NCBI GenBank assembly: GCA_947652115.1
Contig: OX393568.1
Span: 23,274,463-23,338,462, forward strand
Source of the DNA: Blastomussa wellsi
Taxonomy: Eukaryota > Cnidaria > Anthozoa > Scleractinia > Plerogyridae
Reading direction: 5' to 3'
DNA length: 64,000 nucleotides
Made by a program: the position numbers and the translations under genes. The notes beneath the pieces were generated by a model that worked only from the letters and a program-made list of their open reading frames with translations, had not been told where the DNA came from and made no database searches. How positions within the stretch are numbered: position 1 is the stretch's first letter; each line of letters starts with the position of its first letter. Positions 1-64,000 of the stretch are shown here, one piece after another.

Positions 1-1441
1 ATTATTCCCCTCTTAAAACACGAAGTTGTTTTTTAACACCCGCAGAGCTCTCATCATTTAAGCAAACAATAAATTAAAAGCTAAAGGCGTTCAGGGTTGA
101 AAGCGAAGTTAAATAAGAATAAATGACTCTCAGAGGGTATAAAAGAAAAATAGCAAAGAATTAAAAAACGAGTGTCCAAATTCAAGAAAGAGGAAACAAG
201 ATTGTATTTCCAGTAAAGGGTTTATGTATTAGCCGAACACGCTTTACAAAGAAATGAAAATTGTGAAAAAGGGATTTCACTTTCTTGGATTTAGGACCAA
301 AATTTACAACCATTCGTTCCGTTAATGTTTGTTTAGTTTGACCATTGTAGCTTACCATGGTACTAATAGTCCTGGCATTCTTATCACGTATCGTTAATTT
401 TTTTTCCGCTTGCCTACCTCGGTCGATTTTAATTTGAAACATTGTCCGACTGGGTAGGGGAGCAGCTCTCACAAGCTTGTAATTCTACTGGCAGCAGTTG
501 CTATTGTTTTAGGGGCTAGGGGCATTGTTCCTGTTGTTTGTTCTATTGTCCCCTCAATGCGTCGCAAGCTATTCATGTGAGACCTTTAATACGAGAGCTG
601 CTACATCACCCGACCGACTACTTTTCGAAGAATTCAATTGATTTCTTGCAGCATCAAGTCTTAGCAAAATTGTCTGTCCTTTCCAACCAACGATCCAATT
701 AACGAGCTTAGGAATGGTTTTATTACAGTATGTTTTCTATCCGAATTAAATAAAAACCCTAGAGAGCTTAATTCTGCTTTTAAAGATCAACGCTTTATTT
801 TCTTAAAATGGTTTTTATTTAATTATTGATACAATCGATACAAGGTGCATTGTTTAACGCTGTAACTACTCGCTTTATCCTGACTTATAATCGAATCTTT
901 TCTTTTTCTGGAGCAGAAGCATTAACAAAAAACTAAATACCGGTTTTTAGTAAAACGTTTTCTAAAGTTGCGGTCGACCATTAAAAAAGTTAGCTTGAAA
1001 GGGGGCTTATAGTTTTATTTTCAGTAATGACAGAAATGCAAATTTCCTTTATGTAATATCTCCCCAAGTACTAAACCCGGCACGCTAAAAATAGGAAACA
1101 TGTAAATAAAATAATGTAATTATTACGGAAAATAAAATTTAAAAATGATGTTGTAATTTTGCAGTCACATAGCACTATTATCAACTTTTTCAATTTAAAT
1201 CACAGTTCATGAGCGTGAATTTTGCCTCTTTTACAAGCGTTTTTCATTGAAAACTTAATTCATCAAGTAATCAAATCAACCTACTCAGTCGTAATTTTTT
1301 ACATATATTAACAAAAAACTTATTTCCAAATTTAAAAATCACCGTTTTGCAACATACAATTTCTAGATACCCCTTACCTTACAAAACGGAGTACGTTTAA
1401 CTCGTTCTGGTTTATCAGTTAACACGTGTTAATTATTTAAG
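1..1441. other. Intergenic region, nothing recognised
   Basis: AT-rich sequence downstream (minus-strand sense) of the GPCR gene. Only short open frames without family resemblance are present. No repeat with clear ends, RNA gene or exon was found here. Confidence 0.4.
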
Positions 1442-2560
1442 TCACAAATCTTCTGAACTGGTATTTCTCAGTCTTCTTGTACGTGTGTTAACTCGGTGGC
1501 TTGTCGAATAATGGTTACCTCGAATGAAAGCCAAACGAGTGTCATCCGAGGCACAAATATTCAAGCAGCCGGACCGAAAATCGTTACTCATAGCCGATAA
1601 TATTATCGGGTTAATCACATGCTTGAGGTAATATATCGCCATTGTTATTAGTTCCACGTATAGAAAGTCCGGCTTGGCTGTCGTTTCTGGAGAGAATTCC
1701 TGGATCAACATGATGACTCCACGCGGCAGATAACAAACTTGGAAAGCCACCATCATCACTATCAGCATCCTGACCAGGCGTTTTTTCTGTCGGGCACGGT
1801 CATTCAGGTTTTTCTTCGTGGAACTGTTTGTCTGGTAAGAACTGAAGGTCGAATGGATGTCGTTTTTAGCCCTAAGCGCACGGATTACGCCGAAATAGGC
1901 TACACTTTGAAGCACCAGAGGCAGGGTTATAAATAAGACCACGAGGTACATCTCGTATGCGATCTTATAGCCAACATTGGAGATAAATGGGAAACAAAAC
2001 GAATACCCATTGGGGAATAATTTGTTCTGGAGAAAGATGAGCATCGGAACACCGCTCGTCACGTAGCAGACAATCCAAATGACAGGCACCACCATCTTGG
2101 CGCGGTGGAGAGTCATCTTCGGTTTGAAAGGTGCTACAATGGCTCGATGTCTCTCTAGCGCGATTACAGTCTGTGTGGCGACGGACACGACTATGAAGAC
2201 ATCTTGAAGTGGAGCCAGGATATAGCACAGTACGTCACCGAATAGCCAACCGCGGTAGATCTCGATGATCCTTAATGGCGCCCCAAGCAGGCAGACTCCC
2301 AGGTCAGCCGCGCAGATGTTGGCGATAAGAAGGTTGCAAGGTGTCCTCATCTCTCGCCATCGAGAAAGAGTTGCCACGACAAGGCTGTTCCCTGTCAGAC
2401 CAACAACGATGATAAGGGAGAAGAAGAGTGTCGTGAGAATGACATAAAGCTGAGATAGTTCTTCTGGCGTGTCGTCCATCACCGCTGGAGTAGCATTTGG
2501 AGGAAAGCTGCTTGTGTTTAGAACCATGTTGCTCTTGTAAAGTGTCGAGTTATGAGTCAT
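1442..2560 (-). CDS. Class A (rhodopsin-like) G-protein-coupled receptor, single exon, 372 aa
   Basis: A seven-transmembrane receptor of the plasma membrane, ligand unknown. Seen in the sequence: an extracellular N-terminus with N-glycosylation sequons at residues 4, 15 and 22; TM1 with GN at 57-58; TM2 with the sodium-site Asp at 86 (ANICAAD); the TM3 Cys at 112, probably paired with Cys189 in extracellular loop 2; ERH at 136-138 where DRY is usual; CYLP at 276-279 for the TM6 CWxP; and NPIIL at 317-321 for the TM7 NPxxY. The tail is short and Arg/Ser/Thr-rich. The first ATG is at 2560; the frame stays open upstream but only with non-ATG codons. Intronless class A receptors are common in cnidarians. 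The layout resembles peptide or amine receptors, but I cannot assign a ligand. The changed DRY and NPxxY motifs are within the range seen in divergent receptors. Confidence 0.93.
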   Translation of the reverse strand: MTHNSTLYKSNMVLNTSSFPPNATPAVMDDTPEELSQLYVILTTLFFSLIIVVGLTGNSLVVATLSRWREMRTPCNLLIANICAADLGVCLLGAPLRIIEIYRGWLFGDVLCYILAPLQDVFIVVSVATQTVIALERHRAIVAPFKPKMTLHRAKMVVPVIWIVCYVTSGVPMLIFLQNKLFPNGYSFCFPFISNVGYKIAYEMYLVVLFITLPLVLQSVAYFGVIRALRAKNDIHSTFSSYQTNSSTKKNLNDRARQKKRLVRMLIVMMVAFQVCYLPRGVIMLIQEFSPETTAKPDFLYVELITMAIYYLKHVINPIILSAMSNDFRSGCLNICASDDTRLAFIRGNHYSTSHRVNTRTRRLRNTSSEDL

Positions 2561-5238
2561 TTTTCTACCACCCGCTAACCGGCTTTTGTTGAGATTCAAG
2601 ATTCAATTCAAGTTGGTACCTACGGTAGATCTATTATCAGCTGCTTGCACCTTGACAGGATGAAGTCAAAATCAATTTTCTTTCTTGGTTGCCGCGTTAA
2701 ATAACATCTGATATTTGATGAGACAGTTCGAAATTAATTGCTCTTATGTCACAGAGAAGAATAAATTTTCAAGAGACGTTTGCCTAACGCACAAAACGGA
2801 GGTTAACTTTTGATGTTTAATGCGAAAGATTTCCATTAGTTTTTTCTCCGAAACCAATCAATGCAAAACCGTTTAAAGGAGCTAGGATAGTTTAAAACGC
2901 ACGTTACCAAATCAGAAAATGTTTTGCGCGTTGAATTGCTTATAGAGGAGCAGTACACGAATTTTGTATGTAAAATACTGAAATTTCCTGGGAAATTCGC
3001 ATTTACCAGTAAAGCCCAAGGCCAAATGATCTAGATATAAAAGCCAGTGACACATTGGCGTGATGTGCAAATACGTCAACACAAAACAATTTAAATGTAA
3101 AAGACTTTTGTTTTCTTTTTTAAGCACCTGGATAGGATAGCACATGTCTTATTTTTACTAGATTTCGTTTTGCTCTAATGCAGCCCATAAAAGATCTAGT
3201 TATTCCCCGAATTTTTTATCGCATTGGTCACAGACAAAAACTTTGTCTGAAGAGTGGAGCGTCAGGCACCCCGTAGAAAAGATACGGAGTTTCCATTTTC
3301 AGATGAGCATTTTTAGATAAGCAAATCAAATTACGTCCTATTATTACGCCGGCAATCTAGTATACAAGATAGAATCGAAATACTAGTTAGTTATTAGTGT
3401 TTCAGGAAAATTACGTCGCCAAAAAGGTTGATATTTTTTTCATTCGTGGCAATATGCCGGAACAGCAGAAAGTGATGCATGGATATTTTAATAAGTAAAG
3501 AACAAATGATAACGACACAATCCATTGTAAGACATTAAGGCATTTGCCAAAAACAGTAAAGGAGTCGGTGTAAATAAAGCGGTAGTTCTTAGCTATTATT
3601 TTAAGAGTGGAAAGAACTCATTTTATCAAATGAACTTTCGCTCAAAAATGGTAGTCCAGTACTAAAAGGAATTCAAATATAATTTATGAGAAACAAATAT
3701 TGACGACACACGAATGGAGGTAAAGTTGTGACATGAAACTGAAAAGGAATTGATAGTTCTCAACAGGATGCTTATTATAATTCTACCAACGGCGACAAAA
3801 GCTGAATAATTTCTAATTGGACGTTTAGAAAGATGTTTTTTAGGAAAAGCTTTCTTCAAATAAGTGTTGGTAATATCATTTGTTATCATCATTATTTATC
3901 AGTCAATGGCCAAAACTCGTGGGTGAAAACGTAGTGGAAAGACAAAATTAAGTTAAACCTGAGGCTATGGATAAAAAATATAGACTAAATTGGATACGCC
4001 TTTGACTTGCAGTTCGAGTTTTTTACTCATAATATTTTATATTTACTGTTAGCATCGATTCGGATAATAATTAGTCAAGCTTTTAATTTTCTTCGTTTAC
4101 CCAGTGCTTAGAATTAAATTTGGTCCAACCTTGGTCTGCTGAAAAAAAACATTTCTCATAGAGTTAAAACGTTAAAATCAGTCACCATAAAACTAAGCTC
4201 AATAAAATTAAGGGACAACCGCAATAAAGTTATCGAATACTTAATGGAAACTGTATTTATTTTGCTCAGTTAATATTTAAAGAACTGGGCTAATTGAAGA
4301 GCTTCAAAGACACAACTTCCCGAAGAGGAAACAAGAAAATGCCGAACTGTAAAACTGTTTTCAAAAACGTGTCTTAAAACTTATTTATTTAACTGTAGTA
4401 AGATTTTGAATTTGCAGATCGGTAGCGGCTTAATGAATAAATTATTGCTGAGCTTCGATGCATCCTGCAATATTTATTTTATATTGCCCTCAGTATTTAA
4501 AAACAAGGTGCTTTTAGTACTACGAAGAAGGGAGATGAAGGTCTGATTTGGAATTTAAGCATTTGTCACCAACCGAGATATTAATCTTTGTTACTAGGTA
4601 AGTTTTTGACACCCTTAGAAAGATAGATGAATCAATTTATTCCATCATCCATTTACTTCAATGCAAACAGCCACAGCCAGACAGAATCGAAAAGCTTCAT
4701 TTCATAATTGTAACTGTCTTGTTCAATTTAAAAAAATTGAACTGGTTAGTTCTTGTCGCGTAGTAATAACACAAGCCTAGCTATAAAGCAAAACTAATAT
4801 TGACCTTGAAAACTTTTAGCACCTCATTGGAAAATTAACACTTAAAATTTTAAGGAAAGCTTTTATAGCATTTTTAATTAGAATAAATGCCTTCTCTTAT
4901 TGTGCAATCGAACTGACCTCGCTCTGCTTGCCTTTCGTCTAGAAAAACCCAGGCTAACGTTAATTAATACCGAAGCGCATTAATATGAGCACGCGATTAC
5001 GTTTCAGAAACACCCGCTGAGTTGAAAAACTTCGTGATCTTCGCAAGCTTCTCAAACTGTTAAATAGTACAACTGTTAACATTTTTCAGTGAGTTTTTTT
5101 TTTCGTTTGTAGAACAAGTTCACCTATATTGTACGTTACTTGCGGCAGATCCACAAAATCAAAAATCATTAGCTGTTTAGAACTGAAACGGCAAACTCAT
5201 ACTTACAGAGTTGTTTAACCGTTCCAATTTGTCATGAT
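2561..5238. other. Intergenic region upstream of the GPCR, no gene recognised
   Basis: About 2.7 kb of AT-rich DNA. It must hold the GPCR promoter on its left side, but no clear TATA box or known motif could be assigned. Open frames are short and unrelated to known families. Confidence 0.4.
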
Positions 5239-5441
5239 CAACAGTTTCCCATAATATAATTTAAGCGATTTGTTGAATGAACAAGAAACTATATAATAGG
5301 ATGCAGTGTTTTTCTGTTTTTTTTTTGTCCTCACTCAGCCCAATATCAACAAAAACATTTAACAAATAAAGAAGCCTAAGCCATGTATTATACTGGCATA
5401 AAACACGACGGGCATTTGAGAACAAGAGGGAAATGTAGAAA
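5239..5441. repeat. Truncated copy of the hairpin MITE found at 6188-6508
   Basis: About 200 bp nearly identical to 6188-6398, from the ACAGTTT...CCATAATATAA start through the long T run to GGGAAATGTAGAAA. This copy stops where the second hairpin arm should begin, so it is a half element. It differs from the other copy by a few substitutions and small indels. Confidence 0.8.
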
Positions 5442-6187
5442 TCGATATCAAGCCTTTTACTTTTAAGGTCAAGCTATGAAATTAATTGCCGTTGAGGTAA
5501 AAATTTTGAGAAGCACTTTTTTTTGTAATTTCCCCTACTTCGCCACTCTTGGACGGTTATAGAAAGAACAGGAAAAATCTGCACGTGAAGCAGTTCAGTA
5601 GTGGAATGAAATGAAAGAAACCTCACCTTCGCGAAAAAATAACTTAAGTTTCCACACAACGGCAACGAGAATGTATCCAATGGAAACAAGCGTGAACACG
5701 TGAGGAAAAACCATGTCAGTGCTAATAGGCTGTCGTTGAATGATTGTTTGTCATATTTCAAAGTCTGAAGCAACGTCAGGCGACGTTACGGAAGTGTACT
5801 GATTGACGATAAATAAATTTTATATGCCTGCACAAATTTGGTCAAATTTAACTTGCGTGGTGTCGCGCTCAACTGAAAATCGTAGATTGAGTATGATAGT
5901 TTTCTGATAATTTCAGCCTAAAATCATACTAAGCAATTGTCTAATTTATTTTCTGATACAATCTAATAGCAATACACGAAATGTCTTGAACAATGTGAAA
6001 TATAATTGATTGGTAAACATTTCTAGTATCACCGGACAAAATGGCGGACTGCATGGCGGTCAACAGAAGTTAAGGAATTCGTCAATTCAGTCGTACTATT
6101 TCCAATATCGGACAGGGTCACGGACTAGGGAAATAAGTAGATAACTGCTTGAGGGGTCACAGGTAGTAGCTAATGGAGCTGCCTATT
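5442..6187. other. Spacer between two direct MITE copies, no gene recognised
   Basis: Unique-looking sequence between the duplicated MITE pieces. A minus-strand open frame at 5474-5773 has no family resemblance and was not called. Confidence 0.35.
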
Positions 6188-6508
6188 CAACAGTTTTCCA
6201 TAATATAATTTAAGCGATTTGTTAAATGAAGAAGAAACTATATAATAGGAGAATGCAGAGTTTTTCTGTTTTTTTTTTTTTGTCCTCACTCAGCCCAATA
6301 TCAACAAAAACATTTAACAAATAAAGAAGCCTAAGCCATGTATTATACTGTCATAAAACACGACGGGCATTTGAGAACACGAGGGAAATGTAGAAAATAC
6401 TAGCCGCAGGCGAGCTAGTGTTTTCTACATTTCTCGAGTGTTCTCAAATATCCGGAGTGTTTTATGACAGTATAATGCATAGTCTCCTACATGGCTTAGG
6501 CTTCTTTA
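6188..6508. mobile_element. Hairpin MITE, left part (split by the retroelement at 6509-7974)
   Basis: The stretch from about 6322 to 6508 folds back on itself. The arm running from TAAAGAAGCCTAAGCCATG to GGGAAATGTAGAAAA is complementary to TTTTCTACATTTC...GGCTTCTTTA, around a GC-rich centre containing GCCGCAGGC. The same family occurs at 5239 (half) and 29060-29510 (uninterrupted). Comparison with the 29-kb copy shows that the element's right end lies at 7984-8130, beyond the inserted retroelement. Confidence 0.75.
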
Positions 6509-6509
6509 G

Positions 6510-6554
<45 letters not shown>

Positions 6555-6589
6555 GTATAACAATATAATTTGGTTTTATCAACTAGGTT

Positions 6590-7454
6590 GATAATGTGAA
6601 TTGGCCACCGTAAAGAGATTCAAGAGCTGACGTTTCGAGCGTTAGCCCTTCGTCGGATTGAATCAAGGAATTGTGGGTCGTGTGTTTTTTATATATAGAA
6701 AGATGGAGCTTCGCTATTGGCTGGTGCCTGGTAACGTGAAAACAACGGAATAAATTAGTTGAATGAAAAGCGTTCGTTGATACCGTAAGGATTAAGAGTG
6801 CCAATTTGGAAAATAATTTTTTTTCTAGAGTTTTGCGGCTTTCCGTGTTTCCTTGGTGAAGGGAAAGGCCGCAGACTGCCATATGTTGCTTAGAATGATT
6901 AGGGAGATTGAAGTGTCTCGCGTCCGGTTTCGATGCATTTTTGTCGTCTTTCTCTACGTCCCGAAGGTGTTCTCGGAATCGGTCGCCAAGTCGTCTCCCC
7001 GTTTCGCCGATGTATAACTTTTTGCAAAGAGTGCAATTAAGTTATGCAGTAGATGGCATTGGCTGAGGTACAGGTGAAATGATAAGTGATCTTGATAGAT
7101 CGCTTGGGTCCCGATATTTTGTCAAAGTTATGAATCAAAGGGCATGTTTTGCGTCGTGCGCGAGCGCATTTAAAAGTTCCGGGTTGATCACTTGTTTGGA
7201 ATGCACTTCTGACTAAAAAGTTACCTATGTTTTTGTCGCGTTTGAATGAAATTAATGGAGGTTGCAAAAAGATTCTACCAGTCTCGGGATCATTTTGAAG
7301 TAATCTAAAGTTTTTGAGAATGATGGATTTAACTGCGTGGTTGTGAGGGTGAAATGTGAGGGTGAATGGAATTCTATGGTTGTTTTCTCTCTGTGACGTT
7401 TGTAGTGCTGACTGTCGATCAATTTGTTGGACGCGATAATGGCCCGCTTGAACA
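6590..7454 (-). pseudogene. Penelope-like linker and GIY-YIG endonuclease, frameshifted
   Basis: In the minus frame covering 6883-7036 I read NCTLCKKLYIGETGRRLGDR, then FREHLRDVEK and ARHFNLPNHS, continuing into MAVCGLSLHQGNTESR. LYIGETGRRLGDRFREH is the GIY-YIG catalytic core with its conserved Arg. The Cys pair just before it (NCTLC) matches the Cys motif of Penelope elements. The linker at 7037-7454 sits in two other frames, so at least two frameshifts separate it from the RT. Confidence 0.85.
6617..6664 (-). ncRNA. Hammerhead-ribozyme-like motif of the Penelope-like element (probably decayed)
   Basis: Minus strand: stem I arms GATTCAA and TTGAATC (7 bp) enclose the core CGACGA, a 4-bp stem II GGGC/GCTC with loop TAAC, then GAAAC and GTC. 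This matches the hammerhead layout CUGANGA-stem II-GAAA-stem III-UH, except that the U of CUGANGA is C here. Stem III is minimal, as reported for Penelope-like elements. The core substitution suggests loss of activity. Confidence 0.6.
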
Positions 7455-7974
7455 TCAGAAGCAGATTTCCTCTAATTTTAAGGAAAAATCAGAGTCGTCA
7501 TTACAAAGACGGCGAAGTCTAAGAAAGTGAGAATAAGGAATGGAATTCTTGACATGAGATGGATGTGAAGAAGAATACAACAAATAACTATGACAATCTG
7601 TGGGTTTGTAGTGCACACTGGTGCATAAACCGTTGCCTTCGATAGAAACTTTGATATCCAGGAATGCTAAGGAAGTATCGGAAATTTCCCAGGTATATTT
7701 AAGGGCAGGATGAAACGAATTAACAGCGGTTATAAATTGATCGAGATCCTCTCTGGTAGAAGAGGTAGCGCCGATACAGTCGTCAATGTAGCGACGATAG
7801 AGTTCAGGTTTTGGGCCGTTGTATTGATTGAAAAATTGGTTGTCAATGTAGCCTACGAAAAGATTGGCGTAGCTGGGTCCCATTTTGGTGCCCATGGCCA
7901 CGCCATTGATTTGTTTGTAATAATTGTTCTCGAATGAAAAACAGTTGAGTGTTAACACTAACTTACTTAACAGT
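7455..7974 (-). pseudogene. Penelope-like reverse transcriptase fragment
   Basis: Open for about 170 codons on the minus strand. Seen: NGVAMGTKMGPSYANLFVG, typical of Penelope RT, and the catalytic box YRRYIDD with the paired aspartates, followed by DTSLAFLDIKV and VHYKPTDCHSYL. Motifs of the N-terminal RT and fingers are absent because the copy is 5'-truncated. The apparent extension of this frame to 8045 comes from the host MITE, not the element. The frame ends at 7455 and homology continues in another frame. Confidence 0.88.
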
Positions 7975-7983
7975 GCTTCTTTA

Positions 7984-8130
7984 TTTGCTTTATGATATAG
8001 ATATACGCCGTAATTTATACGCCGCAAGTAAAAACAACAAAACACACACGATCGATAAACTGAAGCAATTTAATTTCGCTTTTTGACCAATCCGAGCGCG
8101 CGCAGAATCCTATCTATATTATAAAATTAT
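7984..8130. mobile_element. Hairpin MITE, right part (continues the element at 6188-6508)
   Basis: TTTGCTTTATGATATAGAT through GATCGATAAACTGAAGCAA to GCGCGCAGAATCCTATCTA matches the right portion of the uninterrupted copy at 29235-29505. Together with 6188-6508 it reconstitutes one MITE interrupted by the Penelope-like insertion. Confidence 0.7.
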
Positions 8131-9198
8131 ATAAACTGTACGTAATTAACTGAAACTCTCAAAGTCTCTTGCATTAGTAGCGAGAACAATTTAGTGTAAA
8201 TATTTTTCATCTGTTTTATACTGACCTAATTTGAGTCGGTCAGTCGGTTGGTCGGTCGTCAACTAATTGCCATCACGATAACATTGATCTACACAGCTGT
8301 TCAAAAGCCTTCTATAACATCGCCACATGGATTTGCGCGAGTTAGCCTATCTTACATAGTTTTGAAGAAATCCTTCCAAGTCCTTCTACACTGTGTTATG
8401 GCAAACATTTGATTCCACCTCCAACGGATGTTACAGAAAAGAAAATAGCCATGAACAAATGCAGGACTAGGTTTGCTTTCACAGATAATCAATAGAGTAA
8501 AATAGCAAAATGCGTGCCACACTAAATATTTTTAAGCGACAGACTTCGTAAATATTCACTAAAACCAACACAATAGAAAGTTAAAGATATTAGTCAGAGT
8601 AAGTTAAATTACTGGTAAAGCCGTACCTGGTTTGGAATCTCTAAGAATCCAAAGCGGTTGCATTTGGCATGAAAACACGCATTATATGGACGGGACTATA
8701 TGGGCTCGTGTGATAATAGAATTCCATTGTGTGACGTGCAGCTTGATGTTTTCCGTTTGGGAAAAAACTTCCTTATTGATCAGTATCGTTGCGACTATTG
8801 TGTTCATGTTTTGTTTTAGCGTCGTTTTAGCTTTTTTTTAAGAACAGCTTTCTTTGTTTACTTTACCAAGTGTTTCCTTCTTTATCACTGCGTAATGACG
8901 AGTTAAAATGGATTTAAGATATTTAACTGGTATTTAAACTGCATGCATCCGCAATTAAAACATTTTATCTGGTCATGCACAAAAGGAACAAACACACCTT
9001 CTATCAACAAACGGTAATGCTGGGCCTAAGATTTCGTAATTGATTTAAACTCCAGTATGGACTGTTGTGAATGTACGTGATAAATAGCTCACGCGGTCCT
9101 GGGTCATTTAATAAGCCTCAGGAAAGCCACAGGATTGGGGTTTGATTACTCTGCATTATACACTAATCTCTCCTGAATATCATCTAAGATTACCATTA
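8131..9198. other. Intergenic region, nothing recognised
   Basis: About 1.1 kb of AT-rich sequence. The only notable frame (8632-8841, plus) is short and lacks family features. Confidence 0.35.
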
Positions 9199-9354
9199 GG
9201 TGACAAATTACTCCTTACTTTTGGCGCGAACTTTCAGCGTTAATCTGTAATTTCACATGTGAAATTATAAAATTGCCATGGCAACGTTTGGCGCGAAATT
9301 TTTCGATACAATAAACAAGTCAAAAACCCACGATTGTGAGCGTAATTTGTCACC
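9199..9354. mobile_element. Small TIR element with 13-bp terminal inverted repeats
   Basis: Perfect inverted ends GGTGACAAATTAC (9199-9211) and GTAATTTGTCACC (9342-9354), each flanked by TA as expected for a TA target duplication. 156 bp and non-coding. The TA duplication suggests a Tc1/mariner-type mover, by inference only. Confidence 0.65.
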
Positions 9355-9385
9355 TATGATATTAAAAGGTAATCAAATCGTATAC

Positions 9386-9511
9386 TCGTGAAATTAGAAA
9401 ATAATTTCACTTGTGTTTTGTCAAAATTTTAATAATTGCCCGCGCCAAAAGGCTCGGGAAATTATCAGAATTTTGACAAAATGTGCGTGAAATTATTTCT
9501 AAATTTCACTC
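9386..9511. repeat. Long imperfect hairpin beside the TIR element
   Basis: GTGAAATTAGAAAATAATTT...GTTTTGTCAAAATT pairs with AATTTTGACAAAAT...AAATTATTTCTAAATTTCAC around a GC-rich loop (GCCCGCGCC...GGCTCGGG). It is probably a second non-autonomous element nested next to 9199-9354. Confidence 0.6.
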
Positions 9512-10731
9512 GTCACCATTGGATTACCCATACGAATCGTGCATTATACCGAACTTTGTCAATCACACGTTCGCTCCCGAACTCTAACAGACTAGTGGAT
9601 TAGCAGTTCAATTTAACTAAAGATAGTCGAGCTTGAGCCGAAGAAGAGCTTCTTGTACATTTAACAATGAACAAACTGAGACCCCTGTGAGGAAAACAGT
9701 GCGAGACCAAGTGGTGTTTGGCTTTATTTTTTGCATCTGATTGGTTGAAAGAATGGAACGTGTTTTATAAACGAATCACAGGGAGGCGGATGCGAGGCGC
9801 GGTGGCTTAGCTACAAAATGCCGATAAACGTTGCCGATAAAAGTGTTTAAAAATTGCTAAATGTTTCTATTTTATTTCCAGAGTTTTCGAGAAGTTGCTA
9901 TTTTGTTTTAATACTTGTTTGTATATGCAATAGGACTGCATGCTGTCTAATTTGGAAATAATTAGAGGAAAAAAATTCCGAGGACAGCCAAAATTGGACA
10001 AGCCACGATGGATACGTACTCAGGCACTTGAGTAGCCAAGACAGAAAAGACGGTGAATATATACCTTAATGACGGTCTTTAATGAGAATTTCATTTTGAC
10101 CAAGAGAACAATGGTCATTCTTGGAAATAACTGATAACACACTGCAAGAGGAAATGACCATTGCACGAAGATTAACTGCCTTTGTGTACAAAAAATATTT
10201 GATTTTGAATTCGGCATATTGACGGAGAAAAGGCCTCGTTTCGCCTTCTAGACCTCAAGATTCAATTTGTTTCCAATTGTGACCCCTTGCTTCAAATTCA
10301 CAGGTCCTACACTATAGCGGTCATAGCACCGAAATACAATCAATTGACCTAACCCACTACTTCCATATGCATAGCTCAAAAGAACTTGAGAAAACTGGCT
10401 ACATCCAACAAATTGACATATCTCACTTAAAAATTGTATTATCATTACCCGATCTACCCTCCAAATGATGTACGACCAGTTAATAGATCTCCATAAAAAT
10501 ATATTAATGACGGAAATAAGGCCGCAAAATTAGCGCTAGCTTTACGGCTACAATGCACCTTTTCAACAGTGCATAGCAGGTCTGAGAGCAGGTTCCTTGG
10601 CGAGGAATAGGGCGAATTAAATAATATAATAAAGCAAACAAAAGTTGGGTGCGCAGTATTCCTCAGCAAGGGTATGGTCCCAAGCTATGCAAAGCTGAAG
10701 GGGAGTCTTAACCCCACTAGATTTTTACATC
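9512..10731. other. Intergenic region, nothing recognised
   Basis: Short minus-strand frames at 10020-10669 show no recognisable domains. No exon of the flanking genes was found. Confidence 0.35.
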
Positions 10732-10735
10732 TTAA

Positions 10736-11180
10736 AGTGCACATAACCCCAAAATATTATTTTCGCTAAAATAAACCTTTGCACCAGTTTAAAACGCATT
10801 GCACCTTTTGTTTCTACTTTTTCCCAATTTCTGACTATTTATGGCATTCAAAAGTTACGAAAAACTGTGCATCTTTTGTTCTATGACCGAGTCAGCTAGA
10901 AGAGGCGTGGGTCTATTCCCTGGTTGACGTCACAAACTGATTTGAATCGCATCAAGTCTTTGTAAACATGCATGCAAATTAGTTTGTGACGTCAAATCGG
11001 GAATAGACCCACGCCCCTTCTGACTCGGTCGTGGAACAAATGATGCACAGTTTTTTGTAACTTTTGAATGTTATAAATAGTCAGAATTTTATGAAAAGGA
11101 GAAACAAAAAAATGCAATGCGTTTCGAACTGGTGAAAAGGCTTATTTTAGCGAAAAAATATTTTGGGGGTTAGGTGCACT
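10736..11180. mobile_element. 445-bp palindromic MITE flanked by TTAA
   Basis: Both halves are complementary over roughly 200 bp. The ends AGTGCACATAACCCC and GGGGTTAGGTGCACT are flanked by TTAA at 10732-10735 and 11181-11184. Inner arms include GAATAGACCCACGCC and its complement. The TTAA target is characteristic of piggyBac-type transposons; the element encodes nothing. Confidence 0.75.
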
Positions 11181-11429
11181 TTAACAATAATTGATCTTCA
11201 CCCTGTTTCTTATTCTACTACTTCTCATTTTTAAACAGAGGTAATTTTCACTTTACTTAGTGTGATTTCGTTTTTTCACTTCCAGCACCCATTAACACGT
11301 ATTCTTTTGATTGACAAAATCACGTGACTTGCAGCTACAGAGAACGTTTTTAATTGTAGGGGGAGAAAAGTGGCTGGTTGTGGTGGTGTCTAGTGAGCAC
11401 CAAAAAGAAATATAAATATTTTATGAAAG

Positions 11430-11842
11430 GCGATCTTTGCTGACGTCATTGTTTACATTTTTCTGATTAGCATACGACTTTGCTTAGATAAGGCATCATG
11501 CTAGAAATGAATTGCGTTCAAACGTTTAAATGGCTAGTGAAACTTAGTAATTTGTGAAATTTTGTAGCTATTTAGGTGTAATACTGAAGGGGATATTGCC
11601 TTACGAAAAGTTAAAAAATTCTGGGTGGCAAAAGTACTAATGAGCCCATACATTCTTTGTAACATTTAAAGTTTTGAAACCCGCGTTACATAAAAGTTAT
11701 TAAGTGTAATATGGGCACAAATTCTTCGGGAGAGTTAAACGTGTCATGCCCTTACAATATTCAGAGCTGATATTTTTGTAGTTCGATCAAAAACTGATGC
11801 CCTTATGCTAATGAGAAAAATATTGTAAACAAGGATTCCCCT
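11430..11842. mobile_element. MITE, about 410 bp (second copy at 35217-35623)
   Basis: Begins near GCTGACGTCATTGTTTAC and ends ATATTGTAAACAAGGATTCC. It shares order and much of its sequence with 35217-35623, including the common internal stretch TTCTGGGTG..CAAAAG..CTAATGAG. Non-coding. Confidence 0.7.
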
Positions 11843-12014
11843 TTACATGTAAAATACGAACTTATGTGCGATCAAGAACAGTCGGAAAAGTAAGAAGAGC
11901 TCACTTCCAATTGTCCACTTGCGAGAACTTTTATATTAGTTTATAATAGATCGTCTTAAAGTGAAAGCATTAGAACTAGCTAACATATTGTTTTATCATT
12001 GCCGGTTTGGCGGT

Positions 12015-12206
12015 CTAATCATAGGGGACGTCTTGCATAATATCGTGAAGGTTGTCGACGTGACAGCCGTATAACTGATTTATTTGAACAATATCATGCT
12101 TGCTGAAGGTTTCCCGTTGCCCAAATCTCCTATTCGGATCCTCTAGGGACGTAAGGGTGTTCTTGCCGTTCTTTGAAAAGGCATAGTTATTGTAGTGTAG
12201 ACAAGA
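12015..12206 (-). CDS. Astacin exon 9: Met-turn and C-terminus
   Basis: 192 nt from tatttcag to TAG. It encodes [20 protein letters not shown], then [20 protein letters not shown] and a short tail ending PYD. S-x-M-H-Y is expected at the Met-turn but Leu replaces Met. The YGC cysteine is the last framework cysteine. The tail after it is only 18 residues, so no extra domains follow. Confidence 0.92.
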   Translation of the reverse strand, partial: SCLHYNNYAFSKNGKNTLTSLEDPNRRFGQRETFSKHDIVQINQLYGCHVDNLHDIMQDVPYD

Positions 12207-15200
12207 CTGAAATACAAGGAACACAAATAACGTTAATGGTTTTTCACTGTAAAGCCCAAAAGATTGAGTAAAGCGACTGTTCGATCAAAATGTCTTCCAC
12301 ACCTTGTTTTAGACCAGTCATGTAAAATTTGATACCCTATTTCAGACCAGGCCGTAAACCTTTGAGGATTTGAGGAAGGCTTCAAATTTCCGTTGTTAAA
12401 GAGGCACTATCACGTCACGGACATTCATCGGATTTTTTAGTAAAATGGGCACAATATTATGAATAAGTTCTTTCACCCATACACGACATGCTCCTAGAAC
12501 ATAAAGATATGGATATCAAGCAAACTGTTTACAGAAGAGGGTGACCGTTTTCAGCAATTTTTCCAAATCACAAGGACAGAACTTGAAAAAGCCAGCCTGG
12601 CATTTTCAAGTTAAGATCTAAAGCTCCCGATGTCACTACATATTTAGCTTCAGTACACTGGAATAGTTATTTTAACAAAACTTGACAACTGTTTCTAGGT
12701 TTCCATTCGTGTAACGTTTTTGGACTGTTGAATTTTTGAAGTTATACTAGTGACAGTGTCCCTTTAAAAGATAAATAGTAATTACTGCGAATAGCATTTC
12801 CTAATTCAGACCAAATGGTCAAGTTATGAAAGTACAATAACAATAATGACGAAGATATTGATGATAGCATTTATACGGCGCACCGACCGTCCCGCGCAGC
12901 CCAACACAAGTAATGAGTAAAACTTACATCGAAGTCGTAAAAGTTTTTATTGATTGGCAGTCTCTGTACTTCACCCCTCGTGTACTTCTCAAAGTTGTGT
13001 TCTAGCCCTGTTCAAACAAGCAGCAATATAGAGTGGTAAAGTGTGACGTCACAAATAGTTAACTATTCTAAATTATGGGATTCATTGAGATCTTCAGAAA
13101 GTGTATGATGAGGAATACCCACTTGCCAAAAATCAGCATCTAATTTCAATTTGGGATTGAGAAATTGGCCCTTTTATGCTTCAGTGACTCCATACAAATC
13201 CTTGTAATTTTGTCTCTGTTCTAAACCGTTTCCAGTGGCAAGTGAGCATTCTTCATCATCTACTTTCAGAATGTCTTGGTAAATCCCATAATTTCATAAA
13301 TTTAGTTTTTGCGACGTCATCACTTTACCACTTTATTATCAAACAATAGCACATCCCGCCTTAGCCGTTCAAGTTTTTAGCCTGTCCGCAAAGCTCAGTT
13401 TATCATGCTCTCGGTTCGCTTTTGGTTTATCAACATCTTACCATGGAATCACGAATTCACAAATCACCGATTTCTTTTTCGCTTCGCGCTCGACGGACGA
13501 AGAAAAAAAGGGACTGCTCGTAGTCTGCTTACTGGTGGGAAGATAAAACTAACGTTAACAAAATCAACGCGATTAATTTCCAGAAATAAGGTAGTACGAG
13601 TTGGCTAATTTTCGTCCTCAGGGGCTCCGCAAAAAGAATTGAGACCTCTGGCCGCGTCCAGAATCGGAAGTCCGTGATTCACGGAGTCATTGTCAATTCT
13701 GACAAATCTGATTGGCTGAAAATTACAGAACGAGTATTCTCCGCATGCTCAATAGTTGGGACGGGCCAGAGATATCGTACCCAGCCGCAGACCAGAAGGA
13801 ATGTGGGCTCTGGGGACGAGAACGCAGTTGGCTATAAGTTGCCTCGATCTCTCTCATATCCAATAATCGCGATTGGAATAATTGTGAACATCTCTTCGAC
13901 ATTTTTCCAATTTTTAAGGCGAACGGCCAAATTTTTGGCCGTTGTACGGCTAACGGCTAAAATAAAATAACTAAAAATAAATCACTTTATTTTAGCAGTC
14001 CTGTGCCTATTGGCGACGCTGCAAATTAGGAAACAAATATTGACACAGAAAGTTGTTAAATATTTACAATGCGTGGAGGAGTTGAATTCGGGACCTCCAA
14101 AGACAATCCGTTTTAGTGGCAAAGAGGAGGACTTGAACCTGGTACCTCCGGTTTACAAGTCCGGCGCCCTAAACCACTGGGCCACGCTCGCCCCCTAAAC
14201 CCATTGAGACACTGTTCAAGTTCTTACCACTTTTGATGTTCTCATAAGACACACGGACGTATTCGTCCCTGTCAGGCCGTGACTGTTCGTGAATAAAGCC
14301 AATTGTGTGCATCATTTCATGAATGACAGTCCCAAGTCGTTCACACCCGTTCCCAATGGAGATTTCTTGTTTACCACCCTGTCTACCAACACTGGAGTAA
14401 CACCTACACAGAGAAATCACCGTGACATTGGGAACTAGCTCGGAACATGTACTAAGGGAATTGGTTGTAGCATGTGTGCTCAGATTCAAGAGGGGGAGCA
14501 TTGAAGAAACGGCTGCAGAAGGGATATGAACAAGACACACTACCACACAAAAAAGGCGCTGTTTCCTTCCTAACTCCCCCCCCCCCCCCTGCAAAAAAAA
14601 AAACCTTCCCAGGCCCTGTATAGTTGGTTTTCAATGGGCATAAGCGCAAGAATAAATCACAAACACATAAGAGGATTTCCATTATCGCGTAATTTTTCGT
14701 ACGGTTAAAAATAACTGGCCTTTAGTGACATGTGCAACATTAAATAGAGGAAATGTACCGACGACTGTCGTCTGCGGAAGAAGTTGAACCACCTGGAAGG
14801 ACGTAGCTTCCAGTACGCACATACCCGCGCGCGTACCTCAAAAGGTCCAACATGAAAAACTTAAACAAAGCAGAATAACGAAAAAAATAAATTCTGATTT
14901 TCCAGGGAAGAACAATCCAAGAAAGTAACAAAGAACCTAGTTTTCATTTCGTATAAAATAAGAACGTTTACGCTCACAACATAAGCTTGTAATTCTTTCT
15001 TTTTCTAACTTTTTTAATTTATTAAAGGTACATAAAAAGGATTTGAGACTTGAGCTGGGGCGAGGACATGGAGGAGTATTTGAAAAAATCGTGTGGACCT
15101 ATGGAAAAATACTGACCACACCCCTGCTTCAACCTTTTAGCAGACGTAAGACTTCCATACATTTCTTCTAATTTATTTTACGTCCGTAACTGAGCCACTT

Positions 15201-18200
15201 CACGCCCGTTAACGAAAATTACGCGACTATGAAAATCCATCTTTAAGATCGAACACACCAATTATATTTCACGCTGCCCATGGCATATACACAAGCACTT
15301 AAAGGTGTCTACACAGATGGGGACAATGACGCGGGGACATGACATAGGGACACGACACAGGGACATGAAATAGGGACACGACGCAGGGACATGTGTGGCT
15401 GCAGGTAGCAATGACGAAATCATGTGTTGTTCACGCTTAGGGGGCATGGTAGCGAGGACGTGTAGCGTACACACACATGAAAATGTAGTGGCGACTCAGC
15501 GATACGTCCCCTCGTGTGTCCTGATAATGTTGAGCCGTGTAACACGAATTCTGCGACCATATGAGGGACCTCACGAAATCGCGACGGCGACGTAAACGAG
15601 GACGTCAACAAACAAAAGATTCAATGAGCAGAACAATAGTCCTGCACGCGCGTTATCCATCTTTGTTTATTTCTTAGTCTTCCTCTTCAAAAACACGAAG
15701 TGAAATGACTAAATTCTGCGTTGTGTGGCTCACGTTGAGCCACAACGGCGAGCTTTTCATGTTTCTAGTTTGAATCAAGTAAGCGCTTAAAAATTCAAGC
15801 AGAAATTTTTACCGCTGATACTAATAATCACAGTAAAAAATTCTGATAGTTGCGAGATACTTACGAAAAATTTACATGCATTTTTTTGTGGACGTTGTCG
15901 TTCGCGTCGCCGTCGTGGTTTCGTCAGGTCACCTAATTTTGTCCGGTGTAGTAGCTTTTAGAAAGCGTCATGTAAACAAAATAATGATGCCGTATGTCAA
16001 ATTTAAAGACCAGCAAATGTCGTTTATCGAGCTTTGTAGCATAGATGACGTCTTATCAAATGAACCGATCTTCCTCTATAAAAAATACCAGTCTTCCACT
16101 AAACAAATAATCTCCTTCGCAGTCGCCGTTTTCCTCCTAAACAAGGCGAGTCTCCCACGGGTACACTTCTTCTGATAATCTTTCGTAACTATCATTATTT
16201 CTTGAGCGAATCATAACGATACTCCATTCTTCGTAATCGCTTTTGACTTTTTACACTACAGATTCACTGTAACCTTGCATAGACGAAACACCTTAGCCCC
16301 ACCCCAACCGCATATATCCACAGATAGGGCAATGGGAGCTTTGCACGCCGGGGAGAACTTTCGTTTTCGTTTTCTCCATTCTACTGAGCAAAGCTGCCCA
16401 GGGGGAAAGAGCACGAACAGGACTCGAGGTCCTATGTGAGGTGCCCCACCCTACCCTCCCAGACATGCCCTATTCTTTGCGAGCAGTGTGCTGGTTCCTT
16501 AACGTCCCACAGAACAAGAATTGTGAGACGGATCCTACCGCTTACCGTCCTTATCCGAGAAGACTAGGAAGTCTAACTATTTGCAGATGACGTTTCAAGG
16601 GCAGCACTTTCTTCTCGGTTATTTAAAGGCCCTGGGTGTTGGTCCGGCCGAGGCTTAGCTAGGCTTGAACCCGCGACCTCCCGCACGGCAGTCCGGTGCT
16701 CTACCAACTGAGCTAACCGGTCGGCGGTTACTATGGAGCTGACCTCCCATCACAAATCTGTCAATAGTTCGTGCAGAGTGTAAAGTTGACCGATACACAA
16801 CTCGCACGTGCTGAAAAATATATACACGTTCCAGACCATGTTTAATTATAAAACGGGGTTAACCTTTGCTATGAACTCGCTTTTACGATGCTCGGTGCCT
16901 CACATTGGTCCGACACTCTCTCCTCCGCAGAGGCTCCATTGGAGATATCCGCTGAACGCATTGAGTGCAGGCGCAAATCAGACGAGTGGATATCTCCCAG
17001 AGAGCCCCTGCGGAGGAGAGCGGGTCCGGCATTTTAACTGGTACTAAGGAAAACAAGCCGACTTACATTGTCTTGTTTATTATAAATTCCACGTAATCCT
17101 TGCCCTTATCTTCTTCAGTAAGTGGTACGTAATGCACACAAGTGTACTTGTTGAATGCTTTAATCGCTGTTGCAATTCTATCCATTTTCTCCGCATCTAG
17201 CAAAATAAAATTCGAGAAAAAATAAGATACAAGGTAATTAATTAAAGCTCAAATATGTTGCAAACCAATGGATCGAAGTCGCAAAAATAGGTCATATGTG
17301 GCAGGAATGAATATGAAGGTACTGTCAATCACCCATGGACGGGATTCTTATAGGTTCCCCCTCTCACTTCCCCCCACCCCGTCCCTCCTTCATTCCCAAT
17401 GAGCTTACCGGGTTGCTTTGACAGAATGCAAGCACCCATTAAGTTCATACACGTGCGTGAAGAGAGACACTATGTCTTGTACAACTCGGACCACTCGACG
17501 TGGAGTTCAACTCACACTGACCACTATGCCATCATGTCTCCCACAAATAAGGTTACTACTTATTTTTGCCAGGCTTCACTATGTGCTGCCAACTGCCCAA
17601 GGACACAACACGAGGCCAGAAAGAGACCTGGGCGCTACCCATCGGTCCACTATCGAACTTCTGACGAACGCGTGACCACCGCTGCTTGGAATTCATATGT
17701 CTCAGCTACTCAACCGAAAACACAACAACGATGATATCTGGGCGCCTAGGCCAGCCACGCCACGTGCCATTTATTCAACATATGTATAGATATGTACAGA
17801 AATCAACTATGATAAAAGAAAAACAAATGCACCAAAGACGGACACGAAAACCCCTAAAAACCAGTAGGTGGGAAAACAGGGAACGTGTACCCCCGTCCAA
17901 GGCAGTGGTGCAACCCTCAGGGTTTCAGGAGTATACTAATTAAGGTGGCTTACTTCAGTTTTGAAGAACTAAATGAGCCCAGACTTTTTTATCTTTCTGT
18001 TATTACTATATGTTACAGCGTACAACAATTATATGCGACATTTGAACGAAAAAAATGCTAATAAACAGCCAAAATGAACGACCGAGAGTCTAGGAGGTCG
18101 TAAAAAGGGACTGGGTACTAATACTTTCAATCTTTCTGTTATTACTATTTGTTACAGCGTACAACAATTATATGCGACATTTGAACGAAAAAAATGCTAA

Positions 18201-21200
18201 TAAACAGCCAAAATGAACGACCGAGAGTCTAGGAGGTCGTAAAAAGGGACTGGGTACTAATACTTTTAATCTTTCTGTTATTACTATATGTTACAGCGTA
18301 CAACAATTATATGCGACATTTGAACGAAAAAAATGCTAATAAACAGCCAAAATGAACGACCGAGAGTCTAGGAGGTCGTAAAAAGGGACTGGGTACTAAT
18401 ACTTTCAATCTTTCTGTTATTACTATTTGTTACAGCGTACAACAATCATATGCGACATCTGAACGAAAAAAAATGCTAATAAACAGCCAAAATGAACGAC
18501 CGAGAGTCTAGGAGGTCGTAAAAAGGGACTGGGTACTAATACTTTCAATGGCGTTTTTCTCAAAATCTGCCTGTATGATCCCCACTTAATAATTTCAGAA
18601 ATTATTAATTGGCTTTGATTAAACATTCATGCCGAATGAAATAAAAATCTGTAAGACAGATTCTTAGTAAAATAGAAAAATGTTATTTTTACCTATTCTA
18701 AAATACAGATTTTTAGCTTATTTTGCATTCTGAAATTTTGAGGTGGGGTCGTACAAGTACTAGTGCCCAGTCTCTTCTTAGGTGCTCGGTTGGTCATTGT
18801 GGCTGTAAAGCAGCATTTTTATTGTTGAAATGTTGCACATGATGGTTATACGCTGTAACAAATAGTAATAAGACCATGACCATGCCATTTCTACAGGTCA
18901 CAACATCAAATGGGACCATTTTGAAATCCTCGCTACTGGAAAGTCTGGCTTGTAGTGTAGAATAAAAGAAACGCTATTAATCAGTGACTTAAAACCCTCA
19001 CTTAATGAAAACATTGGAGGTGAGAAGCTGTTTCTTTATTAATTTCTACTGTTGGTATCTACTATCGGTAGTATCAATTTTCTCATTGTTTTTAGCTAGC
19101 TAGTCACCAGTACCTCCCTTTATTTTTTGTATTTTTAAATGTTTTGTAACTGTTGTAACCGTCAACTTCTGAAGATGTATGTTGCAGCATACGAAACGTC
19201 AAGTTTACAAAACTTTTTACCATGCGTTGTCTATTGATAATGTTTATAACCGCCGTTTGATAAAACAGTTCTGAATATTTTACAGACTCCAATCCCACAA
19301 CTCTCCTCGCACCTGCACCCAGCAGATCGGACACGTACCGGGCAAAATGGTAATTTATGCTAATTCAGGATTATCACAAATTGCATAATGCGCAAAACTG
19401 AAATAAACTTAAGTTCCTCTTACCTTTCCGAACTTCATCTGACAATACGTGAGGTATCCGTACGATTTTCTTATCATTTACAATCTTTGTGGGCCACAAA
19501 TAAGATTCATCATTGACTGCGTCTCTCTTGTCATACTGGCCGGTAACCCAGGACCGCAACCGCTGGTCCATAATCATGTCGCCTTCAAAAAGCTCTGCAA
19601 CCAAGGAGATTAAAACAGTGAAAACCTGAATCGTCGCCAGTCGTCTTGTGAGAAACATTAACAGGCGCGGGGAATGATGGAAAGGAGGTAGAAAGGATCA
19701 GAGACGACTGGCGCATCTTGTGTCGAAAAGTTGGCACACGCTTTTTTCTCCCGCCTTTCCTCCTTCCCATCATCCATCGCGTCTTGCTAGTTTCTCATAG
19801 GAGACGACTGGGGACGAGTCAGGTGAAAAACGATGTCAGTTATAACTAAGCAGATATTTCGTAAAAGCGGCATATTTCATAAACTAAAAAACTTAATTAG
19901 TCTTGTCTCGTCTAGTCTAGTCTAGTCTGTCTTGTTTATGTTAAGTTTATGCTAGCCTAGTTTTATGCCTCCGTGCTCTACTATATTCTAGTGCAAGCTC
20001 TGATTGGTCAGAACCAGGAGGTTGACAGGTTTGATAGACGTCTTCATTTTGCTGACCCAACTCAGTCAAAATTTGTTTATGATTTATCGCTAAAAATCGT
20101 TCTGTAAACATGGTATCTCCCAGATGTTAGCTGTTTAAAGATCTGTTTGAAGATCTGTTTAAAGAACATTGAGCCTTTCGCTGAGGAATTTCGTAGACGC
20201 CACGCTTCGAATTTCCGTGGCGAAACTCTCGTCTTAATTTCGCTTAGCTGAATGTATAATAACAGCCGGTGAACCGAACGAAGCGCCTCTCTGCCTCTGA
20301 TCTTCACCGATTTGTGCTCTTGTCTGGAGGTGCACTAAGTCTAGCAAACTATTAACTGTCAGCCGGCTCATACGGCAACTTGAAAGGATGGAAACTGAAT
20401 GCGAAAGACAAACAGCTTGTACACATGGCATACAACTCAGCTTGGAAAAACTCTCTTCTATAGCTAGCGAGGCTCGTAATCCCGCTTGAGCCAACATAAT
20501 GCTTTGTCCACGGACAACATGTAGTTCAGTATTTTTGGAAACGTTGAAGATCGGTGGTGAGGTTATTCTTTTAGAATTACAGGTTGAATAAATCTGGAGT
20601 AGAGCGTATATATTTTCGTGCGAATCAATATTTACATTCCAATGCATTCCCGCGTAGCAAATCACATTTGCTGAAAGATTATTGACAAAGGCAGAATGGC
20701 GGCTTGAACCCTTTGTCGACAGGCTCCGTCCCCGACCCACTCCCGGAGCCTGTCCGCAGGCTACGTTTATGCGAACATCCAGGATCGATGGGATGACAAC
20801 CCACAAATATTTCTACCACCCCTAGCTATGATGAGGCCGGTGGTAGGCCGGGGACATGTCTTTGTTTAGTATAGTGTTGTCATTTTTTACCCGCAATTTA
20901 AGCCACTTTCTCGCACGCTCTTTATGATAGGCACCGTATCCTCTTTGCTAAAGGTTCGCCAAAACAAAGTTATATGAAAATCTCAAATAACCAAGTCAAG
21001 CATAAAATACATTCCTGGGCATAAATGCAGATACATTCTACATCTCATCTCATCGTATCCCCAAAGGATTGAAAATCATCGATCATTTGTTCACGAGATG
21101 TAGATTTCGAGAAGCTACCCTTTAGTTTCCGTACAAAGAAGCAAACTAACAGGATTACCTATTTTCTCGGTAAGACTTTATTTATTTAGACTCCCCGTTC

Positions 21201-24200
21201 ATTCGGGGCCCGTCGTCCACTGGTTTTGAAAGCGTCGTTATTTACTGATTTTAAAAAACTGGATTTAAGACAAGATTTAGCAAAAAAAAAGTCTACCAAA
21301 ATGTCACGGACTTCGTCTCAAGTCAAAATCTTGATGGGAACAAATTATTTAGACTACAGACATTTATGAGGCTGCAAATCATTGCGGATGCTGGTTTGAT
21401 GACTGTGGGAGAGAAAATAGGATAAATTTAACTGTAAGAGGCTTGCGATCCGAAATCATTACAGCAATCTATCAATCGACGAGATCCAGGCCAAATTCAA
21501 ATAAACGCCCGCACCTCGATTAAACGCCCGGGGTGCTCTTTTTAAGCTCTTCGTGGTAAATCTTGCGTTCATTTCAACCCAGAATTGCAGGGCCATCGCA
21601 TAGGCGAGGCAAGATTTGCAATCGCTGAACCCCCGGGGGGGGGGGGGGGGGGTGTCTGAGAGCCAAATTTCAACAACAAATTTCAGAGCTTGCCTTAAAT
21701 CGAGAAAATAAATACTCACCTCCATCAGCTGGCAGATTGTCAAAGTTCTTCTTTTTTTCTTCTTTCTTCTGCTTCTCTTCTTCTCTTTTCAAAGCCAAAT
21801 CATCGACCGCTGTTCCTGCACCATCAACAGTTTGCTCTTTAAAGAAATAACAAGTAAAAAAAACATGAATGATATCAGAACGAGCAAAAAGACAAAATAT
21901 CTGATATACTATATTAGTTTATATAATAACAAAATCAGTGCGCGCGCTCCGATTGGTCAATCAGCTATGGTTTATTGTGCCGGTAAACCCATGGAAATGG
22001 CGCGTCTTCTGAATTATTATATAAAAGCAATAGACCACACTTTCTGTGGGTTTATAGGGTAATAACCCAATTGGGATGTTTGGGAGAACACTCGAAAAGT
22101 TTGTAAAATCACTCGCCTGCGGCTGGTGATTTACAAACTTTTCTCGTGTTCTCCCAAACATCCCGCGTGGGTTATTACCCCTATAAACCCATAGAAAGTG
22201 TGGTCTATTGCTTAAATATACTAAAACAGTGCCGGGATAGCGTTGTTGGCGCGCGCTGATTGGCTAGTCCAACATGGAATGTCCTTTGCTGTTTACGTTC
22301 TAGCAATTCGTTAACCTCCTGCGGGCTCTCGCGTAAATAATTGAGCTGAATAAATTTAATGAAATAATCATTTTTGAGCTATATATCTCACCGTTTTACT
22401 ATATACTAAAACAATTATACTAAAACAAAAATTATTCCATGAGCCCGCGTTGGATATGAGGTGATAAATAGCCAACGAGCGCGTAGCGCGAGTAGGTTAC
22501 AATCACCTCAGAGATCAGTCACTGAGTGCCGCGAATAACATTAATATCGCCTGTAAATAGCGGAGGAGTGTGGGATATAGATTTGAAAATTTACGGCAAC
22601 CGGGAGAAGCTCCGGCAGTGGCCACTTGGCTCGATGCAGATTTTTTTTTGCGTTTTTACAATAGTTTACACAACAGGCAGTCTATATCGCATTTACCTAA
22701 GAGCTCATCAGATTTGGTTCTCCTCTCCGGCAACCCACCGAAGCTTTCTTCTCTTCTCGCGTCTTCAAAACCAGAAAACCGCGTCTTTGCCTCATAGGGG
22801 TATTCTTCGTCATTTGTTTCTACAGATTGGGATTTAGACTAATTAGAAACAACGAATCTAGTAACCCATTTACACCAGCAAATCATGTCCAAGTTTAGTT
22901 TTTCATTGCGCTAAATTTGAGGTCAAACCTCAGTTAACAACTTCTATGAAGAAAACAGTTTTTATAACCGTTTTACTAAACAGCTTGCACACGTCGATCC
23001 ACAATTTAGCCTGTTAATGGCGAAAAGCTGCTGATGGTCAGAAATCACCAAAATGACCTAAAAACGTGGTTTTGTTTGTCTGAATGTGTAGTTTCTTTAA
23101 CTGTAAGGCTTTTCTTTTCAGAAATTAAAACGATGGCAACTGGTACATTTATCCATAATTCTTAGGGGCACGCGAAAAGTCTAAACTGAACGCCCACAAC
23201 AAGAACGCAAATGAATGTAATAAAAACGTTTTATTACTAATTTTTGTTAGTAGGAACTCAGCAGTGTGCAACTGGAAAACCGTGAATCTGATTGGTTCTC
23301 CGACTGTTTTTCTATTTAAACAATAGAGTGTTTCTGTCGAGGAACTATCGGCTGATAGTTGCCCCGCGGAAATTTGATGTTCTTAAAAAAAATATTTGCC
23401 CGAGAAGCAAATATGCTAGTTTTAAGAACATCAAATTTCCAACGGGCAACTATCAGCCGGTAGTTCCACGACAGAAACACTCTATTGCCTTTATTGTTCA
23501 CCACTAAAGTTTCTTCCGCGCGCATGCACATTCACAAACTAGCTTCTTGAGTTTTTTGCTGCAAGCCGAAATGTACGAATAAACGAAAATCAGTCAAGAA
23601 ACCCTTGAAATACAGATCAATCAAATAGCGTTTGATTTTTTACCGTTTGATTTTTTTTCCTCGGACGGGCACTGATAGTGCCCTCCGCGGATGAACGCTA
23701 TCGCGTCACGTGTTTAATTTAGACCAATGGGAATCGGAAAAATTTAGTGGTGAACTATAATTAACAATCAGATTATGAGCTCGAGATTTCTATGAGGTGA
23801 TAGTTGATGAAGCCGAAGGCCGAATCAACTATCACCTGATAGAAATCGAGAGCGAATAATAAAGGAATCGTGTTTCCGTGAAAATGTTCTAAATCTTCCT
23901 TCGAAACTTCGCTAAAGCGCGAAGACGTCGCCATTTTGAAGACAACCGACAACCACTGGACTCTAATGGCTGATAGTGTGCAGTAGCTCAGCCAATCAGA
24001 TTGCGGCATTTGCGCAAGATTTTTCTTTATTTTTGGCTTAAAAATACATAAAATGGTAGCAAATACTGGAAAATGCAAAGGTACAACAACACTGAAGAAG
24101 CCTACAAATGGCAAATTTGACGACTGTCCTAAAGACGTTTTAGTTATAATTTATAATCTGAGTGAATCAGAAGAAGGGTGCTAGTTGAAAACAGGAATGG

Positions 24201-27200
24201 AAAGAAACATTTACTCCCATTTTCAAAGTCAAGTATATATATATATATTGTGTTCGTCTTCGCGTGTTTAATTTTCGCGCCGTTGTTAACATTTGAATTT
24301 CGCGCCAAATAGCGTTTTAGCGAACGAGAATGCTCTTATTCACACGTTGGCTGGCCACGCCAAGAAACGGCTTCCGCTGCCGCTGTGTATTGTTCTTGTT
24401 CCTCGCCATAGGTCTTGCACGAAACATTACTTAATAATTTTCGCGATTATTTCCAAAACGCGAAAGTTTAAGTAAGAATAAGGTAGCATGTCTAATTACA
24501 GTGTAGTATTGCACTTTGGAACTAAAAGGCAAGAAAATTGTAGTGGGAACTAAATCCCGTATTTTTACACATAATACGCGCAGGCATTTAACTTATTTCA
24601 CACACTTTTTCTCGACCTTGCAAGCCTCGGAAAATACTACGAAAACTCGGAAAAATAACTGTCTATTAGGTCATCAAGGTGAACGTATTTACCTGCAGTG
24701 TGATATCCTCCTCTGGTCAGTTCCCGTAATAAGACGTCTTTGATAGTTTCTCTTTTCTCCTGCGGCTCGTCCTCCTCGACATCCTGGAATCTCCGTCTCT
24801 GAAATTCGGAAAAGATCCGCTTTTCTGCCCCTGAAAATCAAGCACAATTTATTAAACTAATGACAGTTTGCACCTCAATCGTTTCAGTTTTAGGATTGCA
24901 ATGTTACTCTTGGGCTCCTGTCTTAGGGGGATAAGACAGGAAAGAAATCCGCCTCAAAACAAACAAATCTAGCACAAATGCTACTCCAGGAAAGAAAGTC
25001 GCGCAAGACCAAAATGCTGAATCCAGCCCACCCCCCTAAAATACCAGACGGTCCGTCCCTAAAGAGGCAGCATTGGTGTATTTACTGTTACTATAAGAAT
25101 CAAAGCAAGGTTTTGCACGGATACACGAGTTTATTTATGACTTCTCTTGCTATATTTTTATTTTTACTCTAAAAAGGGGGGTGGAAATCCACCCAATCCA
25201 CCCCTCCCCTGTTTCCTCCCCAGAACAATTAGTATAAATTTCTTAACAATTTGTATCTACTTGCGCCTTTCTATCACGGATGCTATTCTCTGATTAGCTA
25301 CGCTACTCAATAACAAAATGGCGGCCGCTTCGTCGCCTTTTTCAGTGTTTTCAATGTCTGTGAAGATTTGGATAATCTTTCTTGTTTCTAAGTTTTGAGC
25401 GTATACTATATTAAATTTTATACTTAAGAAATTAGAGTTTTCGTTTTAGATTCTGTTGATTCAGGCTTCCCTCATTAAAAGTTAAGCGATAGAAATCTCG
25501 CGCTCACAATTTTTTCTTGCGATAGTTGATGAGGGCAAATCCTGAAGCAACTGGCACGAAATCGAAATCGAGAGCGAATAATCTAATTGTTTTAGAATAA
25601 AGATACTAGACGTTTAAATCTTGACAACAAGATTTTACCACATCTTTCTTCAGACACTGAAAGCACTTCACAAACGCGAAGAAGCGGCCGCCATTTTGTT
25701 GAAATTCTCACGCTCTGTTACAAAGTAGATAGTGAGTAACCTAGCCAATCACAGAGAAGCAACCGTGATAGAATGTAGGGAGATTTATACTAAATTGCTT
25801 TTCAAAATTCGGACTTTCCTGAATGAAACCCAAGCGTGTAACAACTCAAATTTAGATGTTATTGCAGTCTTCGAAGTCAGTTGACAAACAAAGCTTTCAA
25901 AAAACTGAGTTTCGCGCAATGGATGAAGATTGGTTTCAAGCGTTTCTTTCAACTTCCTTTTCGTGCCGGAATGAATGGTTGAAATACACTGACAAATATT
26001 GAAAAAAGAAAAACATATTATTTGCACAGGAAAAATGAATGTATATGGAAATTAGTTTGCTTGGCTGTGCTTTTGAATATTGTATCTGTGTTTGTGGTTT
26101 ATCAACAGTTTTCGTCTGCAAGCGAAATCTCGGAAATTATCTAAATATCACAACATTAACCGGATAGTTGCACTTTAGATCTTATAAACCTCAAAGAGAA
26201 TTCAATGAGTGGTACGTATACCGTCGTTAATGTGACGACTTGTCGTTCCCAAATTTCGGGTAAATATATATACACGTCACGGTTTGGAAAAGCGCGTCAT
26301 TAGAGGGAACACAAATTGATATAAGCTGATAAAAAAATACGAATAGTAGTAAAAATATAATTTTCAAGTGGCCACAGCTTTCATAATTATAGGTGTGCAA
26401 AAACGAATATTTTTTCTCTCTTTTGGGACGCGAATTCTGTATATGTATTTATTCAAACATTTCCTATTGTTTGCGAACACCGCCGCGCAAAGAAAATTCA
26501 TCATTTTATATGCAATACTTAATTTCAGTTATGTTTGAAATCACGCATTTCTTGTTTTCTCGATCGCTCCATCTTTATCGCCCTTCCTTTGATAATGTCT
26601 TCTCAGCCTTCTCTTATTTAGGCACCATTTCGCGCGCTTTTTGGCTGTATAACTCTGAAAGGCAGAAGAAAAAACAGGCCGAGACAAATGTCCGCAGGCT
26701 GTAAGTGGGTGGGCTTCTCGTGACTATCTAAAAGTTACCTTAAACACTCGTAAAACACACAGAGCATTTCGCAATTTTGATAAACCGGCAAAAGTTCTGT
26801 GTAATTCTTTTCTTTTCACTGAAATTTTTAGCGAGATCCGAAGCGGGCCATCAAACTTCGTAGCGCGAATTTTTAAATGCGACAAGCATCAAGAGTGCGC
26901 AATTATGAAGTCCAATTAAGATTTCTACGTTGCTCTTAGGGAAATTTACAGCTGTGGATTAACGTCTTCAAAAGACTAAAGAGAAATTGGGCGCCAAATA
27001 AAAGGGAAAAATAATTTCTTTTGACAAATTACTGAAAGGTAATAAAAATTAATCACCGGACTCTCTTGATTTACGTCAGCAAAAGTGTTTTCGTTTTCCA
27101 TCGCTTCGTATTATATGCGCTTTAGATGGGCAGCAGTATTTATGACAAGAATTCCCCAATTTCCATAACATGTAAACACAAAACAAAATCATGTTCCGAG

Positions 27201-28814
27201 CGCCCCAATATTCACTGAATATCCTAGAAACCTTTTTAGAGGCAGATTCATTGCAATTAAAATGCGCTGCGTGTTATAAACAGGTATAAATTGAGTATGA
27301 GACTGCCGTTTTGATGTTGATCAATTCACCATGATCAAAATGAGTTACGCCTCCGGCGCAAAGCTTAGAAAGCAATAAAATTACAGCTATCACTGGATTC
27401 AAAAACTGAAAGTATTGTTGTTATAATAACAGCAAATATTCCCAATTTTAATCTGTTGACCACAAAATTCGTAAGCAGTAATAAAAAAAATAAAACATAA
27501 AATCGACTGTTTGTTCCAATTGCAATTTATCATTATTCCCCTTCGTTTTGTTTTGTCTGAAATGAGCGGAAAGTTGTCCAATATGATTTTATGTACAAGT
27601 GAAATTTTCAGAGCGTTTATATTATGTTTCGCATCAGAAAAATTAAAAAAACGAGGAATATAAGTGTAACTACTCGAGAAAATTAATTTTACCCCAGAGT
27701 TCGAACTATGACGACGTTCGGGTTCGGGAGGTAAAGGGGGTCGCACAAGACATTTTTTTAAGAATTTAGACTTGAAATTTTCATCGTTTGATCAGGACCA
27801 ATACTGAATGAAATGGAGTCGAAATTGAGTGATTCGATCGAACGATCGGTGAAATCGCGCGCTCGGTTTGTTTATTTAGAGCTTTCATAGGGCCCTTTTG
27901 TTGTCGAGATCAGAAGCACCGTATGGTAACCGGGCAATGTTTTCGTTTCATCTTGCTAGCTATATACACCATACAGTAAGCAAGAAACTGCAAAGTTGGT
28001 GTTTAAATTATTAACAAAGTGCGATTATTCTCATCACAAAACACAGCAAGACAGCTGCATACGAATCGATGCAAATGAACCCAAGAACTCAAAACATTGT
28101 GGCCCTATTTCCTGTCTTAGCCGTAAAATACTGCAAAGTAACTTAAAAGCTTGACAATAGAGGCCTACACAGGAAAGTTTTAACAACTTCAATGTTTAAA
28201 ATGGAAAGGTTTTAATGGGGCGGGCTGTGAAGTAGATGAAACGACAAGATAACTCAAGCGTAAAACTTATACACTTCGCGCGATCGTCATACATGTTAAG
28301 AAGAATACCACTCCATAGTTTAATAACAAGAAACTTGTACATGTTCCCACACGGAAATTCCAAGCAAAGATTAAAATTTAGTCTTGAAGATTGGTTACAC
28401 ACTTTAGGCTTTTGACCGCGCTAGAAGTTTTCATTGAATCCATATAATTTGCGGGTTTGTGGCATCACATCGCGTCCTCACAGTAAGTATGGCGCTCAGT
28501 GAAGAGTTGTTCGTTTTACTCTTTCCAAACTTATGTCCAAATCACTGAACGATTTAAATTCTCACCTGTATATTCTGCATAGCCATCGTCATATTGATTT
28601 TCATCATAAAAGCCATTCCCTGCAATCCAGTGAGTTAAACATCAGAACATGATATCGCGAACGGACGTGTTTCGATCAGGGGTTTTACTGACTTCATCAA
28701 GAACATACCCGCTTTCGGGAGCTTCCTTCCAAAAATCGCTTCATGGGTCATCGTTGGTAACAGAAAGGAACACAAAGATAAAAATACAAACACGCCTCTA
28801 ATACTTCTCCGCAT
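12015..28814 (-). CDS. Astacin-family (M12A) secreted zinc metalloprotease, 9 exons, 387 aa
   Basis: Coding exons in transcript order: 28814-28709, 28619-28566, 24830-24693, 21836-21720, 19594-19424, 17196-17067, 14403-14228, 13007-12928 and 12206-12015. All junctions are GT/AG and phases join without a break (1164 nt with stop). Domains: signal peptide about 1-24; Glu/Lys-rich pro-region to about 138; FEGD at 141-144, whose Asp caps the zinc in astacin zymogens; DKR at 160-162 for maturation; catalytic domain about 163-380. Zinc site [11 protein letters not shown] is at 267-277 with HEQSRPDRD following. The Met-turn reads SCLHY at 325-329: the ligand Tyr is kept but Met is Leu. The usual Cys framework is present. 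There are no CUB, EGF or ShK domains after the protease. It should be secreted and cleave extracellular proteins. Exons 2-4 are the least certain because the pro-region is poorly conserved. Confidence 0.9.
12928..13007 (-). CDS. Astacin exon 8: link to the Met-turn
   Basis: 80 nt from tgaacag to gtaagt, phase 1 in and 0 out, encoding [20 protein letters not shown] then NFYDFD. This corresponds to the HNFxKY...YDYxS segment of astacins. Confidence 0.92.
13032..13332. mobile_element. TIR MITE, 301 bp, in the last-but-one astacin intron
   Basis: Ends AGTGGTAAAGTG(T)GACGTCA and TGACGT..ATCACTTTACCACT are inverted repeats. A truncated copy lies at 38576-38771. The left end sits only 24 bp upstream of the exon 8 acceptor, so it is close to the branch-point region. 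Confidence 0.75.
14090..14196 (-). mobile_element. tRNA-derived SINE head
   Basis: Minus strand: A-box-like TGGCCCAGTGGTTTAGGG and B box GGTTCAAGTCC (14129-14139) at tRNA spacing, with a TGT triplet at the anticodon position. A SINE rather than a tRNA gene, because the acceptor arms do not pair and sequence continues into a non-tRNA body. Confidence 0.65.
14228..14403 (-). CDS. Astacin exon 7: zinc-binding active site
   Basis: 176 nt from tctgtgtag to gtaag. It encodes [10 protein letters not shown], then [20 protein letters not shown] and [20 protein letters not shown]. It contains the three zinc His, catalytic Glu268, and the Cys pair 240/259 that normally forms a disulfide. A tRNA-derived SINE lies 30 bp downstream in the intron. 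Confidence 0.97.
15334..15393. repeat. 13-bp tandem repeat, about 4.5 copies
   Basis: Units of the form GGGACAYGACAYA: GGGACATGACATA, GGGACACGACACA, GGGACATGAAATA, GGGACACGACGCA and a partial GGGACATG. T and C alternate at the seventh position of successive units. Confidence 0.8.
16640..16770 (-). mobile_element. tRNA-derived SINE
   Basis: Minus strand: A box TAGCTCAGTTGG (16704-16715) and B box GGTTCAAGCC (16672-16681), both full matches to pol III consensus, with a GCC triplet at the anticodon position. Flanking sequence continues as a SINE body. Confidence 0.7.
16905..17032. repeat. Imperfect hairpin (MITE-like) next to astacin exon 6
   Basis: CTCTCCTCCGCAGAGGCTC and GGAGATATCC near the left pair with GGATATCTCC and GAGCCCCTGCGGAGGAGAG on the right, around a GC-rich loop. 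It ends about 35 bp before the exon 6 donor. Confidence 0.6.
17067..17196 (-). CDS. Astacin exon 6: N-terminal catalytic subdomain
   Basis: 130 nt from ttgctag to gtaagt, entering in phase 1 and leaving in phase 2. It encodes [20 protein letters not shown], then [18 protein letters not shown]. This matches the astacin pattern of an amphipathic helix followed by HTCVxFxPR and the D-YIxF strand. The Cys of KYTCV is the first framework cysteine. Confidence 0.9.
17425..17560 (-). mobile_element. Degenerate tRNA-derived SINE with a TCTCACAGTG-type body
   Basis: Minus strand: ATGGCATAGTGGTCAGTG resembles an A box, GGTCCGAGTTG a worn B box, and the body (ACATAGTGTCTCTCTTCACG...GTGTATGAA) parallels the SINE at 38975. 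Diverged, so family assignment is by resemblance. Confidence 0.5.
17991..18546. repeat. Tandem array, four 139-bp units
   Basis: Units start at 17991, 18130, 18269 and 18408, exactly 139 bp apart and nearly identical. Units 1 and 3 read ACTATATGTTAC, units 2 and 4 ACTATTTGTTAC, suggesting duplication as a 278-bp dimer. It lies in the intron between astacin exons 5 and 6. The units carry no sustained reading frame. Confidence 0.93.
18745..18875. repeat. Diverged inverted copy of the 139-bp unit
   Basis: The reverse complement reads ACTATTTGTTACAGCGTA, then GCAACATTTCAAC, AAAATGCT, ACAGCCA and GACTGGGCACTAGTACT. This follows the 139-bp unit in order with many substitutions. An AT-rich inverted repeat (AAAAATCTGTA/TACAGATTTTTA) lies between it and the array. 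Confidence 0.75.
19164..19205 (+). ncRNA. Hammerhead-ribozyme-like motif in a Penelope-type tail
   Basis: Stem I AACTT (19164-19168) pairs with AAGTT (19201-19205). Between them lie CTGAAGA (CUGANGA core intact), stem II GTATG/CATAC around TTGCAG, then GAAAC and GTC. All hammerhead core positions I can check are conserved. Stem III is only the AC/GU pair, as in the minimal hammerheads reported in Penelope-like elements; such forms are thought to act as dimers. No RT or endonuclease is visible next to it. Confidence 0.65.
19424..19594 (-). CDS. Astacin exon 5: FEGD pro-motif, cleavage site, mature N-terminus
   Basis: 171 nt, phase 1 at both ends. It reads [11 protein letters not shown], then TGQYDKR and [11 protein letters not shown], then [17 protein letters not shown] holds the astacin zymogen Asp. 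Cleavage after DKR would release a mature chain starting [10 protein letters not shown], aligned with the normal start of astacin catalytic domains. Confidence 0.9.
19595..21719. other. Astacin intron 4, no exon recognised
   Basis: Contains a 190-codon minus-strand open frame at 20234-20806 without ATG-anchored family similarity, short TCTAG repeats near 19910, and a 19-nt G run at about 21634. Probably repeat-derived. Confidence 0.4.
21720..21836 (-). CDS. Astacin exon 4: Lys/Glu-rich pro-region
   Basis: 117 nt, phase 1 at both ends, encoding [20 protein letters not shown] followed by a Lys/Glu run and NFDNLPADG. An alternative acceptor about 24 nt further in (after GGTGCAG) keeps the frame. 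The segment is likely helical and highly charged. Confidence 0.75.
22026..22212. mobile_element. Hairpin MITE, about 187 bp
   Basis: Arms of about 80 bp: CAATAGACCACACTTTCTGT...GGGTAATAACCCA...TTTGTAAATCAC pairs with the mirror-complement ending AGTGTGGTCTATTG, around CGCCTGCGGCTGG. It sits in astacin intron 3. Confidence 0.8.
22385..22515. mobile_element. Diverged relative of the hairpin MITE at 40160
   Basis: Shares AATTATTCCATGAGCCCGCG, TTGGATATGA and CAACGAGCGCGTAGCGCGAG with the cleaner copy at 40160-40281, but its second arm is eroded. Confidence 0.6.
23331..23487. repeat. Long near-perfect hairpin, 157 bp
   Basis: CAATAGAGTGTTTCTGTCG...GGAACTATCGGCTGATAG...AAATTTGATGTTCTTAA pairs with TTAAGAACATCAAATTT...CTATCAGCCGGTAGTTCC...CGACAGAAACACTCTATTG. 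Both strands therefore give near-identical peptides, which are artefacts. Confidence 0.85.
23782..23851. repeat. Short hairpin with 28-bp arms
   Basis: TCGAGATTTCTATGAGGTGA and TAGTTGAT pair with ATCAACTATCACCTGATAGA and AATCGAGA around GAAGCCGAAGGCCG. A related sequence is in the element at 25270-25772. Confidence 0.75.
24693..24830 (-). CDS. Astacin exon 3: charged pro-region
   Basis: 138 nt between attttcag and gtaaat, phase 1 at both ends. It encodes [20 protein letters not shown], then [20 protein letters not shown]. Probably a helical pro-segment; no domain recognised. Confidence 0.78.
24831..28565. other. Astacin intron 2, 3.7 kb, no exon recognised
   Basis: Contains the inverted-repeat element at 25270-25772; the remainder is AT-rich with short unrelated frames. 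The continuous phase across exons 2 and 3 does not exclude an additional phase 1-1 exon here. Confidence 0.4.
25270..25772. mobile_element. About 500-bp inverted-repeat element
   Basis: TCTATCACGG...CTGATTAGCTACG...AAAATGGCGGCCGCTTCG on the left is matched by the complement CGAAGCGGCCGCCATTTTGT...CCAATCACAGAG...CCGTGATAGA on the right. No coding capacity. Confidence 0.7.
28566..28619 (-). CDS. Astacin exon 2: short acidic, Tyr-rich pro-region
   Basis: A 54-nt microexon, gattgcag before and gtgag after, encoding [17 protein letters not shown]. It enters and leaves in phase 1. Composition is unusually rich in Asp, Tyr and Asn. Confidence 0.75.
28709..28814 (-). CDS. Astacin exon 1: start codon and signal peptide
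   Basis: ATG at 28814 opens [20 protein letters not shown], a basic n-region with a strongly hydrophobic core, followed by [15 protein letters not shown]. The exon ends AAAGCGG before gtatg in phase 1, matching exon 2. Confidence 0.85.
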
Positions 28815-29059
28815 AATTCCATCGATTTCTATCGCCAGTGAAAAACTTTTACAAGAAAACCACTCACAGTGTCAACCTCCTTGATCATGCAAGGGACCAC
28901 AAATTTACAAATTCCCTTTTCGATGCTAATTTTGACTTGGAGTCATTTGCATAACAAAGACACACAACAATCAAGTTACGTCTCTTAGAAACGAACAGAA
29001 GGTAGAACCATTTACAAAGTTTTCGGAACTGATCTACCTCAGTTCACGTTAAATCAAGT
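28815..29059. promoter_or_regulatory. Presumed upstream region of astacin exon 1
   Basis: By position this holds the promoter or 5' UTR of the minus-strand astacin gene. No TATA box or known factor site could be assigned with confidence. Confidence 0.3.
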
Positions 29060-29510
29060 TTTTTAACAAAGAAAGAAGCCTAAGCCATGTATTATACTGT
29101 CATAAAACACGACGGGCATTTGAAAACACGAGGGAAATGTAGAAAAGACGAGCCGCAGGCGAGTGTTTTCTACAGTTCTCGAGTGTTCTGTAATGTCCAG
29201 AGTGTTTTATAACAGTATAATACATGGCTTTTTATTTATTTGCTTTATGATATAGATTTTATACGCCGCGAGTAAAAACAACAAAACACGCACGATCGAT
29301 AAACTGAAGCAATTTAATTTGAAGCTTCCTCGACAATTTTGTAGGGAATTTCTTGATAGAAAATGTTCTCCGTCATCTCTTGCGAATTTTCACTCGAGCA
29401 AAGCTGGCGAAAAACAATAAAACACGCTTTTTCTATGTTTTATACTCTGATAAAACATGGGTTTTGACCAATCAGAGCGCGCGCAGAATCCTATCTATAT
29501 TATCATAATA
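29060..29510. mobile_element. Hairpin MITE, uninterrupted copy
   Basis: Same family as 6188-6508 plus 7984-8130: AAGAAGCCTAAGCCATG, hairpin centred on GAGCCGCAGGCGAG, then TTTGCTTTATGATATAGAT, GATCGATAAACTGAAGCAA and a right end GCGCGCAGAATCCTATCTA. Serves as the reference for the empty site at 6.5-8 kb. Confidence 0.8.
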
Positions 29511-32107
29511 TATAATATCCACTTCTCGATAAAAGAAGTTGATAACAGACTCCAAAAACCCCTCCAATTCCACCAAACAGTTTTTTTTTCTGCAATAGTC
29601 AGCTTTCAAGGTGATTGAACAGCGAAAGCAGCATATGAAGATTTGTTTCCAAGTTTTTTAAAAAAAGTTTTTTGTATGTATGTATACGTAAGTAAATGTT
29701 TCTTTTGGCGTGTTTGTGTGTGTGAAAACATCAAACGAAAGCTACAAAAACTTCTTTAGGATATAACTGAAATTTATTCATACAATATATCTATGATAAA
29801 TCCTGACTGATATCTCATTATGTCTGTGTCAATGAGAAGATTAAGTTATCTTTGTTCGCAACATTGATCAAACGGCATTTACATTCGCGGTTAAAAAAGA
29901 AAAAAACTGGCACCCCTTCTGAACATCGAAGGAAAACATATCAGTTGTAAAACAATGAAACATTTTACATGTTTTCGATCTCTAAGAAACATAACAACCT
30001 TTGTTCACGAAAACAATAACCGTCTTCATCTTCTGTCCGAACCTATTCACCTATCGATCAAATCTGATCTCTCCGAGATGTTAACTGACAGTGGAAATAT
30101 TTCGCAAATGCTTTATTCGCTTGTCCGTAGTTGTGCAAATTTATCAATGACGAAAAAGGTACTGTTTCTTTTCTTGTTGAAATTCGCTTTGGATCACTTG
30201 AACCAATCGAAAAAAGCGGACTGCAAATATCATCTTGAAAGTCGAGAAAGTTCGTGAACTCCAATATCGTCTTACTTTGTTATCAGAACCGTCGCGAAAG
30301 GGGATTATTTGTTATTTATTACATGGCCGTGTCTCATGTGGACTGGAAACTAGCTATTCACGAATTTGGTTCGATATATTGACCGCGGTCTAGATTTTCC
30401 CATCTAGACCGGCATCTAGATCGATCGGTTGCATTTTGGGGTAAGATAGTTACAAACAAAACAGCATTGTCCCCTTTTTCTCTAAAAATACTAAATGGAA
30501 AATTAAAAAAGCTTGGCAAGAATAAAAAGTAAAGATAAGACCAAACTTTCAGCTCATCGCCGTTCGCAAACAAAACGTCAGCGAGAACGAAGCAGTGTCG
30601 TTAAGCAAATTTAAGTTTTCGTTTGGCCATAAACATCTTATTAACCGAGCTTTATAGTCGGTCTGTATGGGAGAATCTTGACCTCCGTCGTAAGTACAGA
30701 CCTCACTGCGTTCGGTACAGACCTCCCGCTCGGTTAATAAGAGCTAACTATTGCGAATTGATCTCAGTGTTTGAAACCATACCAGATGTCTCTGAGCGAA
30801 TCATATATTCTCCGGCATCACATACTGTAGAAGTACCCACGCTGAGAAACAATTAGAGAATCAGTTCAGCTCCTCACATGATAATAGACTGTACACAAAG
30901 TCTTGTTATTCGTAACGTCAGCGAAAGAAACTAATAAAGGTTCTCGGTAATCCGGGAAAAAATAAAACATAATTAGGGAATAAAATAAAGCGATGGATAT
31001 CCAGAGAAACTGATTTTAGATACTAAATATTTTTCCATTGTTTTATTTTGATGTGGTATCATATGGTATTCCAGCCGGGTTTTTAAATTTCAGTGAGAGG
31101 TGACTTTGTTATATTCGCCCATGTGTGTTTATATAAACACTGGATAAAATTGATGATTTTATTTTTTCAAGCCATATAATTCAGGCATAAGCAAGCCGCG
31201 CCAGAAAGGGGCGTCGAAAAAAGTTCTTCATTTAATGAAACCCTAATTTTTTCAGTTCCTGCAAAACGTTTGTGTGAAATAGACCAAACGGTTTCAAAAT
31301 ATGATTACGTTTAGCATATGGTATGACATGTCATTACCTTATAGTAATAAATTAAAGCGGAAAACAGACCAACGCTTTAAATTAACGGCAATAACACATT
31401 GAGGTTAGTGCCGTGGGCTTTTTCGTGATCATTTAGTATATTTTCCTGGTATCCATAAATGATAAACGAAACGCAAAGATATAAAACAAATCCCCAGCAG
31501 AGATGAAGGCACGAGTTTTGTTTTTACGTACGTTCTTCTCAAGCGTTTTCGCACACGAGCCTCCTTTAACAATTCGGTAGTCGTCTTTCTGCCTGCAAAT
31601 GTTCACTTCTTGCGTGTATGCGATTTTTAGCGAAATTACCGGAAATTCAGTTAACCCACACTCTCGAGGCAAGCTATGATTGGTTAAAGCATTAGTTTAC
31701 GTCTTTTTGCTTCGTACCAACCCTCTGTTTGTGTGGTGTAATTAATATCTCTAGTGATGTAAGCAAATTTCAACCGATCGTTTCTCCTGAATAGCAAAAA
31801 GGCAACTATGGAAACGTAACATTGTACATTCGTCCGTTATAAGTGGCTTAGGGATGCTGTTAATAATTCATCGTAGGTCGGGCTACATATCCGAACCCGG
31901 GTCCGTTCAGAATAATCAGGTGAAAGCAAACTGTCGCTGGCGTTAGTGAGTGACTGAACTTTGCGCCTAGTCTTTGCGCCTAGTCTGAGTTAGTACTTAG
32001 TTAGTACTTATGTTTGGTTTGAAAGTTGACAGTTGAGAAATGGGATTTTGCAACTATGATGCTAATAAAAACTTCTCTAAATCTTGGTGCCCATTTAACC
32101 ATCCAGT
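29511..32107. other. Intergenic region with one hairpin, no gene recognised
   Basis: A hairpin at about 30637-30751 has CTTATTAACCGAG and CTCGGTTAATAAG ends. Other open frames (29955-30257 plus, 31433-31672 minus) show no family features. Confidence 0.4.
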
Positions 32108-32291
32108 AGACCCTATGCATAAATGGCTGCCACTTCAAAATTATTTTGTATTCATATAAATTAGCCCTGCTAACCTCGTTTTTGAGTTGGAAATTCAAAA
32201 GAATTCAGTTTACTTTTAAACGAGGTTAGTGAGGCTAATTTGAATACGTACAAAAGAATTTCTAATTGGCAGCCATTTATGCATAGGGTCT
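32108..32291. mobile_element. TIR MITE, 184 bp
   Basis: Terminal inverted repeats AGACCCTATGCATAAATGGC and GCCATTTATGCATAGGGTCT, with an inner inverted pair CTAACCTCGTTT/AAACGAGGTTAG. Non-coding. Confidence 0.82.
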
Positions 32292-32412
32292 ATTTCCTGT
32301 TCTTTTACTTTACAGTTTGACTACTTTTTTTCTTTAATTTATTTTACTACCTCCCTGGTTAAAAATTCTTAGCTACGGCGCCGTTGTAAAAACTATTGTT
32401 TACTACGGAAGC

Positions 32413-32672
32413 CTTATAAGGGTTTGCGGTCGTTTCGCTGCAAAACCGTTTCGTTACAAATTTTTTACTTTGTGTTAATCTTCTCAGATTCCTTGGTATC
32501 TGTATGCTGTATTCCTTAGAATATCTTTTTGGAGATTGCAGCGAACCGACTTAACATTTGTAGCGAATCAACTTTTGATGTGTAGCGAATCGACTTTGTC
32601 TTGTAGCGAATCGCCTTGTAGCTACTTGCAGCGAAACGGTTTTGCAGCGAAACGACCGGATACCCTTATAAG
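32413..32672. mobile_element. TIR element with internal GTAGCGAATC repeats
   Basis: Ends CTTATAAGGGTTTGCGGTCG and its complement CGACCGGATACCCTTATAAG, followed inward by TTTCGCTGCAAAACCG and its complement. The interior carries repeated GTAGCGAATC or GCAGCGAAAC motifs about 25 bp apart. Confidence 0.7.
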
Positions 32673-33468
32673 TGAAGATTGCTACACAGGCTACAGTAGA
32701 TGTAAAGCAGCTCAGGGGGGAGACTTCTGGAATATCCTGCATTATACCTTGAATTTGGAACTAGAGAGATGCAGATATATAATAAACTCGACTCGGGATT
32801 GAGATACCTATTTCAGGTTCAGTTCCCACATAATGCAAATATAGCAACTGGTAGGTTTCTCACCACTCGAACGAGTTTGTGCTCAACCTGCTTAAACGTT
32901 TGTGTTTAATTTACAATTACATTTGTTGACTTGATAAATCACCCCCATATCCAAACATGGGGCAAGTACCCCCCACCCCCCCCCCCCCCCCCCTCAGTCT
33001 CATGGACACTCGAACATAATGTCATGCAACAACATTCACCAATATTTCTAATTATCCTTACTTATATGCAGCTCAGATTGTTTGCTTCAAGATTGATTTT
33101 TGAGACCGCCACTGCCGTCTTCTTGTAATTCTTCACTACTCGGTATTAAAGCTTCAACGGCCTAAAATTCCAGATATAAACCGAGCCTATCCCCACAAGC
33201 AGACAAAATTGGAATTGCTCGTGACAATTTAAACTAAAGGACAAATTTTATCGCGACAATTTTTGTCCGACAACTTTTTCATAGTTGTATCTGCACTGAA
33301 ATAACTGATGCTTTACGAAATCTATTGCTATGACAGCAACCTTTCTAGCTTGCTTCGCAGTCAGTGGATGTCACTGAAGTGTTGTTGTGCTATCATGTTC
33401 GTTTGCTTGTGTCTTCAACCTCAGTCACCCTAGTGCCATCTTGGACAGAATATCACTATATCTCTCAC

Positions 33469-33580
33469 CTTGAATTCTTTGACTTCTTTGCCTCAGGAAG
33501 GAACGGGGCAAGTAAAAATTATTCGCCACTGAGAAACGAGTCAAGCAGACAAGTAGGAACAGAGCGCAGACGGAATTCAT
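33469..33580 (-). CDS. Signal-peptide exon; possible alternative first exon of the astacin gene
   Basis: ATG at 33580 opens MNSVCALFLLVCLTRFSVAN, a clear signal peptide, then NFYLPRSFLRQRSQRIQ. It ends ATTCAAG before gtgagag, a strong donor, in phase 1. Astacin exon 1 has nearly the same length (35 against 37 codons), the same make-up (signal peptide then short basic stretch) and the same phase, so splicing to 28619 would stay in frame. Alternatively it is the first exon of a separate gene whose other exons I did not find. Confidence 0.5.
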
Positions 33581-33693
33581 CCTGGCTTGGATCTCGTTGC
33601 GATCAAAGTGGTCCCAAGCAGTTTTCTAGATGATATTTTGTTGAATGTGGTTATCACTTGTGTCTTGAGCATCTATGTAAGTATAGTTTATAC

Positions 33694-33821
33694 CTGTTGG
33701 CTTTTCAACTCGCAACGCAACAGGCATAGCTATCGGCATACAGCTGGTGACTGACCCATCGAAAAAAGTAACGTCAGTGCGGTTCGAATTCATTGGGAGA
33801 TCACGATCAACGGAATGCGGG
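33694..33821 (-). pseudogene. Exon-like segment of a secreted or receptor protein, unassigned
   Basis: Between acacccag and gtataaac the minus strand reads DLPMNSNRTDVTFFDGSVTS then CMPIAMPVALRVEKPTG. A FFDG-x-x-T-S-C pattern resembles the start of fucolectin- or receptor-like ectodomains in invertebrates. No complete gene model results, and neighbouring exon-like pieces contain stops, so it may be a gene relic. Confidence 0.35.
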
Positions 33822-33864
33822 CTGGGTGTCAAATATTTCTCATACTTCAACACCCAAATAGGGT

Positions 33865-34400
33865 CAACTCCCATAAACTAACACGAATGTGTACGTGCCG
33901 GCCTGAACGTTTTCTTCTACAAAAAAGACCTTGTCAGTGACACTGAATCAAGGAACAACACTGTAAACATTTCAATTTCAAGAAATGGAAGTGCTGCTTT
34001 TTTTAGACTGTTTTTTGCGCAAAACTGAAACCGACCTGTCAAAAAAGATTGACCCCTGTCTTACAGCGAGTTGGGGAAACAAACAATTTTGTCTCAAACG
34101 GGTTCAGAGTTCAGGCACACACACCAACACTACCCCATAAGAACGCCCGGTCCTTTAGTACGCCCCCACCCCTCCCCGCTCCTCCTTCCATGTACACACA
34201 ACTACAGGCTTAGGACAGGCTCCCCAGTGGGGTGGGCATCAGGGAGTTGACACACAAAAATAAAATATCAACGCCAGGGATTCATAATTATTAAATTCAT
34301 TTGCAATTATATGAATTTTACCTGCCCATCGATGCCCAGTTTTCAAGACAGAAAACTGCAATGTTTTCTCAGGAGACAACTGTGCCGGGCATGCTCACGA
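33865..34400 (-). pseudogene. Further exon-like pieces, probably gene relics
   Basis: At about 33865-33952, after a ttcag acceptor, the minus strand reads VTDKVFFVEENVQAGTYTFV then LVYGS and a stop, similar to the final strands of a beta-sandwich domain. At about 34330-34400 it reads ENIAVFCLENWASMG before gtaaaat, preceded by an in-frame TGA. The pieces do not connect into an open frame. Confidence 0.3.
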
Positions 34401-35216
34401 GGCCGCCGGGAAACCACAAAGTTCAGTCCACTCGCGGTGCTTCGGCAGAACACGGCAAAAATATTAAACGGTCCCATTCAACGAGTTTCACGTAAAGCTT
34501 TTGGTGTTAGTCAATGTTAGTCATTCATATAAAAAGACGGATTAGCTTTCTTAGGTGCTGAAAACACCAGCCCTTTGGCTACATCAAATAACTCTCATTG
34601 GATAATCATAAAAAATGTAAAAATAAATGTCAAGTGTTCACGGTTTGAGTGTCCACACATTAAAGCAGTCCCTTTGGATGCAATCTGTAATTTATTTCTG
34701 AGAACTAACAGCACCAAAGACTGCAATAAGTTTGAGCGAAGTTTTCAACAAGCGCGTGAGATGGCGCGTGTTTCGATGAATATTTCGACCGTGAATATTA
34801 GCCAGTGAGCGTGCGAGAATTTCTGCAGTTATGGTAAAATATGCCGTGGTGTTATAATCACCTCCTTGACAGATATGTCACAGGCTAGTGGATAGTGGGC
34901 GGATAAGTGGCATCAAGGAAAGTCCACAGGCTCCCCCAGGTTATGCTCTGCTCGCTCTTTTCACGCGCAAATTAATGTTCGGCTCCCGTCGCTCGCCGAA
35001 AATTTCCCCTAAACTTCCCCACTGGAGGGATGTTCGCAGGTTAACTTAGCACCATGGCCACAAGTTCCAGTGTGTCTAGTGACGAAAGTGGGGCAAGCCA
35101 GGAAAAGAACTTCAACGGCTAATTCAGAATGATCAGTCTTTCAACTTTCCATAAACGCGGGTGTCAGTTCATAATGGCCTAGGGTAGTACCCTCCAGTAT
35201 TCCTCGATTCCCTCTG
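34401..35216. other. Intergenic region, nothing recognised
   Basis: No coding exon, repeat with defined ends or RNA gene identified. Confidence 0.35.
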
Positions 35217-35623
35217 TAGGGGGATTCATGCTGACGTCATTATTTACCTTTTTCTCATTAGCATACGGCTTGGCGTACAGAAGGCAATATGAATGGACTC
35301 CAAACAGTTAAAGAGCTAGTGAAATTTAGTATATGGTGAAATTTTTAGCTCTTTGTGTGTAATATTCAAGGAGAAATTGTCTTTCAAAAACTCCAAAATT
35401 TCTGGGTGACAAAAGCGCTAATGAGCGCATACATTCCTTGTAAAATTTTGAGTTTTAAAATCCGCGTCAGACAAATAGAATTCAATACATCGAGCTGAAA
35501 TTCATTGGCAGAGTTAATCGTGCTATGAACTTTCAATATTCAGAACTGATTTTTTTGTTGCTCCATCAGAAACTGAATCGCTTATGCTAATGAGGCAAAA
35601 TATTGTAAACAAGGATTCCCCTA
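35217..35623. mobile_element. MITE, about 407 bp (second copy of 11430-11842)
   Basis: Left end TAGGGGGATTC and right end AAGGATTCCCCTA form an imperfect terminal inverted repeat; GACGTCATTATTTAC and ATTGTAAACAAGG continue it. Interior collinear with 11430-11842. Confidence 0.72.
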
Positions 35624-36317
35624 TAAGACTTGCGCACAGGGAATCAACGCAGTTGTATTCATCATGCCCACAACTCCTTCGAGGCTTGGCATGCAAAGTT
35701 GAATACAACTACCATGATTCTCTGCATGTGTGTCTCCGCATAGATGAAATCGGCCCCTAGAGACTCTTAAAATCTAGACATTAAAATCTAAACTACAATT
35801 TGACTATTTACAAGCGCAATAGCTGGCGGTTGACGTGACTAGTGCAATGTCCATCAGAAATTTTAAAGCACTGAGCTTTCAAATGCATACTCTTAAAATT
35901 ATGTCTTCTTGTGCTTGCGCCGAAGTGTGGGTATCTCCGGTGGATACATTTGATTGGCCCAAAAGTTTCAAGCAGTCTTTACTTTATAGGGACTTAGTCA
36001 CCAATGTATATGTATGTTGTAAAAATACCATTGAGGTAACAATGAACTGCGAAGAAAGAAGGATGGCTTCGAATGAAAAGTTGGATTGAGAAGGATTGCA
36101 ATTAACAAATGGGGAAAATTTATGTTGAAACATTCAAGAAGTGTCATTTTTAACAGCGCTCCTATAATAACCATTGGATCATGTTTACAGAGGGAAGGGA
36201 GGTATCACCCTCTCCGAGTTGTCATCTCTCTCCGCTGCAGTAACTTCCGTTGTAGTGATAATCGTGTACCCAAGTACACACGGGTTTGAACCGGTTTTAA
36301 ATAGTTTTTCGGTACGT

Positions 36318-36780
36318 AAGGTAAGGTAAAATCTTTATTTAGACACGGTATTTCCTTCAGGACTTTACAATATAGAATTAAATAATCTAACTAGCTATCT
36401 AATTTAAATTACAAATAACTACTACAATAAAAGAAATGATAAAAACTGCTTTACAAGGAAGCCGTGTATAAAAGCAAAACAAAACTTACATAAGACTATT
36501 CAAATCATAATTCTCCATCTTAAATTTAAATTCATTAAGAGAGGGTGACTGTCGAAAATCCAAAGGCAGACTATTCCACAGTACAGCTCCGCTGCAGGAA
36601 AGAATTCTTTTACAATAGTTCGTGCGGGGCTGGGGGATGGCAAGCGAACAGTCACAGTACGTACAACTCTGACTCCGCTCCAAGTTTAGATCAGAAGTTC
36701 TATTTCTCGACCTAAACTTCCTACTCGCTCTCCGCCACTCTCCAAGCACTGGAATGAAAATAATCTCCTTGCCTTGCGAG
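36318..36780 (-). mobile_element. LINE 3' fragment (reverse-transcriptase C-terminal tail plus 3' UTR)
   Basis: Minus frame ending at 36486 reads RTNYCKRILSCSGAVLWNSL then PLDFRQSPSLNEFKFKM, the characteristic tail following RT in many animal LINEs. The 3' end has AATAAAGATTTTACC followed by TTACC-type short repeats (36318-36332), as seen in CR1/L2-like elements. The upstream RT is missing, so it is 5'-truncated. Confidence 0.75.
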
Positions 36781-37666
36781 AGAGAATAGCTGAGACAACA
36801 AGTTGACAACTACACAAAGGTACAATGGTGACCAGTGCTGGATAAGGCTCGTCGCCGACTTGGCTCAACAAGGCGATGGCCAACGCGTAACTTAAAACTG
36901 TTCCAGACAAGTACTTTGAAGACCTAAAAAACATCTGAGAAAAGTTCGCTACCATACAACCAATGACAATGTCGCCGGCACCGAGGTAGACATGTCCTTC
37001 ACGTGGGCCTATCTTGAATGTGAATATAGTTGGTAGCTCCCAAGCGTCGCTAATTTCAAAAGCTTTACACAACACAGAATCACAGTAGTCCCCTGTGCTA
37101 AATAACGAAGGGAGACCTTGAGATATCGTTTTCACCAGGCACACGTCGTAAACTACTGCAATCCACAGAAACATTTGAAGCGACGGGAAGTTTTTAAATT
37201 GCACGTGACTAACCAGCAGCGCGAAAAATGCGATCACTATATCATTTAAGATCCAACGAAGCGTCGTCGCAGTGCTCATGATCCAAATCACCGAGAAAAG
37301 TCCTCCAAAACACAGCGCCATGTACGGCTTAAACCACTGAAAAAATGCTAACAAGATACAGGAAATTACAGTTAGATGTTGCACTGAAATCATGATGTAA
37401 GGATGCGACTGGAAGAGAACAACAGAGGCGGCCATCAAAACGAAATAAATCGTGTAGAGAATCAGCCTCCGCAGTGTAGCGCCAAAGTGTGACTCAGCCA
37501 CCTCGTCATCTACTTCCATTTCTTTCACTGCAAAGACGGCATCCTCGCTATTATAAGTTCTTATTTGCCCCCTCCGCCGCGTCATCTTTCCATACCAAGC
37601 GCTTATAAACACTAACAGGCTGGCGGTTAGGTCCAAGAGCCAGAAGTTGACTAAACGATAAAGCAT
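36686..37666 (-). CDS. Signal-peptide-peptidase-like GxGD intramembrane aspartyl protease, intronless, 326 aa
   Basis: A membrane protease that would cleave type II transmembrane segments inside the bilayer, in endoplasmic reticulum or endosomal membranes. Seen: TM1 near 5-24; several hydrophobic spans between 65 and 265; catalytic YD at 173-174 (WIAVVYDVCLV); catalytic GAGD at 229-232 (VYLGAGDIVIG); and PAL at 276-278 (YPALVTIVPLC), the three signatures of presenilin/SPP proteases in order. The preceding WILNDIVIAFF matches the WxLxDxLG region of SPP/SPPL. It is shorter than typical SPP (about 370-400) and lacks introns, so it may be an expressed retrocopy. ATG at 37666 has an A at -3. The last about 20 codons overlap the LINE fragment in another frame, so the native C-terminus has probably been replaced. 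Confidence 0.88.
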   Translation of the reverse strand: MLYRLVNFWLLDLTASLLVFISAWYGKMTRRRGQIRTYNSEDAVFAVKEMEVDDEVAESHFGATLRRLILYTIYFVLMAASVVLFQSHPYIMISVQHLTVISCILLAFFQWFKPYMALCFGGLFSVIWIMSTATTLRWILNDIVIAFFALLVSHVQFKNFPSLQMFLWIAVVYDVCLVKTISQGLPSLFSTGDYCDSVLCKAFEISDAWELPTIFTFKIGPREGHVYLGAGDIVIGCMVANFSQMFFRSSKYLSGTVLSYALAIALLSQVGDEPYPALVTIVPLCSCQLVVSAILSRKARRLFSFQCLESGGERVGSLGREIELLI

Positions 37667-38575
37667 GGTTTCAGCACTGCCACGTAGTCGAAGTGATCAA
37701 GCCGATAAAATATCTGCGTGATTTTCAACCGTTATTTTGACCGTCTATGATCGATTTATCGCGTTACACCTGCTACACACGCTTTGCTCGAGTCTTCGAC
37801 ATTTGACGAACGGAAAAGTAATTTTTACGGTTGTCGTTTCTTTCGAATTAAACTTATTTACTTAGTTCCCAAGTAACCGTTTTACTTATTGAAAAATCTC
37901 AGTTGTCCTTATGCCTTTGCCTTTTAAGGCTTTCCGTTTTCAGCGTTACCATTTGACTTGTTAGATGAACCAATTTTGAAATTAACTTGTTTAATAAATC
38001 TTGCTCACCGAATTTTGATTAGCATTGACAAGCCACCTGTGAACAGGTGCGGGAGCTAGGACCAATTTTTTTTTCTCTCTTTCCTGCAAGCTAACCGGTC
38101 AGCCGTGATGAAATCCAGGATTAGGGCAGTTATTTAACTTTTCAGTAAGGTTTCCTGGCTATATTTTCTGTTCTCCAGTTTTATATCAACTGATTTCAAA
38201 CTCCAAAAAATATAGGCATCAAGAACACTTTTTTACAAGAACAATTAAACATTTTGTGTTGGAAATTTTCCCCACGCCCACGTTCAATATACTGAAGTTG
38301 AGAAAACAACATTAAACTGAGGGAAATGGCGCACTGTTTTCCAGCGCTTGTGTCCATGCATGTGGCTTTAGGTAAACTTTTTATTCTTTAGGCAGAACTG
38401 ATATGAATTCGTCGAGATGCCAGATAAAAGCTCATGCTGTCATAACGACGAGTTCCGTATTTGCGCAAAAGTTGACAGTCTAAATAAGGCAAATTTAAGC
38501 CCTCGATCCACAGATTGGAAAACCAGATCCAATTCGTCAATGCGCCGCCGTAAAGTCTTAAGCCAGGATCAATAG
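37667..38575. other. Upstream region of the SPP-like gene, no gene recognised
   Basis: AT-rich. No TATA box or other element could be assigned confidently, though the promoter of the minus-strand protease gene must lie here if it is expressed. Confidence 0.35.
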
Positions 38576-38771
38576 AGTGGTAAAGTGTGACGTCACAAAT
38601 ATTTTAATTTTTTAAATTATGAGATTCATTAAGATCTTCAGAAAGTATATGATGACGAATACCCACTTGCCAAAAATCAGCATTTCAATTTGGGGGTGAG
38701 ATATTGGCCCTTTCATGCTTCAGTGACTCCATACAAATCCTTGTAATGTTGTCTTTGTTCTAAACGGTTTT
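38576..38771. mobile_element. Truncated copy of the TIR MITE at 13032-13332
   Basis: Starts AGTGGTAAAGTGTGACGTCA and follows the 13-kb copy through AATACCCACTTGCCAAAAA and CAGTGACTCCATACAAATCC, then breaks off after GTTCTAAACGGTTT. The right terminal repeat is missing. Confidence 0.8.
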
Positions 38772-38974
38772 ATTGCTTGGATACTAGACCTGCTCAGAGT
38801 AAAAAGCGATAATAGGATACAAGGATGAATTTTACTTTAGTCACCTAAAATCTTGGCTAAAGTTGATATGACGATCTTCCGAAAAGATTGATTGTTCAGC
38901 TGCCAGGCTAACTAAACAAGGAGTCAAGGACTTTCCTTAATTGCAATTTTTTGCCCATGGCTTTGAGTAATCCG

Positions 38975-39235
38975 TGGGAAGCGCGGCAGGCTAATGGTTA
39001 GTGCGCTGGACTCCGGATCGGTCGGTCCGGGTCCGAGCCCTGGCCGGAGCACTGCGTTGTATTCTTGGGCAAGAAACTTTACTCTCACAGTGCCTCTCTT
39101 TACCCAGGTGTATGAATGGGTACCGGCGAATCTACTGCTGGGGGGTAACCCTGCGATGGATTAGCATCCCACCAGGGATGTTAAGGAAACCGGGATGAGC
39201 TCCAGCCGGATGAGCCAACAGGCTCGACACAGACT
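38975..39235 (+). mobile_element. tRNA-derived SINE
   Basis: Head with A-box-like GGCTAATGGTTAGTGCG and B-box-like GGGTCCGAGCCC at tRNA spacing. The body has TCTTGGGCAAGAAACTTTA, CTCACAGTGCCTCTC and ACCCAGGTGTATGAATGGG. The CTTGGGCAAG block resembles the conserved central domain of V-type SINEs. A relic of the same body is at 63120-63245. Confidence 0.75.
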
Positions 39236-40159
39236 TAAAAACCTTGTTTTGAGTAATTCGGACTTTTAGAATCTAGCACATCACTTTCTAGCACATCACA
39301 ATTTTAATTAGCATTGGCATGGATGAGTGCTTACAACGAAATTATAACAAAAACTTCAACAGCAACATGGTGGTCAGAAAGAGAGAGAGAGTTCGACATG
39401 CATGCACTACTACTTTTCTATAGCAGCTGAAGAAGATTTCCCAGGTGCCTTTAAGCCGGTAAAAGAGATTCTTAAAAGTTTTTGTTATCAACACGCGATG
39501 AAAACGTGGTGATTGTTATTTTCGCGTTCGCTGTTAATCGTAGTTTGCATTTCAAGTTCTAAAACGTACAAAATCACCAATAGCAATTAACATGCCAACC
39601 AGAACCTAATTGGTCGTTGAAACAATGACTTCTTTTGTGCCGTGGTTGGCAAATTTGAATAAACCGAGAAATGTTACATCAATGTTTGTAAACAAGAAAT
39701 ATCGCTATTTCTGTGCCTTCGAAAGAACGCTTACTATACCTAATGACGTACGATCGACGGTGTGGAAGCAATGAATGCATCTTGTGAGATTCTTTAGAAA
39801 AACATATTAATTACAATCTTAAAATAAGCAGCAGAATACATAGAAATAAAAGTAACAATTAACATTTTTTAATAATAGAACTCATTTTCATTTTTTACAG
39901 ATTAGATAAAAGACTTAACGCCCTTCCGCCGAAGTCGGACGATGTACAAATCAAATCAAATCTTTAATAATAATAATTAGTATATTCTCAGCTGCGACTA
40001 TTGCATTTCTAGCTTTTTGATTGGCTAAAAAACTCCGACTATGAGCCAATAGTCGGAGTTTTACGTCATATGGAAAATAGGAAGTTGTATGCTCTTTCCG
40101 TACGCTTTGTTAAATTGTGGAAATAAAAATCGGCGGCAAAACCCGGTTTGAGAATTTAC
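39236..40159. other. Intergenic region, nothing recognised apart from a short inverted pair
   Basis: AAAACTCCGACTAT/ATAGTCGGAGTTTT near 40030-40065 is an inverted pair. No gene. Confidence 0.4.
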
Positions 40160-40281
40160 TAAAACAATTATTCCATTCGCCCTTGTTGGATATGAACTGG
40201 TTATAACCAACTCGCGCTACGCGCTCGTTGGTTATTTTATCACTTCATATCCAACGCGGGCTCATGGAATAATTGTTATAC
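40160..40281. mobile_element. Hairpin MITE, about 122 bp
   Basis: AACAATTATTCCAT...TTGGATATGAA...AACCAACTCGCGC pairs with GCGCTCGTTGGTT...TTCATATCCAACGCG...ATGGAATAATTGTT. A related copy is at 22385-22515, and the similar-plan hairpin at 46410-46524 shares the terminal ACAATTAT. Confidence 0.85.
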
Positions 40282-40632
40282 TGTATAGTGCATGCCTTGC
40301 CACACCGGCAAAAGCCGCTGACAAGGACTTGAATTGATCGCTTTACAAGTTGAAAGAGCATCGCTATTCGGTTCCAGAGGACTAAATCAGATAATCGGAA
40401 GAATTGTATGTCAAAATTCATATTTGACTATTCTCAGATTTAGCCATAATCGCACTGTTCTATTTAAAATGTTTTAAGTCGCAAATAATCCTTGGTAAAT
40501 AACGCTTAATTTTGTCGATGCGTGTGACCGCCTGGTGGGTGGTCGCATATGAGATTCCCCGTAAGGGTCTGAACTGGGCATGCGAGAAGTTTCTCTTGTG
40601 CTCTAAAGCCACGAACGAACGCGTAAAAATAG

Positions 40633-40659
40633 TGAGAGAGAGAGAGAGAGAGAGAGAGA
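40633..40659. repeat. (GA)n microsatellite
   Basis: About 13 uninterrupted GA units. Confidence 0.95.
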
Positions 40660-41263
40660 AGGCAAGAACAACAATTTATTTATTTACAAATGCGATTATT
40701 TGCGGCTTGTCACGCAAATGGCCGCAAAGATAGTCGAGGCGGGACAAGATGAGCACGAGAAACATAATGGAAAAGACAGATCACAATAATAATAATAACG
40801 CAGACTTAAGCTATACAACAAAATTAAAGTAAATTACATGTTATTTTTATTATTGTTAATATTACAATTGGAAAGAGGGAAAAGTAGAATGGCAAAAGAG
40901 GACATAGAGGATCAGGTTTTTTATTTGGTTAATTATCGTTTCCAGACCTGATAGGAGTCTACAGTTTCAAGTATATCAAATAACTTTCCTTTAGGGAGAG
41001 ACTGCAGGCAGTCTAGTGAGAGGCCATTTCTAGCTACGATCACATTTTCCAAGTCGTTACAGCTTCAACTGTATGTAAGTGTAAACAATGGACTGGATAA
41101 TGGGAAGTCGTGCCCTATAGCATTTCTTCCGTTTCAAACGTAAACATGCCGAGCCATCACCTGTTCCTCCAATTCTGAGAAATTTTGTACCTGTCACAAA
41201 AATATGCCCATCCTTTATCATAACGAGCCAGAGGTTCTTAGCAACCGAAAACAGACCTCGGAT

Positions 41264-41304
41264 CCCGCTGAGATAGAGGAGTTTTACTCCTCTATCTCAG
41301 CGGG
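41264..41304. repeat. Perfect 18-bp inverted repeat with 5-nt loop
   Basis: CCCGCTGAGATAGAGGAG, loop TTTTA, CTCCTCTATCTCAGCGGG. Every base of the arms pairs. There is no adjacent gene whose terminator it could obviously be. Confidence 0.9.
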
Positions 41305-42883
41305 AAGCACAACAGCTTACTGCATTCCATTGTAACACTATCCCTGCCTATGGTCATTTCTGTTCCACTGTATGTGTCAACTTTATCGCAAATGTGTCAT
41401 AATCCTGAGGCGTGAAAGTTCATTTTGCGTGTGCTTCTAATTAAAAATTCTATTTTTGTCTTCAAAGTGCTAAGAGAACCTTAAGACATTTTGCTGCGGC
41501 CCAGTAATTCCCTGGATGTGGAAATTACTATTTATGGTAATTCCTTTGTAGTTTTGGCGTACGAGAGATATATTCTGGAGTCGTTTCTGAGTAGTTTGTC
41601 GTAACGGAGACTGGTTCTTTTAGTCTCTATGTAGACGGGGATATCACATATTTATTTGGCGCTATATTTTCGACTTTCAGTATAGGACGCAGCTGCAGCT
41701 ATTATTATTCCCAAGACGTAAATACCGTAAAAAATTACAGTCGAAAGCTAGATGGATTTGTATGTTCTACGTGTGTTGTTCTAAGGGTGTGTATTTCTTT
41801 GGAGAATAAAGCTGAACACTATATTACTGTTTCTACTACAGTAACTGTATTATTTGGCACTTTGGATAATGAAGCTCGATCGCTATATTAAAAATAATCA
41901 CAGAGCGATAACAAAATTCGCCTGACTTCCGGGATTTGTTAACTCTTTGCTTGCAAGAACAGTTAAAGATGGAATTGCTGTATAGGAATTTAGCCGTTTT
42001 AATTTTTTTTGAAACGCAAATATGAATTCGTGAAAAAGTGATAAAAACATTACGGGATAATGATACGCTGAACTTCGTAAGTAAGATGAATAGATGTAAA
42101 ACTTTTTTTCATTCAAAAGAAATTCACCAAAGTGTCGTTATGCGTGAACAATGAACATGGACTTTTCTGGTCTGCCACGTGCCACGCGAGAACTTACAAG
42201 CTCCGCTCCTTTGTAGTGTGCGTGTGTGGTGCATGGGGTATGATCTATTGGCTGTAGTTCAATTGGAACTTGCCGTCGTGTGAATATATGTTTGAAACTA
42301 CATCAAGCCGTCACATCACATCACAAGTTTTCATTTCGATCGCGCCACGAGAAATGTTTTAGTTCACCTGTCTAAACACCGCTAACTGAAGTACCCCTCA
42401 ATGTTCTCAATTCCCCAGGCTTGTTGATGTAATAAGTCAACCTTGAACAGAACTGCATGCTCGAAACTTCTAGTTCCAAAGTTCTTAAGATGGAATCTTT
42501 CAAATTGTTTTTTTTAGTTTTACCGCGTTTCTTCTTTGCCTTGACAATGGAAATTGAGGAGAGGTCTTGTTATAAAAAAACAGCGATAAATAAAATCCAG
42601 GTTTATGGCCAAAAGCAGTCATTCGAATAGCCGTTACGGGGGGAGATTAAGGCAATAATAATATACGGTGGCATATCAGTACCAGAGAGCCATCTTCCAA
42701 GTTTCCTTTACTGTTTAATAGGTTTTGCTTTTCATTTAACACACCCGGTTCTGGCAGAAATACCCTACTAATACTCCACGAATTTGAGATGGCAGATTGA
42801 TGATGAGGCGATTGATTATTGAAAAACAACCACGAAGTTTCAGTAAATCTTGCTAATTTTATTTCGCCGACCATAATTTTGGC

Positions 42884-43510
42884 CCAGGGTGGGGTGTTTA
42901 CTCCCATATATGGGCAATATAGGTATGTGTCGCGGTATAGGGTGTGGTTTTTCGAGGTTCCCGTTCCTTAAATGGGGTATCGTTTTTGCTTCTTTTGGCG
43001 GTGTGATTATTTGGCCATTTTACAATTTGCAGTGCGTAAACAACTCGCTAAACGAAAAGGAACAGCTTGTCAACCTGAAAACGTTACGGGAAAGGATGTC
43101 ATTTTTCGGGTTTGGTCCTTAAATAGGGTATCCTCTTATCAATTTAAAAGTCCCAAGAATAAAAAACGTCACAACTTCCGCTTCCAACAACCTGGCCATA
43201 TGTTGGCTGTCTGGGCATTACGAATCTTTTAAAGGTTTTAAGCATTCGCCAGTCCCTCAAATTGTGCCGGTACGTGTTCTTGCCATATGTTTGTCCTGGG
43301 GAGGGGGGGTACTCTCATATATGGGCTATATGGGTATGTGCCGCGGGATAGGGTATGCTTTCTTTATTGTTAACAAGGGTCAGGGTTTGAGAACCTTCGC
43401 GGCACACACCTATCCGAAATTTAGGGATGTTGGTTTTCTAGGCATTCCGAATCTTTCAAAGGTTTTAAGCATTCGGCAGTCACTCTATTGTGTCGGTGAG
43501 TGTTCCCCAA
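42884..43510. repeat. Two diverged tandem copies of an unclassified repeat
   Basis: CATATATGGGC..TAT..GGTATGTG..GCGG.ATAGGGT occurs at 42904 and 43316. CGAATCTTT.AAAGGTTTTAA then GCATTCG.CAGTC occurs near 43219 and 43449. The copies are in the same orientation, roughly 410 bp and 230 bp apart at their two ends, so the second is internally shorter. Confidence 0.7.
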
Positions 43511-44024
43511 TCTCTCACAAACGTCCCTGACTCCTTCAGTTGATTGTAGTCCTATAACATCACATAAAATAATATTGTGTTACAATAACGTATAAGAAAA
43601 TCCATACAGTGGTAATACGAAGAGATTATTTAGCAGATATTTTTCTTTCTTGTAAATAACAGAACAGGGGCGGATCCAGTATATCCTGTGTAGCTAGCTA
43701 GAATGCTAGATTCAGGATTTTTCTTAGCAGGGGGAGTGCACCTCTAAAGAATGAAATATCTGATGGGTGAGACAAACAAACACAGTCTTGCAGAATACTA
43801 GTTAAGTTAGAAAGCCAGAGGTCATCATGGGAAGGGGGGGGGGGGAGTAGCCACCTGGCACTTCACTACACCCCTGTAGAATTTCACTGATAATTTCTAA
43901 TTTTAATACAGTACAACCAGTAATTGAGAAGCACCTGACCACAACCGTCACCTGTGTAGAATGTTCAATACTTACATCATCTCTCCGCATGAACTATCTC
44001 CAAAACTTGCTCATCACTCAGGTG
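43511..44024. other. Spacer, nothing recognised
   Basis: Contains a G run near 43836 and otherwise AT-rich sequence up to the tandem array. Confidence 0.4.
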
Positions 44025-44930
44025 TACTATGATGCCAGGACTTCAACATGGATGAACCAGAAAGGATATATAACACTTGCCTAAACTTCAATATGATGTG
44101 TGACGCAAAACCTAATTCATGTTATATATCCCAGAAGTACTCAGGCATACTATGATGCCAGGACTCCAACCTGGGTGAACCAGAAAGGATATATAACATT
44201 TGACAAAACTTCAATATACAGAAATGTGCGACGTAAAACAGAATTCATGTTATATATCCCAGAAGCACTCAGGCATACTATGATGCCAGGACTCCAACCT
44301 GGATGAACCAGAAAGGATATATAACACTTGCCTAAACTTCAATATAATGTGTGACACAAAACCTAATTCATGTTATATATCCCAGAAGTACTCAGGCATA
44401 CTATGATGCCAGGACTCCAACCTGGATGAACCAGAAAGGATATATAACACTTGCCTAAACTTCAATATAATGTGTGACGCAAAACCTAATTCATGTCATA
44501 TATCCCAGAAGTACTCAGGCATACTATAATGCCAGAACTCCAACCTGGGTGAACCAGAAAGGATATACAACACTTGCCTAAACTTCAATATAATGTGTGA
44601 CGCAAAACCTAAATCATGTTATATATCCCAGGAGTACTCAGGCATACTATGATGCCAGGACTCCAACCTGGATGAACCAGAAAGGATATATAGCACATGC
44701 CTAAACTTCAATATAATTTGTGATGCAAAACCTAAATCATGTTATATATCCCAGAAGTACTCAGGCATACTATGATGCCAGGACTCCAACCTGGGTGAAC
44801 CAGAAAGGATATACAACACTTGCCTAAACTTCCGTATAATGGGCGACGCAAAACCGAATTCATGTTATATATCCCAGAAGCACTCAGGGATACTGCAATG
44901 TCAGGACTCCAATGTGGACTCCAACTTCAG
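44025..44930. repeat. Tandem array of a 123-bp unit, 8 starts
   Basis: TACTATGATGCCAGGACTCC recurs at 44025, 44148, 44276, 44399, 44522, 44645, 44768 and, degenerate, 44891. Spacing is 123 bp except one of 128. Units contain AACCAGAAAGGATATATA and CATGTTATATATCCCAGAAG. The period is a multiple of three but stops interrupt all long frames, so it is non-coding. Confidence 0.93.
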
Positions 44931-45313
44931 AACTGGAATAACACCAATCATGACTTGCTGCGTAGTACCTGGAGGCAAATACATGAAAGAACATAATAAT
45001 ATATCTCTGGCAACCCCAAGGATGAAAACCAAAATATTTAATGAGATCAAATCAAAGGAAAAGAGAAAATAAAGAAAATTATATATTTTATTATTACCAA
45101 TAAATTATGACCTCGAGTGTATTTTTTTTAATCAGATTTAATACATTATTAAAAAGAATTGCCAAGTCAAGTGTAAACTCAAAAAAGCAGATTCATGAAA
45201 AGTTCAATTTCAATTGAACAAACTGAGCCCACTTATGATGAAAAAAATCATTCGTAGATTAATCTGCAATAATTATCAGCACAACATCAACATATTAAAT
45301 TTTTTACCTTGGT

Positions 45314-45490
45314 TCATCCCAACTTTGTTAGTTCAGCAACGTTTGCCAACCTTGGTCTTAGATATTTATATTTTGAATATCCTGTGAGCTCAAGACTGAT
45401 CTTCAATCCATTGTAAACGTACACTGTTTGTTCAGGCTCATGACTTTCGTGATCGCTAATATCACGTGCGCTTGATGCATCTTGTTCCAT
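45314..45490 (-). CDS. Short ORF, 58 aa, downstream of a promoter-like region
   Basis: ATG at 45490, MEQDASSARDISDHESHEPE then QTVYVYNGLKISLELTGYSK and KYLRPRLANVAELTKLG, stop at 45314. AACCAAG followed by gtaaaa just after the stop resembles a donor. No family recognised. It follows a 36-codon ORF on the same strand (45530-45640). Confidence 0.3.
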   Translation of the reverse strand: MEQDASSARDISDHESHEPEQTVYVYNGLKISLELTGYSKYKYLRPRLANVAELTKLG

Positions 45491-45529
45491 CTGTTCCTGT
45501 TTGACGATCTTGAGCGATCGTTTAGGCTA

Positions 45530-45640
45530 CTAATCCTCTCCACCAGTCAGACGAAGAATTGCAGAAACAACGTCGAACGACGAGGCTATTGATTCCTCTT
45601 CCTTGTGCACTACGTACACGTAGATCGAAAATCCCGCCAT
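45530..45640 (-). CDS. Short ORF, 36 aa, first ATG after a promoter-like region
   Basis: ATG at 45640 gives MAGFSIYVYVVHKEEESIAS then SFDVVSAILRLTGGED and TAG. The peptide looks protein-like but is unrecognised. It could be an upstream ORF, a truncated first exon or chance. Confidence 0.3.
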   Translation of the reverse strand: MAGFSIYVYVVHKEEESIASSFDVVSAILRLTGGED

Positions 45641-45944
45641 TTTGTGACCTTTTGTTGCAAACCTCGACACCGATGGGCTGGTTGATACAAATTTCCCGAC
45701 AATAACACCATAGTTTTTGGATTAAAGAGATATCTGGTCTGTTCCTTGAATCACCTGTGCAGTGCTGTAGTTCGAATTCAATTAATTTTTCGAACACGGC
45801 ACTCGATCGAAATAAAATCCTGGCTGTTGTCATCACATTTGTGAAATGCCAGAGCTTAATTTGTGGGAGTTCGAAAGCTCGGTGTCAAATCATAATTGCC
45901 GAAAACCGCAAACCGAAGGCGATGACAGGAACTTAACCGACCTA

Positions 45945-45975
45945 TGACGTCACTCCATAGCAACCGGACCGGACG
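45945..45975 (-). promoter_or_regulatory. Candidate promoter: CRE next to an RFX half site
   Basis: A full cAMP-response element TGACGTCA at 45945-45952 is followed by CCATAGCAACCGG (45955-45967), on the minus strand GTTGCTATGG, an RFX/X-box half site. The pair lies about 300 bp upstream of the ATG at 45640, a usual promoter distance. Prediction only. Confidence 0.4.
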
Positions 45976-46409
45976 AATATTTGAACTTCCGGTTATCTCT
46001 GGCTCGTGATGAATAAATTACAATTATTTCCGTCTCAGAGTATTAATTAGAGGTAAAAGGCATGCATGCAGCGCAGGCGTACATTTCTGACCTTATATGG
46101 TCTCTTCTAGCAAGCTTTATATATTTTAAAGCCTTATCGAGTCCGTGCCGGGGCCCTCTGTGGCCACTGGCGTAAGCCCGGGATGACAAATCGATGATAA
46201 TCGATATCATTCATTATTATTCAACAAATTGTCACGTTGCCCATATATGGTCATTATGCTCGCAATATCCGTCAACTACTACTGATGGATATTCTGCGCG
46301 TAGTATAGGCAAATTAATATAATTCGGTCGAAGTCTCAAAGTGCCGCATAACGCAACTTTTCTGGCTGGTGCGATAAACGCACTTCGTTGACAATTTGTT
46401 GAATAATAA

Positions 46410-46524
46410 AACAATTATCCTGCTCAATCTTGCGGAATATCGCCTGATTTTAGCCAACTCGGCCTACGGGCCTCGTCGGCTAAGTATCAGGCGACATTCT
46501 GCGCGATTTCGCAGGATAATTGTT
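46410..46524. mobile_element. Hairpin MITE, about 115 bp
   Basis: ACAATTATCCTGC...CGGAATATCGCCTGA...TAGCCAACTCGGCC pairs with GGCCTCGTCGGCTA...TCAGGCGACATTCTG...GCAGGATAATTGT. Same plan as the hairpin at 40160. Confidence 0.82.
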
Positions 46525-49500
46525 AAATAACATTCGGAATTTTACTTTTACTTAATAATCATCGATTGACTTCCGATGATCAATTCTCGCCGATTAGTCA
46601 CCCCGGTCAAGTCACTAAAAGTGCCTCTAACGAGCCACAGATGGTTTAGATAACTCGTAACGGAATGCAATTAACAGAATCATTTAGGACATTCAGAAAA
46701 GAGAATCATTATACACAGTATAGGAAGGAAGGGGATATTTACGAGTTTCTTTCTCGTGGTTTTAGTCCATTCCTATTAATGACCTAACATGGTAGCCGAA
46801 CAGAGAAAGCGCCCGGCGGTTCACAAAACTTTTTAAAATGACCGTATTTCCGACAAAAATTTTAAAATAGCCGAGGCCGAGTCTCGGCTTTTTCTACACT
46901 TTCACGCAAGAACCGATTGGACAAAAGAAAAAAGACCGTAAACCATGATGAAGCTAGTAATCTGTGTTGGATTTAAGAACTAAATATATCACAATCGAAG
47001 CACAAATTCTATTTGAATTTTCTGTTTCAAACTTGATGCCGGCGTGAAAATCGCTCCCTCGCTTATTGTAGACTACTGACAAGAAATAAAAAGCCAAATC
47101 TCGAAATTTATTCTTCATGAAATCATCCCTGCATCGGTTTATAACAATTCTGCCTACGCTTCCAAACGCGCGCTCACTTTTGTTTTCACTTCTTCTGGCA
47201 GGAATCAATGGAAACACCAACAAAGGAAGCTTTAAAAACTTGACCTACAACCTGCAGTCGCTGGTTTTAATTTCAAAAACCAGATGATCGGTTATCAATT
47301 TTTGTCCGACCCACTAACAAGACAGCAATGTTCAGCGTTCCCCATACCAGTATAACTTATGTATCAGTTTTTAATAATCTCAGAGGCGCACAACCCCCCC
47401 CCCCCCCCCAGCCCGGCATTTGACGCAAAACTTCGCCCCATTCGACCATCCAAGAAACGTTTGTCGCGTCAATCCATGATCAAGTTCCATCTCTGTTTTT
47501 GCCATGGTATCCTTTATGCCCATAGCTACAAAGAACAAATTTTACATATCGGCGTCGGAGCTCTGTATCGGCGTACTCTTGGTTTTGCTGTGACATCATA
47601 AAATTCTGAAATCAAAATTCGCTAGGCCTGCTAAATTTCCGTTTCCACTAGGTGTCAGGTGAACTAAAAATATGTCTTTTCGCAAATTTTCAGCTCGATA
47701 GTGCCTTTCGATTTGAAAGCAGAAAATCTTGAATATTTGAGTTTTGTTGTAATTTATCCTTTTGTCGTTGAAATCCGAAATGGGTGGGTTCTGTGAAGCC
47801 CCAGGCCTGGTGAAGACCTAACCGGCGGCGAGGCATTTGACCGTATAAACATAGCACGTAATTTGGCTAAAATTTTTCAAAAACGTCAAAAGCCCGGGCA
47901 TTTGTCCGGGGGGAGGAGTGGGATGGGAACTTCTGAAATTGACCGATATATTTGTTCACATCATTTTCAACGATTATCTTTCGCCAACTTTATTTATTTA
48001 TAATTTTATGTTATAGATAAATGACAAAGCTGAGTGACAAAGGAACTTTCAACATGTTGTTTTAATTCGCCACCTGGATAATACTGTCGTTTATCAGTCA
48101 CGGTAGTATTGTTATATTTTATTATTTTTATACAAGGAGACATCGATCGAGGCCTTGCTTATATTTGCTTCTATTTATCAGAACTTTCCGCCTTGGATGA
48201 ATGAACCTTTATGCTGTTTATCATTCATATCTATTTAATATTTATTTTTAGTGACGAAGCCATCAAGAGAAATATTCGGCATGTACCTCACATCCTGGAT
48301 TGCCATAAAATTTCAACATTTCAAAACATTACCTGAATGTATGTCGGTTTTTCAACCCACAACTTGGATAACCGTCTTTTTAACCGAATTGTTTTCTTCT
48401 TTCGTACTTATTTGTTTTAACCCACACCTTTTATTCGGATTTCATTTATGAAATCATATCACGGTTCACCCGACTTTGCCTTTTCTTTTTGAAGTTATCA
48501 GATCGGCAAGGCCATTACAATGGAGCTCCTCTATCAGTTGTTTTGACTCACACATTGGAGGAGCTACCCACACTTCCAGAGATAACCTTGTCGGTTTGCG
48601 ACTTTTTTCTGGTTATAGATAACGACGGAGCCAATATAAAAATTTCCACGATATCCCTGGCTCGTTATCTTTTTGTTGTTGGTTTCTTCCACGCCTTGGA
48701 TGACATTATTATCGACGAAGCCAACACTGTTTAGGCGACTGCTACGTATATATACACAATAAGCAGTGCTTATTGCTGAATCGCGGAATACTTAGAAAAA
48801 AAAACTAATTCGTTTTAGGGTACGTTGTTATTCAATACAGCAAATCGCTTAGAGTTTTGCTGCATGTCTTCAATTCTTGGTTGAAAATTACAGGAAAATG
48901 AAATATCCCTGTTAAATCAATGTCTTCTTTCTAAAACCTCTAATGGACAAAATTAAAGATTGAGTTTTACAAGTTTTCCGTTTATGGTTTTATTGAGAAC
49001 CTCGAGCTCTTTCTTCTCGAAAGGCCCTATCAGAAAAGAATCCCACAAAATGATAGGATGATCAAAAGGTCTTGACGACGTTTTTAGACCTTGTTAGTCG
49101 AGTCACCACCAACCGTGTGAACGTTGCAATTCGAGAATGACCGATATGATTCCCTTTTTACCTTAGCGCCCCAAAATTGACTTTCATATGTAGCCAACTC
49201 TGGTTCCTAGGAAATTCAGTTTCTCATTTTATCTATATCGAGCTGATTATCATAACAGTAATAATGAAATGTTCGCTTATCTGAAACCAGTGTGTCACAA
49301 CCTCTTTCCGATTACTGTGACAATGACAATACTTTCGAAAGTTTTTGCACACAGGAAGTCTTTTTTCGTTTGCGGTTTCTATAAGCTGTAGCCAAAATAC
49401 GGACATGTCACCATTCTCTCTTAATTTTTCCTTGAATGAAATTCTGCCCTCTTAACACCCGTGCTACTTACTAAAATCCATTCACTCCCCAAGAATTACA

Positions 49501-49938
49501 TGTAAATTTCACATTTTCAAGGGTTTATCTTCCAGCTGTTGCAGTTTCCTCTCGGTTGCAGGGCAAGGGTCACCTGAAACTGTCATCAATGATGCTGGGA
49601 CCATGCCTTGTCTGAAAATGTGTGAGTAGGAGTCCCGGAGGATGCGGAATCCTGCAAACTGATGATTTTTTCTGCACCTCAAATGTAAGGCATGTACAAG
49701 GTCTACATATCTTCACGTAAACCCGTTCATGTTTAAAATAGCCAATATATACTGTGTTGACTTCTGTGCGTCTGATACGAGGTATGATGTGGAAAATAAA
49801 TATATAACAACTCGATTTATTATGATGCAAACTGCTCCGTGAAAAGTGCAGTTATAAATTATTCAATGATTGACAAATGAACATAATTGAGAAAAGGTTC
49901 ATTTGCATTTTTTTTAATAGATTCTACTGTGTCGCAGT
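46525..49938. other. Intergenic region, no gene established
   Basis: 3.4 kb with a C run near 47395 and an open plus-strand frame at 48489-48734 that lacks an ATG-anchored family match. No repeat with defined ends recognised. Confidence 0.35.
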
Positions 49939-50060
49939 TCATGAACATAAACACTCTTTCATTTCCCAGCGAACAAGTCCAATGGCTCCATCACTTGTCA
50001 TAACAACATATTTAGATTTCCCGACCCTCTTCGCCACCAAAACCGGCTTCTGCAAAAAGT
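49939..50060 (-). CDS. Possible terminal exon of an unknown minus-strand gene
   Basis: After CACTTTTTGCAG the minus strand reads KPVLVAKRVGKSKYVVMTSD then GAIGLVRWEMKECLCS and TGA. The acceptor is good and the peptide well composed, but no upstream exon was found, so it may be chance. Confidence 0.3.
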
Positions 50061-50159
50061 GTGAAAACGTGACGCTCTCGTCAATGAATGAACCAGAAAA
50101 AAGGAAGTACTTTTTTACTTTATAGCAAAAAGCAAAAAGAAGCACTTGGAGTCTAATAA

Positions 50160-50954
50160 TTTTCAGTTCAAAAGCTAAGTGGGATAAAAAAAGATCAAGT
50201 CAGATATCGCTGGCCGCCTCTTCAGAGTGCTGTTTACATTTGAAAAGCTCAAAAGACCCGGAGAGGATACCGCGGTTCAGGAACTTCCGTTTTCCGCTGA
50301 ACATCTCACTGGGTCATCTGATTACTTTTAAATTACGAGATACATAGAAAAATCTCGTGAGAGTTTTACTTTTCGACCAGGATGACCCCTTATCTGCTTT
50401 TCGGCTGAACGTTCGAAGAATCAGACGAATCTACTGCGTTCTGGTCCTTTCTAAAAGTTGTTCCTGCGTGACATGATGACAACTTAGCACGGGAGGGGTA
50501 CGTGGCCCATGCTGCTCTCTTAAAACGCTTAGTTAGAGTTTCAGTGTATCATAAAAGTTTCACAAGGGTATGTCGCAACTAAGGGTTACAGTCTGTCAAG
50601 ATTAAGAGTTCATTTGAGTAGTTTAGAGGAATACAAGCCACCTTCCCCGTTGCCCCTCTCTGTTGAGTTGCATAATCTAACCATCAGTGACGTGTTTACT
50701 TACGTCTTGATTTCCGTCCGCGCCCATTATTTGCCCTCGAGTAGTTCCATTGTCGCGTCTGTGACGATGCATTCAGTTCACTCATTATCTCGATCTGCGG
50801 TTACAGCGTGTTAGCCGACGTTACCGCGAATGCTAAACGAAGGTTTTCTTAATTTTACAACCGGTACCACACTCTCTAACGTACACGCAACTTGGGTTTA
50901 TTGAATGAGCACGGATTTTCGCATTTCACTGTGTACCTCGCTACATTTCTCAAG
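50160..50954 (+). promoter_or_regulatory. Presumed promoter and 5' UTR of the Ig/chitin-binding gene
   Basis: The frame of exon 1 is open from 50892 but the first ATG is at 50955. No TATA box or specific factor sites were assigned with confidence. Confidence 0.3.
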
Positions 50955-51027
50955 ATGGCACATTTGCATTTGCGGATGCCGATTGTGTCGCTTGTAGTTA
51001 TTCTGACTTCCCTCTGCCCGACGCGAG
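50955..51027 (+). CDS. Ig/chitin gene exon 1: signal peptide
   Basis: ATG in a good context (CAAGATGG). Encodes MAHLHLRMPIVSLVVILTSL then CPTRG, a typical signal peptide. Donor GCGAG|gtaagt, phase 1. Confidence 0.85.
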
Positions 51028-54000
51028 GTAAGTGTTTCGATGATGCCCACAGTTCTTTTAAAGTGATTTTGCCCTGTGGCGGATACTTGCTGTAGGTAGG
51101 GCTGTGAATTAGTGCGCAGCAAACTGACGTTAATTTCTAACGGAGCTTGCACGCAGGTACCTGAAGCGTGTTTATGATGCGGCAAATTAGCGCGCTCATT
51201 ATTGACTATGAAGTTTAAGTACTATGAGTTCATAAAACTTGTTGTTCTTCTACCTCTTGAGTGCTCAGATCATTGTTCACTTTTATTTAAAGTAAGACCG
51301 TGGGCCCAGATTTTCATTCTCGACTTTTAACGTGAGATGTCATACTGAAGCACCACTTCGTGCGATGCCACGGGTTGTCACTTTCAAAGTTCATGTCATT
51401 AATGTATTGTTTTATTATTCATATTTAAAATATATCTGGTGAACTAATTGTAAGTTGGCAGCTGTCTTTATCTCGCATCTAATTAACTCATTTCTACAGT
51501 AAAATATCACTGCTGTGTGTTGATTTTCATCGATTTAGTGACAAATGATTTCACAACTCCGTTTATCATTTGGAACCTGAATTTTGGTCATGTTTTGAAC
51601 CTATTGAGTTTAGAAGGCTTCAGCTAAACCTAAATTACGTGTTTCAACTTCTCTTATGTAAGAGTTATTAATTTTGAATGCTTTATCTTACATTATTCAT
51701 GCAAAACGTAACATGGTTATATCACAAATGAACTTTTAATAATTATTGGCAGTCGTGCCAATTTCGGCTCGACTGTTCTGAAACGAATACAATACTTTCG
51801 GAAATTCTCTTAACTGCTAAAAGTTTATGAGATCTCATCACACCACCATGCGACTTTTTTTTTCCGTTTAGCTGAGGCACAGAGGGAAGTCAGAGAAAAA
51901 CATGATCCTATTCATCGATAGCGAACGGGACATTATTAGCAGGGAAAAAACGCTGGCTGTGATGTTTCTATCCGCACGTGATAAATTGTACGCTCGAATG
52001 ACATAATTTTCTACATCCGGTCAAGACTTCGCATTCACAAATGTTTGCGTGTGCTTCCGAATGTCGCGATTTGGCGTTCTTGTGAAAAAAAAATCCTGTG
52101 GTTTTCTATTCTGAACTTAATTGGAACGACATGCTCTTTTGTAAGGAAACTCGTGATTATGCATTTACGTGGATTCAAACATTACGTTCCTGTTGAAATC
52201 AATGTTTTCATTGAACAATAATCTTCATTATAAAGGAGAGAAGAAAACAAGAGAAGAATCAAGCAGTCATTAATTTTTCTTCTTTATATTCAAAACGAAC
52301 AAAAATACACGATTTTCTCGGACGTCAGGTGTCGAAACTTCTCAGCAGTCTACGTGCCATTTGTCAAAATAAAAATTTGACAAATTCAACGAGAAAGCAA
52401 TTTGGGTCCGGTTTTTCTATGCTAAAAAATAAAAATAATAATTATTTATTTTTCTCAACATTGTTAGTAAAATAATTGAAGAACATTATTTGAACAGTCA
52501 GCTGACGTTCTTGATTGCTTTTACCATAAAGAAAAATAAACACACATTTTCCCAGTCACATATAATTTGATCAAAAATATTTACCAAAATGAATCCCCAG
52601 CTGTAACTCAGATTTACTCAAAATGGCACAAGAATAAAAAGAAAAGGGGATTTTCTTACTTTCTTTTATCGGCGAATTAAATAAAACTGAGCAAATGCAT
52701 TTAATTTTATAAAGACTTCAAATCAATATTTCTAAAAGCGTTATATGACAGTGTTATTTACTTTACATCAACATAACAATAAATTGCTCATTTTCCAAAA
52801 ATATTGATTAATTTTTCTCTGGTGTATTTAGGTATACATAGGTAAATATTGCTTTCCTTGTAGCTTCAAATTAAGAAAAATAAGTTTCTACAACATCAGT
52901 CAAATTAAAATTTCTCCTTTCTCATTTTGTAATCTTTGGTAAATTATTTACCTGCAAGGAGTCCCTTCAGGCATTTTTATTTTTCCTCTTGGCAGTGTTT
53001 ATCAGAATGCCTGAAAGAACCCATTAAAGAAAACATTAATTACTGTAATAAGTATGTTAAAAAAATTATCTCAATTGATTTTTTTTATCAACATCATTCT
53101 ATGCAACCACACTTCAATAAAAATTTATTCCCAACTGTACCCTGCATGTACATTTACAGAGAGGATATTACATGGCCGCATGGAAATACGAAATTTTTCT
53201 TCCAGTGAACCTCCGTTTAAGACATTCCACAGAAATAGAACCTGTACTGAGATTTTTGTCGAACTTCGCCTATTGACTGTTTGTGCTACAAAAACTTCAA
53301 TTTTGAAATAAAAGTGTGGGGCCCCATGCTCATATAGGGGGCAACATTAGCATTAAAATTAACAATAATTCTATGTTTTGTAGTCTTCACAGGTGCTTCA
53401 TTTAGTCTCCTTAATGATCCACCATCACGATTCGTAATTGTTGTCCGTGGATACTCTGTAGACATTGACTGTCGATTAAATGATCCATCAGTTGACGTGC
53501 ATCTGATGAAAGAAAAGACTGGATCACAGCAACTACTTGAGAGAGTTCCAAATGGAGTCAAAGTTACGCAGAGTGGACAAATATTTACTGTAAACAATTT
53601 TGGCAGCCAAGATAATGGGAAATATTCTTGTAAAGTTCAGGCTACAATAATAAGCATAGGGACATTTTTGTCTGTACGTTACAACACAGGTAATTATAAG
53701 TGTGTTAATAATAATGACTTGTAGGTTGCAATTTCTTAGCAAGATCAAATTCACTTTTTTACTTACAAGTGTCTTTGAGGTAGAAAACAATGCAGTTGAA
53801 CAGTGTTTGCAATAGACTGGTGATATTAATAAATTAGCAGGTAAATGAAGCCAGGGTGCTTTTGTCAATGTCAGTGGTTGTGCCAGATTTGTTTCAATAA
53901 CATTTAGTATGTGTTCATGTAATGTAGATGCAAGCTCATACATGAATTTGTATCTTCAATTTGCAAAATCTCAGAACTTTTCAATTGATCAGTGAGTTTT

Positions 54001-57000
54001 AGCACATCTGGCTTTGTTCACCCATTTGACTTGCCGAGATCTCGGTAAGATCTCACCCGAATGCCAAGATTTCAGTGAGATCTCGCCGAGATCTCGCCAA
54101 GATCTCACCAATGCAGAGATCTTGCCACCTTAAGATTCATGGCAAGATCTCGGCTAGCCATATGAAAACCTTGGCAGCCAAAAACTCGCAGAGAATCTCG
54201 CCGAGATCTCAACAAAAATTTTGTACAAGTAGGGGATAACATTTCATTCCTCCATTTAAAATGGCTGCATGCAAGGCTAATTTGTTCATGGCCATTATGC
54301 TGCCCAAATGTTGTACAAATTGACCAAATATTGAGGAATTGTTGAACAGTGTACCTGTATTTCCGTGATAACAAGTTATCGCCATTGATTTCACAGATAG
54401 GTATATTTCTTCACATTCTGTACTTCCAAAGAGCATCTCAAGAGCTGAAGGAGAAAGTGCCACTTTTTCCTGCAATGTTACTGGAAAAGGCATCCAAAAT
54501 GTGGAATGGTATAAAGACAAAAAGAAGCTTTCCAGTACATTTGATCAAAGTGGCAACAGCTACATTAGCGACCTTGAATTATCAGCGGTTACTATTTCAC
54601 AAGGTGGTGCATTCGAGTGTCGAACAACAATTGTTCCCTCAAGGTACAAGGGCTACAAAGGAAAAACAGGAATTCTTTCTGTTACAGGTACATAATTATA
54701 AACTATATAGGCACCTGGCTAATTCATGAATTTGTAATAATTACATTTTTAGCAATATATAATCAGTTGACTGATCTGAGTCCAGGTTATGAATAATAAT
54801 GTCAAAGATCTTAAAATTCTGCTAGCTTGGAAACCGTCTTAATGGACATGTCTAGTTAATTAACCAAAGCAACTGTTTTTGCTGCATGGCATTTCAATGA
54901 AAGAAAATGCCTTTGCTACATGTACTGTAGGTACAGTACTATCTGACATACATGTCCACAAGCTCCATATTCATTGTACAGTAAATCTCAATGGATGAAA
55001 AAGAAAACCTACCAATCTCCAGTGTGTGGCTTATTTAAAAAATGTTAGACAATATTTTTTTCATTTTAGTGATTGTACACTGCCTGGAGTCATTTTTGTT
55101 GGAATCTGAGTGTTCTAAAACCAAAAGTGGTTTTTTAAGTATAGTCACAGGCAAAACCATTTAGGGTTACTTTTAACACTCAGTTGAATATATCACACTG
55201 TTATTGATAGTTTTTATTTTTATTTAATAAATAATATAACAACAACAATGAGATAATAATACTAATAATAATTATAATAATAATAACTGTAATAATAATG
55301 TGATCACGACAATGATGATGATAATTTGACAATAATAACAATTTCCCTAAAATTACAAATAGTTCATGTAAATATAATGATCATCACTAATAGTTTTATT
55401 TTGTTTACATTTCAGAATTTCATTTTCTTGCTAAGAAGAGGCCATATCAAAGGCTCTTTGTGAACGACTCAGTGACACTTAATTGCGAGACAAACGATCA
55501 AAAGGCATCCTCTAGTTTATGGGTGAAGAAAGATGCAAATCCACCGCAAAAAATTGTTCCAAATGGTAGAACTGTCACAAGGCGAGGCAATAGATTTTAT
55601 TTCAATAGTAGTCTAGCACTGGATAACGCTGGAACGTACATATGTAAAGCTACTTTGTCAATCATAAACAAGACTATTGAAAAAGAGATTACAAGTCTGT
55701 TGGTCTTCACAGGTGAGGAACAAACTGAATTATAATTGCAGTACCAGTGCGATGCCCTGACAACTGAGCTAATTGAAGCCACACATTGGGAGCGAGGTCA
55801 ATTTACGGTGTATTGAGTTCAATTTGTTAATAAATTGGAAATTCACTACGATGATCATTTCCCACTTTCAAACTAAATTATATTTTGCCCTCTTTTCTGT
55901 TGGATGAATGAGTTTTTCAAGGGATAGACTTACTCAGCAATGCCTACAGGAAGAACCTCAGGCCTCAGAAAGATTCCCTTATTTTCTGGCCCATCCTTCA
56001 TCCTTTGCATTTTCCCAGTTCGCCTAGTAAGTTGCTGAATATTATTAAATATTGTTCATGTATATAATAATTGAAATGTGTATAATTATCTGTCTTTACC
56101 AGGAGACAACAGAAATCCTCAAGCCCAAGTGTATCCATTTGTGAAAGAGGCTATTCGAGGACAGGACTTGAATTTTTCCTGTCAAGCTCCTGGTGATGGC
56201 ATCTCATTGAAGTGGTTTAAAAATGGTGTTGCTGTTCCAAGTTATCAAACACTCAGACAGCCAATCAAATCCATAAAAGGATTTCCTTTTAATGAAAAAA
56301 TTCTGATGTTAAAGAAAGTCTCAAAAAGAGATGATGGCAACTATACTTGTGTTGTTACAACGTCTCAACAACCAGGATATTCCAACAAAGTCACTGCGAG
56401 TCTTTCAGTCAAAGGTATGTTTGGTGAGGGGTAACCTGTTAACGAGGGTTGCCTTAAGGACGTTCACGCTAATTGTTTCTGAGCATCGTTACTGCGCGCG
56501 AATTTGTCACACCATGTCATCTATCGAGCGCACGCGCTGAGAAAAAACAAAGGGCCAGAAGCCGTTTTGTTGCTTTGCTGGTAATTTACTCTCTTAAATG
56601 GTCGGTGACCCCTACTTTTTTTTCTATGAACTGATTTTATTTACAATCTCAGCAGAATGTCAACAAATGAACAAAAAATCAATGTGGGAAGTTTAAAAAT
56701 TTTAAGGCTTTTTGCCCACAGGACATTGAATCCTGCCATCTTGCGGCTGTTAGGCAAGTGCAAATGTGGTTGCTAAATGCAAATTTTTTCTTTAAGGAAC
56801 CACACCAATGGAGTAAATTCACTTTATGGGTCCATTTAAGCAACATTTGGCAGAGACGCGTTCATTTCAAAGATTTATTTGCAATATTTTGTGCTTACAG
56901 ACACTAGCCGTATTCGCCAACGAAGCGCGTTTATTCAGATTTAGGGTGTTCTTCTGGGCATGTTATCTCCAAGTCGGTGAGCCCCAATGTTTTTTACATT

Positions 57001-59428
57001 TCTGACATCACTTACTTGTTATCTTACAGTGGTGAGAGTTTCAGAAAAAAATCAGTGGTAGAAAATTTTTGCATGAACATCCTTAAGTTAATTCTTTTGA
57101 GACAAACAGATGAATAGAGGGCTGGGTAATCATAACAGTTGCTTTTTAGGTGTGTCATCACTGTCACCCTACCTGATTTCTTCCAGGAAGATGTATTGTT
57201 GTTATTATTTTGGTAATCAATAATATAATTAAGAAATAGAGGACTTTTGCTGTGTTTACATGGCCTCATTTAAGCACGAGGGGGTTGGGGAGAATTTGAG
57301 ACAGTTATGCAAACCTGAGATGCATTCGAGGGTTTGCATAACTTTCGAGAATTCTCCCAAACCCCCGAGTGTTTGTACACGAGGCTTTCATTTATGTTAC
57401 GCACGGAACTAAAACATCACAACCGTGTTTACACACTCTCATCTAAACACATGCACCTATCAACCAATGAGAACACATGTAGTATCTCTGTTATTTTATA
57501 ATTGTTGATTATTGAACCTTGCTAGAGACCAGGGAAAAGTGGAAAAACAAATATTGGATTATGTGGACTGTGTTCTCTATTTCAGAGTGTCTTGACCCCA
57601 GTGGGAAGTTTGCTGATCCATCTGATGCCTCTGGCTACTTTGAATGCATACAAGGGTCTGCAGAGAAGAGAACTTGCCCCACTAAACAAGTATGGGAACA
57701 AGTGCAAAAGATCTGCAAGCCATTACTATGTAAGACTAAATTATAGTGGAATTTTTTAATCAAACTGTAGCATTAGATAAAACTCTCTCATTTTCCACTA
57801 TGGGGTTTAGCATAATTAAGGTATTCACAGAGCGCAAGTAACTCAGCATCTTTTACCTCTATAGTTTTTACATTTATTTTCTCAAACTGGGTGCATGCAG
57901 CTTTTACAGATACGGATACAGAAACACTTTATTACGACTCCTCTATACGGGGCTATTCTGCCGTATTATGCTATAATAAGAAATATGTATTATCTATGAG
58001 TGCGGCTTATACGCAAGTTTTCCTGATACATTTGCCTTGCCTTTTTATAGCATGGCTAGTATTCCACCACAGGGGAATTCATTTCGTCATCCCCGGAGTG
58101 GACTTCTTGTTGGACTGTGGGCTAAATGCTCCGAATGTCTCAGTTGAAATATACAGAAAAAAGATAAGTGACAAGAGATTTGAAAAAGTCAACCCACTGA
58201 CTGATCCATTTGTTGAACAGAATGGCCAGAAGTTTTCAATAGAGCTCCCAAATAATGGCAAAATGACTTACAAATGCAGGGCTACTGAACAGGGTAGTAA
58301 CACTGTTGTTGAGAAGGAAGTGATGCTTGACACAGCTCCAGGTTTGGAGAAACATTGATTTTTATCCACATTCACATTTATCAGAAGTTTCCCTATTCAG
58401 ACAAACCATGAAATGTAATAACATTATCATTACAGGAACTTACATGTACACTGCATCCTGGGCAACATTGTCATCCAACATGTGATGCAATAAGTGTTGT
58501 ATAGCATTGTTGCAAGTTCATAGTATCAGTTTGCATATTACCACTCAAACAGATTGTTGCAAAAAATAAACAAATTCCAAAAAAATATATGACCACTCAT
58601 GTTTTAGGCTGCAACAGTGTGTTTTCATAAATTAAGTTGAACTCAAAAACATTAATACAAATTCATACTGATATTAACATGTTGCACAAATCAAAGTTGA
58701 ACTCACAAAACATGTTGCTGCAACTTACAACAACAATTATAGGACACTAGAGGAATTTCTGTTCTTTTGTTATTGTTATTGTTTGTTATTGTTATTGTTA
58801 TTGTTGTTGTTTTTGTTGTTGTTATTGTTGTTGTTGTTGTTGTTGTGCTGGACTCCAGGTTTGAGTCACCCTTGGTCATGCGATCATTGTAAATATGCTT
58901 TATGTCTGTTTTCAATGGCAGATTTTCAGCAAAATGTTTATGTTGAAACTATTCCAACATGTTCCCATGGTCCACTGGATATAACTGATTCCATCGAAAT
59001 CAAGTGCCATGTGTTTCACTATGGAGATGTCAAATGGTTTAAGGTAGACACAACTTCAAAGGTGGCCCAGGAAATAACAGACGTAAGAGTGAAACAAAGT
59101 GGACCACGGTATGTTAATACGGGCCACTTGGAGAAAAACAGCACTTTGATACTTCATAACGTAACACGAAGTGATGCAGGAGCTTATGTTTGCAGCAAAC
59201 ACAATGGACATAACAAAACAGCTAATGTAACTGTTTTCATCGATGTTGCAGGTAAATCTCTACTTAGAAAGAAATCATTCAGGGCACTGTTAGACAATGG
59301 CATTGGGCATTATGGAATTTGGCGCTATATGAATAAATGTTATTTATATTATCATCGTTATTATTATTATTGTTGTTATTAATAAGACTTTTCTCGTCAT
59401 CTCGCTTTTAGTACTGTAGTCATCGTAG

Positions 59429-59489
<61 letters not shown>

Positions 59490-62400
59490 TATTATTATTA
59501 TTATTATTATTTTAATAGTAGAACGTTTTCACAAGAAATTTTCTTCCCGAATTTGTCAGTTCCATTCGATTTTTCTCCTGAAATTTCGGGATTTTCGATT
59601 GAATGGTTCGCCTTTCGGAAATTCACCCCCTTCACCATTCACCACAGATTTTCCGGAAACTTTCCCAGGAAATTGATCTACGTACCTGATTAGCTGTAGT
59701 GTGTTTCACCACTGAGGTTTCACCGACAAGTTCATTTTCAGGCAAATCAAACTCATTTTCATTTGAATCGTTTTGCATGAGGGCTCGCCTTGAAACAGAG
59801 GCAAAAGACAACTATGGAACGGTCTATTTGTCAAGACGCAACTTACCTACATATCGCGGTGTTCGCGAATGCAAATGACGTCGTCGTTTCCCGCTCATTG
59901 CTGTCTATCACTTTCAAAGCACTGTTGCCCTCAATTCTCTTCTTAGGTCCGATGTATTTTGACTAATTTCTGCAGCGCCGAAAATGTCTTCTTCGACTAT
60001 TAAATTATGACAAAAAATGAAGCAAGTTGCCATCGTTTTGAGTCGTTTCTATCGTTTTGCGCAACTGTTGGAAAGCAATTCACGTGATACGTTTAAACCA
60101 ATCAAGAGAAACTGGTTGGATAACCCAGGCAAGCTTGATTGAATACGTCAAAAAGGTCACAAAAAACGGACTTTAGGTTTCTATGTTATTAAAAATACGC
60201 ACAACGAATTTTCCGTATATCTCAGTCTGTTTTTGGTACCTTTTTGTTAACGGTAAGTATACCTTTGCAACGTTTTCCAGAACCTTCACCTGCATCTGCC
60301 CTAATGAGGCCACCGCAAGCTGTGATGGAGGGCTCCAATGCCAAATTTTTCTGTACTGTAAGTGGGTCTCCACGTCCAACGGTGACATGGCTGGGGGGGA
60401 CAGAAACTGTTGCCGTGTGTGACGGAAAGCAATATGGCAAGTGTACCCCCATAGACCGTTCGAAATACAAATCTAGTTGGCGAGACGAAAGAACATGTAT
60501 GGTGCAACACTCGAGTGGACCGACTAGCGGCAGATGGACGAGCTGGCTGAGTGTTTTGGACAGTCGGTATCCAGCTGATGCTTTGAACTACAGCTGTGTG
60601 GTTGATAATGGCTTGGGTAAACGACAGGAACAAGTTGCACAACTTAATATCAACGGTGCGTCTTACTGCTTATTGTAGGTCTACCAGGTTTGAGAGTATA
60701 AAATTGTATCTAAGGGCCTTTTGTTTTGTTGTTGTTGAGTAAATAATCACGATAGCCACGGATGTGAATTTAGAAATTATGCTTTTTCAGGAGTAGGAAA
60801 ACTGGAGAAATACCTTTTCCGAGAGCTAGGCGAGGACAACAACAACCTCGATCTACACACATAATTTTGGTACCTGCCCGGTCACATTGGTGCCGGGAGG
60901 CGAGCGCTCTCACCACTGCGCCATTTCTGCCCATTGTCATAATTTTTTTTGGCTGCCCTTGCAAGCCACCTGCTACGTTTGCAAATCGTTTGATATTCTA
61001 TTGCCGGAATGTCTAAGAAGTGAAACTCAAATGAAGTTTAGAGGCATGCATGCAAAGCACTGGAAGTCTGTTGCCAGCAGCAGGCTGGTGATATGGATTT
61101 TTCATGACTATTTCAGGATCACGCCCGCGTCTTTGCTGCATGCATGCAAATTTCTCTGAAATTATGTGTACTTGTCTTTAAACTCGCAAGGGTCTGATCT
61201 CAACATAGAACAGAATAACAACAAGCAGAAATAAGAACTGGATTGCACAAAAATGAAACATCTTCTGACAAATCCTTCTCCAACCCCATTCATGCAACGC
61301 ATCAGTTTTAGTGGTAGTAATTGTCTTGACTATCATTTTACAACACTAGGCGAGTTGAGGGGGGCGGGGGGGGGGGCAAACGTGTGAAAAATGTTGTGCG
61401 CCTTTATTCTGTGCTAGGCTGAAACTGGTTTTCCTGTTTTTTGTAGTGGACCCTGTGTTGATTACAAATACCAACAATAGAATCGAAAAGCCCATTGTCA
61501 CTAAAGGTGAAATAGAGAAGTTAAATTGCTCGACAGAACGAAGCAATCCCCCAGCTATCTTCAGTTGGCTCTATCAGGTATTAGAGTGTACAAATGCCTC
61601 AACCTGCATACCCAAAAGCTGGAATCCAATCCCAAGCGTTATTGGAGAAGTTGATCAACGTTCTCCTTTCTCCAGCATTCTTACTGTGCCAGCGAACATC
61701 GACAAGATGTATTTCAACTGCACTGCAACAAATCCTAACACCGGCGGGAGGGACTTCAAGGTGTACCAGTTTGTCCGAACAAGTAAGTAATTTTATATAG
61801 GCTAAATGAGTTCCAGAAATATTCAGCGTACATAGAAGACCTGCAGTGTCTTGGTGTTATGGATAGAGAGATTAAGCATGACGTTATGCTGCAAACGGGA
61901 AACGCGAGCTTGTCTTTCATTTTGCAACCTTTGAATCTAATTCTTAAATAAATATCTCAGAAAAACAGGAAAAAATTCACTCGTTTACAAAAAAAAAACG
62001 ACTTATTTCCGCGTACATGCACCTAACGGCAGATCGCAACAGAGAGATTAAGCATGACGTTATACGGGAAACGGGAAACGCGAGCTTGCCTTTCATTTTG
62101 CAACCTTTGTATCTAATTCGCGTACTGGCAGATTGCGGGAAAAAAACGTCATGCTTAATCTGTCTATCATCCATATTTGCCGCATATTTTCCGCACTTTT
62201 GACTCAAATCAAAAGTTCGACAAAGCCAATGTTTCGTGCCGTGCCGTCTGCGATGTTAGCTTAGTCTGCCTCTACCTCGATCAAAAGTCATCCAGGTCTT
62301 CTCTCAGTATCGCTTGCGCAGTAACACAGTTTGCTGGTTTGAGGTGAGTTGGAAAGAAATTAGCAAGATTTAATGCCATCTTGTTCTTGTTATACATCAG

Positions 62401-63838
62401 AAAGATTGGAACCTACCGAGAACCTGATAGTCAAGCCTGCTTCTTCCGTCACACGGAATGTGGGTGAGAATATTACCTTGCGATGCGAAGCTTCGGTTGG
62501 CGTCTTCAAGGGAGCACCAAGGTGGAAAAAAGATCAAAAGTTAGTACGGAACCAGCCAGGAAAGATGATTCTTCATGAATCGATGAAGGTGAAGTCTGTA
62601 AGTGAACTACACATTCAAAATGCCAAACCCGAGGATGGTGGCCTTTATGTGTGTGCTGCTAGGAAAGTAATAGATGGTCGGGAAACTCGAAAGGCCATAA
62701 GACTGACCATCAAGGGTAAGTATATAAGGGCTACTACATTGTCAACGGCCATAACTTGTCTTCGCTCAACGGAAAACCAACAATAATGGTTTAATTTTGT
62801 TACCCAAGTCATGCCAAGTCTATATGACTGCACTGAAACCATTTACTGACGTTTGTTGTTGCGGAAGGCGAAGATTGAAGTGGATTGAATTTAAATTCTC
62901 AAGCCATCTCCTGAAAAAAATTGGAAACCAACTATGGTTTGCTCTCCCTGCTAAATTTTCATTTGATACCTTCTTCGGAATTCTGAAGGAACATTTTTTT
63001 GTAGAAGTATAAGTATTAAGCAACGACTTTAGTACTGTATTGACTTGACGTACTTCAAAATCACCGTGATACACTTTCCCTTAAACGTGGGAGTCCACTT
63101 GATTCTTTGTTGCAGCATTGTGTTGCGTTGTTGAGGAAGATAATTCACTCTCACAGTGCCTGTTTCCACTCAGATGCATACTTGGATACCGGAGACTATC
63201 GGGTGTGATAGACAAGCATCTCCTCCAGGGTGTGGGGGAGGGGGGTTGGTAGAATACTCGTAGCCGCTTGAACTCACAGCGCTTTACTAGTTGACTTAAA
63301 GCTGCAATCTTATCTAAATGTAGTGTATCAAAATGTCAAAATGAACGTGTATGAGATTTTTGTTGATACATTGTACTTCATGCTTGTGGTCCTGTCGCGT
63401 TTAGGAATAATTTAGGCCGCAATAATTCACTTCTGATGTAATAGGGGCACGTCAAAAAAGCAACGACATTTTAACTTAATTTCCATACAAACTTTATTGC
63501 AGAGCTGGCCAAGCCCACTGTCCTGATTACTTCGAATGTGACCACAACTAAAGGTCAGCGGGTCAAACTGTTTTGTAACGTCACTGCAAATCCACAACCA
63601 AAAGAAGTCACGTGGACGATAAACGGAAGAAAACTTGAACCCAACCTAACCAAGGTTGACGACTGCGGGCAGCTCAAAAGTGGTTTCTACAAAGTGCAAG
63701 ATAAAACTCTCTCTTCTAGCGGAGTGTGGCGATTATTTGTTTGCTCCGCAACCAATGACCAACACACTGGTTTTTATGAGTGTCAAGCAACGAATGTTGA
63801 GGGAAACGCCACTGGCACAACCTACTTAAACGTTTTGG
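50955..63838 (+). CDS. Immunoglobulin-superfamily protein with embedded chitin-binding (CBM14) module; 12 exons, incomplete at 3' end
   Basis: Exons: 50955-51027, 53393-53689, 54397-54687, 55416-55712, 56103-56414, 57586-57729, 58051-58341, 58922-59251, 60281-60655, 61447-61782, 62401-62715, 63503-63838. They join to 1132 codons without a stop. Layout: signal peptide 1-24; Ig1 25-123; Ig2 to 220; Ig3 to 319; Ig4 to 423; CBM14 424-471; Ig5 to 568; Ig6 to 678; Ig7 to 803; Ig8 to 915; Ig9 to 1020; Ig10 to 1132. Every intron is phase 1, each domain one exon. Most Ig domains show Cys, Trp and D-x-G-x-Y-x-C. The gene continues past the window, so a membrane anchor or further domains are unknown. 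The protein is secreted or cell-surface. Ig plus CBM14 recalls protochordate VCBPs, which bind microbes, but those have two N-terminal V domains and a terminal chitin module. Adhesion or matrix roles are equally possible. Confidence 0.88.
51028..53392. other. Ig/chitin gene intron 1, 2.4 kb, nothing recognised
   Basis: AT-rich, no further Ig-like exon or definable repeat found. Short open frames at 52936-53311 lack domain features. Confidence 0.45.
53393..53689 (+). CDS. Ig/chitin gene exon 2: Ig domain 1
   Basis: Acceptor cttcacag, donor gtaatt. Begins ASFSLLNDPPSRFVIVVRGY; Cys in VDIDCRL and in DNGKYSCKV. The Trp of strand C is absent (VHLMKEK), so this is a divergent Ig fold. Confidence 0.85.
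54032..54209. repeat. GAGATCTCG-rich degenerate tandem repeat in intron 2
   Basis: Many spaced copies of GCCGAGATCTCG, GCCAAGATCTCAC and CAGTGAGATCTCG. The motif is nearly self-complementary and about 10-14 bp in period, with irregular spacing. Confidence 0.8.
54397..54687 (+). CDS. Ig/chitin gene exon 3: Ig domain 2
   Basis: Acceptor atttcacag, donor gtacat. ESATFSCNVTG, VEWYKDKKK and GGAFECRTT give the Cys-Trp-Cys triad. Confidence 0.88.
55205..55345. repeat. AT-rich AAT/AAC microsatellite stretch in intron 3
   Basis: Imperfect runs of AATAATAAT, AACAACAAC and GATGATGAT. Confidence 0.85.
55416..55712 (+). CDS. Ig/chitin gene exon 4: Ig domain 3
   Basis: Acceptor catttcag, donor gtgagg. 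DSVTLNCETN, SLWVKKD and DNAGTYICKA. Two N-glycosylation sequons (NSS, NKT). Confidence 0.9.
55740..55800 (-). mobile_element. tRNA-like SINE head fragment
   Basis: Minus strand: TTAGCTCAGTTGTCAGGGCA then TCGCACTGGTACTGC, the 5' half of a tRNA with a recognisable A box. The B box is missing, so it is a truncated SINE. It starts about 30 bp after exon 4. Confidence 0.6.
56103..56414 (+). CDS. Ig/chitin gene exon 5: Ig domain 4
   Basis: Acceptor tttaccag, donor gtatgt. GQDLNFSCQAPG, LKWFKNG and DDGNYTCVV; a textbook I-set-like pattern. Confidence 0.93.
56415..57585. other. Ig/chitin gene intron 5, with a hairpin
   Basis: Contains the hairpin element at 57255-57392 and otherwise sequence without recognisable features. 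Confidence 0.45.
57255..57392. mobile_element. Hairpin MITE, about 138 bp
   Basis: ATGGCCTCATTTAAGCACGA...GGTTGGGGAGAATT...GTTATGCAAACC pairs with GGTTTGCATAAC...GAATTCTCCCAAACC...TACACGAGGCTT. Non-coding. Confidence 0.72.
57586..57729 (+). CDS. Ig/chitin gene exon 6: chitin-binding type 2 (CBM14/peritrophin-A) module
   Basis: Acceptor tatttcag, donor gtaaga. ECLDPSGKFADPSDASGYF then ECIQGSAEKRTCPTKQVWEQ and VQKICKP. This follows the CBM14 pattern C...G.FADP....YF.C..G......CP...vW......C. Of six usual cysteines, numbers 2 (Ala here) and 6 are missing. In tachycitin-type folds these two pair with each other, so one whole disulfide appears to be lost. Aromatic residues for sugar contact remain. 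Confidence 0.85.
58051..58341 (+). CDS. Ig/chitin gene exon 7: Ig domain 5
   Basis: Acceptor ctttttatag, donor gtttgg (weak). VDFLLDCGLN and GKMTYKCRA give the Cys pair; the strand C Trp is absent (VEIYRKK). An alternative acceptor at 57900 would add 50 in-frame codons with no stop; I prefer 58051 because the size then matches the other Ig exons. Confidence 0.8.
58765..58848. repeat. (TTG)n/(TTATTG)n microsatellite
   Basis: Runs of TTATTGTTATTG grading into TTGTTGTTG just upstream of exon 8. It produces poly-Leu open frames that are artefacts. Confidence 0.93.
58922..59251 (+). CDS. Ig/chitin gene exon 8: Ig domain 6
   Basis: Acceptor tcaatggcag, donor gtaaat. DSIEIKCHVF, VKWFKVD and SDAGAYVCSKH. 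N-glycosylation sequons include NKT and NVT. Confidence 0.9.
59428..59513. repeat. (ATC)n followed by (ATT)n microsatellite
   Basis: About 20 uninterrupted ATC units running into about nine ATT units in intron 8. Confidence 0.95.
60281..60655 (+). CDS. Ig/chitin gene exon 9: Ig domain 7 with a long insert
   Basis: Acceptor gttttccag, donor gtgcgt. GSNAKFFCTVSGSPRPTVTW and ALNYSCVVDNGLGK. At 125 codons it is the longest domain; the extra loop carries additional Cys residues (VAVCDG, GKCTP, RTCMV). Confidence 0.93.
60790..60935 (-). mobile_element. tRNA-derived SINE (GGCGCAGTGGTGAGAGCG head)
   Basis: Minus strand: AATGGCGCAGTGGTGAGAGC, then TCGCCTCCCGGCACCAATGT, a degenerate B-box region, and a body with GTTGTTGTTG and GGTATTTCTCCAGTTTTCC. 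Located in intron 9. Confidence 0.7.
61447..61782 (+). CDS. Ig/chitin gene exon 10: Ig domain 8
   Basis: Acceptor ttttttgtag, donor gtaagt. IEKLNCSTERSNPPAIFSWL and KMYFNCTATNPNTGG. An extra Cys pair, ECTNASTC, lies in the central loop, as in domains 7 and 10. Confidence 0.9.
61860..62160. repeat. Local duplication and inversion around AGAGATTAAGCATGACGTTA
   Basis: AGAGATTAAGCATGACGTTA followed by CGGGAAACGCGAGCTTG and TCATTTTGCAACCTTTG occurs at 61868 and again at 62041 in the same orientation. The complement ACGTCATGCTTAATCTGTCT occurs at 62146. It sits in intron 10 and has the look of a small transposon with an internal duplication. Confidence 0.75.
62401..62715 (+). CDS. Ig/chitin gene exon 11: Ig domain 9
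   Basis: Acceptor atacatcag, donor gtaagt. ENITLRCEAS, APRWKKD and EDGGLYVCAARK. Confidence 0.92.
63120..63245 (+). mobile_element. Relic of the 38975-type SINE body
   Basis: TTGTGTTGCGTTG..., AATTCACTCTCACAGTGCCT, CACTCAGATGCATACTTGGATACCGG and CATCTCCTCCAGGG follow the order of the 38975 element. The tRNA-like head is missing. Confidence 0.6.
63503..63838 (+). CDS. Ig/chitin gene exon 12: Ig domain 10
   Basis: Acceptor tttattgcag, donor gtaagt, phase 1, so at least one more exon follows beyond the window. QRVKLFCNVTANPQPKEVTW and HTGFYECQATNVEGN. Extra Cys in VDDCGQ and LFVCSA. Confidence 0.93.
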
Positions 63839-64000
63839 GTAAGTAAAGTAATGTAATTACATATAGTCAAGAAACGGGCATTAGTTGATCCCAATTTTAG
63901 AAAATCAAATGGAGTATGGCTGATAGCATGAGCAAATCGCTTCGCCATAATGTTTTTTTTTCTCTGGCGCTGGTTTTTTGCGATGTACATTTCCACCAGT

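What the first reader, a model, noticed from the sequence alone, without database searches (positions are those of the whole stretch)
50955..63838. Ig-superfamily protein with a chitin-binding module buried among ten Ig domains
Seen: signal peptide, four Ig-like exons, a CBM14/peritrophin-A exon, then six more Ig-like exons in one open, phase-continuous model. Known: protochordate VCBPs combine Ig V domains with a chitin-binding domain and act in gut immunity. Inference: this may be an independent cnidarian combination used to recognise chitin, mucus-bound microbes or a chitinous matrix. The order (Ig-CBM-Ig) differs from VCBPs.
Basis: partly seen in the sequence, partly recalled or inferred. 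Interest (0 to 1): 0.78.

Follow-up and report, generated by a model that had tools for sequence, protein, structure and literature searches.

The report
Receptor kinase with a chitin-binding-like module
The window holds the outer half of a cell-surface receptor, probably from a coral or a close relative, that pairs a long string of immunoglobulin domains and a chitin-binding-type module outside the cell with a tyrosine kinase inside it; it may let the animal turn contact with a sugar-rich material into a signal, but what it binds is unknown.

Summary
In detail: twelve phase-1 exons (50955-63838) form one open frame with a signal-peptide-like start, four Ig exons, a CBM14/peritrophin-A exon (57586-57729; 37.9 bits, cut-off 22.1) and six Ig exons. 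But this is not a secreted VCBP-like protein. In the assembly the gene runs on past the window: an eleventh Ig exon, a transmembrane segment and a complete tyrosine kinase (23 exons, 1830 aa, modelled from DNA and relatives). A second Ig-CBM14-kinase gene follows in tandem. Relatives in Stylophora, Porites and Nematostella carry the module at a matching place. On a kinase tree the CBM14 receptors fall in one supported clade (99/96). The predicted fold is CBM14, but the module keeps only four of the six usual cysteines and lacks the aromatic next to C5 that grips chitin in Avr4 and chitotriosidase; its two best sequence matches among solved structures, EHEP and Der p 23, are reported not to bind chitin. 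A Trp just after the module is, however, kept. Best reading: an FGFR/VEGFR/PDGFR-group receptor kinase whose outer region gained a CBM14-fold module for docking to a glycan or matrix. Chitin sensing is possible, not shown. My paper searches found no description of it.

The parts
50955..51027 (+). Exon 1: ATG and hydrophobic signal-peptide-like start (MAHLHLRMPIVSLVVILTSLCPTRG)
   Evidence: first Met of its open frame; aligns with starts of P0001-P0003; no signal-peptide program was run
53393..53689 (+). Exon 2: Ig1 (V-like)
   Evidence: Pfam ig 29.1 bits alone; alternative acceptor 53384 would add 3 residues
54397..54687 (+). Exon 3: Ig2 (I-type)
   Evidence: whole-protein scan; 47% to P0001
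55416..55712 (+). Exon 4: Ig3 (V-like)
   Evidence: whole-protein scan; 62% to P0001
56103..56414 (+). Exon 5: Ig4 (I-type), directly before the CBM14 exon
   Evidence: whole-protein scan; 57% to P0001
57586..57729 (+). Exon 6: CBM14/peritrophin-A-fold module, phase 1-1, 144 nt, four cysteines (C1, C3, C4, C5)
58051..58341 (+). Exon 7: Ig5 (divergent V-like; no Pfam Ig hit alone); begins S-W, the Trp kept after the module in relatives
58922..59251 (+). Exon 8: Ig6
   Evidence: Pfam Ig_3 32.5 bits alone
60281..60655 (+). Exon 9: Ig7
   Evidence: 54% to P0001
61447..61782 (+). Exon 10: Ig8
   Evidence: weak alone (Ig_2 19.6 bits, cut-off 27); 51% to P0001
62401..62715 (+). Exon 11: Ig9
   Evidence: whole-protein scan; 48% to P0001
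63503..63838 (+). Exon 12: Ig10, last exon inside the window; splices in phase 1 to the Ig11 exon outside it (64205-64477 in continued window coordinates, locus L009)

Best explanation
This is the outer half of a single-pass receptor tyrosine kinase: signal peptide, four Ig domains, a CBM14-fold module, seven more Ig domains, a transmembrane helix, a kinase of the FGFR/VEGFR/PDGFR group and a tail with tyrosines. SHOWN by sequence: this architecture (the part right of the window as a homology-guided model), its recurrence in relatives, a kinase with the standard motifs, and a predicted CBM14 fold. INFERRED: the distal part, Ig4-CBM14-Ig5, docks to an extracellular glycan or matrix component on mucus, cuticle, glycocalyx or skeletal matrix; a repetitive ligand would gather receptors so that the kinases phosphorylate each other; the membrane-near Ig domains are the part most like a growth-factor receptor. 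My odds: CBM14-bearing receptor kinase, 0.97; module works as a glycan or matrix docking site, about 0.6; that ligand is chitin or chito-oligomers, about 0.25.
For: Twelve open phase-1 exons in the window and eleven more to the right give 1830 aa without a stop. Pfam kinase 302.9 bits plus an Ig domain in the C-terminal part; best PDB match of relative P0003's kinase is FGFR1 (347 bits). P0001, P0003 and P0004 sit on contigs barely longer than the ORF (6133, 5953, 5007 nt for 1826, 1834, 1569 aa), so intron-free, and join Ig4-CBM14-Ig5-TM-kinase in one frame. CBM14 is over Pfam's cut-off in P0001-P0004 (22.9-29.3 bits) and in P0120, P0121, P0123, P0126 (27.3-32.7 bits). Kinase tree: CBM14 receptors in one clade, 99/96. 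A tandem paralogue has the module too. The CBM14 exon is about as conserved as the Ig exons (50% against 33-62% identity to P0001), and a Trp 6-13 residues after C5 is present in 12 of 12 (the spacing in the tandem gene is unsure).
Against: Nothing here shows any ligand, expression or signalling. The CBM14 lacks C2, C6 and the aromatics flanking C5 in 12 of 12 sequences. The two best solved matches by profile are reported not to bind chitin. In Nematostella P0122 the module scores 20.7 bits, under Pfam's cut-off of 22.1. The module's place relative to the Ig count differs between the two subfamilies (after Ig4 in A, after Ig2 in B), so a fixed geometry is not conserved. Gene A beyond 63838 is a model without transcripts of this species; no TM predictor was run on it (hydropathy was computed for four relatives).
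Confidence: 0.6

Rival explanations
1. A special, bolder case of the best reading: a chitin-sensing pattern-recognition receptor kinase. CBM14 binds chitin or chito-oligomers of fungi, crustacean prey, or the animal's own chitin; the polymer clusters receptors and switches on the kinase, as LysM receptor kinases do in plants (plant comparison recalled, from no call).
Against: In CfAvr4, Trp-Cys-Asp-Tyr around C5 contacts the sugar (PMC6128652, passages), and a chitotriosidase construct without Trp465/Asn466 loses binding (PMC4844120, passages). Family members have no aromatic at C5-1 or C5+2 (12 of 12). Der p 23 and EHEP share the fold without chitin binding (PMC10619976, passages).
Confidence: 0.22
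2. The CBM14 fold is only a compact spacer or a protein-protein contact; the receptor is an ordinary growth-factor-type receptor whose ligand binds the Ig domains.
For: Loss of the C2-C6 cysteine pair and of the aromatics flanking C5 in all 12 family sequences examined; change of module position relative to Ig count between A and B; non-chitin-binding proteins of the same fold.
Against: Invariant residues across two paralogues and conservation like that of the Ig exons speak for a kept surface or fold; the only member of the clade without it in the tree is P0127, a partial gene model.
Confidence: 0.35
3. A secreted or membrane-tethered VCBP-like immune effector.
For: Ig domains plus a CBM14-type domain; V-like Ig1.
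Against: Transmembrane segment and full tyrosine kinase follow in the same frame; module is internal; phase-1 exons, whereas VCBPs have a C-terminal CBD and frame-0 splicing (PMC2632668, passages).
Confidence: 0.03
4. The join is a gene-model error: an Ig protein (exons 1-5) and a separate CBM14/Ig receptor gene.
For: No transcript from this species; exon-intron model inferred from DNA.
Against: Intron-free contigs of three relatives carry the join in one frame; phase 1-1 at the boundaries; the same local order Ig-CBM14-Ig in the tandem gene and in six subfamily-B proteins.
Confidence: 0.01

Closest known systems
Stylophora pistillata protein named 'Fibroblast growth factor receptor 2' (P0002) and its relatives P0001, P0003, P0004 (subfamily A)
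   Same: Same domain order with CBM14 after Ig4 (P0004 starts inside Ig1), TM, kinase and tail; 91% kinase identity of gene A to P0001; 59.7% over 1847 aligned columns for a draft of gene A that still lacked one 41-nt exon and began exon 14 late
   Different: P0002 lacks the Ig8 exon; their CBM14 scores are lower (22.9-29.3 bits for the whole protein, against 31.5 for the window's)
Stylophora 'VEGFR2-like' (P0126), Porites lobata P0121, Nematostella 'hemicentin-1 isoform X2' (P0122), P0120, P0123, P0125 and the tandem gene right of the window (subfamily B)
   Same: Ig-CBM14-Ig receptor kinases, four-cysteine module, one kinase clade with A (99/96)
   Different: CBM14 follows Ig2 instead of Ig4; the tandem gene has 14 Ig exons in my map against 11 in gene A; 29% identity between genes A and B
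VCBPs of amphioxus (PMC2632668, abstract start and passages)
   Same: Ig V-type domains plus a chitin-binding domain (CBM14 type in VCBP1 and 3)
   Different: Two V domains and a C-terminal CBD, frame-0 exons; no kinase is part of the described make-up
Cnidarian and vertebrate FGFR/VEGFR/PDGFR-type receptors (e.g. Rhopilema P0117, Hydra P0134, human KDR P0155)
   Same: Ig ectodomain, related kinase
   Different: No CBM14 detected by the local profile (P0117 and P0124 also by Pfam)
Der p 23, EHEP, chitotriosidase CBM14, Avr4 (solved structures)
   Different: Not part of a receptor; chitotriosidase and Avr4 bind chitin through aromatics the module lacks; Der p 23 and EHEP reported not to bind chitin

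Membership tests
CBM14 / peritrophin-A (Pfam PF01607) | Profile score above curated cut-off | tested here: met
   37.9 bits against 22.1 for exon 6 alone, 31.5 in the whole window protein
CBM14 / peritrophin-A (Pfam PF01607) | Fold | tested here: met
CBM14 / peritrophin-A (Pfam PF01607) | Six cysteines paired C1-C3, C2-C6, C4-C5 (as in EHEP, PMC10619976) | tested here: not met
   Only C1, C3, C4, C5 in 12 of 12, no cysteine within 12 residues after C5. [quoted passage not shown] So only the four-cysteine form, as in Der p 23, is claimed
CBM14 / peritrophin-A (Pfam PF01607) | Binds chitin | not testable with these tools
   Aromatics flanking C5 absent in 12 of 12, a Trp 6-13 residues after C5 present in 12 of 12; needs a binding assay
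Ig-type receptor tyrosine kinase (FGFR/VEGFR/PDGFR group) | Ig ectodomain, one TM, intracellular tyrosine kinase | tested here: met
   TM and kinase lie right of the window; TM read by eye in gene A, by hydropathy in P0001-P0004
Ig-type receptor tyrosine kinase (FGFR/VEGFR/PDGFR group) | Intact catalytic motifs (GSGAFGQV, VAVKSLK, HRDLAARN, DFGLA) | tested here: met
   Read in the gene A translation; activity itself not testable
FGFR proper | Kinase grouping with bilaterian FGFRs; FGF binding | tested here: inconclusive
   FGFR1 is the best PDB match of P0003's kinase, but the bilaterian proteins listed by the N-lobe search are mostly VEGFR2 and the tree held no bilaterian FGFR; FGF binding not tested
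VCBP | C-terminal chitin-binding domain after two V domains | tested here: not met
   Module internal; seven Ig, TM and kinase follow
VCBP | Make-up of signal, two V domains and CBD only; splicing frame 0 | tested here: not met
   TM and kinase present; the first 16 exons end in phase 1; frame 0 for VCBP exons from PMC2632668

The most novel reading that the evidence does not exclude
An animal receptor tyrosine kinase that senses chitin or a related polymeric glycan directly: one gain of a CBM14 module before anemones and stony corals split turned a growth-factor-type receptor into a glycan-sensing receptor, later doubled in tandem, used to read fungi, prey, mucus-bound microbes or the animal's own chitin and skeletal matrix.
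Probability: 0.25. Interest if true: 0.9.

Novelty: new variant of a known kind. Interest (0 to 1): 0.68.

Why it matters
If the module binds a glycan, this would be an animal receptor that links recognition of a structural polysaccharide straight to tyrosine-kinase signalling. How animals sense chitin is still debated (recalled, from no call), and anemones make chitin while stony corals carry the genes for it (PMC10216261, passages). Even without chitin binding, it is a recurring domain combination in a much-studied receptor class that my searches found nowhere described; in databases it goes under names such as FGFR2, VEGFR2-like and hemicentin-1. A Nematostella relative with the module makes it testable in a laboratory anemone.

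Tried and rejected
VCBP-like secreted protein: rejected once the TM and kinase exons were found. Chance or artefact: rejected by Pfam score, fold and conservation. Exon spliced into the wrong gene: rejected by relatives' intron-free contigs. Profile search A1 (103 hits) gave only the four relatives already known plus other Ig or kinase proteins; the kinase N-lobe search (1013 hits, best 120 listed) found the second subfamily.

Other CBM14 exons of the genome (23 matches; only the best candidates are scored by that tool): on contig C12 only genes A and B match, so none was found at the other C12 kinase matches (near 0.5, 2.9 and 19.2-19.6 Mb). The nearest other pair is on C8, CBM14 at 8.14 Mb and kinase at 8.20 Mb, 62 kb apart, and was not examined. 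The two CBM14 exons that I opened with 10 kb around them (L016, L017) showed no match to these receptors beyond the CBM14 itself. The odd features of the receptor module are not peculiar to it: at C5+2 I could read 21 of the 23 exons (L006 and L017 were not caught by my pattern), and 8 of 21 have W or Y there; C2 is also missing in L004, L016, L035, L038 and L039. A first script for this gave partly wrong readings because strands were not handled and was replaced. Weak fold matches 7t6a, 7p4l and lower rows were set aside.

Not tested: expression, alternative splicing, a soluble isoform, selection (no DNA of relatives), the species' name, octocorals (the one octocoral named in my tree, Xenia P0138, falls outside the CBM14 clade; lists are partial).

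Literature: word searches (and 25 for Der p 23) over a library that lacks most subscription journals. By title and start of abstract no listed paper describes a receptor tyrosine kinase with a chitin-binding or CBM14 domain. I looked into eight papers, by passages found with search terms only: PMC10619976, PMC7806929, PMC8974781, PMC4844120, PMC8662651 (no occurrence of chitin or CBM in its main text), PMC10216261, PMC2632668 and PMC6128652.

Full report
OBSERVATION. Exons 50955-51027, 53393-53689, 54397-54687, 55416-55712, 56103-56414, 57586-57729, 58051-58341, 58922-59251, 60281-60655, 61447-61782, 62401-62715 and 63503-63838 have GT-AG borders, all splice in phase 1, and read 1132 codons without a stop. 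Pfam finds nine Ig_3 stretches and one CBM_14; exon 6 alone scores 37.9 bits (cut-off 22.1), exon 7 alone has no Ig hit. Exon 7 resembles Ig1 (z 12.7) and keeps two cysteines at Ig-like spacing.

WHAT IT IS. The first homology search (17 hits) put four receptor tyrosine kinases of 1569-1834 aa on top, not VCBPs: P0001 (51% identity over 100% of the window protein), P0002 ('Fibroblast growth factor receptor 2' of Stylophora pistillata), P0003 and P0004. All four carry, in the same place, a CBM14 above Pfam's cut-off (22.9, 23.0, 24.4 and 29.3 bits) and a kinase. Three of them lie on contigs of 6133, 5953 and 5007 nt for ORFs of 1826, 1834 and 1569 aa, so they are intron-free. I read this as transcript-derived; the tool does not say so.

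THE REST OF THE GENE. The window is C12:23274463-23338462 of a 367.8-Mb assembly. I fetched 60 kb to its right. Relatives match exon after exon. The finished model of gene A has 23 exons, 1830 aa and no internal stop: Ig11 64205-64477, TM and juxtamembrane 65832-66116, kinase exons 66759-70306 including a 41-nt exon at 69779-69819, tail 71227-71832 (continued window coordinates). An automatic first pass missed that small exon and chose a later acceptor for exon 14; I corrected both by reading the sequence. The C-terminal part scores 302.9 bits against the kinase profile and has an Ig domain. Kinase motifs GSGAFGQV, VAVKSLK, HRDLAARNVL and DFGLA are intact.

A TANDEM PARALOGUE. From 79057 to about 98659, on the same strand, lies a second receptor gene, with its own CBM14 exon (matched at 80918-81064) after two Ig exons, and a kinase. 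The first matched exon starts 7.2 kb after gene A's stop; its signal-peptide exon was not modelled. My draft of it is rough (some borders wrong or uncertain, the CBM14 exon cut short and one small kinase exon missing in the script's version), but it matches P0120 and P0123 at 56% over about 2040 columns, and gene A at 29%. In Stylophora the A protein P0002 and the B protein P0126 list the same longest-contig length (1,521,465), which suggests that the pairing is kept there too. In the whole genome 23 CBM14 matches were found; on C12 only these two, so none at the other C12 kinase matches.

HOW OLD AND HOW OFTEN. Subfamily B (P0120, P0121 Porites, P0122 Nematostella, P0123, P0125, P0126 Stylophora) has the module after Ig2. 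Pfam scores of the five that I scanned: 27.6, 27.3, 29.8 and 32.7 bits (P0120, P0121, P0123, P0126) and 20.7 for P0122, just under the cut-off; P0125 has it in the precomputed list only. A profile built from eleven of these modules finds it in 10 of the 232 proteins held then, all of them from its own building set (so no independent proof), and gives one strong match in the window's six frames, the rest at E 0.02 or worse. A kinase tree of 43 rows (41 chosen by me from the 232 proteins, plus genes A and B) puts all CBM14 receptors in one clade (99/96). The label needs two changes on the tree, because P0127 (Actinostola) lies inside the clade without it; that is a partial gene model whose distal region is missing. 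The sister group is Rhopilema, Clytia and two rows of unnamed source, without CBM14; the branch joining them has 94/88, just short of the tool's mark for good support. So the simplest reading is one gain, before the A/B duplication and before anemones and stony corals split; an older gain with loss in medusozoans is not excluded. Octocorals were not resolved.

DOMAIN MAP. Domain-against-domain scores (100 shuffles each) show A Ig7, 8, 9, 10 and 11 matching B Ig8, 9, 12, 13 and 14, with B Ig10-11 as a likely copy of 8-9; A Ig6 to B Ig7 is weak. The distal part is built from V-like/I-type units (labels mine, from the score clusters): A is [V I][V I]-CBM14-[V], B is [V I]-CBM14-[V][V I][V]. The module thus sits after an I-type and before a V-like Ig in both, though the count of Ig domains before it differs.

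MECHANISM. Shown: architecture, recurrence in relatives, kinase motifs, predicted fold. Inferred: the distal Ig4-CBM14-Ig5 block docks to a glycan or matrix; a repetitive ligand gathers receptors, and the kinases cross-phosphorylate. Cnidarians make chitin (PMC10216261, start of abstract and passages), so a self-ligand is as likely as a microbial one.

NOVELTY. The sequences of relatives are public but filed as FGFR2, VEGFR2-like or hemicentin-1. I found no paper on such a receptor (searches, in an open-licence library). It is a new domain combination within a known receptor class, and a real candidate for glycan sensing by a receptor kinase.

Noticed in passing
right of the window, continued coordinates 79057-98659 (L010-L012): Second Ig-CBM14 receptor tyrosine kinase gene in tandem on the same strand; CBM14 exon matched at 80918-81064.
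   Followed up: yes
window 1445-2602 (-): 386-aa open frame of a rhodopsin-family GPCR (Pfam 7tm_1, 150.8 bits).
   Followed up: partly
window 36689-37696 (-): 336-aa open frame with a signal peptide peptidase match (Peptidase_A22B, 38.3 bits).
   Followed up: partly
window 6586-8069 (-): Likely retroelement remains: weak reverse transcriptase and GIY-YIG matches, both under Pfam cut-off.
   Followed up: no
window 14116-14630 (-): tRNA-Thr (14116-14192) overlapping the end of an open frame with an astacin metalloprotease stretch (97.4 bits).
   Followed up: no
P0149-P0154: Receptor-kinase-like proteins, five of six from Hydractinia, with a NIDO domain (PF06119) and a kinase related to these receptors: another unusual cnidarian make-up.
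   Followed up: no
L004 (G000:C10:24956000-24956146): CBM14 exon that, like the receptor modules, lacks C2 and has the GLVW motif, but ends in C-D-W; a possible close relative or donor of the receptor module.
   Followed up: no
P0122: Nematostella receptor tyrosine kinase filed in NCBI as 'hemicentin-1 isoform X2'.
   Followed up: partly
G000:C8, CBM14 near 8.10-8.14 Mb and kinase match at 8.20 Mb: A cluster of CBM14 exons 62 kb from a tyrosine kinase match; whether they share a gene was not examined.
   Followed up: no
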